Positions 1-42,404 of a stretch of DNA of 42,404 nucleotides are shown here, piece by piece. Made by a program: the position numbers and the translations under genes. This DNA is from a virus: the IMG/VR virus record IMGVR_UViG_3300051212_000114, positions 1-42,404 of that record; one strand, 5' to 3'. The notes beneath the pieces were generated by a model. That model was given only the letters and a program-made list of their open reading frames with translations, had not been told where the DNA came from and ran no database searches. Positions within the stretch are counted from its first letter, which is position 1; every line of letters starts with the position of its first letter.

Positions 1-1118
1 TCTCCAGGAGCATAGATACAAACATCTTTTATTTCAACTTGGTCAATGATTGGGCTGGATTCAAAATTTTTGAATATTCCGTCTTGAATGACGACATCTT
101 TGAATAACCGGTTATCTCTGGCATATCGCTTGTCATCTGCGGAAGGGACCATTCTGTAGACCCATTTCGTTCTATCCGCTGTCTCGGTCTGGATGTAGAT
201 TTGGCCGTTTGCGGTTGCGAGGAATGGACTCGCACAATCAAACGATATGGTGAAGTTTTCATTATGATATTTCCTTACGGCTCTTTGAATGTCTGTAAGA
301 AGAGTAGCCCACTCTAATTTACTAGTTCCTAAAAAGTGCATCCAATCTTGTTTGCCTTTTTCTAATAGACCATCAAACCTTAGAGCAACTAAACGCTTTA
401 ATACAAGGTGTATGTCGCACATGTTTTGACCACCCATTCCCCAACCGTTGAAATGTTCGTTAGGGAATTTTTTAGGATCGCAGTAGTGTTTCATACGCTG
501 ATACCAATCTTCTGCATCTGTGTGATTTTCACCTTGTAAGACGTTTAAGAACTTACAGTTACCATTACGGTTCTTGATAAAATAGTCGTTGTTGATGTAT
601 GTACCTTGAACTGCTTCTGCATAGGTGGTAATACCTGTTGCCTTTTGACCTGCAGGACTACGGGCTACCCAAGCAGGGATATCAAGAATCATACCATAGT
701 CCATGAGACTATCCATCCAAGTTAACACTTGACTACGTTTCTTTTGTGCTTTAGGACAGTTGGGATCTTTCCAGTCGGCTTCCCATACACCTTTACCAAT
801 TTGGAAGCCACCCGAGTCTCCTAAGACCCAACTTGTTGAGCGATCTCTATTGCGGAACATGTCCTCACTATGATCAACTTTGTTTAGATCTAAATTTGCA
901 TGTCCTGCTGAGTACAAACACCAGTTATAGTAGAATAGACCTTTCTCTGGTTCTAGGTAATTAAGACTTTCAACACCATTGGTAAACGATGCAGGAATAC
1001 GGGCAGGATCTACATAATTGCCGTGGCGTTGTTTACCTATAAATGTAGCATAGAAACCGCTAGTTGCAGGTAAAAATATTGCGTAGTCTTTTTGGCTAGC
1101 GGTTAAGTTTTTATTCAT
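1..1118 (-). CDS. dpdA: DpdA-like / tRNA-guanine transglycosylase-fold protein (3' end outside window)
   Basis: The frame opens at an ATG at 1118 and stays open to the left edge, so about 372 residues are visible and the C-terminus is missing. The active-site blocks of the TGT family are present in order: DSGGFQ at 101-106 (the substrate-binding Asp region), LDIPAW around 146-150, VLQGENHTDAEDW at 193-205, GWGMGG near 225-230, and FDCASP at 293-298, matching the FDC block that carries the nucleophilic Asp in TGT. Family members exchange guanine for a 7-deazaguanine in tRNA. The phage and bacterial DpdA branch does so in DNA, which protects phage DNA from restriction. In a phage replication cluster the DNA-acting role is the better inference. 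The start overlaps the preceding small gene by 8 bases. No 7-deazaguanine synthesis gene (FolE, QueD, QueE, QueC) is visible in this window. Confidence 0.75.
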   Translation of the reverse strand, partial: MNKNLTASQKDYAIFLPATSGFYATFIGKQRHGNYVDPARIPASFTNGVESLNYLEPEKGLFYYNWCLYSAGHANLDLNKVDHSEDMFRNRDRSTSWVLGDSGGFQIGKGVWEADWKDPNCPKAQKKRSQVLTWMDSLMDYGMILDIPAWVARSPAGQKATGITTYAEAVQGTYINNDYFIKNRNGNCKFLNVLQGENHTDAEDWYQRMKHYCDPKKFPNEHFNGWGMGGQNMCDIHLVLKRLVALRFDGLLEKGKQDWMHFLGTSKLEWATLLTDIQRAVRKYHNENFTISFDCASPFLATANGQIYIQTETADRTKWVYRMVPSADDKRYARDNRLFKDVVIQDGIFKNFESSPIIDQVEIKDVCIYAPG

Positions 1119-1353
1119 CTAATTTTATCCAAAATTCGTAATAGGGATCGTAAGCCCAACCTTTAGGGGGGTTAACAGGGTCATAATTTTCTGGATGGGA
1201 AAACGGATTTGGTTCAGGCTTATATTTTTTATTATAAGTTTCTTGTATTTCTTTTCTAATAGTATCCTCGCAGTATTCGTGAGCATACTTTCCTTCGATA
1301 TATTGATCAAAGTTAATACCGTTACCAAATAAAAAATTTAAAAGTTTTTTCAT
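1111..1353 (-). CDS. Hypothetical small protein (80 aa)
   Basis: This 80-residue protein begins MKKLLNFLFGNG. I prefer the ATG at 1353 over an upstream in-frame Met because that ATG overlaps the TAA of the preceding gene as TAATG, a coupling used throughout this genome. The middle is acidic and charged (EDTIRKEIQETYNKKYKPEP). The C-terminus is rich in Pro, Tyr and Trp (NPPKGWAYDPYYEFWIKLDE). No signal peptide, membrane segment or known motif is evident. Its end overlaps the dpdA-like start by 8 bases, so the two are probably co-translated. I do not recognise the family. Confidence 0.6.
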   Translation of the reverse strand: MKKLLNFLFGNGINFDQYIEGKYAHEYCEDTIRKEIQETYNKKYKPEPNPFSHPENYDPVNPPKGWAYDPYYEFWIKLDE

Positions 1354-1703
1354 TATACTAGGTTTTTTGCTAATACCATGCAACTAATCCAAACCCATAT
1401 AGTGTTAAATCCTACAAGAGTAGGTAGCAATTTTTTATTGCTAGCCCAAATAAGTGTTAGACTAGTAAACAAAGTTAAAAAGTATAACCACCAAAGTTGA
1501 ATACCAAATATTAGACCAGGAATAATGATAATAGCTTTTGCCGCCCAACTTAAAAATTCCACAGTATTATAGTTAGTCCAATACTCTCGTGTAAACCACA
1601 TGCCATAACATTCTTTAATGTTTTTCCAACCTGTATGATTATAGACAATACCGCATAGTACTAAGAATGCTAGGCAAGCAGATACAATTTGAACATCAGT
1701 CAT
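1353..1703 (-). CDS. Small multi-pass membrane protein
   Basis: A 116-residue hydrophobic protein with about four predicted membrane segments, near residues 5-22, 50-70, 72-90 and 92-112. They are separated by short charged or Tyr/Trp-rich loops (a soluble stretch around 23-48 contains GWKNIKECYG). It lies two bases after the clamp gene stop and is coupled by TAATG to the next small gene, so it belongs to the gp45-led transcript. No catalytic motif is visible and I cannot name the family. A membrane location is the only functional statement the sequence supports. Confidence 0.6.
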   Translation of the reverse strand: MTDVQIVSACLAFLVLCGIVYNHTGWKNIKECYGMWFTREYWTNYNTVEFLSWAAKAIIIIPGLIFGIQLWWLYFLTLFTSLTLIWASNKKLLPTLVGFNTIWVWISCMVLAKNLV

Positions 1704-1705
1704 GA

Positions 1706-2437
1706 TTACTTGCTCTGTGCAGGTAATGTATAGTTGTATTCAGCCATACCGCTGTCAACTGTAATCTGTAAAGCACCAACGTCAGCAATACGCATGGTCT
1801 TATCGCCATCGAGATTAAGAATACTCATGACAGCGTTTACTGGCCAACTCCATGTTTGTTTTAGTTTACCAGTTACGCCTGCGTGAAAAGTAAAAGATCC
1901 TGCGTGTGTACTAGCATCACCAAAACTAAACACTAGGTTGTCATCTTTAGTGGTGACTTGGAATACGGGTTCTTCAGTATGAGCCTGTGCTTGAAACTTT
2001 AGACGTTGAATACTTGCAACACTTGGTTGGAATTCAATATCCCACTTAGCACCTTTGAACTTAACGGTCTTTAGTTTTTCGTTAATAATTTCGCTATTCA
2101 TAAAGCGATAATCGTTGACAAAGTCAGCACTTTTATTTTCAAAATGTATGCCTGTAGGAATCTCTTCTCCATTTCTATTCTGTCTAGTGACGTTGATAGT
2201 TGCATCTTCTTTGTATTCTGGACATTTTAGATGGATGCTTAACTTATCAAGATTAGGCATTCCAAACGTTCCTTCAAAGTCAGGAACCACAGTATGTGTT
2301 TTTCCGTTTACAACAACTGATCGATCTTCAGCCATTGATTCAATAACTGTATCTGAATCGGATCCTGTAATTTTAACTAGGGGTAAAAATCCTAGGCTAT
2401 GTGTATGAGCAACTAGGTCTTGTAAAATATCTTTCAT
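1706..2437 (-). CDS. gp45: Sliding clamp (gp45-like DNA polymerase processivity factor)
   Basis: A 243-residue protein close to the length of T4 gp45 (228). The ATG at 2437 (MKDILQDLV) is chosen over the one at 2449 because GGAG at 2443-2446 sits six bases before it. The later part carries the layout of a clamp: FGMPNLDKLSIHL, an insert, then a second half ending in RIADVGALQITVDSGMAEY followed by a basic-ended tail. The clamp would encircle DNA as a homotrimer and tether the gp43 polymerase. Genes 43 and 44 in the same window support the call. Sequence similarity to T4 gp45 is low, so the name rests on length, the pattern of the C-terminal domain and context. A consensus sigma70-type promoter lies directly upstream. 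Confidence 0.7.
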   Translation of the reverse strand: MKDILQDLVAHTHSLGFLPLVKITGSDSDTVIESMAEDRSVVVNGKTHTVVPDFEGTFGMPNLDKLSIHLKCPEYKEDATINVTRQNRNGEEIPTGIHFENKSADFVNDYRFMNSEIINEKLKTVKFKGAKWDIEFQPSVASIQRLKFQAQAHTEEPVFQVTTKDDNLVFSFGDASTHAGSFTFHAGVTGKLKQTWSWPVNAVMSILNLDGDKTMRIADVGALQITVDSGMAEYNYTLPAQSK

Positions 2438-2457
2438 ATGAGTCTCCATGTTTGTTG

Positions 2458-2486
2458 ATTATATTTAGGTTTTTATTAAAAGTCAA
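2458..2486 (-). promoter_or_regulatory. Sigma70-type early promoter for gp45 operon
   Basis: Reading the minus strand, TTGACT (2481-2486), a 17-base spacer and TATAAT (2458-2463) form a near-perfect bacterial housekeeping promoter. The clamp start codon lies about 20 bases downstream. The -35 box is inside the last codons of the dehydrogenase gene. The spacer end also creates CTAAATA, which looks like the late box found elsewhere in this genome, so dual early and late use is possible. Confidence 0.8.
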
Positions 2487-3255
2487 GAGTTTTTCTAACT
2501 TTTTTGTTGTACTCTATAGCCGTTTTTAAAATAGTAACGGCTTCTCCAATTTGATCAGTCCAGTACAAAAATGCTGATGTGTCTTTAGGGAAACAATGTC
2601 CACCCCACCCACGATCACCATCGGGACCTGGAACCATAGTATGATCGCCACCTATGCGAGGGTCCTGACTGATTAAATGTCTTACAGTTTCAAAATCCAT
2701 GTTTGCTTTCTGGCACACATCGTATAGTTGATTAAAGAAACCAGTTTTTAAAGCTAGAAAACTGTTTATAGAGTATTTTACCATCATAGCTTCTGTACTA
2801 GTACATTGAAGAGCAATTTTACAGTTTGGTAATGACGTTAAAAATAATTCTTGCCAAAAACATTCAGGATCTTCTCCGCCAAGTATTACATATTTTTGAT
2901 TGAGAAAATCTTGATTGGCTGTTCTAGCTTTTAAGAACTCTGGACTGAATACTAGACTGTGGTCTGAAAACAATTCTTCTATAGCTGTTACTGCACCTGG
3001 ACTTACTGTACTTTTTATCAGTGCCGGCATGAATACAGGCACTTGGTCTAATACATCAATAATATTTTTAGGGTCACAAAACCCCCGATCAGTATTAGGA
3101 GTAGATACACAAATAATAATTCCATCGGCATCTGTGTGATCGCTAATCTTTAAATCGTTTACTTTTGGATCTATAATAACAAGATCATGTTTGCTCTTAA
3201 AGGCAGACACAACCGCTTTACCTACAAATCCGTATCCTGCAATTATTAATTTCAT
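2476..3255 (-). CDS. Single-domain UDP-glucose/GDP-mannose dehydrogenase-like protein
   Basis: A 259-residue protein starting MKLIIAGYGFVGKAV. The ATG at 3255 is one base after the gp43 stop and is preferred to an in-frame start inside gp43. It has the NAD-binding Rossmann motif (GYGFVGKA, 7-14), the STVSPG loop (82-87), FSPEFL (103-108), the central-domain K160/N164 pair (KYSIN) and the catalytic cysteine C221 in GGHCFPKD. The C-terminal UDP-sugar-binding domain of the usual 390-450 residue enzymes is absent. The family oxidises a nucleotide sugar C6 alcohol to a carboxylate using NAD+. Whether this short form is active is uncertain. Its place between polymerase and clamp hints at use early in infection, perhaps for a sugar used on phage DNA or the host surface; that is inference. 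Confidence 0.75.
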   Translation of the reverse strand: MKLIIAGYGFVGKAVVSAFKSKHDLVIIDPKVNDLKISDHTDADGIIICVSTPNTDRGFCDPKNIIDVLDQVPVFMPALIKSTVSPGAVTAIEELFSDHSLVFSPEFLKARTANQDFLNQKYVILGGEDPECFWQELFLTSLPNCKIALQCTSTEAMMVKYSINSFLALKTGFFNQLYDVCQKANMDFETVRHLISQDPRIGGDHTMVPGPDGDRGWGGHCFPKDTSAFLYWTDQIGEAVTILKTAIEYNKKVRKTLDF

Positions 3256-3256
3256 A

Positions 3257-5923
3257 TCAAAACTCAAAAAGACTGTTAAATGTATTCTTTTCTTCTGTAC
3301 TGGTAATGTCCCAGTTAAGAACACCAATTAAGTTATCTAACTTGTTATCAATAATAGTCTGCTCCATTTCTGCATGATCAAATGGCAGGTCTTTAAACCA
3401 TTGTGGCAGTCTTAATTCGTCAACTGGATATGCTACTGATGTAAATCCTAACGGATTAGGTTTAAGTTTACAGACAATTACTTTAGCACCGTCTGTAATG
3501 TTCATTGAGTATTTGTCTCCAAACATACGTTTGAGAGTATTCCAGTTAATACTAGCACGAACGTGTCCTGGCATATTTGCCTTACCTTGTTTGGCTTCTT
3601 TGGCCTGATACTCGGTAATGTTGTTAGCACGTTTAGGACTACCTTTTTCCCAACCGGGACGTCCTTTAAATTTAATTCTAAATTCGCTAATGTAGTCTAG
3701 TACTTCTTGTTCGCTAGATCCAGTTAGCACACGTTCAAGTACATCACTTAAAAAGTCTTGAATGAATTCTGGAGTGTCACTGCGCTTGAGATCTAAACCC
3801 ATGGCCTTGATCTTGCCCGGCTTACCTTCTACATCTGTACGTTTGCCTTCTTTATCATAATAAAGAACAGCATATCGCTTTTTAGTAATGAACAAGGCCT
3901 TTGATCCAACAATTTCACGACCTGCTTTGATAACTTCGCCACGGGTCTTAGGTACGTGGAATGCATCTAACATAAACTGAGGAAACGTTGTGTTAACTTC
4001 TTCACCTATTTGATCATATAGACCAACAACAGTTTCTTTAGTCCAAGGGATAGATCCTTTTTCAATATCCTGTTTAAGTGTTGAGTAAGCAGTAAAATAA
4101 CAACTGTCAGTGTCACCGTAGATAATAGCTCGTCCAACGTGATTATATTCGCCAGCAATGATTTCGTTTACTTTACTAGCCATGTGTTTGGCAATGCTAC
4201 GACCAGTTAGTGTAGTACTTTGACCAATTCTATTGTCAAAGAAACGACAACCGGGGTTAAGAATAGCACCGTACAAACTATTTAGGTTAATCTTTTTAAC
4301 CAACTGTCGTTTGTCCCAGTACTCTTCTTCTACTTTATTACCTGCTTTGATACATTCTTTAAGTTTGGCCTGCATCTCTTTACGTTCAGCATACCACCGC
4401 TTTAACAGTCCAGGAATGATTCCTTCTTTTTCATATGTAAAGATAGTACCATTGGCTGAAATCATCCAAGGTTGGTTACTGTCAAAGATTAACTTGTATA
4501 CTTCTGCGGCACTTAGCACATCGTTAGATCCGTCTTCCCAGTCTATGGCAATTTCTGTTCCAATTTCTTGATTCATTATTGCAGTATATTCTAGCGAACC
4601 AAATACACCTTCCCAAGCGGCAGCAAATGATTTGCCCTTGGCCATTTGACTTTCGATAAATTCTTTAGTCATTGTTGGACGTAGCTGTCCAATAATTGTC
4701 TCTGGACCCATGTTAAGGGCACGAATTGCTGAAGGATACAGTGAGTTAATATCTAATGAACCAACCCAGTCTTGTAACCCTTCTTTAGGATAGGCAACAT
4801 ACGCACCAGCGGCCTGCTCGTTTTCTCTTTCGCTCATTTTTGGTCTGTTAGGAACAACCATGTTTCTACGATGTGCTTCGTTAATAATAGCCTGTTCAGT
4901 AACGGCCACAGCACCCATAGTTGTTTGTAGCAGTACTGTGTTTTCATGAGCCAGTGTATTGGCAAGATCTAAAAATTTAAGTTTTTTATCTAGTTTGTCT
5001 AATAGCGCACAGTCTTGTCTGTTATATTCAATGAATGTTTTAAAATCATGATTGTATAATTGATCAAGACTGCCTTCATACGGTGTCTTTCTTTCGTTTA
5101 ATTCGTATTCGGCAATGGCGTCTAGTCTATAACTATGACGCTCTTCATAGGTATATTTTCGATACAGCTCTAAACTGTCTAAATGTACACGACCAATAAA
5201 ATCAAATGTAACACTTTCTCTACCAAACTTTTCGTATTCACGCTTTTTAGGATATTGATTCCACAGACAGAATCTACGTGTATCATCTTTGCTTAATACT
5301 TTAGCAACACGGTTAACGGTATAGGGAACGTCAAAGCCCTCACTGTTCCATCCACTAAGGATATCAGCATCTTCAATAAGAGTTAAAAATGTATTAAGTA
5401 GTTCTGCTTCTGTTTTAAACAGAATAGTATTAGGAAAGTCTTTGATCTGCTCCTGTGCTTGTTCCATAGTAAGAGTCTTTGGAGGAACTGCAAGGCAGAT
5501 TAACGTATCTAACCATTGTAAGTGTACAGCAATAGCAGTGATAGGCATGAACGCATCGTCCGGGCTTGCATAGCCGCGTTCTGGATCAAAGTCTACCTCA
5601 ATATCAAAGAAAGCAACATTAAGTTTTGGTGCGTCTTGATTTAGATAGTGTTCACTTAGACAGACAAATATTGGATTAATGTCAGCTTCATAAATTTCTT
5701 TATGACTGTTGATTTTTAGTTCTTTGTGGAAGTCTTTGGTGTTTTTACAAACTACTCGAGTAACTGGATCACCGTATATAGATGTCTGTTTTCCCTTTGG
5801 ATCTTTGTAGTAGAAGGTGTGTTTAACAGGATGCTCTTTATATTCCCGCTCACCTTTTTTATTTCGTTCAACAATTTTGATGATGTCTTCATCTCTGTTG
5901 AACCATGCGTCAACGTAACTCAA
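3257..5923 (-). CDS. gp43: Family B DNA polymerase (T4 gp43-like)
   Basis: The replicative polymerase, 888 residues from a TTG start at 5923. That TTG is chosen because AGGAGA at 5931-5936 lies seven bases upstream; the longer frame has no such site. The 3'-5' exonuclease motifs are complete: FFDIEVDFD (105-113), GWNSEGFDVPY (191-201) and YNRQDCALLDK (300-310). Polymerase motifs A (SLDINSLYPS, 389-398), B (KINLNSLYGA, 544-553) and C (YGDTDS, 602-607) are all intact, so both activities are expected. It would work with the gp45 clamp and gp44 loader encoded in this window. It is transcribed with the DsbA-like gene and a membrane protein from a sigma70-type promoter at 6567-6595. Confidence 0.97.
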   Translation of the reverse strand: MSYVDAWFNRDEDIIKIVERNKKGEREYKEHPVKHTFYYKDPKGKQTSIYGDPVTRVVCKNTKDFHKELKINSHKEIYEADINPIFVCLSEHYLNQDAPKLNVAFFDIEVDFDPERGYASPDDAFMPITAIAVHLQWLDTLICLAVPPKTLTMEQAQEQIKDFPNTILFKTEAELLNTFLTLIEDADILSGWNSEGFDVPYTVNRVAKVLSKDDTRRFCLWNQYPKKREYEKFGRESVTFDFIGRVHLDSLELYRKYTYEERHSYRLDAIAEYELNERKTPYEGSLDQLYNHDFKTFIEYNRQDCALLDKLDKKLKFLDLANTLAHENTVLLQTTMGAVAVTEQAIINEAHRRNMVVPNRPKMSERENEQAAGAYVAYPKEGLQDWVGSLDINSLYPSAIRALNMGPETIIGQLRPTMTKEFIESQMAKGKSFAAAWEGVFGSLEYTAIMNQEIGTEIAIDWEDGSNDVLSAAEVYKLIFDSNQPWMISANGTIFTYEKEGIIPGLLKRWYAERKEMQAKLKECIKAGNKVEEEYWDKRQLVKKINLNSLYGAILNPGCRFFDNRIGQSTTLTGRSIAKHMASKVNEIIAGEYNHVGRAIIYGDTDSCYFTAYSTLKQDIEKGSIPWTKETVVGLYDQIGEEVNTTFPQFMLDAFHVPKTRGEVIKAGREIVGSKALFITKKRYAVLYYDKEGKRTDVEGKPGKIKAMGLDLKRSDTPEFIQDFLSDVLERVLTGSSEQEVLDYISEFRIKFKGRPGWEKGSPKRANNITEYQAKEAKQGKANMPGHVRASINWNTLKRMFGDKYSMNITDGAKVIVCKLKPNPLGFTSVAYPVDELRLPQWFKDLPFDHAEMEQTIIDNKLDNLIGVLNWDITSTEEKNTFNSLFEF

Positions 5924-5995
5924 ATTTTTATCTCCTATGCAATTTACGGCTTGCAAATACCAAACTTGTCACTTGTGGCTGACTAAACCTTACTG

Positions 5996-6289
5996 TTATG
6001 TACTAATTATCAATCTAGTAATGGCAATTACATCAATAGTGACTAGCAACAGATAATTAGCAACCATTCCTGTACTTTTGCGTGTCCATGCCGCCCATGC
6101 AAAAATTGCACATTGGGTAATGAATAATGGATACAAAATGAGAAATGGAGGATTAGGTAGAGTTAACCCCATCCATATTGCACATATAATACTCATGAAC
6201 CAAGCAGTGATTTCAAGAACAAATCTTAAAGGCCACTCGTTAAAATCCTGCTTTGCCCAATTATAGCTATTTAAAATAAAACTATTCAT
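5996..6289 (-). CDS. Small membrane protein (97 aa)
   Basis: A 97-residue protein with three likely membrane segments at roughly 25-45, 48-68 and 75-95. A short amphipathic N-terminus rich in Asn and Trp precedes them (SYNWAKQDFNEWPLRF). The loop WTRKSTGMVANY between segments two and three is basic. Its ATG at 6289 overlaps the TAA of the DsbA-like gene (TAATG), with AGGA a few bases before it, so the two are translationally coupled. Similar short membrane proteins occur in T4-like marine phages but no function is known to me. A leader of about 70 bases then precedes gp43. Confidence 0.65.
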   Translation of the reverse strand: MNSFILNSYNWAKQDFNEWPLRFVLEITAWFMSIICAIWMGLTLPNPPFLILYPLFITQCAIFAWAAWTRKSTGMVANYLLLVTIDVIAITRLIIST

Positions 6290-6546
6290 TAAATCCTCTT
6301 AGTAATATCTAAGATGGCTTCAATTTCTTCCCAATCTTCATTGTAAGCGGCCCAATCACCTTTGTGAGCGATTTTAATTGCTTTATTAATAACACTCGGC
6401 TTAACTTGTAGTTCTTCTGCTACTGCTTTTACAGTATCTTTCAACCCTTCTTGTAAATCTTCAATTTCTCTAAGAACTGTGCTTCCTTCTGCAATTAGTC
6501 TTTCTAATTTGGCTTTTTCTTCTGCACCGTATGAACGTCCTGACAT
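6289..6546 (-). CDS. dsbA: DsbA-like dsDNA-binding protein (T4 late-transcription accessory)
   Basis: An 85-residue, charged, all-helical-looking protein. Residues 30-80 follow the pattern of T4 DsbA (89 aa): a helix ending in a basic-acidic stretch, then AEELQVKPSVINKAIKIAHK followed by an acidic segment (NEDWEEIEAIL), matching the T4 segment with ELGVD...LLALYHKDN...FEAETEEVVELYD. In T4, DsbA binds double-stranded DNA near late promoters and helps regulate late transcription. Here it is the first gene of the operon that includes DNA polymerase, driven by a consensus sigma70 promoter 21 bases upstream, and has a strong AAGGAGA ribosome site. The name is from pattern similarity only, but length and context agree. 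Confidence 0.7.
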   Translation of the reverse strand: MSGRSYGAEEKAKLERLIAEGSTVLREIEDLQEGLKDTVKAVAEELQVKPSVINKAIKIAHKGDWAAYNEDWEEIEAILDITKRI

Positions 6547-6566
6547 AATAGATCTCCTTGTCTGTG

Positions 6567-6595
6567 ATTATATAATAGTTATGTTGTAAAGTCAA
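6567..6595 (-). promoter_or_regulatory. Sigma70-type early promoter for dsbA-gp43 operon
   Basis: On the minus strand TTGACT (6590-6595), exactly 17 bases, then TATAAT (6567-6572) gives a near-perfect housekeeping promoter. Transcription would start about 14 bases before the AAGGAGA of the dsbA-like gene. It begins just after the intrinsic terminator of the upstream cargo operon, insulating the early replication genes from it. Confidence 0.88.
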
Positions 6596-6602
6596 TAGCA
6601 AG

Positions 6603-6636
6603 GTCAAAAAAAATGGCAGAGTCAATCTGCCATTTT
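6603..6636 (-). terminator. Intrinsic terminator after the 623-aa gene
   Basis: An 11-bp perfect stem (6610-6620 with 6626-6636) closes a five-base loop. On the minus strand it is followed by a run of eight T. It begins 16 bases after the stop codon of the 623-residue gene and ends the cargo operon. The loop reads TTGAC on the minus strand, as in the terminator at 26694-26723. Confidence 0.9.
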
Positions 6637-6651
6637 AGTTAGTTGAACAGT

Positions 6652-8523
6652 TTATTTTGCAGTGGCCTTAAGAGCATCTAATTGAGCCTGTGTAGCTTTT
6701 ACATCATCAGCCATATCTGGATCGTTGGCATATTTGGTAATTAGTTTTTCCATTTCAGCCATTTCGTCTGCGTAATATCTAGTTAGATTTGCTTTAGAAG
6801 CAGTTCTTGCTGGCGCATCAGCTGGTTTAGCCGCATCAGCTGGTTTAGCCGCATCAGCTGGTTTAGCCGCATCAGCTGGTTTACCAGGACCTGATTGTCC
6901 AACACCATCTGCTGCCGCGTTGCCTGCTTGTTGTTTAAAATGGGCCAGTAGTGCTAGATTAGAAGCGGCAGTACCTGCTTTGTATTTGCCTGCACCTAGT
7001 GCCTTATCAACAAACGCTTGATCAAGCCTATTTTGTTTAGTTACACCTAATTTAGCAAGAGCCTGACCAGTTGGACCATCCGCTCCTCCAGTAGTTGCAC
7101 TACCTGCACTAGCGGTAGGTCTTCCTGCCTGTGTAGGATTACCCTGTCTATCAAGTCTTGCCTTTTCTGCGCGATTATATGATCCATCGTCTGTAGGTTT
7201 ATCCTTGTCACCCTGAGAACCTATAACAGCCGCACCAATTGCTGGAGGAATAGTAGCCGCTCCAACTTTTTGAGCTATTTGGCCCGGTGTAGGTCTTGTT
7301 GGAATATCTCTCCAAGGTACATCAGTTATATCATCGGCTGCTCCGCCACCACCTGGTTTAGGTACAACAGCACCTCCGGGTCTTGGTGCTGGAACTCCGC
7401 CACGAACTGCCGGAACACCTGCTTCAATTAACAGTAACTTTTCTCTAATACGACTCATGCTTTCGCTTAAAGAAGTTGGTGCTGTTTCTTCTAGATCACT
7501 GTCTGACGCAACAGGTGGTTTTTTAGTTATGGTTACAAGTTCCTTCATTCTAGCACGATCTTTTTCTTTATCAGTATCTGTTGATGTTATCTTTGGCTGA
7601 TCTTGTACTGGAAAACTCTGTGCTGTACCTGCACCGGCTAACTCGTCTAATGCAGCCTGAGCATCTTGAAGAGCCGCAATAACTTCTGGGTCGTCAATGT
7701 CTGCTAACTCTGCCATAATCTTTCTCATTAAGGCAACTTCATTTTGAAACTTGCCTACAGCAATGGTCATACCGTTGCCAATTGGTTTTTGTACAGTTGG
7801 TCCTGTTCCTAGGGTTACTTTCTCGCTGAGTTCGTAACCAAATTCTTCTTTAACAATTTTACTTAAAGAAAGGTGTAGTGATTCTTTAGTTAATCCTGAC
7901 TTATCCCAGCCCTTAGGTTGAGCAGGCTTTCCTGCTGTTGGATTAGAAGAAGCTCCAGCATTTGGTCTTCCAGATTGGCCAGGTGCACCAGATTGTCCGC
8001 TGTCCTTGGATCTAATCTTTGCTGTTAACTGTTTTAATTGACCTACACGTTTTTTAATAAATTCATTACTGACATTCTGTGCGTTAACTTTAGCAGAATC
8101 TCCCTTGCTGGTTTGAAATTCTTGACTGGCCTTACCGCCACTTAGGAAGTCTGTTAATCCAGCAGGACCCTGTGCATTATTAGGAATTAAACCTGCTTTC
8201 TGTAGAGCAAGAGTATCATCTCTGTTAGGTGGAGCAGTTCTTGGACTGTTTGGTTTAGAATGGAAATCAGCATCACCTTGAGCAATAACAAACTCGCCTT
8301 GGCTGTTCATTAGTCCAGGAAGTCCGTTCTTAGCAGCCAATGCGGCCAGTGCATCGTTGCCAGCTGTGCGTGGATCTAACGTTAGGAATGCTCCCATACC
8401 GCCTGCTTTCTTTTTTGCGGCAGCGGCATCCATTGCCTGTTTTTCTACTGCTTGAACTGACTGCAAAGTTAATGTTGCTTCAGTAATTTGTTCTAATTTA
8501 TTAATGATACTTCTAATATCCAT
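6652..8523 (-). CDS. Low-complexity putative head-internal/structural protein (623 aa)
   Basis: A 623-residue Ala/Gly/Pro/Lys-rich protein, last gene of the cargo operon. It starts MDIRSIINKLEQITEAT, where ITE followed by Ala matches the (I/L)-x-E cleavage consensus of the T4 gp21 prohead protease, as in T4 internal proteins. Disordered segments include GQSGAPGQSGRPNAG near 180 and a run of PADAAK hexapeptides near 550. Between them are short helical parts (VALMRKIMAELADIDDPEVIAALQDAQAALDEL near 265-295; a C-terminal coiled segment YYADEMAEMEKLITKY). A second internal leader-like segment, SLSESMSRIREKLLLIEAG, occurs near 352-370. No enzyme motif is visible. A virion-internal or scaffold-like role is inferred from operon and leader only. 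Confidence 0.7.
   Translation of the reverse strand: MDIRSIINKLEQITEATLTLQSVQAVEKQAMDAAAAKKKAGGMGAFLTLDPRTAGNDALAALAAKNGLPGLMNSQGEFVIAQGDADFHSKPNSPRTAPPNRDDTLALQKAGLIPNNAQGPAGLTDFLSGGKASQEFQTSKGDSAKVNAQNVSNEFIKKRVGQLKQLTAKIRSKDSGQSGAPGQSGRPNAGASSNPTAGKPAQPKGWDKSGLTKESLHLSLSKIVKEEFGYELSEKVTLGTGPTVQKPIGNGMTIAVGKFQNEVALMRKIMAELADIDDPEVIAALQDAQAALDELAGAGTAQSFPVQDQPKITSTDTDKEKDRARMKELVTITKKPPVASDSDLEETAPTSLSESMSRIREKLLLIEAGVPAVRGGVPAPRPGGAVVPKPGGGGAADDITDVPWRDIPTRPTPGQIAQKVGAATIPPAIGAAVIGSQGDKDKPTDDGSYNRAEKARLDRQGNPTQAGRPTASAGSATTGGADGPTGQALAKLGVTKQNRLDQAFVDKALGAGKYKAGTAASNLALLAHFKQQAGNAAADGVGQSGPGKPADAAKPADAAKPADAAKPADAPARTASKANLTRYYADEMAEMEKLITKYANDPDMADDVKATQAQLDALKATAK
6815..6885 (-). repeat. 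18-bp tandem repeat encoding PADAAK
   Basis: Nearly four head-to-tail copies of an 18-bp unit (6815-6832, 6833-6850, 6851-6868, partial from 6869) encode successive Pro-Ala-Asp-Ala-Ala-Lys hexapeptides inside the 623-residue protein. The copies are almost identical at DNA level, which suggests recent slippage expansion of a flexible linker. Confidence 0.9.
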
Positions 8524-8529
8524 TTTATG

Positions 8530-8967
8530 TTATCCTTTGCTACTAGCTCTTAACATCCATGCATGTTTCTTATGAGAATCTAAACGTCCTGCAATAAAAT
8601 CTGCTAGGCCTTGTTCGTTTGCTGAATCTGCTAGATCAAACACTTGTGCTAATAATTCTATAATTTTTGTGTTATCATCCATAAGCTCGGTTATCATTTG
8701 AGCCGCAGGCACAACACCCTGTGGTTCTTCAATTACAGTTAGCTCTTGAAATCGCCCAAGACTCATGGGAGCATAAGAACCTAGAGCACGTAGCTCTTCT
8801 CCAAACTGATCAATGCTGCCATACACTTCTTCGTATATTTTACCAAACAAATCGTGATATTGTAAGAACATTGGTCCTTCAACATTAAAGTGAAAGTAAT
8901 GCGCTTTCATATAAAAGGCAAAACTGCTAGCCATAGCAGTTTTCATTGATTGCTTTAACTCGTCCAT
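8530..8967 (-). CDS. dps: Dps/ferritin-like protein
   Basis: A 145-residue four-helix protein matching the Dps core. H26 and H38 (FHFNVEGP, then QYHDLF) and D53 and E57 (SIDQFGEE) sit at the spacing of the inter-subunit ferroxidase ligands (in E. coli Dps H51, H63, D78 and E82). LGSYAPMSLG and a C-terminal HKKHAWMLRA helix also fit the family. Dps shells oxidise Fe2+ with peroxide, store iron and shield DNA. The Lys-rich DNA-binding tail of E. coli Dps is missing. The gene is coupled by TAATG to the upstream gene in a run of putative head proteins. It could therefore be a virion protein or act in the infected cell; the sequence does not decide. Confidence 0.85.
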   Translation of the reverse strand: MDELKQSMKTAMASSFAFYMKAHYFHFNVEGPMFLQYHDLFGKIYEEVYGSIDQFGEELRALGSYAPMSLGRFQELTVIEEPQGVVPAAQMITELMDDNTKIIELLAQVFDLADSANEQGLADFIAGRLDSHKKHAWMLRASSKG

Positions 8968-9719
8968 TACTCGTCGCCTTCATTTACTGGTACACACTTA
9001 TCTTTGTAAGTTCCGTCTGCTTTTTTAACCTTACCAGCATAACGCTTACCTTTCCAGCAGGCCTTGCCATCTACACCTTTAACTTTTTCTTCCTCTACAT
9101 TTTTTTTAGTAGATGTTATAGGTGTCGCTGGTTTTGCGCCTTGTTCAGGGGGTGTAGATTTTTGTTTCTTTTTTGCTTCCCAATCACTACGCATTTTTTG
9201 ATATTCGGGTTTGTTTAAATCGTATGGTGCAAAATCACCAAGCCCGTTTTTAGATTTTTGTAAAGGAACATCGCTTTCAGCCATGTCCATTGCTTTGTTT
9301 TTATGTTTAACTTCACCCTGTTTTTGAGCTTTCTTTTTGTCCTTATGTGCTCCTGCGGCACCACCTCCTATTGCGGCATTGGCATTTTTAGCCACAGGGT
9401 TACGCGGCTTTGGAGGTTGTTGGCTTTTAACTTCTTGAAGATGCTCGTCAAGTTTGTTTTTTAAATTATCAATTTGATTAATATCTTCTTCTTCAACTAG
9501 TTTTAAATATGTTTTAAACAAACTAGGCGTTTCATCTAGTTTAACAGGCGTAGGCTTTGGTGTATTCATGTACACAATATTTTCAGCCTGTGAAAGACGA
9601 TTGGTTTTTGTGTTCTTACCTTCTGTAACTACCTGTAAAAATTTTTTCATGTCATTAGAACCTTCTACAGGCTTCTCTGAAGCACCGTCTAAGGCCTGTA
9701 GAATTTTCTTCATGTCCAT
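8967..9719 (-). CDS. Mosaic putative virion protein with repeated leader-like peptides (250 aa)
   Basis: A basic, mostly disordered 250-residue protein. The N-terminus holds two related peptides, MKKILQALDG and MKKFLQVVTEG, and a third similar one follows near 67-78 (LFKTYLKLVEEED). Each resembles the T4 capsid-targeting peptide ending in x-x-E. A Gly/Ala-Lys segment follows (AAIGGGAAGAHKDKKKAQK, near 115-133). The C-terminus has a two-cysteine motif, ACWKGKRYAGKVKKADGTYK then CVP, which I recall recurring at ends of structural proteins in marine T4-like phages. No enzyme motif is seen. Position between Dps and the DUF3008 gene supports a head-associated role, by inference. Confidence 0.65.
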   Translation of the reverse strand: MDMKKILQALDGASEKPVEGSNDMKKFLQVVTEGKNTKTNRLSQAENIVYMNTPKPTPVKLDETPSLFKTYLKLVEEEDINQIDNLKNKLDEHLQEVKSQQPPKPRNPVAKNANAAIGGGAAGAHKDKKKAQKQGEVKHKNKAMDMAESDVPLQKSKNGLGDFAPYDLNKPEYQKMRSDWEAKKKQKSTPPEQGAKPATPITSTKKNVEEEKVKGVDGKACWKGKRYAGKVKKADGTYKDKCVPVNEGDE

Positions 9720-9720
9720 T

Positions 9721-11112
9721 TTATAGTCCTGCTAACATTTTTAAATTTGATAGATCCTGACTTTCTTTCATTGCTGGATTTGTTGGCCCAGGTGCCTCCT
9801 GACTCCAACGCTTGCCTTTGTTAGGACCAGATGTAATTACTGGATACTGTCCATCTTTACCTTTTGGTGGTGGAGCTGTTGCACCGTCATCGTTCTGAGG
9901 AACAGTAGTAGGTGCTGCCTTTTTCTTAGTTGCAGGTGCAGTTGAGGCAGCAGTTTCTAACTTTAATTTAGCTTTGGCAATTGCTTCTTTAACCTTGGCT
10001 TTTTTCTCAGGAAGACCTTTGTGCTTGGTGCCGGCAAAGTCTTTGGCGTCTTTGTCTTTCATACCCTTAGCAGCCTTAGCAACTTCTTTGCTGGCTGGCT
10101 TCTCGCCTTTCTTAGCGGCGTGTACCATGCCCATAAATTTTTGTTGTGCTTTGCTAACAGCCTTTTCTGAAACTACTTCTGATTCATACATACCGCCACA
10201 CTCTTTTAGACCATGCACTGGACATTTTTTACCTTTTGGTGAGTGGTTGCATTTTTCATCGGATGCTTCTTTAACTTTGTCTTTCTTAGCACGTAGTTTA
10301 GCAAAATCATCGCCATCTAACTTACCGTTCTTATTAGCATCTAATTTAGCTTGACCGCCTTTTAGGCTCTCGTTAGTTTTCTTACTTACTGCTTTTGATA
10401 CAGCAGTACGTCTCTTCTTTAGGTAGCTGTCAGTCTTATCTTTCTTACCATCATTGTTGATGTCATCATCTTCTTTGCCAACTGGATCTAATTTAGCTTC
10501 ACTGACTTTCTTACCATCTTTTACACGAGTTACAGAACCTTTACCAAAACGTTTTTCCCAAGCCTTGCCTTGTTTTTCTTCTGCTTTGTCAGCGACTTTG
10601 TCACCTGCTTTTTCGGCAGCTGATTTTGACTTAGCCTGACTAGCTGGCTCTGTATGTGGCTCATCTGAGAAACGATCTGGATTTTGTTTGTGACGAGTAA
10701 CACCTTTCTTAGAACGATCAATTTCACCACCAGTTGATGACTTTTCTTCTTTAACAGATTTCTTAGTCATCTTTTCAGCTTGTTTCATTTTAAGCTTCTT
10801 GATAGTTTCTTTGGCTTCTAAGAGTTTGTTCTTTAATTCAGCTTTTTGTTCTTCTGAGTATACATCACTATTTTCTAGTTTTTCACCATACTCTGTAAAT
10901 TTCATTTCATATTCTAGATAGTGATATACGCTGGCAATGTAATCTGCAGCCTTGGTAATTTTGGCTTGAACCCAGCCTTCTAACTGCTGGTTGCCATCTA
11001 GCATTTTAAACAGTTTATAGCTGTAATTGGCTAATTTGTATAAATCAGCTTTAGCCATTGCGCCTTCGTGGTCTGCTGGCATAGCTGATTGTGGTTCGTT
11101 CATATCGTGCAT
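9721..11112 (-). CDS. Modular DUF3008 protein with EF-hand-like loops and Cys/His cluster (463 aa)
   Basis: A Lys-rich 463-residue protein built from several pieces. Residues 22-75 are a helical segment ([19 protein letters not shown], then YHYLEYEM) that I recall as common in marine T4-like phages. Residues 217-228 ([12 protein letters not shown]) and 258-269 ([12 protein letters not shown]) are EF-hand-like calcium loops. Residues 288-305 form a possible zinc knuckle ([18 protein letters not shown]). Residues 318-371 match DUF3008 ([17 protein letters not shown], later [17 protein letters not shown]). It ends NLKMLAGL, echoing DIKRLAGI in the 78-residue gene of this operon. CGGAG precedes the ATG, and a late-type box lies 22 bases upstream. 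Function is unknown; a structural, metal-binding virion protein is plausible. Confidence 0.75.
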
Positions 11113-11134
11113 GGTAAAAAACTCCGTAGTCTTA

Positions 11135-11141
11135 TATTTAG
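11135..11141 (-). promoter_or_regulatory. T4-type late promoter box (CTAAATA)
   Basis: The minus strand reads GCTAAATATAAG ending 22 bases before the ATG at 11112. There is no -35 box, as expected for T4 late promoters (TATAAATA at -10, recognised with the gp55/gp33 system). It overlaps the stop codon of the preceding gene. The same box recurs before five other late genes in the window. Confidence 0.6.
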
Positions 11142-11668
11142 CGTTTGATGCTTCCGCCGGTCATTAGATTATCGCCATCTAGTGCGTTATCTGTAGGTTT
11201 TTGCATTTTAGGGCTATCGTTAGGGTATACTGCGCCTACTGACATATTGCCCGCAGAAGTTGTGCCAGCTGAAGCTGTTTCAGCAACATCATCTTCTGAT
11301 TTTTTCGTTAGAAAAATTTTGCCCTGTAATTCTGGTTTATTTTTAAGAATAGCAAGGGCGTAGTTATTAGCACCGCGTTTCCAGTCAAAGGATTTAGGCT
11401 CGCCTTTGCTCTTTAAAATTTTACCGTTAATCTTTAAGTACCAAGGTCCGCGATCTCTGTCAATTTGTTGTTGACGGAAATTGCGTTCAAAGTTTGGATC
11501 GTCTTCGTGGCCTAATTCGTGTTGTAGCTCTTGACGTTTAAACTCTCGCTTGTCGTAGTCCATTTGACGTTGTTGATCACGCTCATAATCCATAGGGTTA
11601 TAATAACTGCTTCTTCTACGTCCGTACATTTCTGTCATATTTTCTTGTAAAATTTCAAATGCTTTCAT
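11138..11668 (-). CDS. Putative head-internal protein with capsid-targeting-like leader (176 aa)
   Basis: A 176-residue protein starting [19 protein letters not shown], a leader with L-Q-E and M-T-E steps that resembles the gp21-cleaved peptide of T4 internal proteins. Residues 25-70 are highly charged and Gln/Arg-rich ([20 protein letters not shown]). Residues about 75-125 form the only compact-looking domain, [18 protein letters not shown] with [14 protein letters not shown], a segment I recall from other T4-like phage proteins. The C-terminus is Ser/Ala/Gly/Thr-rich and ends LMTGGSIKR. No catalytic residues are evident. It follows the 78-residue gene with a one-base gap. Confidence 0.65.
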
Positions 11669-11669
11669 G

Positions 11670-11906
11670 TCATTTCCTTATTCCAGGTCCAATTGGTTTT
11701 TCTCCTGTAAGTTTAGGTAAACTAAACCAAAGTTGAAACCATTCTGGTGTACCAGGTTTTATATTATGTTTTTTCTGTAGCTCACCTTTTTCATTGCCAG
11801 TGAGGCTAATATTACTACCGCCGTATGGATCAACAGGATCGTATTTTAAATATCCCTTAAACTCGTTAATGCCTGCTAGTCGTTTAATATCTTCTAATTC
11901 TGACAT
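11670..11906 (-). CDS. Small conserved phage protein (78 aa)
   Basis: A 78-residue protein beginning MSELEDIKRLAGINEFKGY. The DIKRLAGI segment recurs in the C-terminus of the 463-residue protein of this operon, and I-N-E fits a gp21-type cleavage step. The rest is polar with Pro/Gly turns (DPVDPYGGSNISLTGNEKGE, PGTPEWFQLWFSLPKL). Its ATG overlaps the TAA of the nucleotidyltransferase gene (TAATG), so expression is coupled to it. I do not know a function. Confidence 0.6.
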   Translation of the reverse strand: MSELEDIKRLAGINEFKGYLKYDPVDPYGGSNISLTGNEKGELQKKHNIKPGTPEWFQLWFSLPKLTGEKPIGPGIRK

Positions 11907-13186
11907 TATACACCATACTTATTTTTTTTACGCTTTGGAACTGGACTAGTTTTATTTGTACTGTCTAATTCTTGACTTCGGTTATCACCGCGGTTTAAAT
12001 CTTTATGTTTAGCACCCACTGCCTTATATGCTTTTTTAAGCATTTGGGATTCTGCATCAGTATACGGATGTGTTGATTTCCATTTACCAATCCAACTAGA
12101 TTGATCAATTTCTGGATCGTTAGTACCGTCTGTTCCTGCAACGGCCATACCAAGTCGATACATGGTATAATCGCTGTTCCATCTATCACCGTCAGTGACT
12201 AAGTGCATACCTCTAGTTGGCTTATGCTGTCTCTTAGTTAACTTTGCCTGTTTAGCTTCAGACATAATAGCATCTTCAATCTCGTCAAATGCTTCTTTGA
12301 CAAGACCAAATGCTTTTAAATTTTTATATGGAGTTGATGCATTAACATCAGCAGTGGTATTTTGTTTTGTGATAGTACCAACACCTGCTGCCTCTTCGTT
12401 CTTTGCTGTTTTAGCAGCCTTGGCAGCTTTTCTAGCCATCGAAGCTAGTATTTGATCTTTATAAGGTAAGAGATATTTTGCCACAAGGTCAAAGAATGGT
12501 TCTCCCATTACTGGAGTTTCACTGCTAACACCTGCGGCTTGCGTGAATTTTTTTCTATTACCTTCTAAGACTGCGGCTCGTAAGTCAGTAGCTGAACTAA
12601 CTCTGTCAGCTTTACGCCATTCAATCTCTTTAAAGTTATAATATCCGTGTCTTCCTTCTTTACCGTTTTCTTTTTGTATACCTGGAACATAAACCAATTT
12701 GTCTTTTTCGTCAGTAACAATGTATAATTTTACAGGACCGTGCTTTTTGTACACGTAAGTAGCTAAAGTCCACCATGTCTGTTCACTGACCACGTGACCC
12801 TCAACCCCGCCCCATATAGCTTTCATACATTCAACTTTAACATCAAAAGGCAGCGGGTCTGTAGGGCCAATAGTTGCTTGATTTGTTCCCACATACCACG
12901 TAGGGCTTTGCGACGCGGCAATCCATGCGCCTTTGTGTCCAACATGTGGCGGATTAAAACGACCAAATATAATAGCAACTTCTTGGTCAGATTCTTTTTC
13001 TTTTTCTTTTGCCTGCGCCTTAACACCTGCACTTATTTTTGCTCCTACTCTTTGTCCAAGACTTTGAGTAGCAGGAGCGGCCTTGGCAATATCGTCTCCG
13101 GCTTTTGCAACATCGTCAACAGATCGAGCACCAAGTTTTCCTAATGCTAGACTTGCCTCTGTTGTAAAAAATTCTCTTAGTTTCAT
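11906..13186 (-). CDS. HxGH-type nucleotidyltransferase with phage C-terminal domain
   Basis: A 426-residue protein from the ATG at 13186, two bases past the previous stop and preceded by AGGAAA; a longer frame to 13210 lacks such support. The leader MKLREFFTTEAS resembles the T4 capsid-targeting peptide. An Ala/Lys linker follows to about residue 65. Then comes a cytidylyltransferase-like Rossmann domain: IIFGRFNPPHVGH (HxGH motif, roughly 70-82) and SSATDLR near 195-201, the ISSTxxR motif of NMN/pantetheine-phosphate adenylyltransferases. Such enzymes transfer a nucleotide from NTP with release of pyrophosphate; the substrate here is unknown. The final ~110 residues (KRQHKPTRGMHL, MAVAGTDGTNDPEID, SSWIGKWKSTHPYT) are a separate module I recall from marine phages. 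Confidence 0.8.
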   Translation of the reverse strand: MKLREFFTTEASLALGKLGARSVDDVAKAGDDIAKAAPATQSLGQRVGAKISAGVKAQAKEKEKESDQEVAIIFGRFNPPHVGHKGAWIAASQSPTWYVGTNQATIGPTDPLPFDVKVECMKAIWGGVEGHVVSEQTWWTLATYVYKKHGPVKLYIVTDEKDKLVYVPGIQKENGKEGRHGYYNFKEIEWRKADRVSSATDLRAAVLEGNRKKFTQAAGVSSETPVMGEPFFDLVAKYLLPYKDQILASMARKAAKAAKTAKNEEAAGVGTITKQNTTADVNASTPYKNLKAFGLVKEAFDEIEDAIMSEAKQAKLTKRQHKPTRGMHLVTDGDRWNSDYTMYRLGMAVAGTDGTNDPEIDQSSWIGKWKSTHPYTDAESQMLKKAYKAVGAKHKDLNRGDNRSQELDSTNKTSPVPKRKKNKYGV

Positions 13187-13188
13187 AA

Positions 13189-14421
13189 TTAATTTCCTGC
13201 CGGCACCCATGTAGTTGGAACAAGTTTAATTTTTCCAAATTTATGATGTTTCTGTGGATATCTAACATGACCTTCTCCGTTAGTATCCCATATTTCTCTG
13301 CGAGGCTGTTGTTTAATAGCGGCATCGTATGCATCTTTCATATTTCTTATTTCTTTTATAAGATAAAAAATAGCATCTAGTCCTCCGGGGTGTTCTTGAA
13401 CCATATTAATAATATGACGTTGCTTGGGTTCACTAATACCTTTCTTTTTCATCCATTCAACAAAATCATGACCAGAGAGCTCTGCAAAGTCTCTAGCCCC
13501 TGTAGCATGTTCTTTACTCATTTGATTAAAGAAAGGATAAAAGACACCGTTCTTATCTGCATTAGGCAACGAGTCTAAGAACGCATCAACAGCAGGACCG
13601 TACTGATCAGCATATTGAATAGCTTCTTCAATTTCATCAAGGACGGATTGATCTACTTCTGGAGCAGTTTCTGTATAGATAGGACCTTGAACGATTAATC
13701 CAGGAGTCCCGTTAAACATTTCAAAATCATCTAACGGTTCTTGAGCAGACTCGTCCATACCAAACTCTGGGTAATAAGCATGACCAACTACCATAACTTT
13801 TGCTTGAGCTATTCTTTTTCCTAACTCGCTGCCTGCATCAACGTGATAACAGGTTTTGCTTCTTGGGTTTGGACAGAATGTAAAAATACCGTTAGGATAT
13901 TCAGCTCCACCGTCGTCTAATCTTTTGTTTAGTGCAGGGTCTACGCCATATAATGAGTCTGCATATACAAAGCCAACAAAGTCTTTTGGGGTTGCGGCAT
14001 CAAATAGTGGATATAAGTTTGCAAAGTTTTGTGCAAATGATTGTCGAGCCTTTTGTTGCTCCGGTGTGCCTGGTTTTCCGCTTTGGTTAGCAATGAAGTC
14101 TTTTACTGCGGCAGGACTGTCTGTCTTAACACCTCTACCCCAACCGTTATGACCTGCTAGTATCAGTGGTCCGCCTTTAGTTTCTCTACCCCAATAGACC
14201 TGAGGATTCCCGTCCCACTTTCGACGAAGTGTTGTTGCACCTGGTTTTTCTTCAACTATTTCTTTAAAATGGTTAAGTGCTTCAAGAGTTCCCTTATGAC
14301 CTTTAAAGAAAACAAAGTGTTCTGGATGGTTAAACGGACGTCCGTATTCATCCATGCTGTCAATGTCAACATTTTTTTGTTTCTTAGCTTCTGTAAAAGC
14401 AAATAGTTCTCTTAGTAACAT
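13189..14421 (-). CDS. DUF6267-like protein with ligase-type KxDG motif (410 aa)
   Basis: A 410-residue protein beginning MLLRELFAFTEAKKQK, again a leader resembling the T4 capsid-targeting peptide with a T-E/A step. Residues 31-110 (HPEHFVFFKGHKGTLEALNH, later RRKWDGNPQVYWGRE) match proteins annotated DUF6267 in T4-like phages. K68-W69-D70-G71 has the form of motif I (KxDG) of the ATP-dependent ligase and capping nucleotidyltransferase superfamily. GFVYADSLYG around 145-160 could be motif III and GLIVQGP near 245 motif IV. If real, a nucleotidyl-lysine intermediate and end-joining or repair chemistry would follow, but this is inference from short motifs. It is coupled by TAATG to the gene before it and lies two bases before the nucleotidyltransferase gene. 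Confidence 0.7.
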   Translation of the reverse strand: MLLRELFAFTEAKKQKNVDIDSMDEYGRPFNHPEHFVFFKGHKGTLEALNHFKEIVEEKPGATTLRRKWDGNPQVYWGRETKGGPLILAGHNGWGRGVKTDSPAAVKDFIANQSGKPGTPEQQKARQSFAQNFANLYPLFDAATPKDFVGFVYADSLYGVDPALNKRLDDGGAEYPNGIFTFCPNPRSKTCYHVDAGSELGKRIAQAKVMVVGHAYYPEFGMDESAQEPLDDFEMFNGTPGLIVQGPIYTETAPEVDQSVLDEIEEAIQYADQYGPAVDAFLDSLPNADKNGVFYPFFNQMSKEHATGARDFAELSGHDFVEWMKKKGISEPKQRHIINMVQEHPGGLDAIFYLIKEIRNMKDAYDAAIKQQPRREIWDTNGEGHVRYPQKHHKFGKIKLVPTTWVPAGN

Positions 14422-14774
14422 TATTTTTTATTAGATCTATATTCTTCTGTACATTGTTTAAAAAGCTCTAAGCATACTTTTTCGTGTACATCGTGTGGCA
14501 ACGTTTCTGGTAACTTTCTTATAGGAAACTCTTTAGTGTATGATTTGTAAGCTTCGTGAACAGCACCTCCAAACAACATACGGTCAGCTTTGCCGTGTTG
14601 AAGAGAATGCTTATGCTTGACTAGTTGTGGATAAACATGGCGACGATATACATCATCGTTGTTTTTCATATAAAACAACAGATCGTCCGAGATGTCAAAC
14701 CCTAGATCTTCGTCTTTTTTATTGTTAAAATGCAGATCTATATCAATATTTTCTACTAGTTCTCTAATTCGCAT
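14421..14774 (-). CDS. Conserved T4-like phage protein (117 aa)
   Basis: First gene of the late cargo operon. The 117-residue protein starts MRIRELVENIDIDLHF, related to the leaders of downstream genes. Its body (DDLLFYMKNNDDVYRRHVYP, later AYKSYTKEFPIRKLPETLP) matches a small protein I recall from many marine T4-like phages, of unknown function. It is rich in Asp, Lys and His with a helical C-terminal half (DVHEKVCLELFKQCTEEY). A late-type ATAAATA box lies 39 bases upstream, and the gene overlaps the next as TAATG. A virion or head-assembly role is inferred from context. Confidence 0.7.
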   Translation of the reverse strand: MRIRELVENIDIDLHFNNKKDEDLGFDISDDLLFYMKNNDDVYRRHVYPQLVKHKHSLQHGKADRMLFGGAVHEAYKSYTKEFPIRKLPETLPHDVHEKVCLELFKQCTEEYRSNKK

Positions 14775-14813
14775 GTTCTAAGCCCGTAATTATACAAAGA
14801 CAATGTCTTAGTG

Positions 14814-14820
14814 TATTTAT
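14814..14820 (-). promoter_or_regulatory. T4-type late promoter box (ATAAATA)
   Basis: The minus strand reads GATAAATACAC in the 70-base gap before the ATG at 14774. It differs from the T4 late consensus TATAAATA only in its first base and has no -35 element. It would drive the 14774-to-6652 operon as a late unit. Confidence 0.65.
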
Positions 14821-14844
14821 CTTAGGGTTTGATCTACGACTAAA

Positions 14845-15459
14845 CTAATTTTTAACAATAGTTTCTATCTTGTTGATACAGCCGCCCAGCATCATCTTAG
14901 CCATCATTAGCTGTTTTTCGCCCTTGACATAGAAGTAACTGCCGCCCCAACTTAACGGACGTAACAGTTCTTGCTTACAGCTATTTGTAAGTTTAATTTT
15001 ACTGTTAGTCTCTGCCCACTCTACAAAATTATCCTGTCGTTTGTTACTTTTGCCCAGGGTGACTCTGTAGTCAAAGTTAATTTTAGGCATTATGATAGTA
15101 CCCTCTTCTATGGGCTTACTAGGGGCACTGGTATATTTTACTCGTGTAGTATCGAGTTTAACTAACATATCTATATCTTGAGAAGAATTTGTATAGAAAC
15201 TTATAAAAGGATTCTCAACTCTAAGATCAAAGTCAGACATTTTTAGTATAGTCTTTGCTAACTTTAGGCAATAATCAAAATCCTCTATGGTTTTTATTTT
15301 ATTATATGGATTTTTACCTACACCAATACCGCTTTCTTTGATCTTATCAATAGCGTAATTAAAATTCTTACCTCTAAAAAACTGAGCAGCCGGACATACC
15401 AGTACTGCTTTGTACTGGTATTTTCCTTGAAACAGTCTTCTAGTTTGCTTGACTAACAT
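14845..15459 (-). CDS. Conserved T4-like phage protein of unknown function (204 aa)
   Basis: A 204-residue, basic, alpha/beta-looking protein. The N-terminus RRLFQGKYQYKAVLVCPAAQ, the middle LRVENPFISFYTN and the end WGGSYFYVKGEKQLMMAKMM follow the pattern of a protein I recall in many marine T4-like phages, where it has no assigned function. It starts inside the clpA 3' end with a 20-base overlap, so it is translated from the dnaJ-clpA message. No catalytic motif is certain. The conserved basic residues and the company of ClpA suggest an early or middle intracellular role rather than a virion part, but this is weak inference. Confidence 0.65.
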   Translation of the reverse strand: MLVKQTRRLFQGKYQYKAVLVCPAAQFFRGKNFNYAIDKIKESGIGVGKNPYNKIKTIEDFDYCLKLAKTILKMSDFDLRVENPFISFYTNSSQDIDMLVKLDTTRVKYTSAPSKPIEEGTIIMPKINFDYRVTLGKSNKRQDNFVEWAETNSKIKLTNSCKQELLRPLSWGGSYFYVKGEKQLMMAKMMLGGCINKIETIVKN

Positions 15460-17710
15460 TTTCTAGTGTACTTGCGGCAATTAAAGGAACTTTTATAGTT
15501 TTTCCTCTAGCTGATAAAAATAGTTTATCATCAGATACAGTAATAGTCAACCATCCACCGTTCTTAAGATCGCCAAACAACATCATCTTAGCAAGGTCAC
15601 GCTTAATTTCCTTGTCAATAACACGTTGTAGAGGACGGGCACCCATCTTAGCATCAAAACCTTTTTCAATTAACCACTCAATGGCATCTTTGTCTATTTT
15701 GATTCTTACTGCTTTATCTTTGACCTGTTCTCTCAGTTCGTCAATGAATTTAGTAACAATCTTAGTCATAGTGGCTTTTTCGAGTTTAGTAAACGTGATA
15801 ATACCATCTAATCTATTACGGAATTCAGGAGTAAAGAACTTCTTAAGATCTGTATCGGAATAATCCTTTTCTTGTTTACCAAATCCAATGTTGTTCTTTT
15901 CAGCTGACTGGGCACCTGCATTAGTAGTTAGAATCAACAACAGATTTCTACAATCGGCCTGTTTTCCGTTAGAGCCTGTAACAAACCCGTTATCCATCAT
16001 TTGAAGTAATACAGTTGTTACATCTGGATGTGACTTTTCAACTTCGTCAAACAGCAGTACAGCATTTGGGTGTTCTTGAATCTGAGTAATCAATTGACCA
16101 GCATTTTCTTCAAACCCAACATATCCTGGAGGACTACCAATCAACTTACTAATACTATGTTTCTCTTGATATTCACTCATATCAAATCTTAATAGCTTAA
16201 CACCAAGATGTTTGGCCAGTGATTTAGCAGTTTCAGTCTTACCACATCCAGTTGGACCCATAAACACAAAACTACCAACTGGTTTATTTTCTGGCTTTAG
16301 ACCTGCTCGAGCAACAATGATCTTATCTACTACTTCTTGAATAGCTAGATCTTGTCCAAATACCTCATCTTGTAGTCTAGGTTGTAGTGTGGCAAGGCCT
16401 TCACTTTCTTGTTCGGCAACTACTTCTTCAGGAATCTGCACCATCCTTGATAATTCAAATTCAATTTCTTTAGCGCCAATCACACGCTCGTCTGCTAGTT
16501 TTAAATTAAATCTAGAACATGCACAGTCAATTAAATCGATAGCTTTGTCGGGTAGTTTTTTATCTGCTTGATAACGAACGCTTAATTTAATTGATGCTTG
16601 CAATGCCTCTTCTTTAATTTTAACATTATGATGCTGTTCATAATATTTTTTAATGCCTTTAAGAATCTGCAGAGTCATTTCTGGTGTTGGCTCGTCAACA
16701 GTGATGCGTTGGAAGCGACGCATTAGAGCACGATCCTTTTCAAAGTGCTTGCGATATTCTTCCCAGGTAGTTGATGCAACAACCTTAATGTTGCCTTTAC
16801 TAAGTGCAGGTTTCATCATGTTAGCAAGGTCATTGGCTGAATTACTTGCTGAGCCTGCACCACTGATCATATGTGCTTCGTCAATGAACAAAACAGTTTT
16901 GCCTTTTTTACTGAGACCTTTTAGTACTGCTTTAAATCTTTCTTCAAAGTCACCTCGGTACTTACTACCTGCAAGCATAGCAGAGATGTCTAAGTTATAA
17001 ACTGTGTAGTCCTTGAGGAAGTCTGGAACAGCACCCTTAACAATATTATAGGCAAGTCCTTCTGCTATAGCAGTCTTACCTACACCAGGATCTCCTACGA
17101 GGATAACGTTATTTTTACTGCGACGACCTAAGGCTAGGGCAATGTTTTCTAATTCATCAATGCGACCAATAACTGGATCAATGCTACCTTTCTTGACACT
17201 GTCGTTCAAGTTAGTAGTAAATGCCTTCAATGCCTTGTTGCCAGCTTGATCAGGCAATTCTTCTTCTTCGGGGCCTTCTGAAGAATTGTTTAGGTAGTCT
17301 GCAAATTTATCTTTATCGATTCCTGCTTGCTGGATATAAAAATATGCCCAGGATCTTTTTTCACCAATGATTGATAAAAACACATCAGCAGGCTCAATAC
17401 GCTGCCGCCCGTTAAACAATACCTGTGTAAATGCACGATTAAGCACACGCTCAACACTTTGAGTTTTCTTTGGTTTAACTACAACATCGGGGACTGTAAT
17501 TTCAGCACACTTATTTTTTAAGTAGTGTTCAAGATTTTTCTTTATATATTCTGGATCACTTCCGTAACCTTGTAGACAGTTAGAAAAGGATTCCTCACAG
17601 AGCATGGCAAACAACAGATGTTCTATTGTTAGATACTCATGCCGTAACTGTCTAGCTGTTTCGATAGCCTTTTCAAAAACTGCTTGTAGGTTATCACTTG
17701 GTTCTACCAT
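15440..17710 (-). CDS. clpA: ClpA-like AAA+ unfoldase (ATP-dependent Clp protease ATP-binding subunit)
   Basis: A full-length ClpA: 756 residues against 758 in E. coli. An N-terminal Clp_N domain (1-140) is followed by two AAA+ modules. D1 has Walker A GDPGVGKT (206-213) and Walker B LFIDEAH (274-280). D2 has Walker A GPTGCGKT (485-492), Walker B LLFDEVEK (552-559) and the conserved FTPEFRNRLD (626-635). There is no ClpB middle domain. The loop NNIGFG (606-611) carries the IGF/IGL tripeptide that docks ClpA and ClpX on ClpP, so it could use host ClpP to redirect proteolysis. AAGGAA precedes the ATG, and dnaJ ends nine bases upstream. The two genes form an early operon from the consensus promoter at 18612-18640. 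Confidence 0.95.
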   Translation of the reverse strand: MVEPSDNLQAVFEKAIETARQLRHEYLTIEHLLFAMLCEESFSNCLQGYGSDPEYIKKNLEHYLKNKCAEITVPDVVVKPKKTQSVERVLNRAFTQVLFNGRQRIEPADVFLSIIGEKRSWAYFYIQQAGIDKDKFADYLNNSSEGPEEEELPDQAGNKALKAFTTNLNDSVKKGSIDPVIGRIDELENIALALGRRSKNNVILVGDPGVGKTAIAEGLAYNIVKGAVPDFLKDYTVYNLDISAMLAGSKYRGDFEERFKAVLKGLSKKGKTVLFIDEAHMISGAGSASNSANDLANMMKPALSKGNIKVVASTTWEEYRKHFEKDRALMRRFQRITVDEPTPEMTLQILKGIKKYYEQHHNVKIKEEALQASIKLSVRYQADKKLPDKAIDLIDCACSRFNLKLADERVIGAKEIEFELSRMVQIPEEVVAEQESEGLATLQPRLQDEVFGQDLAIQEVVDKIIVARAGLKPENKPVGSFVFMGPTGCGKTETAKSLAKHLGVKLLRFDMSEYQEKHSISKLIGSPPGYVGFEENAGQLITQIQEHPNAVLLFDEVEKSHPDVTTVLLQMMDNGFVTGSNGKQADCRNLLLILTTNAGAQSAEKNNIGFGKQEKDYSDTDLKKFFTPEFRNRLDGIITFTKLEKATMTKIVTKFIDELREQVKDKAVRIKIDKDAIEWLIEKGFDAKMGARPLQRVIDKEIKRDLAKMMLFGDLKNGGWLTITVSDDKLFLSARGKTIKVPLIAASTLENVSQAN

Positions 17711-17719
17711 ATCATTCCT

Positions 17720-18580
17720 TTATTTTCTATTAATTTCGTGATCAATAAGTTTTAATTTTTCAATTAATGCAGGGTCTTTAATTTCTGGAGTTTTAATTCT
17801 AATTTCAGCAACTAAGCGTCCTCGTATGGTGTTGTTAACATTAGTAAATCCATAACCGGTAACAGCGTATTCAACTCCTGTTTCAACACCTGGTCTTACA
17901 TCAATTGCAATATTTTGTCCATTAATTGATGAAACAGTTTTTCTACAACCAATCATTGCTTCAATTGGACTTATGTCTAAATGTGTGTACAGATCATTGC
18001 CCTCTCTTCTATATTTTGGATCTGGCATGACTAGTATTGTAACATTTAAATCTCCTCTTTGCAACTGAGGATGGCTGTCGTCACCGAGCCCTTGGTATCT
18101 AATTGTAGCACCGTGTTCAATTCCGGGCGGAACATTGATAATGACACTTTGTAATCTTCCGCTGGGCAGTGCGTAACTTGCTTCTAATTGTTTACCAGTA
18201 AAACTATCTAACAGTGTTATTTGGCATTGTATATTTAGATCTCTGTTTTTTCTTACACGTTGCCGTCCAAAAATATCTGCAAACGGGTGTTGACCTCCAA
18301 ATGGAGGAACTCCGCCAAACATGTCTGCAAAATCAGCAAAACCATCACTAGATGTAAATCTGAATTGACTGCCGCCACCGCCTCTACGCATTTGATCGTA
18401 TTCACTGCGTTTTTGTTGATCGCTTAGGGTAGCATAGGCATTTTGAATTTCTTTAAATTTTGAATCGTCGCCACCGGTTCTATCAGGATGATATTTCATA
18501 GCCAAGCTTCGATATGCCTGCTTGATTTCATCTTGGCTAGCACCAGAATCAACTCCTAAAATTTGGTATAAGTCTGACAT
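17720..18580 (-). CDS. dnaJ: DnaJ/CbpA-like co-chaperone (type II, no zinc finger)
   Basis: A 286-residue J-domain protein. The J domain (residues 3-65) has [22 protein letters not shown] with the HPD tripeptide needed to stimulate the DnaK ATPase, and a helix IV ending SEYDQMR. A Gly/Phe-rich linker (66-105, [20 protein letters not shown]) follows, then two C-terminal beta domains ([16 protein letters not shown], later [28 protein letters not shown]). The CxxCxGxG zinc-finger domain of type I DnaJ is absent, as in CbpA. It would deliver substrates to host DnaK. Next to ClpA and with a GroES-like gene elsewhere in the window, it forms a phage protein-quality-control set. Confidence 0.93.
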
Positions 18581-18585
18581 AGTCG

Positions 18586-18635
18586 TAAAAATAGGGTAAG
18601 GTTATAAAGTAATTATACTTTTTTAACCTTACCCT
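18586..18635 (-). terminator. Terminator-like hairpin enclosing the dnaJ promoter -10 box
   Basis: Perfect 12-base inverted repeats (18593-18604 and 18624-18635) close a 19-base loop and are followed on the minus strand by five T. Read-through RNA from the lysis genes would fold it and stop. RNA started at the enclosed promoter would lack the first arm and escape. Confidence 0.65.
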
Positions 18636-18640
18636 GTCAA
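18612..18640 (-). promoter_or_regulatory. Exact-consensus sigma70 promoter for dnaJ-clpA
   Basis: Minus strand TTGACA (18635-18640), 17 bases, TATAAT (18612-18617): a perfect match to the bacterial consensus. One arm of a 12-base inverted repeat fills most of the spacer and the other arm lies just past the -10 box. An operator for a repressor is therefore an alternative to the terminator reading. Confidence 0.9.
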
Positions 18641-18652
18641 GAGAGTGGAGGA

Positions 18653-18880
18653 TTATTTTTTCTTAGCGTCTTCCACTTTAGTGCCTTCGTGTTTCTTATG
18701 CACTTTAACTTCTTTACAGCTCTGCTTTGGCTTGCCAGTTTTTGCATCCTTGACTAGTTTGCCCTCTTTATCTTTAACATCTACGCAGACTTTTTTAGTT
18801 TCTGCCTTTGTTTCTTCTGCCGCTTGAGCAGGATATGCTAATGCTAATGCTAGACCTGCTATAAAAATTACGTGTTTCAT
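18653..18880 (-). CDS. Small exported Lys-rich protein with signal peptide (75 aa)
   Basis: A 75-residue protein with a clear Sec signal peptide: basic MKH, hydrophobic core VIFIAGLALALAY and a PAQA cleavage site before AEE (about residue 20). The mature part is about 55 residues, very rich in Lys, Glu and Asp, with two cysteines (KKVCVDVKD and KQSCKEVKV) that could pair in the periplasm. AGGAGAG precedes the ATG. It is the last gene of the lysis/late run. No family is known to me; a periplasmic or envelope role is all that can be said. Lacking a membrane anchor and lipobox, it is not an obvious spanin. Confidence 0.65.
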   Translation of the reverse strand: MKHVIFIAGLALALAYPAQAAEETKAETKKVCVDVKDKEGKLVKDAKTGKPKQSCKEVKVHKKHEGTKVEDAKKK

Positions 18881-18892
18881 TTGAACTCTCCT

Positions 18893-19438
18893 TTATAGTT
18901 CTGGTTGATCTGGTTGTACAGGCATTGGTTTGCCAGTACTACTCATCATGGGTTTTGCAGGAGCAACCGTTGCTCCAAATGACGGTGTTGAGCTAGGTGC
19001 GCTTCCAAAGCCGCCTCCGCCAAAGCTACTTGGGGCACTTGGTGCTCCGAAACTTGTCTGACCCTGTGCGCCGAAACTGCTTGATGTTGCTGTAGCAGAG
19101 CCAAATGTTGTTGGGCCACTTGGTGCCATTGATTGTAGACCGCCATTGTTTGCTCCGTTTAGTTTTTCTTGTGTGCGACCCCATGCCGCAAGTCCTAGAA
19201 CTGCACCCATAGCAATATGATACAATCCAGCACCTTGTAGGGTTAATGGTTGCCACTGTGTTACTGGCATCTTCATTGCTGCCTGTAGTAATGACCATAA
19301 TACTGGAAATAGTACAAAGTCACAGATACAAGTGCCCATGTAGATCCAACCCATCATTGGACGCCATTTACTGTTCATCCAGTCTTCTTTTTTCTTTTCT
19401 GAATCACTCATTTCTGCATAACTTTTTTGTTCGCTCAT
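18893..19438 (-). CDS. Holin candidate (GTA-type 3-TM holin family)
   Basis: A 181-residue protein. After a charged N-terminus, residues 26-95 hold WRPMMGWIYMGTCICDFVLF, a second hydrophobic stretch (FPVLWSLLQAAM) and a third (GAGLYHIAMGAVLGLAAWGRTQEK). This is the pattern of the three-membrane-segment holin family described from gene-transfer agents. The last 85 residues are a low-complexity Ser/Gly/Phe/Ala/Pro tail (SFGAPSAPSSFGGGGFGS) ending in an acidic QPDQPEL. A holin makes membrane lesions that time lysis. The endolysin and spanin genes about 3 kb upstream in the same direction support this. The long disordered tail is unusual for a holin, and family membership is from memory of the motif. 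Confidence 0.65.
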   Translation of the reverse strand: MSEQKSYAEMSDSEKKKEDWMNSKWRPMMGWIYMGTCICDFVLFPVLWSLLQAAMKMPVTQWQPLTLQGAGLYHIAMGAVLGLAAWGRTQEKLNGANNGGLQSMAPSGPTTFGSATATSSSFGAQGQTSFGAPSAPSSFGGGGFGSAPSSTPSFGATVAPAKPMMSSTGKPMPVQPDQPEL

Positions 19439-19452
19439 GTATCGCTCCTAAT

Positions 19453-20016
19453 TTAAAACCAAAGGAATAAACCGTTGGCTGATAGTACTAAACCTACACC
19501 TGCTACACCAAAACTAGCCCAAAACATTGGCATACTAACTGCAAGAATACTTGCTGATAATACAACGATGGCCAATTGATAGGCAGTTGACGCATAGCCA
19601 ATCCATGGACTAGATTTCTTTGCTAGTTCACGATCTGCTTCCATCTTACGTGCATTAACAGCAATTTCTTTTTTGTCGCTGTCCATGCGTTCTGCTTCTG
19701 CTTTGAATTCTTTCTTTAAAGCAGGATCACTAGTTGTCTTACTAGCAATCTCATAACTGACTAATCTGTTATTCTTTGCTTGATACTGTGCCCACGCATT
19801 GTTAGCACCTAGTGTATTGTTTAATACTGTGCTAGACAACTTGCCGCCGTACCAGCTGTTTACTGCTAAGAATAATGCAAATACAGAAATAACCATACCT
19901 GCTTTATCTTTAATCTTTGCTTCACGCTCACTGCGAGATCCAGGCGCTGGCTTTGGTGCATCTGAATCTTTGGGTTCTTTATTGATCAACTTTAAAATCG
20001 AATCGTGTAACGCCAT
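19453..20016 (-). CDS. DUF4337-like membrane protein
   Basis: A 187-residue protein with a soluble charged N-terminus (1-35), a membrane segment at about 42-58 (MVISVFALFLAVNSWYG), a long helical periplasmic or cytoplasmic stretch, and two C-terminal membrane segments (about 145-165 and 168-186). LNNTLGANNAWAQYQAKNN around 66-84, the KKEFKAEAERMDSDKKEI helix and the C-terminal hydrophobic pair match DUF4337, a bacterial family of unknown function. It has its own late-type box 23 bases upstream and lies between the radical SAM enzyme and the holin candidate. A role near lysis is possible but not shown. Confidence 0.7.
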   Translation of the reverse strand: MALHDSILKLINKEPKDSDAPKPAPGSRSEREAKIKDKAGMVISVFALFLAVNSWYGGKLSSTVLNNTLGANNAWAQYQAKNNRLVSYEIASKTTSDPALKKEFKAEAERMDSDKKEIAVNARKMEADRELAKKSSPWIGYASTAYQLAIVVLSASILAVSMPMFWASFGVAGVGLVLSANGLFLWF

Positions 20017-20039
20017 ACGATCACTCCTTAATATACTAG

Positions 20040-20046
20040 TATTTAT
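20040..20046 (-). promoter_or_regulatory. T4-type late promoter box (ATAAATA)
   Basis: Minus strand AATAAATACTAG, with the box 23 bases before the ATG at 20016 and a GGAGTGATC ribosome-site region in between. It overlaps the stop of the radical SAM gene. No -35 box is present. Confidence 0.6.
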
Positions 20047-21581
20047 TGAGGATTCAGCTTTAATAAGTCTTGGATATATCGATTTACAAAATTGTTGCGG
20101 ATTTTAATTCCTTGTTGCTCTTTTCCGGACACATCTAATTTAAGGAAATCCTCAGCGGTAGCGGCATCTACTCCCATGTTTTTTATTCCATGCTGGCCTA
20201 ACCACCCAAAATTACCTTTTTTATCGATTACGTCTTGACATTTAGCAATAACAGCGTCTGCATCACGTTTGCTAAAATTCATATTATTAACCCAAAATCG
20301 TTTATTGTAGCGGAAAGTGTACCCGTATTTTTCAGGATTTTTTTCAAAATGACTTTGCCAAATATTGTCAACTTTAGGGAAAAAGTTCATAGATAGACTA
20401 TGAATTTTTATAGCATCTATTGGATATTTTTGATCTGTAATTTCTCTCAACCAACTCTCAGCGGACTCTGCTGTTTCGTTTGGTAGTCCTACAATAAACT
20501 GAGAATCTACTATACCGTCTGGAATTTTTTCCTTGATCTGCATTAGGGTATTATAGACTTTATCTTTGGTAATACCTTTACCTATTGCTTTTACTGATTC
20601 GTAGTTTAAAGATTCAATACCAAAACTTAGTCCCCTACAGCCCATGTCTCTTAGCAAATCAATTGATATTGGATGTGCATTTATCAAGTCTAATCTTAAA
20701 AACGCAGAAAAATTAACTTTAAACGGCAGCTTTGCAAATACACTATTATAAAGTATTTCTAATTTTTCTAGACTGTCATTAAACGTATCATCTAAAAACC
20801 AATAATGGGTAGTACCAAATCTATCGTAATTTTCTTGTAGTTGCTGTCTTAAAATAATTGGATCTTTAAGATAGTCTAGTTTCTTTCTTCCATTTAGAGG
20901 ATAGGCACAGAATGCACAATTAAAAATACAGCCCCTGGCAATCTCCATTGGTAATGCTTCGCCGTATTGAACCATGTCGTTATCGTGCCAGGTGAATTTA
21001 TGATTGTTGTAGTCAAATCTACTAGCTTTGTGATCGTGAGTAAGACTAATTGATCCGTCTGTATTTTTGTGAGTTGGTAAAAATGGGTTCTTTCCCTGAC
21101 AATATCTAGTCCATTCTAGAACTGTTGTATCAGCATACCCTTCAATAAAACAATCAATGAACGGAGGAACTGCATTAGTTCTTCCCAGCGGCGCACGGCC
21201 ACCGCCCATTACAAATTTACAATTTGGGCTTTTAGCTTTTAGATGATTTTTAAGTTCAAGTAGTTCTTCGGAATTAAAAATATAAGTATTCTCAACGAAC
21301 ATTTCGAGATCATTATATACTGCATGAAGGTTCTTTTTATGTTGATTAAGTTTGCTTAACCAAGTTGAACTGAATCCAACCCATAACGTATCTTCATTTA
21401 CAAAATGTTCTAGTACTTGTTTGGCAGTTTCTAATCCCTTGGCAGCTATCCAAGGCCAACAGTCTATAACTTGAACAGTAAACCCTGCTTGTCTAAGTAC
21501 ATTGGCAAGCTGAAACGGACCAACCGGTCTCATGTGTGTTGACGGAAATGAGATTCCTGCACATATTACTACGTTTGCCAT
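20043..21581 (-). CDS. Radical SAM enzyme with B12-binding-like N-terminal domain
   Basis: A 512-residue protein. Residues 1-160 resemble a cobalamin-binding Rossmann domain (MRPVGPFQLANVLRQAGFTV, later MGGGRAPLGR, FIEGYAD). Near 215-230, EIARGCIFNCAFCAYPLNGR has the CxxxCxxC cluster that binds the 4Fe-4S/SAM centre. Downstream FLDDTFN, GLSFGIESLN and DSQFIVGLPNET fit the radical SAM barrel of the B12-dependent class. Known members methylate or rearrange unactivated carbons. The substrate here cannot be told; the size and layout rule out QueE. The gene sits one base after a coiled-coil gene, between spanins and holin, so it may be expressed late. Radical SAM proteins of this type are known in other T4-like phages. 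Confidence 0.85.
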   Translation of the reverse strand: MANVVICAGISFPSTHMRPVGPFQLANVLRQAGFTVQVIDCWPWIAAKGLETAKQVLEHFVNEDTLWVGFSSTWLSKLNQHKKNLHAVYNDLEMFVENTYIFNSEELLELKNHLKAKSPNCKFVMGGGRAPLGRTNAVPPFIDCFIEGYADTTVLEWTRYCQGKNPFLPTHKNTDGSISLTHDHKASRFDYNNHKFTWHDNDMVQYGEALPMEIARGCIFNCAFCAYPLNGRKKLDYLKDPIILRQQLQENYDRFGTTHYWFLDDTFNDSLEKLEILYNSVFAKLPFKVNFSAFLRLDLINAHPISIDLLRDMGCRGLSFGIESLNYESVKAIGKGITKDKVYNTLMQIKEKIPDGIVDSQFIVGLPNETAESAESWLREITDQKYPIDAIKIHSLSMNFFPKVDNIWQSHFEKNPEKYGYTFRYNKRFWVNNMNFSKRDADAVIAKCQDVIDKKGNFGWLGQHGIKNMGVDAATAEDFLKLDVSGKEQQGIKIRNNFVNRYIQDLLKLNPQ

Positions 21582-21582
21582 C

Positions 21583-21867
21583 TTATATTTTTTTATTAGC
21601 TAGTTCTTGTTGATGTCGAAGTCTTTCTTCACATGCATGAACTTCTAGTTGTAGCTCTTGTGCTACTTTTTGTGCTTTTTCAGCAGCCTGAACTGCGGCT
21701 TCCAAGGCAAACCTAGCTTCTTCTACAGCTTTTGTTTTAGCTGATGATAATTCTTTTTCTAATCTTTGTACATCGTTGGCAGCATACTCTGCACGTTTGT
21801 TTGAATCTAAGAAAATACGTCTTAGTTTTTTTGCAGCCGCTTCTTCTAGTTTCCTAATAAATCGCAT
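21583..21867 (-). CDS. Coiled-coil protein (94 aa)
   Basis: A 94-residue protein that is almost entirely charged or Ala-rich helix. It begins MRFIRKLEEAAAKKLRRIF, then NDVQRLEKELSSAKTKAVEE and AQKVAQELQLEVHACEERLR show heptad spacing typical of a parallel coiled coil. One cysteine (near 78) is present. It lies two bases after the Rz1-like gene and one base before the radical SAM gene. No membrane segment or export signal is present, so it is probably cytoplasmic or a virion part. Function unknown. Confidence 0.65.
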   Translation of the reverse strand: MRFIRKLEEAAAKKLRRIFLDSNKRAEYAANDVQRLEKELSSAKTKAVEEARFALEAAVQAAEKAQKVAQELQLEVHACEERLRHQQELANKKI

Positions 21868-21869
21868 GA

Positions 21870-22139
21870 TTATTTTCCGTCGTGTATTTTCTTTTGTCCG
21901 TTATACCAAACTATCCAATCATCTACTTTGGCCTTACAGTCGTAGTATGTAGCGTAGTTATCGCTAACAACATTTATAATGTCACTGAGTTTGTTTTTAT
22001 CTGGATCAACTTGTTTAAGATCTGGACAAGCCTCTAATAGTTCCTTAGGAATGTCAGGCCATACTTGTTTTACGGGTACAGGATCTTTAAACAAACAACC
22101 TGTTAACAACAACGGAGCAAGTAAAATAATATATTTCAT
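21870..22139 (-). CDS. Rz1: Rz1-like outer-membrane spanin lipoprotein
   Basis: An 89-residue lipoprotein: MKYIILLAPLLLTGC has a hydrophobic core and lipobox LTGC with Cys at residue 15, so it would be lipidated and placed in the outer membrane. A Pro-containing stretch (KDPVPVKQVWPDIPKEL) and a helical end (DNYATYYDCKAKVDDWIVWY) follow. The gene overlaps the Rz-like gene by four bases (ATGA), the usual arrangement of separated spanin genes. Together they would span the periplasm and fuse inner and outer membranes after the endolysin has cut peptidoglycan. Spanin sequences vary greatly, so the call rests on topology, order and overlap. Confidence 0.75.
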   Translation of the reverse strand: MKYIILLAPLLLTGCLFKDPVPVKQVWPDIPKELLEACPDLKQVDPDKNKLSDIINVVSDNYATYYDCKAKVDDWIVWYNGQKKIHDGK

Positions 22140-22591
22140 TTTGCTTTCTCCGGATTTTTAGAGGCTTTGTTTAAAAGCTCTATTGCTTTAGGATCAACTT
22201 CACACTTAGCATCAATAATCTTTTCTACTTCTTTGATTTCAGTTTTTATACGATCTCTATATTCAACACGAACTTCAGCTTTCTTTTTGCGTTCTTTTTC
22301 TAAATCTTTGTTTAGTTGCTGAGCCTGCGCCGCTTTGCGATCTGCTTCTTCTTGGGCTATACGAACTTTTTCTTCCCACATGGCTTGTACACCACTGCCA
22401 CCGTACATAAACACACACAACAATGCTGCCAAACCTCCTAGAGGTTTAACAAACATCATATAGGGTTTAAGGGGTGGAAAATGACTAAAGATGCTGGCAA
22501 AAAAGAAAGCTAGTAGACCGGCTCCAGCACCTGCTAACCACATCCAAGCAGGGATGGTACTGAGAACCGCGTCTATTAACCATGAAAACAA
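22136..22591 (-). CDS. Rz: Rz-like inner-membrane spanin
   Basis: A 151-residue protein with two hydrophobic segments (about 13-36, AWMWLAGAGAGLLAFFFAS, and 48-64) followed by a long charged coiled coil at 68-120 (EEKVRIAQEEADRKAAQAQQ, LEKERKKKAEVRVEYRD). The C-terminus AKCEVDPKAIELLNKASKN resembles ends of Rz-type spanins. A classical Rz has one N-terminal membrane segment, so the second is unusual and might point to an added membrane function. It follows the endolysin gene by one base and overlaps the Rz1-like gene by four. Confidence 0.75.
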   Translation of the reverse strand: MFSWLIDAVLSTIPAWMWLAGAGAGLLAFFFASIFSHFPPLKPYMMFVKPLGGLAALLCVFMYGGSGVQAMWEEKVRIAQEEADRKAAQAQQLNKDLEKERKKKAEVRVEYRDRIKTEIKEVEKIIDAKCEVDPKAIELLNKASKNPEKAK

Positions 22592-22592
22592 T

Positions 22593-23222
22593 TTAGTCTC
22601 CTAACACATGCAATGCATGGTTATAGTGTTTAATACGATCTTCTAAGCCAATGGTTCCGCCGTTAATTCTTTTAGTTAATGTAAGAATATCGCCTGCATC
22701 TGCCCATTGATTAAGTTTATTCTGTTCCCAAAAGAAACAAGCTGATTGTACAGCACCTTCAAACGTTTCTAAATATTCACTGGCTTCTTCAATAGGAATA
22801 TCAAGTGAACCAGCAAAGAACGCATAATTGTCACGACCAGTAAGCTGAATTAATCCACGACCACAATATCTCCAACCGTCACCTGAATCTTCTGGACCAT
22901 TGCCCATGCGATTAGCATACACTCTGTTGGCAATCATTTGTGGTTTGTTAGCATAAGCGGCTGCAATTGAATCATCTGGAAAGTACTTGGGAAATACTTT
23001 ACGTAAACTTGCCGCTTTGTAATTTAGATTTTCTTTTAAGAATTTAAATCCGCCACTTTCGTGAGCACATTGAGCAAGGAAGGCTGCTACTCTTGGTTTA
23101 GTATTAATTTCGTACTCGGGTAAAATTTCATTGATAGCTTCAAACCAGTTATCTACATAGGGGTTGCCTTTGATGATTTCTGCAAGATGACGCTTAGTAA
23201 ATTCAAAATTAAATCCTGACAT
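22593..23222 (-). CDS. GH19 chitinase-fold endolysin
   Basis: A 209-residue lysozyme of the glycoside hydrolase 19 type common in phage endolysins. AHESGGFKFLKENLNY at 53-68 supplies the two acidic catalytic residues (E55, E64). RYCGRGLIQLTGRDNYAFF and TKRINGGTIGLEDR are the other conserved blocks. It would cleave the glycan strands of peptidoglycan. No signal peptide is present, so release needs a holin; a holin candidate lies downstream at 18893-19438. The ATG overlaps the stop of the preceding gene as TAATG, and a spanin pair follows directly: a compact lysis cassette. Confidence 0.93.
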   Translation of the reverse strand: MSGFNFEFTKRHLAEIIKGNPYVDNWFEAINEILPEYEINTKPRVAAFLAQCAHESGGFKFLKENLNYKAASLRKVFPKYFPDDSIAAAYANKPQMIANRVYANRMGNGPEDSGDGWRYCGRGLIQLTGRDNYAFFAGSLDIPIEEASEYLETFEGAVQSACFFWEQNKLNQWADAGDILTLTKRINGGTIGLEDRIKHYNHALHVLGD

Positions 23223-23941
23223 TATAGTTTCTCCAGGGCTACTGCATAGCCTTCATTTTCAAAAATAAATTTATCACCAATCTTAGTGATGTTATAGTTA
23301 CCAATGCACTTAGTTAAAAATAAAACTTCTGCTATATCTTTTCCTTCTAGCATGATAGGACCTTGAACAAGATCATATACTTCTGAAGTCTTGCCACACT
23401 CTGATACTTTAAATGTAGCAATATGTTTGTTTTCTCTAGCGAACGAAATGCGATCTTCGTCTAAACTAATATCGTCTGAGAAACTATTTCCAAAAAAAGT
23501 GCTGAAGTTATTTAAGCGATTTTGATTGGTAGCTACTTTATATGAATTTCTATCTTTAGGAACAATTAAATCTAAGTTGTCCTCTGTTGCTTCATAGCTC
23601 TTAAAGCTCTTATAGTATCTAAATTTAATACGTTCTAATCCTGTGAGCTTTTTAACTCCGTCAATTATCTCTAAAATTTGTTTAACAACATGCCTGTTTC
23701 TTTCTAATTCAACAAACACTCTGTATTTGCCATCATCCATTTCGCCCGTAGTAACATCGGCATCTAATACAAAGTCGTAGCCCATCTCAAAAAAATGTTC
23801 TAGGTCATCTGCAGGATCTTTATAATCTACTGTGAAACTTAGTACTACAACTTCTTCGTCATCGCCAAGTTTACTTTTGAAATTGTCTATTTCAAAAATA
23901 TTTTTCACAAGGTCTTTTAAATCGTTAGCTTTTAATGCCAT
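23222..23941 (-). CDS. Conserved T4-like phage late protein (239 aa)
   Basis: A 239-residue soluble protein rich in Asp, Glu, Lys and Phe. It shows alternating beta-strand and helix patterns: EEVVVLSFTVDYKDPADDLE near 28-47, KYRVFVELERNRHVVKQIL near 72-90, and a C-terminal strand region KIGDKFIFENEGYAVALEKL. No Cys cluster or nucleotide-binding motif is seen. It is coupled by TAATG to the endolysin gene and preceded by a 9-base gap from the PAA-repeat protein gene. I recall both neighbours as a conserved pair in marine T4-like phages without assigned function. A virion or assembly role is inferred from the late promoter upstream. Confidence 0.6.
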   Translation of the reverse strand: MALKANDLKDLVKNIFEIDNFKSKLGDDEEVVVLSFTVDYKDPADDLEHFFEMGYDFVLDADVTTGEMDDGKYRVFVELERNRHVVKQILEIIDGVKKLTGLERIKFRYYKSFKSYEATEDNLDLIVPKDRNSYKVATNQNRLNNFSTFFGNSFSDDISLDEDRISFARENKHIATFKVSECGKTSEVYDLVQGPIMLEGKDIAEVLFLTKCIGNYNITKIGDKFIFENEGYAVALEKL

Positions 23942-23950
23942 TGTATTTCC

Positions 23951-24538
23951 TTATGCCGCTGGTGGTGCTGCCGGTGCTGCCGGTGCTGCCGGTGCTGCCG
24001 GTGCTGCCGGTGCCGCGCCGCCTTGTGCTGCCCCTGCGGCTTCCTTGGTAGCGCCAGAATCCATTGGGGTAGTAGTTCCTTGTTTTGTTAGTCCTGAAAT
24101 TTCAGTTTCGCCTTTCATCTTATCCATATAACCTTTGTAGATGTCAAAGGCTAATTTTTTAGGCATACGGATAGTCACAAGCCATACAGGTGTATGGTCT
24201 AATTTTCCTTTTTTAGTTCCAGGACGAAAATCGTCAGGACTTCTTATTTTTCTTGGTTCAACTAAATGTGTTCTTTCAAATTGAATTCTGCAACCAAGAT
24301 CTAGTAATCTTTTGCCGCCAGCAGGATCAGGCATCTGCTCTTTGGGCCACATAAACCCGCAGGTGATCCAATGTCTGTCAACTTTAGGCCCAACAGCTAG
24401 TTCGCCATCTTCCCAATTTTTGTAAACATAGATGTCTAGCTCATCCAGCACTCTTTCAAAGTCTTTTAAAACTCCTAGATTAGTGTTGTTTTCGTACACA
24501 TCTTTTACGTTGTTAATAACGTCAAGTATATCTTGCAT
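23951..24538 (-). CDS. Conserved T4-like late protein with Ala-Ala-Pro repeat tail (195 aa)
   Basis: A 195-residue protein. The first 145 residues resemble a conserved marine T4-like phage protein: VLDELDIYVYKNWEDGELAVGP (roughly 30-51), a GFMWPKEQMPDP segment, GKRLLDLGCRIQFERTHLVE, then DHTPVWLVTIRMPKKLAFDI. The last 50 residues are disordered, with Gly/Ala and five to six Ala-Pro-Ala repeats. It is first in the lysis transcript, with a CTAAATA late box 23 bases upstream. It diverges from phoH across a 157-base gap. Function unknown; probably structural. Confidence 0.65.
   Translation of the reverse strand: MQDILDVINNVKDVYENNTNLGVLKDFERVLDELDIYVYKNWEDGELAVGPKVDRHWITCGFMWPKEQMPDPAGGKRLLDLGCRIQFERTHLVEPRKIRSPDDFRPGTKKGKLDHTPVWLVTIRMPKKLAFDIYKGYMDKMKGETEISGLTKQGTTTPMDSGATKEAAGAAQGGAAPAAPAAPAAPAAPAAPPAA
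23964..24008 (-). repeat. 9-bp tandem repeat encoding Ala-Pro-Ala
   Basis: Five identical, contiguous 9-bp copies (starts at 23964, 23973, 23982, 23991 and 24000) with degenerate copies on both sides. They encode the APA-repeat tail of the 195-residue protein. Perfect identity points to recent slippage. Confidence 0.92.
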
Positions 24539-24561
24539 AGTAATGGCTCTTTTCTATCTAA

Positions 24562-24568
24562 TATTTAG
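24562..24568 (-). promoter_or_regulatory. T4-type late promoter box (CTAAATA)
   Basis: Minus strand GCTAAATATTAG, 23 bases before the ATG at 24538, with no -35 element. It would drive the lysis/late operon leftward. It lies in the 157-base gap shared with phoH, in which I see no clear plus-strand sigma70 promoter (only a TATAAC-like -10 at 24586-24591). Confidence 0.6.
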
Positions 24569-24630
24569 CCGAACTGTTTTTATAGTATAACTGAATGATT
24601 TAGAGGAAAATCTGTAAATATTAGTGTAGG

Positions 24631-24682
24631 ACCACTGTAGTTATCAGGGCGGTCACTACAGTCGTTCTACTTCCCCAAGTAG
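24631..24682 (+). promoter_or_regulatory. Structured phoH leader: two adjacent stem-loops
   Basis: The first stem pairs 24631-24641 with 24655-24665 (10 of 11 bases) around a 13-base loop. The second is a perfect 6-bp stem (24667-24672 with 24677-24682) with a CCCC loop. The second stem takes in the first two bases of the AGGAG ribosome site (24681-24685). Control of phoH translation by RNA structure or a bound protein is therefore possible. Confidence 0.5.
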
Positions 24683-24695
24683 GAGACATTAAACA

Positions 24696-25412
24696 ATGAG
24701 CAAAAGAGTGAAGAAACGTTTTACTTCAAACGTGAATGTGATAGATTTTAACACCTATCTACCTCAAAAGAAACAGCGTGTCAGTCTGTATCCTAGAAAT
24801 CAAACCCAAGAATTGTACCTGCAAAAATTGCAAAACGACAGCAAAAATATCGTGTTTGCTATTGGTCCAGCCGGTACGGGTAAAACATTACTAGCTGTTC
24901 AGACTGGAATCAAGCTATTCCAAGAGGGCAAGGTGGACAAGCTCATCGTCACTAGACCCGCCGTATCAGTAGATGAAGATTTAGGATTTTTACCAGGCAC
25001 GCTAAATGAAAAAATGGCACCTTGGACAAGACCAATCTTTGATGTATTAGGAGAATATTATCAGCAAAAAGATATTGAAAACATGCTCTATGAAGGTGTC
25101 ATAGAAATTAGTCCTCTAGCCTACATGAGAGGACGCACTTTCAAAAATGCCTATGTTATTGCAGACGAAATGCAAAACGCCACACAAAACCAAATGAAGA
25201 TGTTATTAACAAGACTGGGGGAAAATAGTAAGATGGTTGTTACTGGCGACCTAGCTCAGGCAGATAGATTACAAGACAACGGTCTTTTAGATTTTTGTAA
25301 TCTTTTAGAGAAACACAATAAGTTGAAGTATATTGATATAGTTAAATTTACAGCAAGTGATATTGAAAGGCACAATGCTGTCAAGGAGGTGCTGTCAATA
25401 TACGGAGAATAA
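24696..25412 (+). CDS. phoH: PhoH-like P-loop ATPase
   Basis: The only plus-strand gene. It encodes 238 residues with Walker A GPAGTGKT (57-64), the PhoH-typical TRPAVSVDEDLGFLPG, Walker B-like VIADEMQNAT and TRLGENSKMVVTGDLAQ. PhoH proteins are ATPases found in most marine T4-like phages. They are linked to phosphate starvation by name but have no settled function; RNA-related roles are proposed. AGGAG at 24681-24685 lies ten bases before the ATG, and a 150-base leader with two hairpins precedes it. It ends in a terminator shared with the converging gp44 gene. Confidence 0.93.
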   Translation: MSKRVKKRFTSNVNVIDFNTYLPQKKQRVSLYPRNQTQELYLQKLQNDSKNIVFAIGPAGTGKTLLAVQTGIKLFQEGKVDKLIVTRPAVSVDEDLGFLPGTLNEKMAPWTRPIFDVLGEYYQQKDIENMLYEGVIEISPLAYMRGRTFKNAYVIADEMQNATQNQMKMLLTRLGENSKMVVTGDLAQADRLQDNGLLDFCNLLEKHNKLKYIDIVKFTASDIERHNAVKEVLSIYGE

Positions 25413-25435
25413 AAAAAGGGGCATTGCCCCTTTTT
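25413..25435. terminator. Bidirectional intrinsic terminator between phoH and gp44
   Basis: A perfect 10-bp stem, AAAAAGGGGC (25413-25422) with GCCCCTTTTT (25426-25435), closes a three-base ATT loop. Its A and T flanks supply the U-tract in either direction. It overlaps the last base pair of the gp44 stop codon and immediately follows the phoH stop. Confidence 0.95.
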
Positions 25436-26351
25436 ATAGATGACTTAACCTAATCAATGTAGCCGCTAAATTAATTTCAGCATCAGCTACTAGGCTGTGA
25501 TTTACTAATCCGTCTTTGATGATTAGTACAGCCTTATCTTGTTGGCTTTCGTTACCAAACAATTGAATATTATCGTAGAGCCAGCGATAGATTTCTTCCA
25601 TTTCTTCTGGACGAGCTTGTCCGCAGATCAGCTTCCTAGCTTCAGAAATTTTTCCATTCTTAAATAAATCTACCATTGCTATTCTATAGTCACTGCTATT
25701 GTCCATATCAGACTCTGGTTTCTCAAGTTTTCCATTAAGGCTGTGCATTTGAAGATTGTTAATGCACTTTCTTAAGTCTGGATAAGTGCCTTTAACATAG
25801 GTATCTAATGTATCAAGATCAAATTCTATATTTTCTTCTACAAGAATAGTAGCAACTCGAGCAGTAAATTCTGTTACATCTGTTTTTTCAATGTGAAGTC
25901 GTTGACAGCGACTGTGCAACGGAGGAATAATTCTATTTGGATAGTTGCAGGTAAGAATAAATCTTACACTGTGACTGTATTCTTCCATTAGATTACGTAG
26001 CGCAGGCTGTACTGACTGCGGATTAAGATAATCAGCCTCGTCAATAAGTACAATTTTTACATCACCAAACGGCATTGTTTGACAAAAACCAATTAGTTTG
26101 TCAACCCATTCAATTTTGCGACCTTCTTTTGAACCGTTGGCAAACAGAACATCGGTATCTTGTACTCCTAACTTGTTAATTAGTATTTTAGCTAGGGTGG
26201 TTTTTCCAACACCTGCATTGCCACTAAACATTAAGTGGGGAATAGATCCTTCTTTAATCCAACTTTCAATTTGACCTTTTTGTAGTTCATCTGCAAATAC
26301 ATATCCGTCAAGATTGTTTGGTCTGTATTTTTCAGTCCACAATTCTTTCAT
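25434..26351 (-). CDS. gp44: Clamp-loader large subunit (T4 gp44-like AAA+ ATPase)
   Basis: A 305-residue AAA+ protein of the replication factor C type. It starts MKELWTEKYRPNNLDGYVF, the usual WxEKYRP opening. Walker A is GNAGVGKTT (44-52), Walker B VLIDEAD (101-107), sensor 1 FILTCNY, and the SRC motif HSRCQRL supplies the arginine finger. It would use ATP to open the gp45 clamp and load it on primer ends for gp43. A separate gp62 small subunit is not visible here. The start overlaps a 47-residue gene by four bases (ATGA). Confidence 0.96.
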   Translation of the reverse strand: MKELWTEKYRPNNLDGYVFADELQKGQIESWIKEGSIPHLMFSGNAGVGKTTLAKILINKLGVQDTDVLFANGSKEGRKIEWVDKLIGFCQTMPFGDVKIVLIDEADYLNPQSVQPALRNLMEEYSHSVRFILTCNYPNRIIPPLHSRCQRLHIEKTDVTEFTARVATILVEENIEFDLDTLDTYVKGTYPDLRKCINNLQMHSLNGKLEKPESDMDNSSDYRIAMVDLFKNGKISEARKLICGQARPEEMEEIYRWLYDNIQLFGNESQQDKAVLIIKDGLVNHSLVADAEINLAATLIRLSHL

Positions 26352-26491
26352 TTAAACCATTCCTTTATTGTTCTAAAAAGATTTAGAAAACGCATAGAAT
26401 GCGAATTTATGTAAGGTGGGTGATAGGGGCACCTTCCTTGGTTGTAATCGCAATCCGGAGAATATTCTCTTTTACAAATTTGACAACTCAT
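26348..26491 (-). CDS. Tiny Cys-rich (zinc-ribbon-like) protein, 47 aa
   Basis: A 47-residue protein too short for most gene callers: MSCQICKREYSPDCDYNQGR, then CPYHPP, ending RTIKEWFK. Four cysteines (3, 6, 14, 21) and a His at 24 suggest a single zinc site. The gene is fused into its operon by ATGA overlaps at both ends: its ATG overlaps the TGA of the 59-residue gene and its TGA overlaps the gp44 ATG. That argues strongly for translation. I recall similar small proteins beside gp44 in phages of marine alphaproteobacteria; function unknown. Confidence 0.75.
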   Translation of the reverse strand: MSCQICKREYSPDCDYNQGRCPYHPPYINSHSMRFLNLFRTIKEWFK

Positions 26492-26667
26492 TTTTTCTCT
26501 TCTTTTGCTTCTTGGTCTTTTCTAAATTGCTCTTCGATCCATAGCATTTTTTTATGCTGATACATATCTTCTGATAGACCGTGCCAACCAATACATTTTC
26601 CAGTTGGGCTTCGTCCGCAACCACAGGCAACACCGCCATCTTTAATTTGATCTGCTCTTACTTGCAT
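26488..26667 (-). CDS. Small CDGSH-like Cys/His protein, 59 aa
   Basis: A 59-residue protein. AGGAG five bases before the ATG at 26667 decides the start (a longer frame reaches through the promoter and terminator and is rejected). Residues 15-29, CGCGRSPTGKCIGWH, place three Cys and one His as in the CDGSH iron-sulfur motif (CxC...C-x3-H), though the central spacing is seven residues instead of eight and the D and S are replaced. Either a 2Fe-2S cluster or zinc could bind. The C-terminal half is a charged helix ending in KEEKK. First gene of the gp44 operon, under a sigma70 promoter. Confidence 0.7.
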   Translation of the reverse strand: MQVRADQIKDGGVACGCGRSPTGKCIGWHGLSEDMYQHKKMLWIEEQFRKDQEAKEEKK

Positions 26668-26685
26668 AGCTACTCCTTTTAGATT

Positions 26686-26714
26686 ATTATACAGAAAAAA
26701 ATAGGGCAGGTCAA
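26686..26714 (-). promoter_or_regulatory. Sigma70-type early promoter for the small-Cys/gp44 operon
   Basis: Minus strand TTGACC (26709-26714), 17 bases, TATAAT (26686-26691). The -35 box lies in the loop of the terminator that ends the GroES-like operon, and the U-tract of that terminator fills the spacer, so one 38-base stretch serves both as end and start of transcripts. Confidence 0.87.
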
Positions 26715-26723
26715 CTGCCCTAT
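26694..26723 (-). terminator. Intrinsic terminator after the GroES-like gene
   Basis: A perfect 9-bp stem (26701-26709 with 26715-26723) has a five-base loop reading TTGAC on the minus strand, followed by seven T. It starts 17 bases after the stop of the GroES-like gene. Confidence 0.9.
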
Positions 26724-26740
26724 TACTCAAACAAGTTAAT

Positions 26741-27085
26741 TTAGATACCGTCTCGAATGTCAACGTCTGATGGACATTCATCAGATTTAAGCATAATACA
26801 ATCAGTATCAACCATTCTAACAGTTATTTCAGAGCCATTGGTATCTTCAACTTTAATACCGCGGGTCCATCGACCGTGTTCAACACAAACCCATTCACCT
26901 ACTGAAACATCAGTTTGGTCTTTTCCAATTGCCCAAACTCTCCCCCAGCGGGGTTTGATACCTTCGGTTTTTCCATTATCACTGCGAATAATGATTCCGC
27001 TGGCTGTTTTTTGCTCATCAAAGTTCATATCTGCCACTAGCACATTATTTCTTAGTGGAATGATTTTACCTTTTACAATATTCAT
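26741..27085 (-). CDS. GroES-like co-chaperonin (Hsp10 / T4 gp31 type)
   Basis: A 114-residue protein with the Hsp10 beta-barrel pattern: IIPLRNNVLVADMNFDEQ at the start, a mobile-loop-like ASGIIIRSDNGKTEG (about 29-43), then WGRVWAIGKDQTDVSVGEWV and a C-terminal TDCIMLKSD. In T4, gp31 replaces GroES on GroEL to fold the capsid protein. Closer to bacterial GroES than gp31 in sequence, it would cap host GroEL in the same way. The tail DECPSDVDIRDGI is an extension beyond GroES (97 residues). Its ATG overlaps the previous stop as ATGA. Confidence 0.88.
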   Translation of the reverse strand: MNIVKGKIIPLRNNVLVADMNFDEQKTASGIIIRSDNGKTEGIKPRWGRVWAIGKDQTDVSVGEWVCVEHGRWTRGIKVEDTNGSEITVRMVDTDCIMLKSDECPSDVDIRDGI

Positions 27086-27360
27086 TCGTTACCTTCCGGA
27101 TCCATGTCTTGAATAGTTACTTGTTTTCTTGTTGGTGTTTCATCTGGTACTACTTGAGGATGATCTTGATAATATTCTTTAAGAATATCTTCACGCTTTT
27201 TAACGATCTTTCCACCTGGACCTAATTCGTCACCGCGAGCATTTACTCTTACGTTACCAACTGCTACAGTTGTTTCGTTTTGAAGGGCTAGTTTAGCCAT
27301 ATCAACTTCTTTACCCTGCATAGAGCGGTAAACAGTTCTTTGTTGTTCTTTCATTGCCAT
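27082..27360 (-). CDS. Conserved T4-like phage protein (92 aa)
   Basis: A 92-residue charged protein with AGGAGA five bases before its ATG. RTVYRSMQGKEVDMAKLALQ (8-27) and VNARGDELGPGGKIVKKRE (38-56) form a pattern I recall from a small protein present in most marine T4-like phages, without known function. No Cys and no membrane segment. The gene is coupled by ATGA to the GroES-like gene, which suggests a partner in morphogenesis. A TATAAT-like box lies upstream at 27375-27380 but lacks a -35 match. Confidence 0.7.
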   Translation of the reverse strand: MAMKEQQRTVYRSMQGKEVDMAKLALQNETTVAVGNVRVNARGDELGPGGKIVKKREDILKEYYQDHPQVVPDETPTRKQVTIQDMDPEGNE

Positions 27361-27387
27361 ATTAATCTCCTGGGATTATAATAGTAC

Positions 27388-27900
27388 TTATCTCAGAAAT
27401 TCTCGCCAATCTAAATTATATTTTACACTATTAATTTTATGAACTCCAATTAAGTAGAGTACATAACTGGCTACACTTGAACCTCTCCCAACACCCCAGA
27501 CAATTCCTTCTTTTGAGCAAATATCTACAAAATATTTTAACCATCGAAGCAAATCTAGCATGTTTCTTGCTTTGTACGCTTCTAACTCTTCGTCTACTCT
27601 AGAGCATTCTGGATCCCAAGGCGGGCATTGTTTTCGAACCCATTCTTCAATATCTAAATTTTTATATTCATCTGGCATATTCCAAACCTGCTGGCAGGCT
27701 TGGTCATAATCTTTAGATTCAAAATGAGTTTCGTAGGGTTCTAAAAATTTAAACCCTAGGTGTTGTTCCAGTTCTTTTATATTTTCAGATCGAGTTTCAA
27801 CTAAAAATGTGTCAATAGGAGAGAACTCATGATTGGCATATATTGCTTGAAATATATCTTGTTCTGAAAAAATTGGATTAGAGTATTTGTCTAGGCGCAT
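27388..27900 (-). CDS. Truncated DNA polymerase III alpha-like protein (170 aa)
   Basis: A 170-residue protein whose last 55 residues align by eye with the palm entry of bacterial Pol III alpha: a helix ending LKYFVDICSKEGIVWG, then GVGRGSSVASYVLYLIGVHK (136-155) and KYNLDWREFL. In DnaE this is the G-x-GRGS-x-x-S-x-x-x-Y block followed by FERFL. The frame stops just before where DnaE carries its catalytic aspartates (PDFDVDF), so it cannot polymerise on its own. The N-terminal 110 residues (DYDQACQQVWNMPDEYKNLD and similar) have no PHP motif that I can find. Only 27 bases lie before the next gene, so this is not a frameshifted longer gene. Similar short proteins occur in other T4-like phages, as I recall. 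Confidence 0.75.
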   Translation of the reverse strand: MRLDKYSNPIFSEQDIFQAIYANHEFSPIDTFLVETRSENIKELEQHLGFKFLEPYETHFESKDYDQACQQVWNMPDEYKNLDIEEWVRKQCPPWDPECSRVDEELEAYKARNMLDLLRWLKYFVDICSKEGIVWGVGRGSSVASYVLYLIGVHKINSVKYNLDWREFLR

Positions 27901-27909
27901 GTCAACATT

Positions 27910-28140
27910 TTAGTTGACTTTAATAAGTTTGTCAAGCCCATTGTTTATCTGAGCTTGTTGTGCTTGCCATAATTTAGCCTGACGACTACGCATTTCTTCT
28001 TTGTAAGTATCTAAAAAGGTTACAATTTGAGAACGAACTTCTGGATTACTTGTTATAAAGTATTTTTTAGTTAGTTCGTGTATTTTAGATTCGATCTCGC
28101 CGTCTTTCATCTGAGAGAGATCGCCAACAAATGGATGCAT
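27910..28140 (-). CDS. Conserved small T4-like phage protein (76 aa)
   Basis: A 76-residue helical, charged protein: MHPFVGDLSQMKDGEIESKI, then ELTKKYFITSNPEVRSQIVT and a coiled C-terminal half (EEMRSRQAKLWQAQQAQINN). I recall near-identical openings in many marine T4-like phages, with no known function. The helix-rich build would suit a chaperone or tail-assembly factor, but nothing proves it. Its ATG overlaps the stop of the structural gene before it (TAATG), and it ends nine bases before the Pol III-like gene. Confidence 0.65.
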   Translation of the reverse strand: MHPFVGDLSQMKDGEIESKIHELTKKYFITSNPEVRSQIVTFLDTYKEEMRSRQAKLWQAQQAQINNGLDKLIKVN

Positions 28141-28703
28141 TAGAATGTTCCAACTAGTTTAACAAATATCTTTGCGCCGCCGTTGTAAGTCCAAACGTCA
28201 ATTACTTTATGTTTTTGGTTAGTTGGTAATTTTAGTAAGTCTGGATCTGCAGAAATGTCCGCATCATATGTAATACTTCCGCCACCTTCAGTAGCAATTG
28301 TAGGTGTTCTTATAGCATTACCATCACCAATCATATGCACTCTAACCTGAGCAAACTTACCTGTAGCAGGCCAGTTTTGGAATGTTAGGGTTGTATCAGC
28401 ACCAAGGGTAACATATTGCAAAGGACCATTGTTAAGGTTAATAAATTGTGGAGTATTAATTACACCTAATGAATAGGTAGCTCCATAGAATTTATTATAG
28501 GTAGCATTTGCAACAGTATTTCCGTTGAAATCGTTACTGGCATTCTTTTTAGCAGTATTAGTTTCTAATGCGGTAATGTCTGTTTCTGCCTGTGCAATGG
28601 CATTTTTAATGGCAGCAAAATTACCTCTAAAACCTTGACTATTATTGTCTTGCCCTGCTACAGGGTAGGTTTCGTCAATCGCTGCATAGTTTAATGTGCT
28701 CAT
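28140..28703 (-). CDS. Putative virion structural protein (187 aa)
   Basis: A 187-residue protein. Residues 5-45, YAAIDETYPVAGQDNNSQGF with RGNFAAIKNAIAQAE, form an N-terminal module of baseplate- or fibre-associated proteins that I recall from marine T4-like phages. A short coiled coil (ITALETNTAKK) and a beta-rich C-terminal half (YVTLGADTTLTFQNWPATGK, later DVWTYNGGAKIFVKLVGTF) follow. AGGA precedes the ATG, which overlaps the stop of the 947-residue gene by four bases. It has a late-type box 30 bases upstream. A fibre or collar part is likely; the exact position in the virion is unknown. Confidence 0.7.
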   Translation of the reverse strand: MSTLNYAAIDETYPVAGQDNNSQGFRGNFAAIKNAIAQAETDITALETNTAKKNASNDFNGNTVANATYNKFYGATYSLGVINTPQFINLNNGPLQYVTLGADTTLTFQNWPATGKFAQVRVHMIGDGNAIRTPTIATEGGGSITYDADISADPDLLKLPTNQKHKVIDVWTYNGGAKIFVKLVGTF

Positions 28704-31543
28704 ATGGTTATCCTATCGTTTCTGAATACAAGATATTTATCTCGCGTGTAGTCTTCCACAGAATCAATTGTGTATCGATCTACAGTATATTCTAGGGATT
28801 TGAAATCAAACCCGCTGTACTTTATATTTAAAATTATATCGTCTGCACCGCCAATTTTACAGTAGCATATTGGCAGGGCTGTTTGATAGTCTAGCTCTTG
28901 TTTACTACCAGGCTGAATACTACGCATCCAAAGTGGCAAATAGTTGCGTTCTGTACTGCCTACTGTGCGAATTCTTCTTTTCCAGTTAGTTATGCTATTA
29001 GGAAAATACGTAGCTGGTCTAGGGTCGCTTACAAGATAGCCCTGACTATCTATAGTGACTATCGGGTCTGGACGTTCTTTGTATGCTCGATCTTGAGCTA
29101 AACTAGCAATGTTTTCTTTGGCATCCCAAAAATTAACAGTATTGTCTATGGTTAATGTAGTATTTTGTCTTCCTAAAGGATTTAGTTTTTGCGGAAGAAC
29201 CTGTTTATTAGGTTCTAACGGATCTAACATTTCAACATAGACTACTTCATATACTTGAGTATTTGTGCCCGGAATTATTGCTACTGCTTTTTTAATTTCA
29301 CCAAATCTAAAAGTTTTCTTTTTATGATTGAGGCCAATAGCTCCTATATAAGCTCCGGCTTCTTTGGTTTCAATGCCTGCGTACACTAACATTTTTAAAT
29401 CACGTTGAACACCAAAATTAGGATCGTTTGGACGATAAATGCTTTCTGGAGTAAAGACTGTGCTGTCAGTGATAAAATCCTTCCATAGTTTTCTCTGATC
29501 TAATTTTAATAGAGGAGAAACGCTGATGTTACTGTATAATTTATTATTTGGAGTTTGAACTAATAAAGTGAAAGATTTAGTGGTTGCACTAAAACCAAAC
29601 TGGTCCCTAGCCTTGACAGTAAATGTATATGATCTGTCGATTGTAGTTGATTCTTGATCAAGACTAAAGTTATTATTGTCAAAAGTTATCAATCCGGGAT
29701 TTTCGCTAGTACCGTACTGATTTACCTTGCCAACGATTTCTCCACCAAGATCTAAAATTAATCCTGGAGGGAATCCTCCGTTGTTGTTGCTGACCTTTCC
29801 AGAAAGTGCCGGAAGTCTAGTTGTGTTTTTGTAAGAAACACTAGTAGTAGTACAATCAATAACAGAATAAACACCGTTATATGCAGGAACACTCATCCCT
29901 TCAACTTTGATCATAGATCCAATCTTAAAGGGAACCTCAAACTGTTCAGGGAAATTAAGTGTTGCAATTTCACCGTCATTGGCTAACCCGCCTATTTGAC
30001 TAAATGAAGGTGCAGGTTCTAATGCTCCAAGTTCAGCAGTCCACTCAGTAATTTGCCAAGGATACTGAACATTTTGTACACTCTTATAATATTCGTCTTC
30101 CCCTGTTATTCTATAAGTCCAGATAAATCCGTTCCAAGTTAAACTTTTGCTACCGTTAACATAACTATTTTTTCCGTTGAGTACAGGACCTAATGTTAGT
30201 GTGGTGTTAAATTTAGAATCAGCACAACCAGACGCAACAGTATTTGAAGTTGCAGGATTTATATTTACGGTCACTGGTAGTTCACCGTTCTGGACAGTAT
30301 AGACAACAACAGCATCTTGTACAGTACTAGTAGCCTGTAATTTCAAAGTAGAAATATAATTAGCATCGATGATGCCTAGATTATCGTTGGTTTGCCAAGT
30401 AATGACACTGTCAATTTCTCCAATAATGTCTACATAAAAAGTTCTTTCAGTAGTTACTACGTCTTCGTTAGTACCGTATCTAGTTGCAACAATAGTCCAG
30501 CTGTATTGATTAGTTACTGCTGGTTGGTAAGGAACAGTACCAAATACTTCAGAAGTAGTTGGATCAAATTGCATGCCTGGCGGTAACTTAGCAATTTCTT
30601 CTTCGGTCATACTGTAAATGACAATACCAGCAGTTAGTGCCTCGTAAGTGTCTAGAATAAAACTGATATAGTTACTGGCTCTTTTCACCCCAAGGTAAGC
30701 TGGAGTAGTCCATATTGGCTTTCTTAGGTACTGAACATCTGCTGTAAAGAGTCCGCTATTAACAGGGAATCCAACATTGTCAGCACGGAAGTAATCATCG
30801 CCAACTACAAATATTCTAAATTTTCTCTTGGCAATTGTATCACCGTCAGAAATTGTAACTATAAATTCATAATTTCTGTTGAGTTTCTTTGGAGGCTTGC
30901 TAGGCAAAGAAAAATCATAAAATACTAGATCGTAGATATAACTGTCATAACCATTAGTTGGTCTGTAACCAAAATCGTAAGCTACTTTGTCATAATAACT
31001 ATTATCGTAGCTTCCATCTCCATCTGCTACTTTGATACTTAATGCAGGCTGTACAAATCCTGTAATTCTTCCTGTTTGGGTTAATATTAATCCCGGAGGA
31101 AGTTCTCCTTCGTCGCTTGCGATAAAGAAACTTAACTCTTGACCTGTTACAGTATCGGTGTCAATGGCCCCAATTTGAAAATCAACAAAGCTACTGTCTA
31201 GTACATATAATTGTTCATTTTCTCCTATTCTTAACTGTCCTGCTGGTGTAACAAATCTTGGTTCGTCGGGGCCTTGAACACTTATAAGAAACGTTCTATC
31301 ATTTATTTGATTATTATTAGATGCTCGTATACAAAAAGAGTAAGTAGTGTCTCTTGGGACTTCGCCGGGTGTGCCAATAATATATTGCCCTTCAACTCTT
31401 AGTCCTGGGGGCAATGACCCAGAAATTACTTTAAAAATAGTACCAACAGGTACTCCGCTGACCGGCAGCGGAAGATTTATCTGTAGACGCTCTGTAAATG
31501 TTCCAAAGCTGTAACCTGAAGATTGTGTCCAAATATCAAGCAT
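28700..31543 (-). CDS. Large virion protein with Ig-like (He_PIG) repeats (947 aa)
   Basis: A 947-residue beta-rich protein. At least four He_PIG-type Ig-like repeats are marked by SGSLPPGLRVEG (about 43), EGELPPGLILTQTGRITGF (about 150), AKLPPGMQFDPTTSEVFGTV (about 322) and GGFPPGLILDLGGEIVGKV (about 590). Each is followed by a strand such as YSFCIRASN or YTFTVKARDQFG. The last 300 residues are a different domain (DQRKLWKDFITDSTVFTPES, later TNWKRRIRTVGSTERNYLPL) similar in my memory to marine T4-like structural proteins. Such repeats are typical of adhesive or surface-exposed tail and baseplate proteins. It is flanked by other virion genes with 2-4 base gaps or overlaps. Confidence 0.8.
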   Translation of the reverse strand: MLDIWTQSSGYSFGTFTERLQINLPLPVSGVPVGTIFKVISGSLPPGLRVEGQYIIGTPGEVPRDTTYSFCIRASNNNQINDRTFLISVQGPDEPRFVTPAGQLRIGENEQLYVLDSSFVDFQIGAIDTDTVTGQELSFFIASDEGELPPGLILTQTGRITGFVQPALSIKVADGDGSYDNSYYDKVAYDFGYRPTNGYDSYIYDLVFYDFSLPSKPPKKLNRNYEFIVTISDGDTIAKRKFRIFVVGDDYFRADNVGFPVNSGLFTADVQYLRKPIWTTPAYLGVKRASNYISFILDTYEALTAGIVIYSMTEEEIAKLPPGMQFDPTTSEVFGTVPYQPAVTNQYSWTIVATRYGTNEDVVTTERTFYVDIIGEIDSVITWQTNDNLGIIDANYISTLKLQATSTVQDAVVVYTVQNGELPVTVNINPATSNTVASGCADSKFNTTLTLGPVLNGKNSYVNGSKSLTWNGFIWTYRITGEDEYYKSVQNVQYPWQITEWTAELGALEPAPSFSQIGGLANDGEIATLNFPEQFEVPFKIGSMIKVEGMSVPAYNGVYSVIDCTTTSVSYKNTTRLPALSGKVSNNNGGFPPGLILDLGGEIVGKVNQYGTSENPGLITFDNNNFSLDQESTTIDRSYTFTVKARDQFGFSATTKSFTLLVQTPNNKLYSNISVSPLLKLDQRKLWKDFITDSTVFTPESIYRPNDPNFGVQRDLKMLVYAGIETKEAGAYIGAIGLNHKKKTFRFGEIKKAVAIIPGTNTQVYEVVYVEMLDPLEPNKQVLPQKLNPLGRQNTTLTIDNTVNFWDAKENIASLAQDRAYKERPDPIVTIDSQGYLVSDPRPATYFPNSITNWKRRIRTVGSTERNYLPLWMRSIQPGSKQELDYQTALPICYCKIGGADDIILNIKYSGFDFKSLEYTVDRYTIDSVEDYTRDKYLVFRNDRITI
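28734..28740 (-). promoter_or_regulatory. T4-type late promoter box (ATAAATA)
   Basis: Minus strand GATAAATATCT, inside the 3' end of the 947-residue gene and 30 bases before the ATG at 28703. No -35 box. Coding context could produce the string by chance, so support comes from the recurring position before late genes. Confidence 0.5.
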
Positions 31544-31545
31544 GT

Positions 31546-34182
31546 TTAACCTCTTCTACGCAATCTTGGTCTCGGATATGTTGCTCCTGTTGCGGGTCTA
31601 ACTCCAATTGCCTGTTTAGGAAATGCAGTTCCTGTTGTTGGTCGTTCTTTTTTATAATATAAGTGTAGATTAGCACTGCCTTGTAAGTCAGTAATATCCG
31701 TTGGACCACCACTAGTAGTTGTTAATTTTCCAGATTTAGCTGTAGATAAAATATATGCCTTAGCTGCCGCTTGATTCATATTGGGATATGTTTCTAAAGC
31801 ACAGGCAATTACTCCGCATACCTGCGGACTAGCCATACTAGTACCGTTATATTTTCCTAGATAGTAACTGGCACTTCTTGGATCAGCAGTTCCGCTTGGC
31901 AACGCACTGATAATTTGTGTACCAGGAGAATATAAATCTACGCCTGGGCCGCAGTCGCTATAATAACTCTTTTTATCAAGTGCTAATACGTCTGTTGCAC
32001 CTACGCAGATGTTTGGCATTCCAAGATCGTTCGCAGTTGGACTAGTACCTCGCATATAATAGAATATCTGTCCAGGATATCTGTTACTCATTTCAAATGT
32101 GTTATCCCAATCGGCACCGCCCGGAACATCGTGTTTCCAACGTCCGTTGCCCGCCGCACCAACAAAAATAATACCTTCTTCCATTGCATCTATAATATCT
32201 TCATCACAGGCAGTTACTCTTGCTGGGATTCGTTGTCCGCTGACAAAACCCCAACCGTTTAGTTCTGCGGTTGTAAATGTTCCGCCACCTGAACTGGTCT
32301 TTCTGTTATTAACGCCAGTTTGTAGATCAATTTTTCCAGGATCGTTTTCGTAGAATGTCCACTCATGTACCATGTTTGGACTTCCCAGGGTTCCGCTGGT
32401 TGCGGCATTGCCTTCTGTTCTAACACGATATGTTCTGTTAGGTGCAGTACCTTCAACACCGTAGTAGATTCTTTGAATAGAATTATCGGCTGCACTAGCA
32501 GAAATTTTTGGCAATGCCGGAACACTTTCACTAATACCACTGTAGACAAAAGAACCTCCACCAAATGTTAGATAGTGATTGGTGCTAACATAAATTTGAT
32601 TATATGTAACACCTAAATAACTGATATTAAAAGGTAGTGTTAATAACCAGTAGGCATCGTCGTTGGGGTTAGTAGTGTTATCTGCTATGTTAGTTGGTGT
32701 TGTAGATGCTGTTAATGAAGCAGGGCCTAATAAATTACTCGGGATTGATGATGTAGTCACGCTACTTGATGTTGATCTTGCTCTAACTGACATAGCAGTA
32801 GCATAGATTGGATCGCCAACATCACCTGTTTCAACAATACTATTTGTAAAAACAATAGTATAAACTCCAGTATTAGGTAAAGAAATATTATTTTGTGTAA
32901 TATCAACTGACACATCGTCAGTTGGACTGTCTGTATCTGCTCTTGGCCCGTCGCTGAATTGTAAAACCATTGCTTGATTATAGATAATATCAACAGCATT
33001 AGCTAGAGTAGTGATACCGTCTCCGCCCAGTGATCCGCCACTAAACTGACTGATAATGTCAACTGTGCAAGGTCCTTGCACAGTTACTTGATATACTTGA
33101 TCTGGACGATCAAAAGAAGCAAGATATGCTTGATTGTTTAAGCTATCAATAGCCCAAGTAGACGGTTTGCTAAGAATTAAATTATTAACAGTTGATGTAG
33201 TTACAATTCTGTTTCCGCCATTTTCTAAATTAAGAATATTTCCTAGCTTAGTGCTTGAACTACACACACCGCTGAATCCAGTGTAGACAATGGTTGGAGA
33301 ACCTGCAGGGGTATATCGTGTTCCTCTGTAGGTAACAGCAGTTATGTCATTAAAAGACCATTCGCCTGGAAAAATACTTTGTCCCCAGCTGTTATTAATA
33401 ATAGTAGGATTTTTACGACCAGTAGCTGGATTGATTGGTTTGTTTCTATGGAAAGCTCTAACATAGTCAAACACAAGACTAAAGTTACCGCTATTACCTG
33501 TATCATAATAGAGATTATAAATGTTAGCATCTCTTGCCCAGCCTTGGGTATTGCCAGCGGCTGTACCTGCTACGTGTGTAGAATGACTACCAGTTCCGTA
33601 AGTATAAGTTCCAGGAGCACCTCCGGTAACTTCAGGATTGTGTTGATACCAGTTATATTGTACAGCTCTAGTACCACCAGTACCATCAGCATTGACAGCA
33701 TATTCAGGGTGATTCCATACTAGACCATTTTCATCACAGATTACTACGTCAACGTTCTTACCAGTACTGGTTAACGTTATAGTTCCGCTCACAGTAGTAG
33801 TACTGTCAGACCCCCAATTAGGAATGTTGTCCTCTCTAACACATCTCAATAACCCCCAATTCTTATGTAAAGAGTTTGTGGTTGATGATTTATTCCAACT
33901 GAGACTGCTTTGTTCTAAAAAAGTTCCTGCACTTATGCCTCTTTCAACAGGAGCAAGTTCTATAATTTTAACTCGAGGATCTTTTCTTAATTGATCAGCT
34001 TCTTCCTCGGTCATCATATAATGAGTATTTCTGCTTAATGGTCTAAGAGCAGCACACTCAACTTCTCTATCTGGTATATGAGTTGGTATTCCGTCGGCAG
34101 GTGCTGCCATTTCTTCATAGAACGATTCTAAATCGTTAGCATTGTGTAGGGTAACAATATACTCATATACTAACTTTGCCAT
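31546..34182 (-). CDS. Subtilisin-family (S8) serine protease in the virion gene cluster
   Basis: An 878-residue protein. Residues 1-80 look like an I9-type propeptide (YEYIVTLHNANDLESFYEE, then MTEEEADQLRKDPRVKIIEL). The catalytic triad is visible: D150 (VDVVICDENG), H200 (GSHSTHVAGTAAG) and S782 (NGTSMASPQV). Oxyanion-region INNSWG and GAAGNG are also present. An insert of about 450 residues between His and Ser contains a pre-peptidase-C-like beta domain (YQVTVQGPCTVDIISQF, later NTGVYTIVFTNS) and a further beta region (LPFNISYLGVTYNQIYVSTN). No Sec signal is seen, so it probably acts in or on the virion, cutting a virion or host-surface protein. It lies two bases from both neighbouring virion genes. 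Confidence 0.9.
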   Translation of the reverse strand: MAKLVYEYIVTLHNANDLESFYEEMAAPADGIPTHIPDREVECAALRPLSRNTHYMMTEEEADQLRKDPRVKIIELAPVERGISAGTFLEQSSLSWNKSSTTNSLHKNWGLLRCVREDNIPNWGSDSTTTVSGTITLTSTGKNVDVVICDENGLVWNHPEYAVNADGTGGTRAVQYNWYQHNPEVTGGAPGTYTYGTGSHSTHVAGTAAGNTQGWARDANIYNLYYDTGNSGNFSLVFDYVRAFHRNKPINPATGRKNPTIINNSWGQSIFPGEWSFNDITAVTYRGTRYTPAGSPTIVYTGFSGVCSSSTKLGNILNLENGGNRIVTTSTVNNLILSKPSTWAIDSLNNQAYLASFDRPDQVYQVTVQGPCTVDIISQFSGGSLGGDGITTLANAVDIIYNQAMVLQFSDGPRADTDSPTDDVSVDITQNNISLPNTGVYTIVFTNSIVETGDVGDPIYATAMSVRARSTSSSVTTSSIPSNLLGPASLTASTTPTNIADNTTNPNDDAYWLLTLPFNISYLGVTYNQIYVSTNHYLTFGGGSFVYSGISESVPALPKISASAADNSIQRIYYGVEGTAPNRTYRVRTEGNAATSGTLGSPNMVHEWTFYENDPGKIDLQTGVNNRKTSSGGGTFTTAELNGWGFVSGQRIPARVTACDEDIIDAMEEGIIFVGAAGNGRWKHDVPGGADWDNTFEMSNRYPGQIFYYMRGTSPTANDLGMPNICVGATDVLALDKKSYYSDCGPGVDLYSPGTQIISALPSGTADPRSASYYLGKYNGTSMASPQVCGVIACALETYPNMNQAAAKAYILSTAKSGKLTTTSGGPTDITDLQGSANLHLYYKKERPTTGTAFPKQAIGVRPATGATYPRPRLRRRG

Positions 34183-34183
34183 A

Positions 34184-37012
34184 TTAAACCTCTAGTTGTA
34201 CAGCAGTTAATGTTACTGTTATAGTACCGGTTGAACCGCTTTTGTTTGTTACTGCAACTGGAATAATGTTTGTAACTGGTGATTCATTATTGAAACCAAA
34301 TGCTCCTGGTGCAATCAATACAGTCTGTGCTCCTGTGGTAATTATTTCAGCAATAACTCCTGCATCTGGTAATGGATCAACACCTTCAGCTCTGGCAGCG
34401 TCGCTGGTTCTGGCAGCGTCACTAACGTAAACTCTAACCCATGCTGCCGCAGATGTTTGAATTTTAAGTAATGCATATCCTTTATAACCAGTTATGTTAA
34501 CATTGTCTGTGGCATTATTTGCAATACTAGCAGTAGTTCCTGATAACCCTGCTCTTGCTACTAGACCTCCACCTGCTGGGAAATCAGACCAGCTAGTAAC
34601 AGAACCGTTTGTAGTTAGATATTTTCCGTTATTTCCAGACTGACTTGGCAGTACTTTGGTTTCAGATAGGCTAGTGATCCATGTTGGATTTGCATAAGAA
34701 CTGGTTGTCACAACAACATCTGGAATATCGCTGCCAGTAGCAGTAATAGTTATTGCACCGCTATTGTTAACAACACTGATACCACCGCCAGCAACAATAG
34801 AATTAACTGGAAGATTGGTTAGAGATGCACCGCTACCAATAAAACTAGTCGCTGTAACAGTTCCACTAAATTCTGAATTTTTGTCGCCTTTGAGTCTAAG
34901 CACTAAATTAGCCAGTGTGTCTGTTGCACTTCTGGTATAGAAGTCTAAGCGACCGGGCATTTTGTTAGAACTGCTAGAGTAAGCACCATCAACAACGGCA
35001 CTAATTGCCGCATGTGTTAAGTAGTTAAGACCGTCATGTGCTTGGAAAATTATGTCACCAGATTTGTCACCAGGCAAACAGGCAGTTGGAACATCAATAG
35101 TTCCTCTAGATCTAATAAAGCTGGTATTATTTGCATCAGTAGTATTATGTGCCTGCTGTACTTTAAATTGAGCACCGTTATTGGCAATGTATCCGTTACT
35201 GATAACACCAAATCTGCCGTCATATTCTCTGTCGCCTACTTCAACAAATCCTCCAGCTTGTTTTGCAACTATAGTAAGATTTGCATTTGCTGAATAAATT
35301 TTTGGAACTAAATTTTCAAATTCAATTTGTCCGTTTACAACTAAAGCACCGTTTGCCGCACCATCGGAGTTTGGCGGACGGAATGTTAACGTAGAACCAA
35401 CTGAATCAACTTTGTTACTAGTATCTGGATAAAATGCCAGTTGACCTGCGGCACCAAACAATACTTTACCGTTATTTTTATTACTAATAGTAATAGTATC
35501 AGTATTCAAATTAGTAGTAATGATAATATCACCACCTGCGGCAAAATTAAGTGTGTCAGTTGAGCTGTCTGCCATAATGTCTGACGAGCTTATACTACTA
35601 GCAGTTGCTTGAACACCTCTAAAAGTATGAGTTCCTGTGCTAGTTGATGTTAGGTCAATAGAACTACTAATAAGAGCATTGGTAATATTTGAAGCAAGTT
35701 TAAAAGTATCCCCATTGATTTTTACAACAAAGTATGTTGTACCTGATGTAAGACCACCAATAGCACTTCCGCCCACAGCCGTGTATATGATGCTAGATCC
35801 AGTTTGATATGGATGATCTAGAATTGTAATTGAATTTGCAACAGTGTCAACATCGGTGGCAGCGTTAAACGAGTAAGTTACTGGAGGTGCAATAGTTATT
35901 ATTGGATTTGAAGTATACCCCGAACCACCATTTAAAACAACTACATCTTCAATAGTAGTTCCAGCTAATACAGCTTCAAACGAAGCACCATCACCTGTAT
36001 CTGTAAAAGTAAGTGTTCCTGCTGGTAAAGAACTTGCACCGGCAGATAACGTAATAGTTGTTCCACTAACGGCTGTAACTTTTTGCCCACTAGAAAAACC
36101 AGTTCCAGTAACAGTCATACCAACAAATATAGTATTGATTATGTTACTGACAACAATAGTTGTTGTTTGTCCACCGCTAACATATGTTGCAGTAGCCGCA
36201 GTAGGTTTTAGTAATACTACTGTAGGTACGTCAATAAAACCGTTACCAGGAATTCCTGCAACAACTTTAGTAATATTTCCACTAGGACCTAGTATAATAG
36301 AACCGTTAGCTCTTTCTACTCCTGGTCCAGAAGCTGTTACGGTTGTACCTTCACTGTAGTTAGTTCCCTGAGTTAAAACTTTAAAATTTGCAATAAATGT
36401 TGGAGCAAGTAACGCTTCGGCTGTAGCCTGTGTGCCACCAACCGGCGGCGCTGAAACACTAACAAGGGGAATTGAAGTATAACTAGATCCTGCTCCTGTT
36501 ACTGTTAGGCTTAGTCTAGGACTGACCATTATTGTTTTAAATGTTTCACTTGCCGCCGTTACTGTTGCAGTAATTTGATCAGCATTATCATTATGACTAA
36601 AAGTAATACCAGTATGCGGACTATTAACTAAAACATTGGCAATAGTGTCAATAGCATTTTCAGCAGTAAACGATGCAGAAGCTGAAGCTACTATTCTATT
36701 ATTAGCATCGTCGTAGGTAAAAGAAACATTAGAATGTAGACCGTGATTGAGTAACGCCCAAGTTGCATCTTGAGATCGATCATCTGAATAAAACTGATTA
36801 GTAGTACCTTCAGATAAATCATCGCTGGTCAGTTGTACTGCTCCAACCCTGTTGTTGACACTGGTAACGGGCGCACTAACACCATTACCGCCAGCTGTTA
36901 GGCCATCACCAACATACAGTCTTTTACTGTCTGTGGTGTAGATTATTTCACCTTCTGCTGGCGTAATTGTACTTCTTAGCGCCTCTAGTCCTCTTCGTAG
37001 ACGTAATGCCAT
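34184..37012 (-). CDS. Modular tail-fibre-like protein (942 aa)
   Basis: A 942-residue beta-rich protein. Residues 17-40 (PAEGEIIYTTDSKRLYVGDG) match the N-terminal module of phage fibres and the major tropism determinant. The middle carries repeated short modules: GSGYTSNPIITIAPP and similar (GAGSSYTSIPLVSV, GNGFIDVPTVVL), VGMTVTGTGFSSGQKVTAVS, and SIIYTAVGGSAIGGLTSGTT. Several have close relatives in the 1,465-residue protein at 38008-42404. A typical T4-like end domain (GYALLKIQTSAAAWVRVYVS to VTLTAVQLEV) closes it. AGGAG precedes the ATG. Receptor binding or fibre scaffold is likely. Confidence 0.82.
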   Translation of the reverse strand: MALRLRRGLEALRSTITPAEGEIIYTTDSKRLYVGDGLTAGGNGVSAPVTSVNNRVGAVQLTSDDLSEGTTNQFYSDDRSQDATWALLNHGLHSNVSFTYDDANNRIVASASASFTAENAIDTIANVLVNSPHTGITFSHNDNADQITATVTAASETFKTIMVSPRLSLTVTGAGSSYTSIPLVSVSAPPVGGTQATAEALLAPTFIANFKVLTQGTNYSEGTTVTASGPGVERANGSIILGPSGNITKVVAGIPGNGFIDVPTVVLLKPTAATATYVSGGQTTTIVVSNIINTIFVGMTVTGTGFSSGQKVTAVSGTTITLSAGASSLPAGTLTFTDTGDGASFEAVLAGTTIEDVVVLNGGSGYTSNPIITIAPPVTYSFNAATDVDTVANSITILDHPYQTGSSIIYTAVGGSAIGGLTSGTTYFVVKINGDTFKLASNITNALISSSIDLTSTSTGTHTFRGVQATASSISSSDIMADSSTDTLNFAAGGDIIITTNLNTDTITISNKNNGKVLFGAAGQLAFYPDTSNKVDSVGSTLTFRPPNSDGAANGALVVNGQIEFENLVPKIYSANANLTIVAKQAGGFVEVGDREYDGRFGVISNGYIANNGAQFKVQQAHNTTDANNTSFIRSRGTIDVPTACLPGDKSGDIIFQAHDGLNYLTHAAISAVVDGAYSSSSNKMPGRLDFYTRSATDTLANLVLRLKGDKNSEFSGTVTATSFIGSGASLTNLPVNSIVAGGGISVVNNSGAITITATGSDIPDVVVTTSSYANPTWITSLSETKVLPSQSGNNGKYLTTNGSVTSWSDFPAGGGLVARAGLSGTTASIANNATDNVNITGYKGYALLKIQTSAAAWVRVYVSDAARTSDAARAEGVDPLPDAGVIAEIITTGAQTVLIAPGAFGFNNESPVTNIIPVAVTNKSGSTGTITVTLTAVQLEV

Positions 37013-37028
37013 TTGTTTCTCCTAATCC

Positions 37029-37565
37029 TTAAAATGTTCCAAAATCTTGATCACCGGGGGCGGGTGTATCAAACGTTCCAAAATCTACATCAGCTCCGCC
37101 ACCACCTGCATCTATTTGGGCTTTTAGATCTCGTATATCAAGTCCATAGACTAATGCTTGGACATTGCTGGCAGTTATGCTACTGGTTAGAGTCATATTG
37201 CCGTTTATATTAATATTTCCAGTTCCTGTAATATTTTTTGAATTTAAATTTAAATCTCCGCCTAACATTGGGCTAATATCAGCCTGAACATTTGTCAGTG
37301 CAGATAAATTAAGTGAATCTGCGGTACTGGTTATAGTAACACCGGTACCTGTAAGAGTTTTAAATTTTAAAATATTACCAACTCTTTCTTTATAAATCCC
37401 GTGACCAGTTCCAACATTTTGACCAGAAATAGCATCTAATGCCCCGCTAATTGCTGTAAAGCTGTCTTTTACTTTCTTAAAAGCAGTGTATAAATCGTCA
37501 CCTGTGCCATCGTTAGGATATGATCCAACATTTAGTACAAGGTCTGGGGGTAATTGATATGCCAT
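37029..37565 (-). CDS. Virion structural protein with DFGTF motifs (178 aa)
   Basis: A 178-residue protein. The start MAYQLPPDLVLNVGSYPNDG and TGDDLYTAFKKVKDSFTAIS give a short module I recall from marine T4-like virion proteins. The middle is beta-repeat-like (GGDLNLNSKNITGTGNININ), as in fibre shafts. The end VDFGTFDTPAPGDQDFGTF contains two copies of the DFGTF motif, which recurs at ends of phage structural proteins. A GTAAATA late-type box lies 18 bases upstream and AGGAA precedes the start. Probably a small fibre or fibre-adaptor protein. Confidence 0.72.
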   Translation of the reverse strand: MAYQLPPDLVLNVGSYPNDGTGDDLYTAFKKVKDSFTAISGALDAISGQNVGTGHGIYKERVGNILKFKTLTGTGVTITSTADSLNLSALTNVQADISPMLGGDLNLNSKNITGTGNININGNMTLTSSITASNVQALVYGLDIRDLKAQIDAGGGGADVDFGTFDTPAPGDQDFGTF

Positions 37566-37583
37566 AACTGTATTCCTATTGTA

Positions 37584-37590
37584 TATTTAC
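37584..37590 (-). promoter_or_regulatory. T4-type late promoter box (GTAAATA)
   Basis: Minus strand GGTAAATATACAA, 18 bases before the ATG at 37565 and overlapping the TAA stop of the preceding gene. The box differs from TATAAATA in its first two positions. No -35 box. Confidence 0.5.
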
Positions 37591-38006
37591 CAACTTCTGC
37601 AACTCCAGTATCGAGCCTTCCAACGTGGCCCCGGATTATCGCAGTTATGTCTTGCACGGAATGATTTTCTACGTGCAGGGTTACTTTTCTTAATACGCAT
37701 CTTTTTATCACCAAAGTTTACTTTGACAATATTACCGTTGGGCTTTCGTACATATACTTTTGATTTTTTAACATCGCCTGGCAGTTTTTTACCTAAAGGC
37801 ACGTTCTTACCTTGATATTCGGCTTCGTCTAACTGGAAGTTAGCTAAATGGCTCAATCCTACAGCATCTATGCCTACCACAACGCCGTCTTCTGTAAATC
37901 CTAGTATACCTGTTTCAAGGACAATGTTGTCTAATTCAATGTCAAAACTGTCCCCAATTTCAGGTTGTTCAGCTAATTTAGATAAAATAAATTCTTTGTA
38001 TCTCAT
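37587..38006 (-). CDS. DUF5872-like conserved phage protein with capsid-targeting-like leader (139 aa)
   Basis: A 139-residue protein. It starts MRYKEFILSKLAEQPEIG, where L-A-E/Q resembles a gp21-type cleavage step and MRYKEF echoes MKTYQEF of T4 internal protein III. The basic, highly conserved C-terminus (KKMRIKKSNPARRKSFRARH, then NCDNPGPRWKARYWSC) is the DUF5872-type module I recall across T4-like phages. Two Cys and the His could bind metal, and its basic charge suggests contact with DNA or a protein shell. The gene follows the large fibre gene by one base. Function unknown. Confidence 0.75.
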   Translation of the reverse strand: MRYKEFILSKLAEQPEIGDSFDIELDNIVLETGILGFTEDGVVVGIDAVGLSHLANFQLDEAEYQGKNVPLGKKLPGDVKKSKVYVRKPNGNIVKVNFGDKKMRIKKSNPARRKSFRARHNCDNPGPRWKARYWSCRSW

Positions 38007-38007
38007 A

Positions 38008-41000
38008 TTATACCTTTCCTACGGCAACTTGAATTACAGCAATATCTCCGCCGTCTTTGTCTTCTAATGCCTTTCCAATAATAGTTCCTAATTTAGGATC
38101 TAACGCTTTAACTGCTACTCCTGGTGTAGCTGATGTAGTTAGCATGTCACCTTTCTTAACACGACCAAGTACCTTACATGGAACACGACCTGCTAGAGCT
38201 ATCAATGCTCTTTGTCCAGCTAATCCATCGTTCATAATGTAAGCAGGATTTGTTGAAACTACGCCTGCAACTCTAGTGTCGGCGACCAGTGTAGTAGTTG
38301 TAACTTCAGCAGACCCGCCAAATACAAGAACAGTTCCTGCCTCGTACTCAGCGTCTGAGAGATACCATTCTGCAAGGTCAGCACCATACGTGGCTGCAAG
38401 ATTTCCGCTAGTGCTCCAGTTACCTGTAATAGTACCAGTTGCTGAGCTACTACCTGCATTTAATGATGTTGTATATAATGTTCCGCTTCTAGCGTCAATG
38501 AAACCAGTGCCAGTAGTTAAACTACTTGTTGAACCTAAACTCCAAGCACCTGTAATAGTACCAGCTTGGCTAACTGTACCAGTTGATAAGCTGTAGCTTC
38601 TTAGTGTTCCTGATGTAGTGTCAAGAACACTTGATGCACCTAAGCTCCAACTACCAGTTATAGTACCAGCAGTTGCGGCCGCACCAGTTGTTAGTGTTGT
38701 AGACTTTAAGCTACCAAGGCTAAAGTCAATTAAACTGCTAGATTGAACAGCCCATTGTCCTGTAATGCTACCAGCTGTTGCGGCCGCGCCAGTAGTGAAC
38801 GCAGTAGCTTTTAATGTTCCACCTGTAAAGTCCCAAGTTCCTAGTGCAGAAGTTACAGCATTTGCACCACTTGATCCAACTGCTGTTTGGAATTTAAATC
38901 CAGCAGGTGTAAAGAATTCAAGAGTGTTTGAAGCAACATCAAGAGCTTTAAAGCCGTCAACCTTTAATTGTTTAACGTCAAATTCTCCAGCACTGCCGTA
39001 TTTGGCAATAGTGTTCGCTGTACCGTCTGTTGAGACGCTGGTAATTGTAGCTGAGCCGCTGGTTCCAGCATAGGTCATTACACCAGTATTAGATGTGAAT
39101 TTTAAATTAAAACCTGCGTCTAATACGGTCTGAGCAGTTTCCTCTCTTGGTGCTGATGCACTACCTGAGAAGTTAGCTAGGATTGCTCCGTTGCCAATAT
39201 TTTCAATTTCACTCTTTGCAACACCGCCTGCTTTAATTCCTACCCAGCCATCGGTAATAGTAAAGTTAGCACTATCAAAACTTGCCAGTCCACTTGCAGC
39301 CTGTTTCTGTGCGGCTGTACCTGTTGGAGCAGATGCACTAGTACTAGCCAGCGTCATGCTTAACTTACTTTGGACAATGGCTGCACTAGCGTTAACGTCA
39401 GCGTTGACAATAACACCTGGATTAATTTGATAGTTAATTTGTGCGTTGGTTAAATCAACAACTGGACTGCCAACTGTGTGAGTAGCAGAAATGTTTCCTG
39501 TATTGATACCAAACTTAGTGTCAGTAGTTGTTGACAGTCTTTGTACTCCGTCAAGTCTGTTTGCACCATAGTTTGTTGAGCTATAGTAAAACACTTCATT
39601 GTTAACTTTAACGTATCCTGGACCTGAACCAAACGATGACGCATTAGCAACAGTAATAGTAGTAACATCTACTGCTAATAAACTGGTAATTGCTACTGCT
39701 AAAGTGGTTGGGGTAGCGTTTGTAAATGTTGCACTTAAATCGCCAGCAGTAGTAGCACTGACCATAATCTTGCTACCACCAACAAACGCAGCCAAGTCAC
39801 CGGCTGTAGGAGTACCTACATCTACATCTAGTAATTCTGATAATTGATCAAATAATCTTACCTGAGCATCAACATATGCTTTAGGGGCAGCATCGTTTAC
39901 GTCAGTAGGAGGTGCAAGGTTAATAACTTTATAATTGTTGGCATTGACGTTGCCCTTCATAGCCAACGAACCGTTCAGTGCTAGGTATCCAGGACCAACT
40001 AAGTTACTAGCTGATACAGGAGCACCGCCGTGATCAAGGCCTAAACGCTTGTCAATGTATCCTCGTGTTGCTGACTGTACAGGAACAGCATCAGGTGCGT
40101 TGTTGGTAAATGTTGCATCAGTTGAGAATTCACTAACAACAACGCCTCGTTTAAAACCAATACCGTCTAAGTTACTCAACGCAATAGACGCTGAGAATGT
40201 AACAGTACCAGTACCTTGGTCAACTGTAAAGAATCGACCTACACGGAAGATACCGTTTTGGTCAGTTGTAACATAGAATACACGACCAACACCTTCTTCG
40301 TAGCATTCGTTTTCTGGTTTACGGCTAATAGCAGGGTTACCATAAATTTGATATGGATAGTTGGTAGTTGAATAACCACCGGTACCAATATCTAAGAAGT
40401 CATGTCCTGTTGCACGGCAAGTACTAATACGTGTAGTAACTTGTCCTTGTGTTCCTTCAGGATAACCAATTCTTATAGTAGTAGCATCTACGTTACTAAA
40501 TGGTTTACTAATACCGCTTGCTACGTTTGTTCCAATAGTGATTTCTTTAGTAATGGTAGTTGTTGTAGCACTAGACCATGTACCAGGATCATACGGATAT
40601 GTTAGCGTGATGCTGGTTGTTGTAGAAGCAGTACAGATAAAGAATCCGTTGTAAATAGGATTGGTATTACCACTTACCTTATAGTATTTTCCTGTTTCAG
40701 GTGCAGTGGTAGAACCAAAGTTTAGAGTTACAGAGTATGGACCAGTTCCCGTCTTAGAACCAAATCCTGTTGCAGTAATGCTTGTTCCAAAACTAAAGCT
40801 GTTGGCTATAAATGTCATAGCACCAACGGCTGTGCTTAGTGTTAGATCGGAGCCACCCTTTGAAGTGCTAACTTTAATCTGTCCACTGCCTACGTTTGTG
40901 ATATAGTAAGTAGTTCCAGCAGTAATACCGCCGAATGCAGTTCCGCTGAACACAATAGTATTTCCAACATACAGATTAGTTGTAGTACTAATTGTAATCC

Positions 41001-42404
41001 AGTTTGTAGTTACTGTGGTTGCAGAAATAGTTCCACTGGTATTTGGATCAGTCTTATAAGCCAGTGTCATTTGCGATGTATTAACACCAGCAGTTGCAGT
41101 TACGTTTGTAGTTGAAGTAGCAGTCAATACTGGTACTAATACTGCATTATTGTCTCCAGCAACTTCAATGCTCAAGTTTGGTAAACTAGTATAGTTATAA
41201 CCTGGATTAACAACAGTAACAGTATCAATACTACCACCGCTAACAGTACAGGTAACTAACGCATCAATAGTTGCACCACCTCCAGTGATAGTAATTACTG
41301 GCGGAGTTAAGTAGCCGCTACCACCGTTAACAATAGTTACACTACCTAAAGTAGCAACTTTTGTTGCTGTAATATTTGTTCCGGCTGGCAAGTAGATAGC
41401 AGGACTAACTTTAAATTGTGTTAAACTGACAATTTCTGTTAGGTTAACGTTACCAGTTACAGTAGCACCAGTAATAACCATGCCAACATCAAGTGCCGCT
41501 GTGCTGGCCACAGTTACCAGTGTTTCTGATACAATTTTAGTAACCTGTCGTGGTCCGTTATATAGACTATTACCTTGACCTGATACGTTGACATAGCTGT
41601 CAACAGTCTGTGGAGTTAACTGCCACGGAGTGTCAAAAGTAATAAATCTTGTTTCTAATCCTGTACCGGTGATAGAATTAAAAGTTATTGCTGGAGTAAT
41701 AGTACCAGTACCACCAATGTTATATGCTGGTGTTTCTTCTAATTCAATATATGGCGGTCTTAAGCTGTTAAATGATAGATTACCACTTGGAGTACTGTCT
41801 GGTGCGGCGCTGATAGTCAGTGTAGTTGAATTGACAATTGCGCTAACAGTTTGTCCACTGATAAAACCGTTACCATTAATTTCCATCCCTTCGTGGATTC
41901 CTGTGGTATCGGTTACCACTAGTGTAGTGCCGGCACTACCAGTTGGATTGTAAGCTGTAATAATAGTTGCAGGTGTGCCTTCGTATTTTACTACAGTGTG
42001 AATTCTACCGTTCCAACCTGTGATATAAGTTCCCTTGTTCAACTGGTCAATAGTGGTCTGTTTGGCAATTGCTAGAATAGCCAAGCGAGTATCACCTACG
42101 TTTAGACCCATGGTCTTAGTTGGCTCTTGCCAGTCAACAGTTGAAACTTTAGCAGGATCGACGACTATCTTATAGTAGTTAAATGATGTGTCTGTTGATA
42201 GAACCGCTTGGTTAGCAGGTAATAGTTCACCGGTGCCTTCTGTTAAGTTATAGGTAATAACACGATAGATATCTGCCAGGTTGTCTGAGTATTGTAAAGC
42301 AGTACTCGGACGAGTTGGGTTTACGTTGGCAATGCCTAGATATTTGTTATTCTGTAGTGTTCTAATAGCAACAAGTTGTCCGTTGTACAATGAAGCAACA
42401 AGTC
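38008..42404 (-). CDS. Giant modular tail-fibre/virion protein (5' end outside window)
   Basis: The frame stays open to the right edge, so about 1,465 residues are visible and the true start lies outside. The internal TTG at 42390 is not supported as a start. The N-terminal 800 residues hold repeated beta modules: EGMEINGNGFISGQTVSAIV, GGSGYLTPPVITITGG, NPGYNYTSLPNLSIEVAG, SGTAFGGITAGTTYYI. A T4-like fibre module follows (GRVFYVTTDQNGIFRVGRFF, later NANNYKVINLAPPTDVNDAA). Near the end come about five 35-residue repeats of the TGAAATAGTITGSW type. The last 110 residues (GADLAEWYLSDAEYEAGTVL, later TRVAGVVSTNPAYIMN) resemble the Peptidase_G2/IMC-type self-cleaving end domain of fibre proteins. 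A host-recognition or fibre role is likely. Confidence 0.85.
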   Translation of the reverse strand, partial: LVASLYNGQLVAIRTLQNNKYLGIANVNPTRPSTALQYSDNLADIYRVITYNLTEGTGELLPANQAVLSTDTSFNYYKIVVDPAKVSTVDWQEPTKTMGLNVGDTRLAILAIAKQTTIDQLNKGTYITGWNGRIHTVVKYEGTPATIITAYNPTGSAGTTLVVTDTTGIHEGMEINGNGFISGQTVSAIVNSTTLTISAAPDSTPSGNLSFNSLRPPYIELEETPAYNIGGTGTITPAITFNSITGTGLETRFITFDTPWQLTPQTVDSYVNVSGQGNSLYNGPRQVTKIVSETLVTVASTAALDVGMVITGATVTGNVNLTEIVSLTQFKVSPAIYLPAGTNITATKVATLGSVTIVNGGSGYLTPPVITITGGGATIDALVTCTVSGGSIDTVTVVNPGYNYTSLPNLSIEVAGDNNAVLVPVLTATSTTNVTATAGVNTSQMTLAYKTDPNTSGTISATTVTTNWITISTTTNLYVGNTIVFSGTAFGGITAGTTYYITNVGSGQIKVSTSKGGSDLTLSTAVGAMTFIANSFSFGTSITATGFGSKTGTGPYSVTLNFGSTTAPETGKYYKVSGNTNPIYNGFFICTASTTTSITLTYPYDPGTWSSATTTTITKEITIGTNVASGISKPFSNVDATTIRIGYPEGTQGQVTTRISTCRATGHDFLDIGTGGYSTTNYPYQIYGNPAISRKPENECYEEGVGRVFYVTTDQNGIFRVGRFFTVDQGTGTVTFSASIALSNLDGIGFKRGVVVSEFSTDATFTNNAPDAVPVQSATRGYIDKRLGLDHGGAPVSASNLVGPGYLALNGSLAMKGNVNANNYKVINLAPPTDVNDAAPKAYVDAQVRLFDQLSELLDVDVGTPTAGDLAAFVGGSKIMVSATTAGDLSATFTNATPTTLAVAITSLLAVDVTTITVANASSFGSGPGYVKVNNEVFYYSSTNYGANRLDGVQRLSTTTDTKFGINTGNISATHTVGSPVVDLTNAQINYQINPGVIVNADVNASAAIVQSKLSMTLASTSASAPTGTAAQKQAASGLASFDSANFTITDGWVGIKAGGVAKSEIENIGNGAILANFSGSASAPREETAQTVLDAGFNLKFTSNTGVMTYAGTSGSATITSVSTDGTANTIAKYGSAGEFDVKQLKVDGFKALDVASNTLEFFTPAGFKFQTAVGSSGANAVTSALGTWDFTGGTLKATAFTTGAAATAGSITGQWAVQSSSLIDFSLGSLKSTTLTTGAAATAGTITGSWSLGASSVLDTTSGTLRSYSLSTGTVSQAGTITGAWSLGSTSSLTTGTGFIDARSGTLYTTSLNAGSSSATGTITGNWSTSGNLAATYGADLAEWYLSDAEYEAGTVLVFGGSAEVTTTTLVADTRVAGVVSTNPAYIMNDGLAGQRALIALAGRVPCKVLGRVKKGDMLTTSATPGVAVKALDPKLGTIIGKALEDKDGGDIAVIQVAVGKV
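38395..38830 (-). repeat. Roughly 105-bp repeats in the giant fibre gene
   Basis: A segment reading CCTGTAATAGTACCAG or a close variant on the plus strand recurs near 38423, 38549, 38653 and 38759, i.e. mostly 104-106 bases apart. The encoded protein repeats are about 35 residues (TTGAAATAGTITGSWSLG type). They form a regular shaft-like stretch before the C-terminal end domain. Confidence 0.8.

Follow-up and report, generated by a model that had tools for sequence, protein, structure and literature searches.

A block of nine minus-strand genes (14774 to 6652) in IMG/VR record IMGVR_UViG_3300051212_000114 raises the question of whether a phage can carry a set of enzymes into its host along with its DNA. 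The window (the whole 42,404-nt stretch of this record, a genome fragment of ~42 kb) derives from a T4-like virus, probably one of freshwater bacteria. The block lies downstream of a late-promoter-like GATAAATA (Table 1), and the majority of its genes encode a short amphipathic leader ending in hydrophobic-x-Glu, the T4 capsid-targeting/gp21-cleavage pattern. It is likely to be a late operon encoding internal head proteins and, because the end-tags resemble those T4 uses for head loading, the phage probably injects these enzymes with its DNA. The idea is not wholly new, as enzymes in T4-like cyanophage virions have already been reported.

Table 1 Features of the tagged operon and of one outlying gene (a slash marks the putative cleavage site).
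Feature	Position	Strand	Leader, tag or other details
Late-promoter-like GATAAATA	14814..14821	-	47 bp upstream of first operon gene (A117)
A117, small helical protein	14421..14774	-	Leader MRIRELVE/N at 14751-14774; start MRIRELVENID
DUF6267-like protein	13189..14421	-	Leader MLLRELFAFTE/A at 14389-14421; start MLLRELFAFTEA; conserved RRKWDGNP motif
HxGH nucleotidyltransferase (NTase; cytidylyltransferase/NMNAT-like) with C-terminal domain	11906..13186	-	Leader MKLREFFTTE/A at 13157-13186
78-aa protein	11670..11906	-	Leader MSELEDIKRLAGINE/F at 11862-11906
176-aa protein	11138..11668	-	Leader at 11642-11668
463-aa modular protein (DUF3008 + EF-hand-like segment)	9721..11112	-	C-terminal tag at 9724-9771
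250-aa protein	8967..9719	-	Propeptide to VTE/G; start 9719 (33 aa) or 9650 (10 aa)
Dps/ferritin-like protein	8530..8967	-	No leader; Pfam Ferritin 1.9e-20
623-aa protein	6652..8523	-	Leader MDIRSIINKLEQITE/A at 8479-8523; start MDIRSIINKLEQITEA
139-aa protein beyond operon	37587..38006	-	Leader MRYKEFILSKLAE/Q; start MRYKEFILSKLAEQ; tentative member

Operon layout and promoter

GATAAATA is found 32-65 bp upstream of A117 in 60/60 distinct relatives, compared with ATAAATA within 90 bp of only 12% of all genes, and in G001, a relative with the same operon, 11/12 GATAAATA sites immediately precede a gene start, against a mean of 1.65 and a maximum of 5 for permuted 8-mers. The window contains no copy of the T4 late promoter TATAAATA; GATAAATA fits in its place.

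The initial annotation listed seven similar leader peptides, all of which are encoded where it placed them, but missed the leader of the 78-aa protein (11670-11906) and the C-terminal tag of the 463-aa protein (9721-11112). Its extension of tagging across the operon holds for most genes, Dps being untagged and the 463-aa protein tagged at the C- rather than the N-terminus. A short N-terminal propeptide (about 7-20 residues) is otherwise common to unrelated operon proteins. In an alignment of 49 A117 sequences M1, R2, L6 and E8 are invariant; cleavage after LRE-5 was rejected as the main site, since position 5 varies (E/D/Q) whereas E8 does not. The A117 structure model has a short helix (4-8), low confidence at 9-25 and a helical domain after, and a fold search matched uncharacterised viral proteins only. 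The longest NTase ORF (11906-13210) opens 8 codons before a second ATG (13186), at which the peptide MKLREFFTTEA starts. In relatives, the leader of the 78-aa protein is often MDExxxLKKLAGINE/F (divergent in others), those of the 176-aa protein include MKIxDLLGE/G and MKVLEILSE/M, and those of the 623-aa protein end INE/A, ISE/A or LFE/A.

For the 250-aa protein (8967-9719), the 10-residue leader first proposed is encoded, MKKFLQVVTEG starting at an internal ATG (residue 24). The true propeptide is, however, probably the 33 residues ending VTE/G, because the stretch MDMKKILQALDGASEKPVEG upstream of the internal ATG has counterparts in G001, G002, G003 and G005; relatives carry VTE/G or VNE/G at the same place. 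Dps, with the hydrophobic-x-Glu site in 0/40 distinct relatives, is probably not tagged cargo.

Leader conservation and tests against chance

Among ~80 related viral contigs the NTase leader has 81% identity, compared with 27% in the linker behind it; M[KRN]LR[EQ] opens 75/81 relatives and the same leader follows a non-ATG start in five others. The DUF6267-like leader, also followed by a variable linker, is kept in 85/86 relatives, the remaining one being cut by the contig end. Counted over distinct orthologues, a hydrophobic-x-Glu within positions 7-12 occurs in 100% for A117, 95% for the NTase, 97% for DUF6267 and 79% for the 11138-11668 family; the share is 15% when all genes are taken and 0% for Dps. 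The (I/L)-x-E site of the initial annotation stands as hydrophobic-x-E in the first three families (95-100%), but P3 is not always L/I: A117 and the majority of NTases keep strictly to L/I, whereas DUF6267 frequently has an aromatic residue there and the NTase of the window has Thr. Every one of the 80 marine relatives of the NTase that were retrieved starts M[KRN]x[FYL]xx[FY][LIVM]xE, with free variation of the residue before Glu, which matches the prediction from an L-x-E site. The leader is low-confidence or detached in both structure models (A117 and the DUF6267-like protein, with residues 1-17 of the latter below pLDDT 50).

The leader pattern of the operon genes exceeds chance. An A117-family matrix, applied with A117 itself left out, separated operon from all other window genes (p=0.0016, AUC 0.82), as did one built solely on T4 IPI-III (p=0.0067, AUC 0.78), bearing out both the proposed likeness to T4 internal proteins and the suggested genome-wide N-terminal enrichment, either matrix picking other operon genes. 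In G001 the A117-family matrix gave p=0.011 and the T4-IP-only matrix was not significant (p=0.089). In Methylophilales phage Melnitz, scanned with a matrix from T4 IPs and two cyanophage NTases, operon genes took ranks 1, 2, 4, 6 and 11 among 217 proteins, the best-scoring 8-gene stretch coincided with the operon, and a score of 8 was reached by 0/974 internal-Met 11-mers versus 1.8% of true N-termini. With T4 Alt alone as matrix the operon was not found, so likeness to the Alt start (MELITELF) was not used as evidence. A regex tag summary devised after the operon was seen was excluded from tests.

NTase and DUF6267 families

The window NTase matches a PHROG cytidyltransferase (3.7e-14) and no Pfam family, and carries HxGH-type FGRFNPPHVGHKGAW and SSxTxLR-type VSSATDLRAAV motifs. 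The DUF6267-like protein matches Pfam DUF6267 (2.5e-12; 47.3 bits, cut-off 27), the E-values of cyanophage and Melnitz members reaching 1e-124, and the two genes are conserved neighbours in cyanophages and Melnitz. Searches of cultured phages for DUF6267 gave no match with the window protein or its G001 relative as query and 410 records with the Melnitz copy. A literature search on DUF6267 returned no paper. Assignment as an ATP-dependent ligase was rejected, the KWDG motif being the only resemblance and no ligase turning up when PDB was searched by fold and by sequence. In S-PM2, a predicted protein with a cytidyltransferase-like annotation aligns with the DUF6267 model along 424 columns, possibly a sign of a fusion.

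Tags at either terminus

The 463-aa protein lacks an N-terminal leader and instead has a conserved C-terminal tag (SAELDRMKEFLTRLNG) behind a hydrophobic-x-Glu-type site; 26 distinct C-termini of its family show hydrophobic-x-E/[SN] followed by a helix such as R[MLI]Kx[LF]xxxLxG. Its residues 318-371 and 202-247 are 78% and 60% identical to S-SCSM1 ORF93 and ORF92, respectively, both annotated as virion proteins. An xLxxIKxLAGx-like helix is N-terminal in the 78-aa protein (then INE/F) and, mirrored, C-terminal in the 463-aa protein (after hydrophobic-x-E/S), and resembles the C-terminus (IDIRKLAGLKI) of the G001 scaffold-position protein. In marine relatives a T4-IP-like KTFKEFL peptide ends small DUF3008 proteins, including S-SCSM1 ORF93. 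With a little under even confidence, the targeting tag could work from either end; given the C-terminal KTFKEFL and the mirrored helix, cargo tags would then be scaffold mimics, removed by the protease at either terminus.

Virion proteomics of relatives

Published mass spectrometry has detected NTase family members in virions purified from S-SM1, S-CREM2, S-SZBM1 and S-SCSM1, and cyanophage proteome papers report NMNAT-like enzymes, SAM hydrolase, kinase and a Cas9-like nuclease in particles. Their authors note that CsCl-purified particles may carry contaminants, and cargo and contamination could not be told apart; the passages searched make no mention of a targeting leader on the virion NTase. 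The leaders of these NTases are close to that of T4 IPIII, and the virion-associated SAM hydrolase and kinase of S-CREM2 carry such leaders too, while its undetected neighbours that were inspected do not. With the T4-IP-only matrix, 6 MS-detected virion proteins fall in the top 8 of 219 S-CREM2 proteins (Fisher p=0.0026; AUC 0.72). By this measure the tag is neither necessary nor sufficient for virion detection, because S-SCSM1 ORF90 and ORF92 and S-CREM2 gp156, gp174 and gp176 were detected and have no obvious leader, and the top-scoring S-CREM2 protein, gp83, was not detected in virions.

Prohead protease and head genes

The gp21 homologue that the initial annotation proposed to look for is present in G001 (Peptidase_S77, frameshift-split in that assembly), together with gp23, but no protease gene was found on the 42-kb fragment. 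The G001 scaffold-position protein has an end, MLDALKQLFE/N, resembling cargo MRLRELFE/N, the G001 protease end (...SFNE/AK) resembles LFFNE/AK of relatives' cargo, and a 79-aa protein in the G001 head module has the same start, MILRELF. A strict covariation between cargo leaders and the N-terminus of the scaffold was rejected: it is seen in T4 and G001 and is missing in S-SM1, Melnitz and S-CREM2, so that the covariation is only suggestive.

Proposed mechanism and alternatives

The tags and their conservation, the late-promoter-like element and homology to virion-found proteins are direct observations. There is good reason to think that the tagged products of this late operon dock on the scaffold, are cut by gp21 and are injected with the DNA. 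Docking of each protein on the prohead scaffold core would fall to a short amphipathic helix, N-terminal in most tagged proteins and C-terminal in the 463-aa protein. During head maturation gp21 would cut the hydrophobic-x-Glu site, removing the tag and releasing within the head a mature protein that would remain beside the packaged DNA and pass into the host on infection. Packaging in the window phage is supported by the presence of relatives' NTase in purified virions. The cargo would include the NMNAT/cytidylyltransferase-kind NTase and the DUF6267-like protein encoded by its conserved partner gene, presumably as enzymes; our guess is that NAD or some other nucleotide is the substrate of the pair early in infection.

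Leaders that are alike within a phage group, adjacent DUF6267 and NTase genes and the possible S-PM2 fusion would also suit docking peptides that build one cytoplasmic complex. This is unlikely, as it leaves unexplained the conserved Glu site, the T4-IP form in marine relatives, the similar ends on the G001 scaffold and protease, the same leader on unlinked S-CREM2 virion enzymes, and detection in virions. Contamination, which the authors of two proteome papers could not rule out, would account for virion detection if the proteins were ordinary non-virion enzymes with the Met-Lys-rich amphipathic starts common in phages. The failure of internal-Met 11-mers to reach the leader score in Melnitz, the leaderless Dps in the same operon, the leaderless undetected S-CREM2 neighbours and the late-promoter-like element make this about equally unlikely. 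Scaffold or core accessory factors (like T4 gp67/gp68), cut up in maturation and with no host role, would fit the MILRELF start in the G001 head module and the apparently low-complexity, modular nature of several operon proteins, but are the least probable reading, as two operon members resemble folded enzymes, as the initial annotation had noticed, and the NTase persists in relatives' mature virions.

Injection of tagged enzymes would extend to an enzyme-containing operon, with one C-terminally tagged member, a trick known from Alt and three small proteins of T4. A recognisable, protease-removable tag on several virion enzymes makes the cargo-versus-contamination question testable and allows sequence-based prediction of injected proteins in uncultured T4-like phages, and the operon tags add to the sequences available for directing proteins into phage heads.

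Comparison with known systems

T4 IPI, IPII, IPIII and Alt (PMC9026906) share the short amphipathic N-terminal propeptide, the hydrophobic-x-Glu site and a gp21 family in the group, and Alt also has a gp21-processed C-terminal propeptide. The window differs in having about eight tagged proteins in one operon, one with a clear C-terminal tag, in its leaders (MKLRELFE/MRIRELLE, versus MKTYQEFIAE in T4) and in mature proteins with no detected homology to T4 internal proteins (no matching Pfam/PHROG family). The cyanophage T4-GC190 cytidylyltransferase/NMNAT-like virion protein has a homologous domain and an N-terminal leader, and its gene adjoins DUF6267 in several cyanophages, but the window NTase has another leader type and another C-terminal domain. 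The leader that DUF6267 carries in Melnitz and the window group is lacking in P-HM2 and S-SZBM1. In the Melnitz operon (MZ577097, 12203-19789) the pair recurs beside genes whose products bear leaders (MQGFKTFLSEA, MKKFSELTSE, MKKFSEIIEA), but leaders there are T4-IP-type and the operon products, annotated as hypothetical proteins, include an NT5C-like nucleotidase. Jumbo-phage ejection proteins (SPN3US, phiKZ; PMC5694885) are likewise head-packaged and processed after Glu by the prohead protease, with mostly long propeptides and, in SPN3US, an A-x-E site.

Outside the operon, the leader proposed for the 139-aa protein (37587-38006) is encoded, its membership of the tagged set being only tentative; the protein ranks 5th/46 with the A117 matrix, and a 77-aa segment of it shows 44% identity with a portion of the nucleotidyltransferase protein of Melnitz.

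Operon organization and terminal peptides

The run of nine genes on the minus strand (14774 to 6652) is best explained, with high probability, as a late operon of capsid-targeted proteins. By analogy, it would work like the T4 internal-protein (IP) system, its tagged products being packaged, cleaved and injected, although the mature proteins were not homologous to T4 IPs in profile searches. The short leader-like peptides reported in the initial annotation, most of them amphipathic and ending hydrophobic-x-Glu, are all encoded, six within the operon and one outside (Table). Two of the starts call for caution: the nucleotidyltransferase leader begins at the second ATG, and MKKFLQVVTEG of the 250-aa protein is present but preceded by a 23-residue extension with counterparts in relatives.

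A117, the first operon protein, starts MRIxELLE (M1, R2, L6 and E8 invariant; 49 sequences). Most of 85 relatives of the DUF6267-like protein start [MV]LLRELFxxE-A/S/G (one further relative is truncated by the contig end), followed by a linker of variable length and a conserved body. For the nucleotidyltransferase, identity is 81% in the leader, 27% in the linker and 54% at the body start (55 distinct leaders); the distance from the leader to the FGRxNP motif varies from 7 to 102 residues. The leaders lie outside the confident fold in predicted structures and are modular: in the related sequence L044 the nucleotidyltransferase C-terminal-type domain is a separate gene with its own leader, MRAKDFIVE, and the DUF6267 leader is found in the window group, an N-terminal extension MLTLINFSKYITE in the Methylophilales phage Melnitz, and neither in cyanophages P-HM2 and S-SZBM1. 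Dps, a member of the same operon, is without a tag; in many relatives it also lies within the cargo operon, likewise untagged, and the G001 copy occupies a different operon position.

The 463-aa protein and its relatives lack an N-terminal leader and carry a conserved C-terminal helix preceded by a hydrophobic-x-Glu-Ser/Asn site (26 distinct C-termini), most commonly VKE, IAE, LAE or LNE. A similar helix is N-terminal in the 78-aa protein, and some short DUF3008 proteins of viral contigs end K[ST][LF]KEF[LIM]. The C-terminus of T4 Alt is processed by gp21 (PMC9026906). Segments of the 463-aa protein match cyanophage S-SCSM1 ORF93 (DUF3008 segment, 78% identity) and ORF92 (60%). The G005 protein, which ends WLSRLKKLAGFEN besides its leader, may be tagged at both ends.

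Leader enrichment

Operon genes outscore the rest of the window with matrices from the A117 family (p=0.0016) and T4 IPI-III (p=0.0067). The same tests in the related uncultured viral contig G001 gave p=0.011 and p=0.089, respectively; simple gene calls were used throughout, alternative starts being permitted equally for every gene. When 217 Melnitz proteins were scored with a matrix from T4 IPI-III and two cyanophage nucleotidyltransferases, operon genes ranked 1, 2, 4, 6 and 11, the prohead protease itself ranked 10, and the top-scoring 8-gene run was the operon.

Relatives and virion proteins

The window, the entire 42.4-kb record, is a fragment of a virus genome whose closest relatives are uncultured viral contigs; our impression is that this phage group is of freshwater origin. 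A DUF6267-like protein is encoded by 204 viral stretches, the best 80 of which were retrieved. Searching cultured phages with the window copy gave no match; the Melnitz copy matched 410 records, mostly cyanophages. G001 (161 kb), one of the 80, encodes a portal (PF07230) and major capsid protein (PF07068) of T4 type as well as Peptidase_S77, and has the same operon. The suggested gp21 homologue was seen in G001 only, with its reading frame broken in the assembly.

Cytidylyltransferase T4-GC190 is reported from S-SM1 virions by Sullivan et al. 2010 (PMC3037559), and the same enzyme type from virions of S-CREM2 (PMC10665884), S-SZBM1 (PMC9146016) and S-SCSM1 (PMC9602691). The S-SM1 enzyme starts MKKFSAFLNEA, compared with MKTYQEFIAEA in T4 IPII and IPIII, and all 80 marine sequences retrieved as relatives of the S-SM2 enzyme match M[KRN]x[FYL]xx[FY][LIVM]xE. 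Consecutive S-SCSM1 ORFs 89-93, with NMNAT central, are all annotated as virion proteins in the sequence record. Four S-CREM2 proteins detected by MS share a common leader: SAM hydrolase (MKDFDSFLEE), gp13 (MKDLHSFLTE), a kinase (VKRFDAFLTE) and the nucleotidyltransferase (MKNFSSFLTEA). The Cas9-like protein has LRFASFMAEA ~17 residues from its start. With a T4-IP-only matrix, six of the eight top-ranked of 219 S-CREM2 proteins were MS-detected (p=0.0026); several MS-detected proteins lack the leader (AUC 0.72).

Promoter-like element

GATAAATA lies 47 bp upstream of the operon, and 32-65 bp upstream of the first operon gene in 60/60 relatives of that gene; in G001, 11/12 sites are immediately upstream of gene starts. 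The T4 late promoter is TATAAATA; given the resemblance, the operon is probably transcribed together with virion genes. GATAAATA appears to be a common late-promoter core of the phage group (window and G001-G005), beside or replacing TATAAATA.

Table Positions of operon genes, tagged proteins and other genes.
Sequence	Position	Protein	Remarks
Window	14421-14774	A117	
Window	13189-14421	DUF6267-like	
Window	11906-13186	Nucleotidyltransferase	
Window	11670-11906	78-aa	
Window	11138-11668	176-aa	
Window	9721-11112	463-aa	
Window	8967-9719	250-aa	
Window	8530-8967	Dps/ferritin-like	
Window	6652-8523	623-aa	
Window	37587-38006		Leader-like peptide
G001	52105-53286		Leader MKILDIVHKEQINE
G001	5549-6160		Leader MKSFKEYLIE
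G001	46760-46999		Leader MILRELF
G005 (related contig)	3665-4813		Leader MRIKEIISEE
G001 (stretch L081)	45201-45829	Prohead protease	Only one found in the group; divided between two reading frames, through either an assembly error or a true frameshift
S-CREM2 (stretch L122)	7704-10313	gp12, virion-detected Cas9-like	Leader-like peptide near start; very end KTFRDFLN
Window	15440-18580	ClpA-like ATPase	About 40-44% identity to ClpA-like proteins of large phages; DnaJ-like gene adjoins
Window	20043-21581	Possible radical SAM protein	CxxxCxxC motif by eye
Window	31546-34182	Subtilisin-like, tail-fibre region	Motifs GSHSTHVAGTAAG and NGTSMASPQVCG recognized by eye
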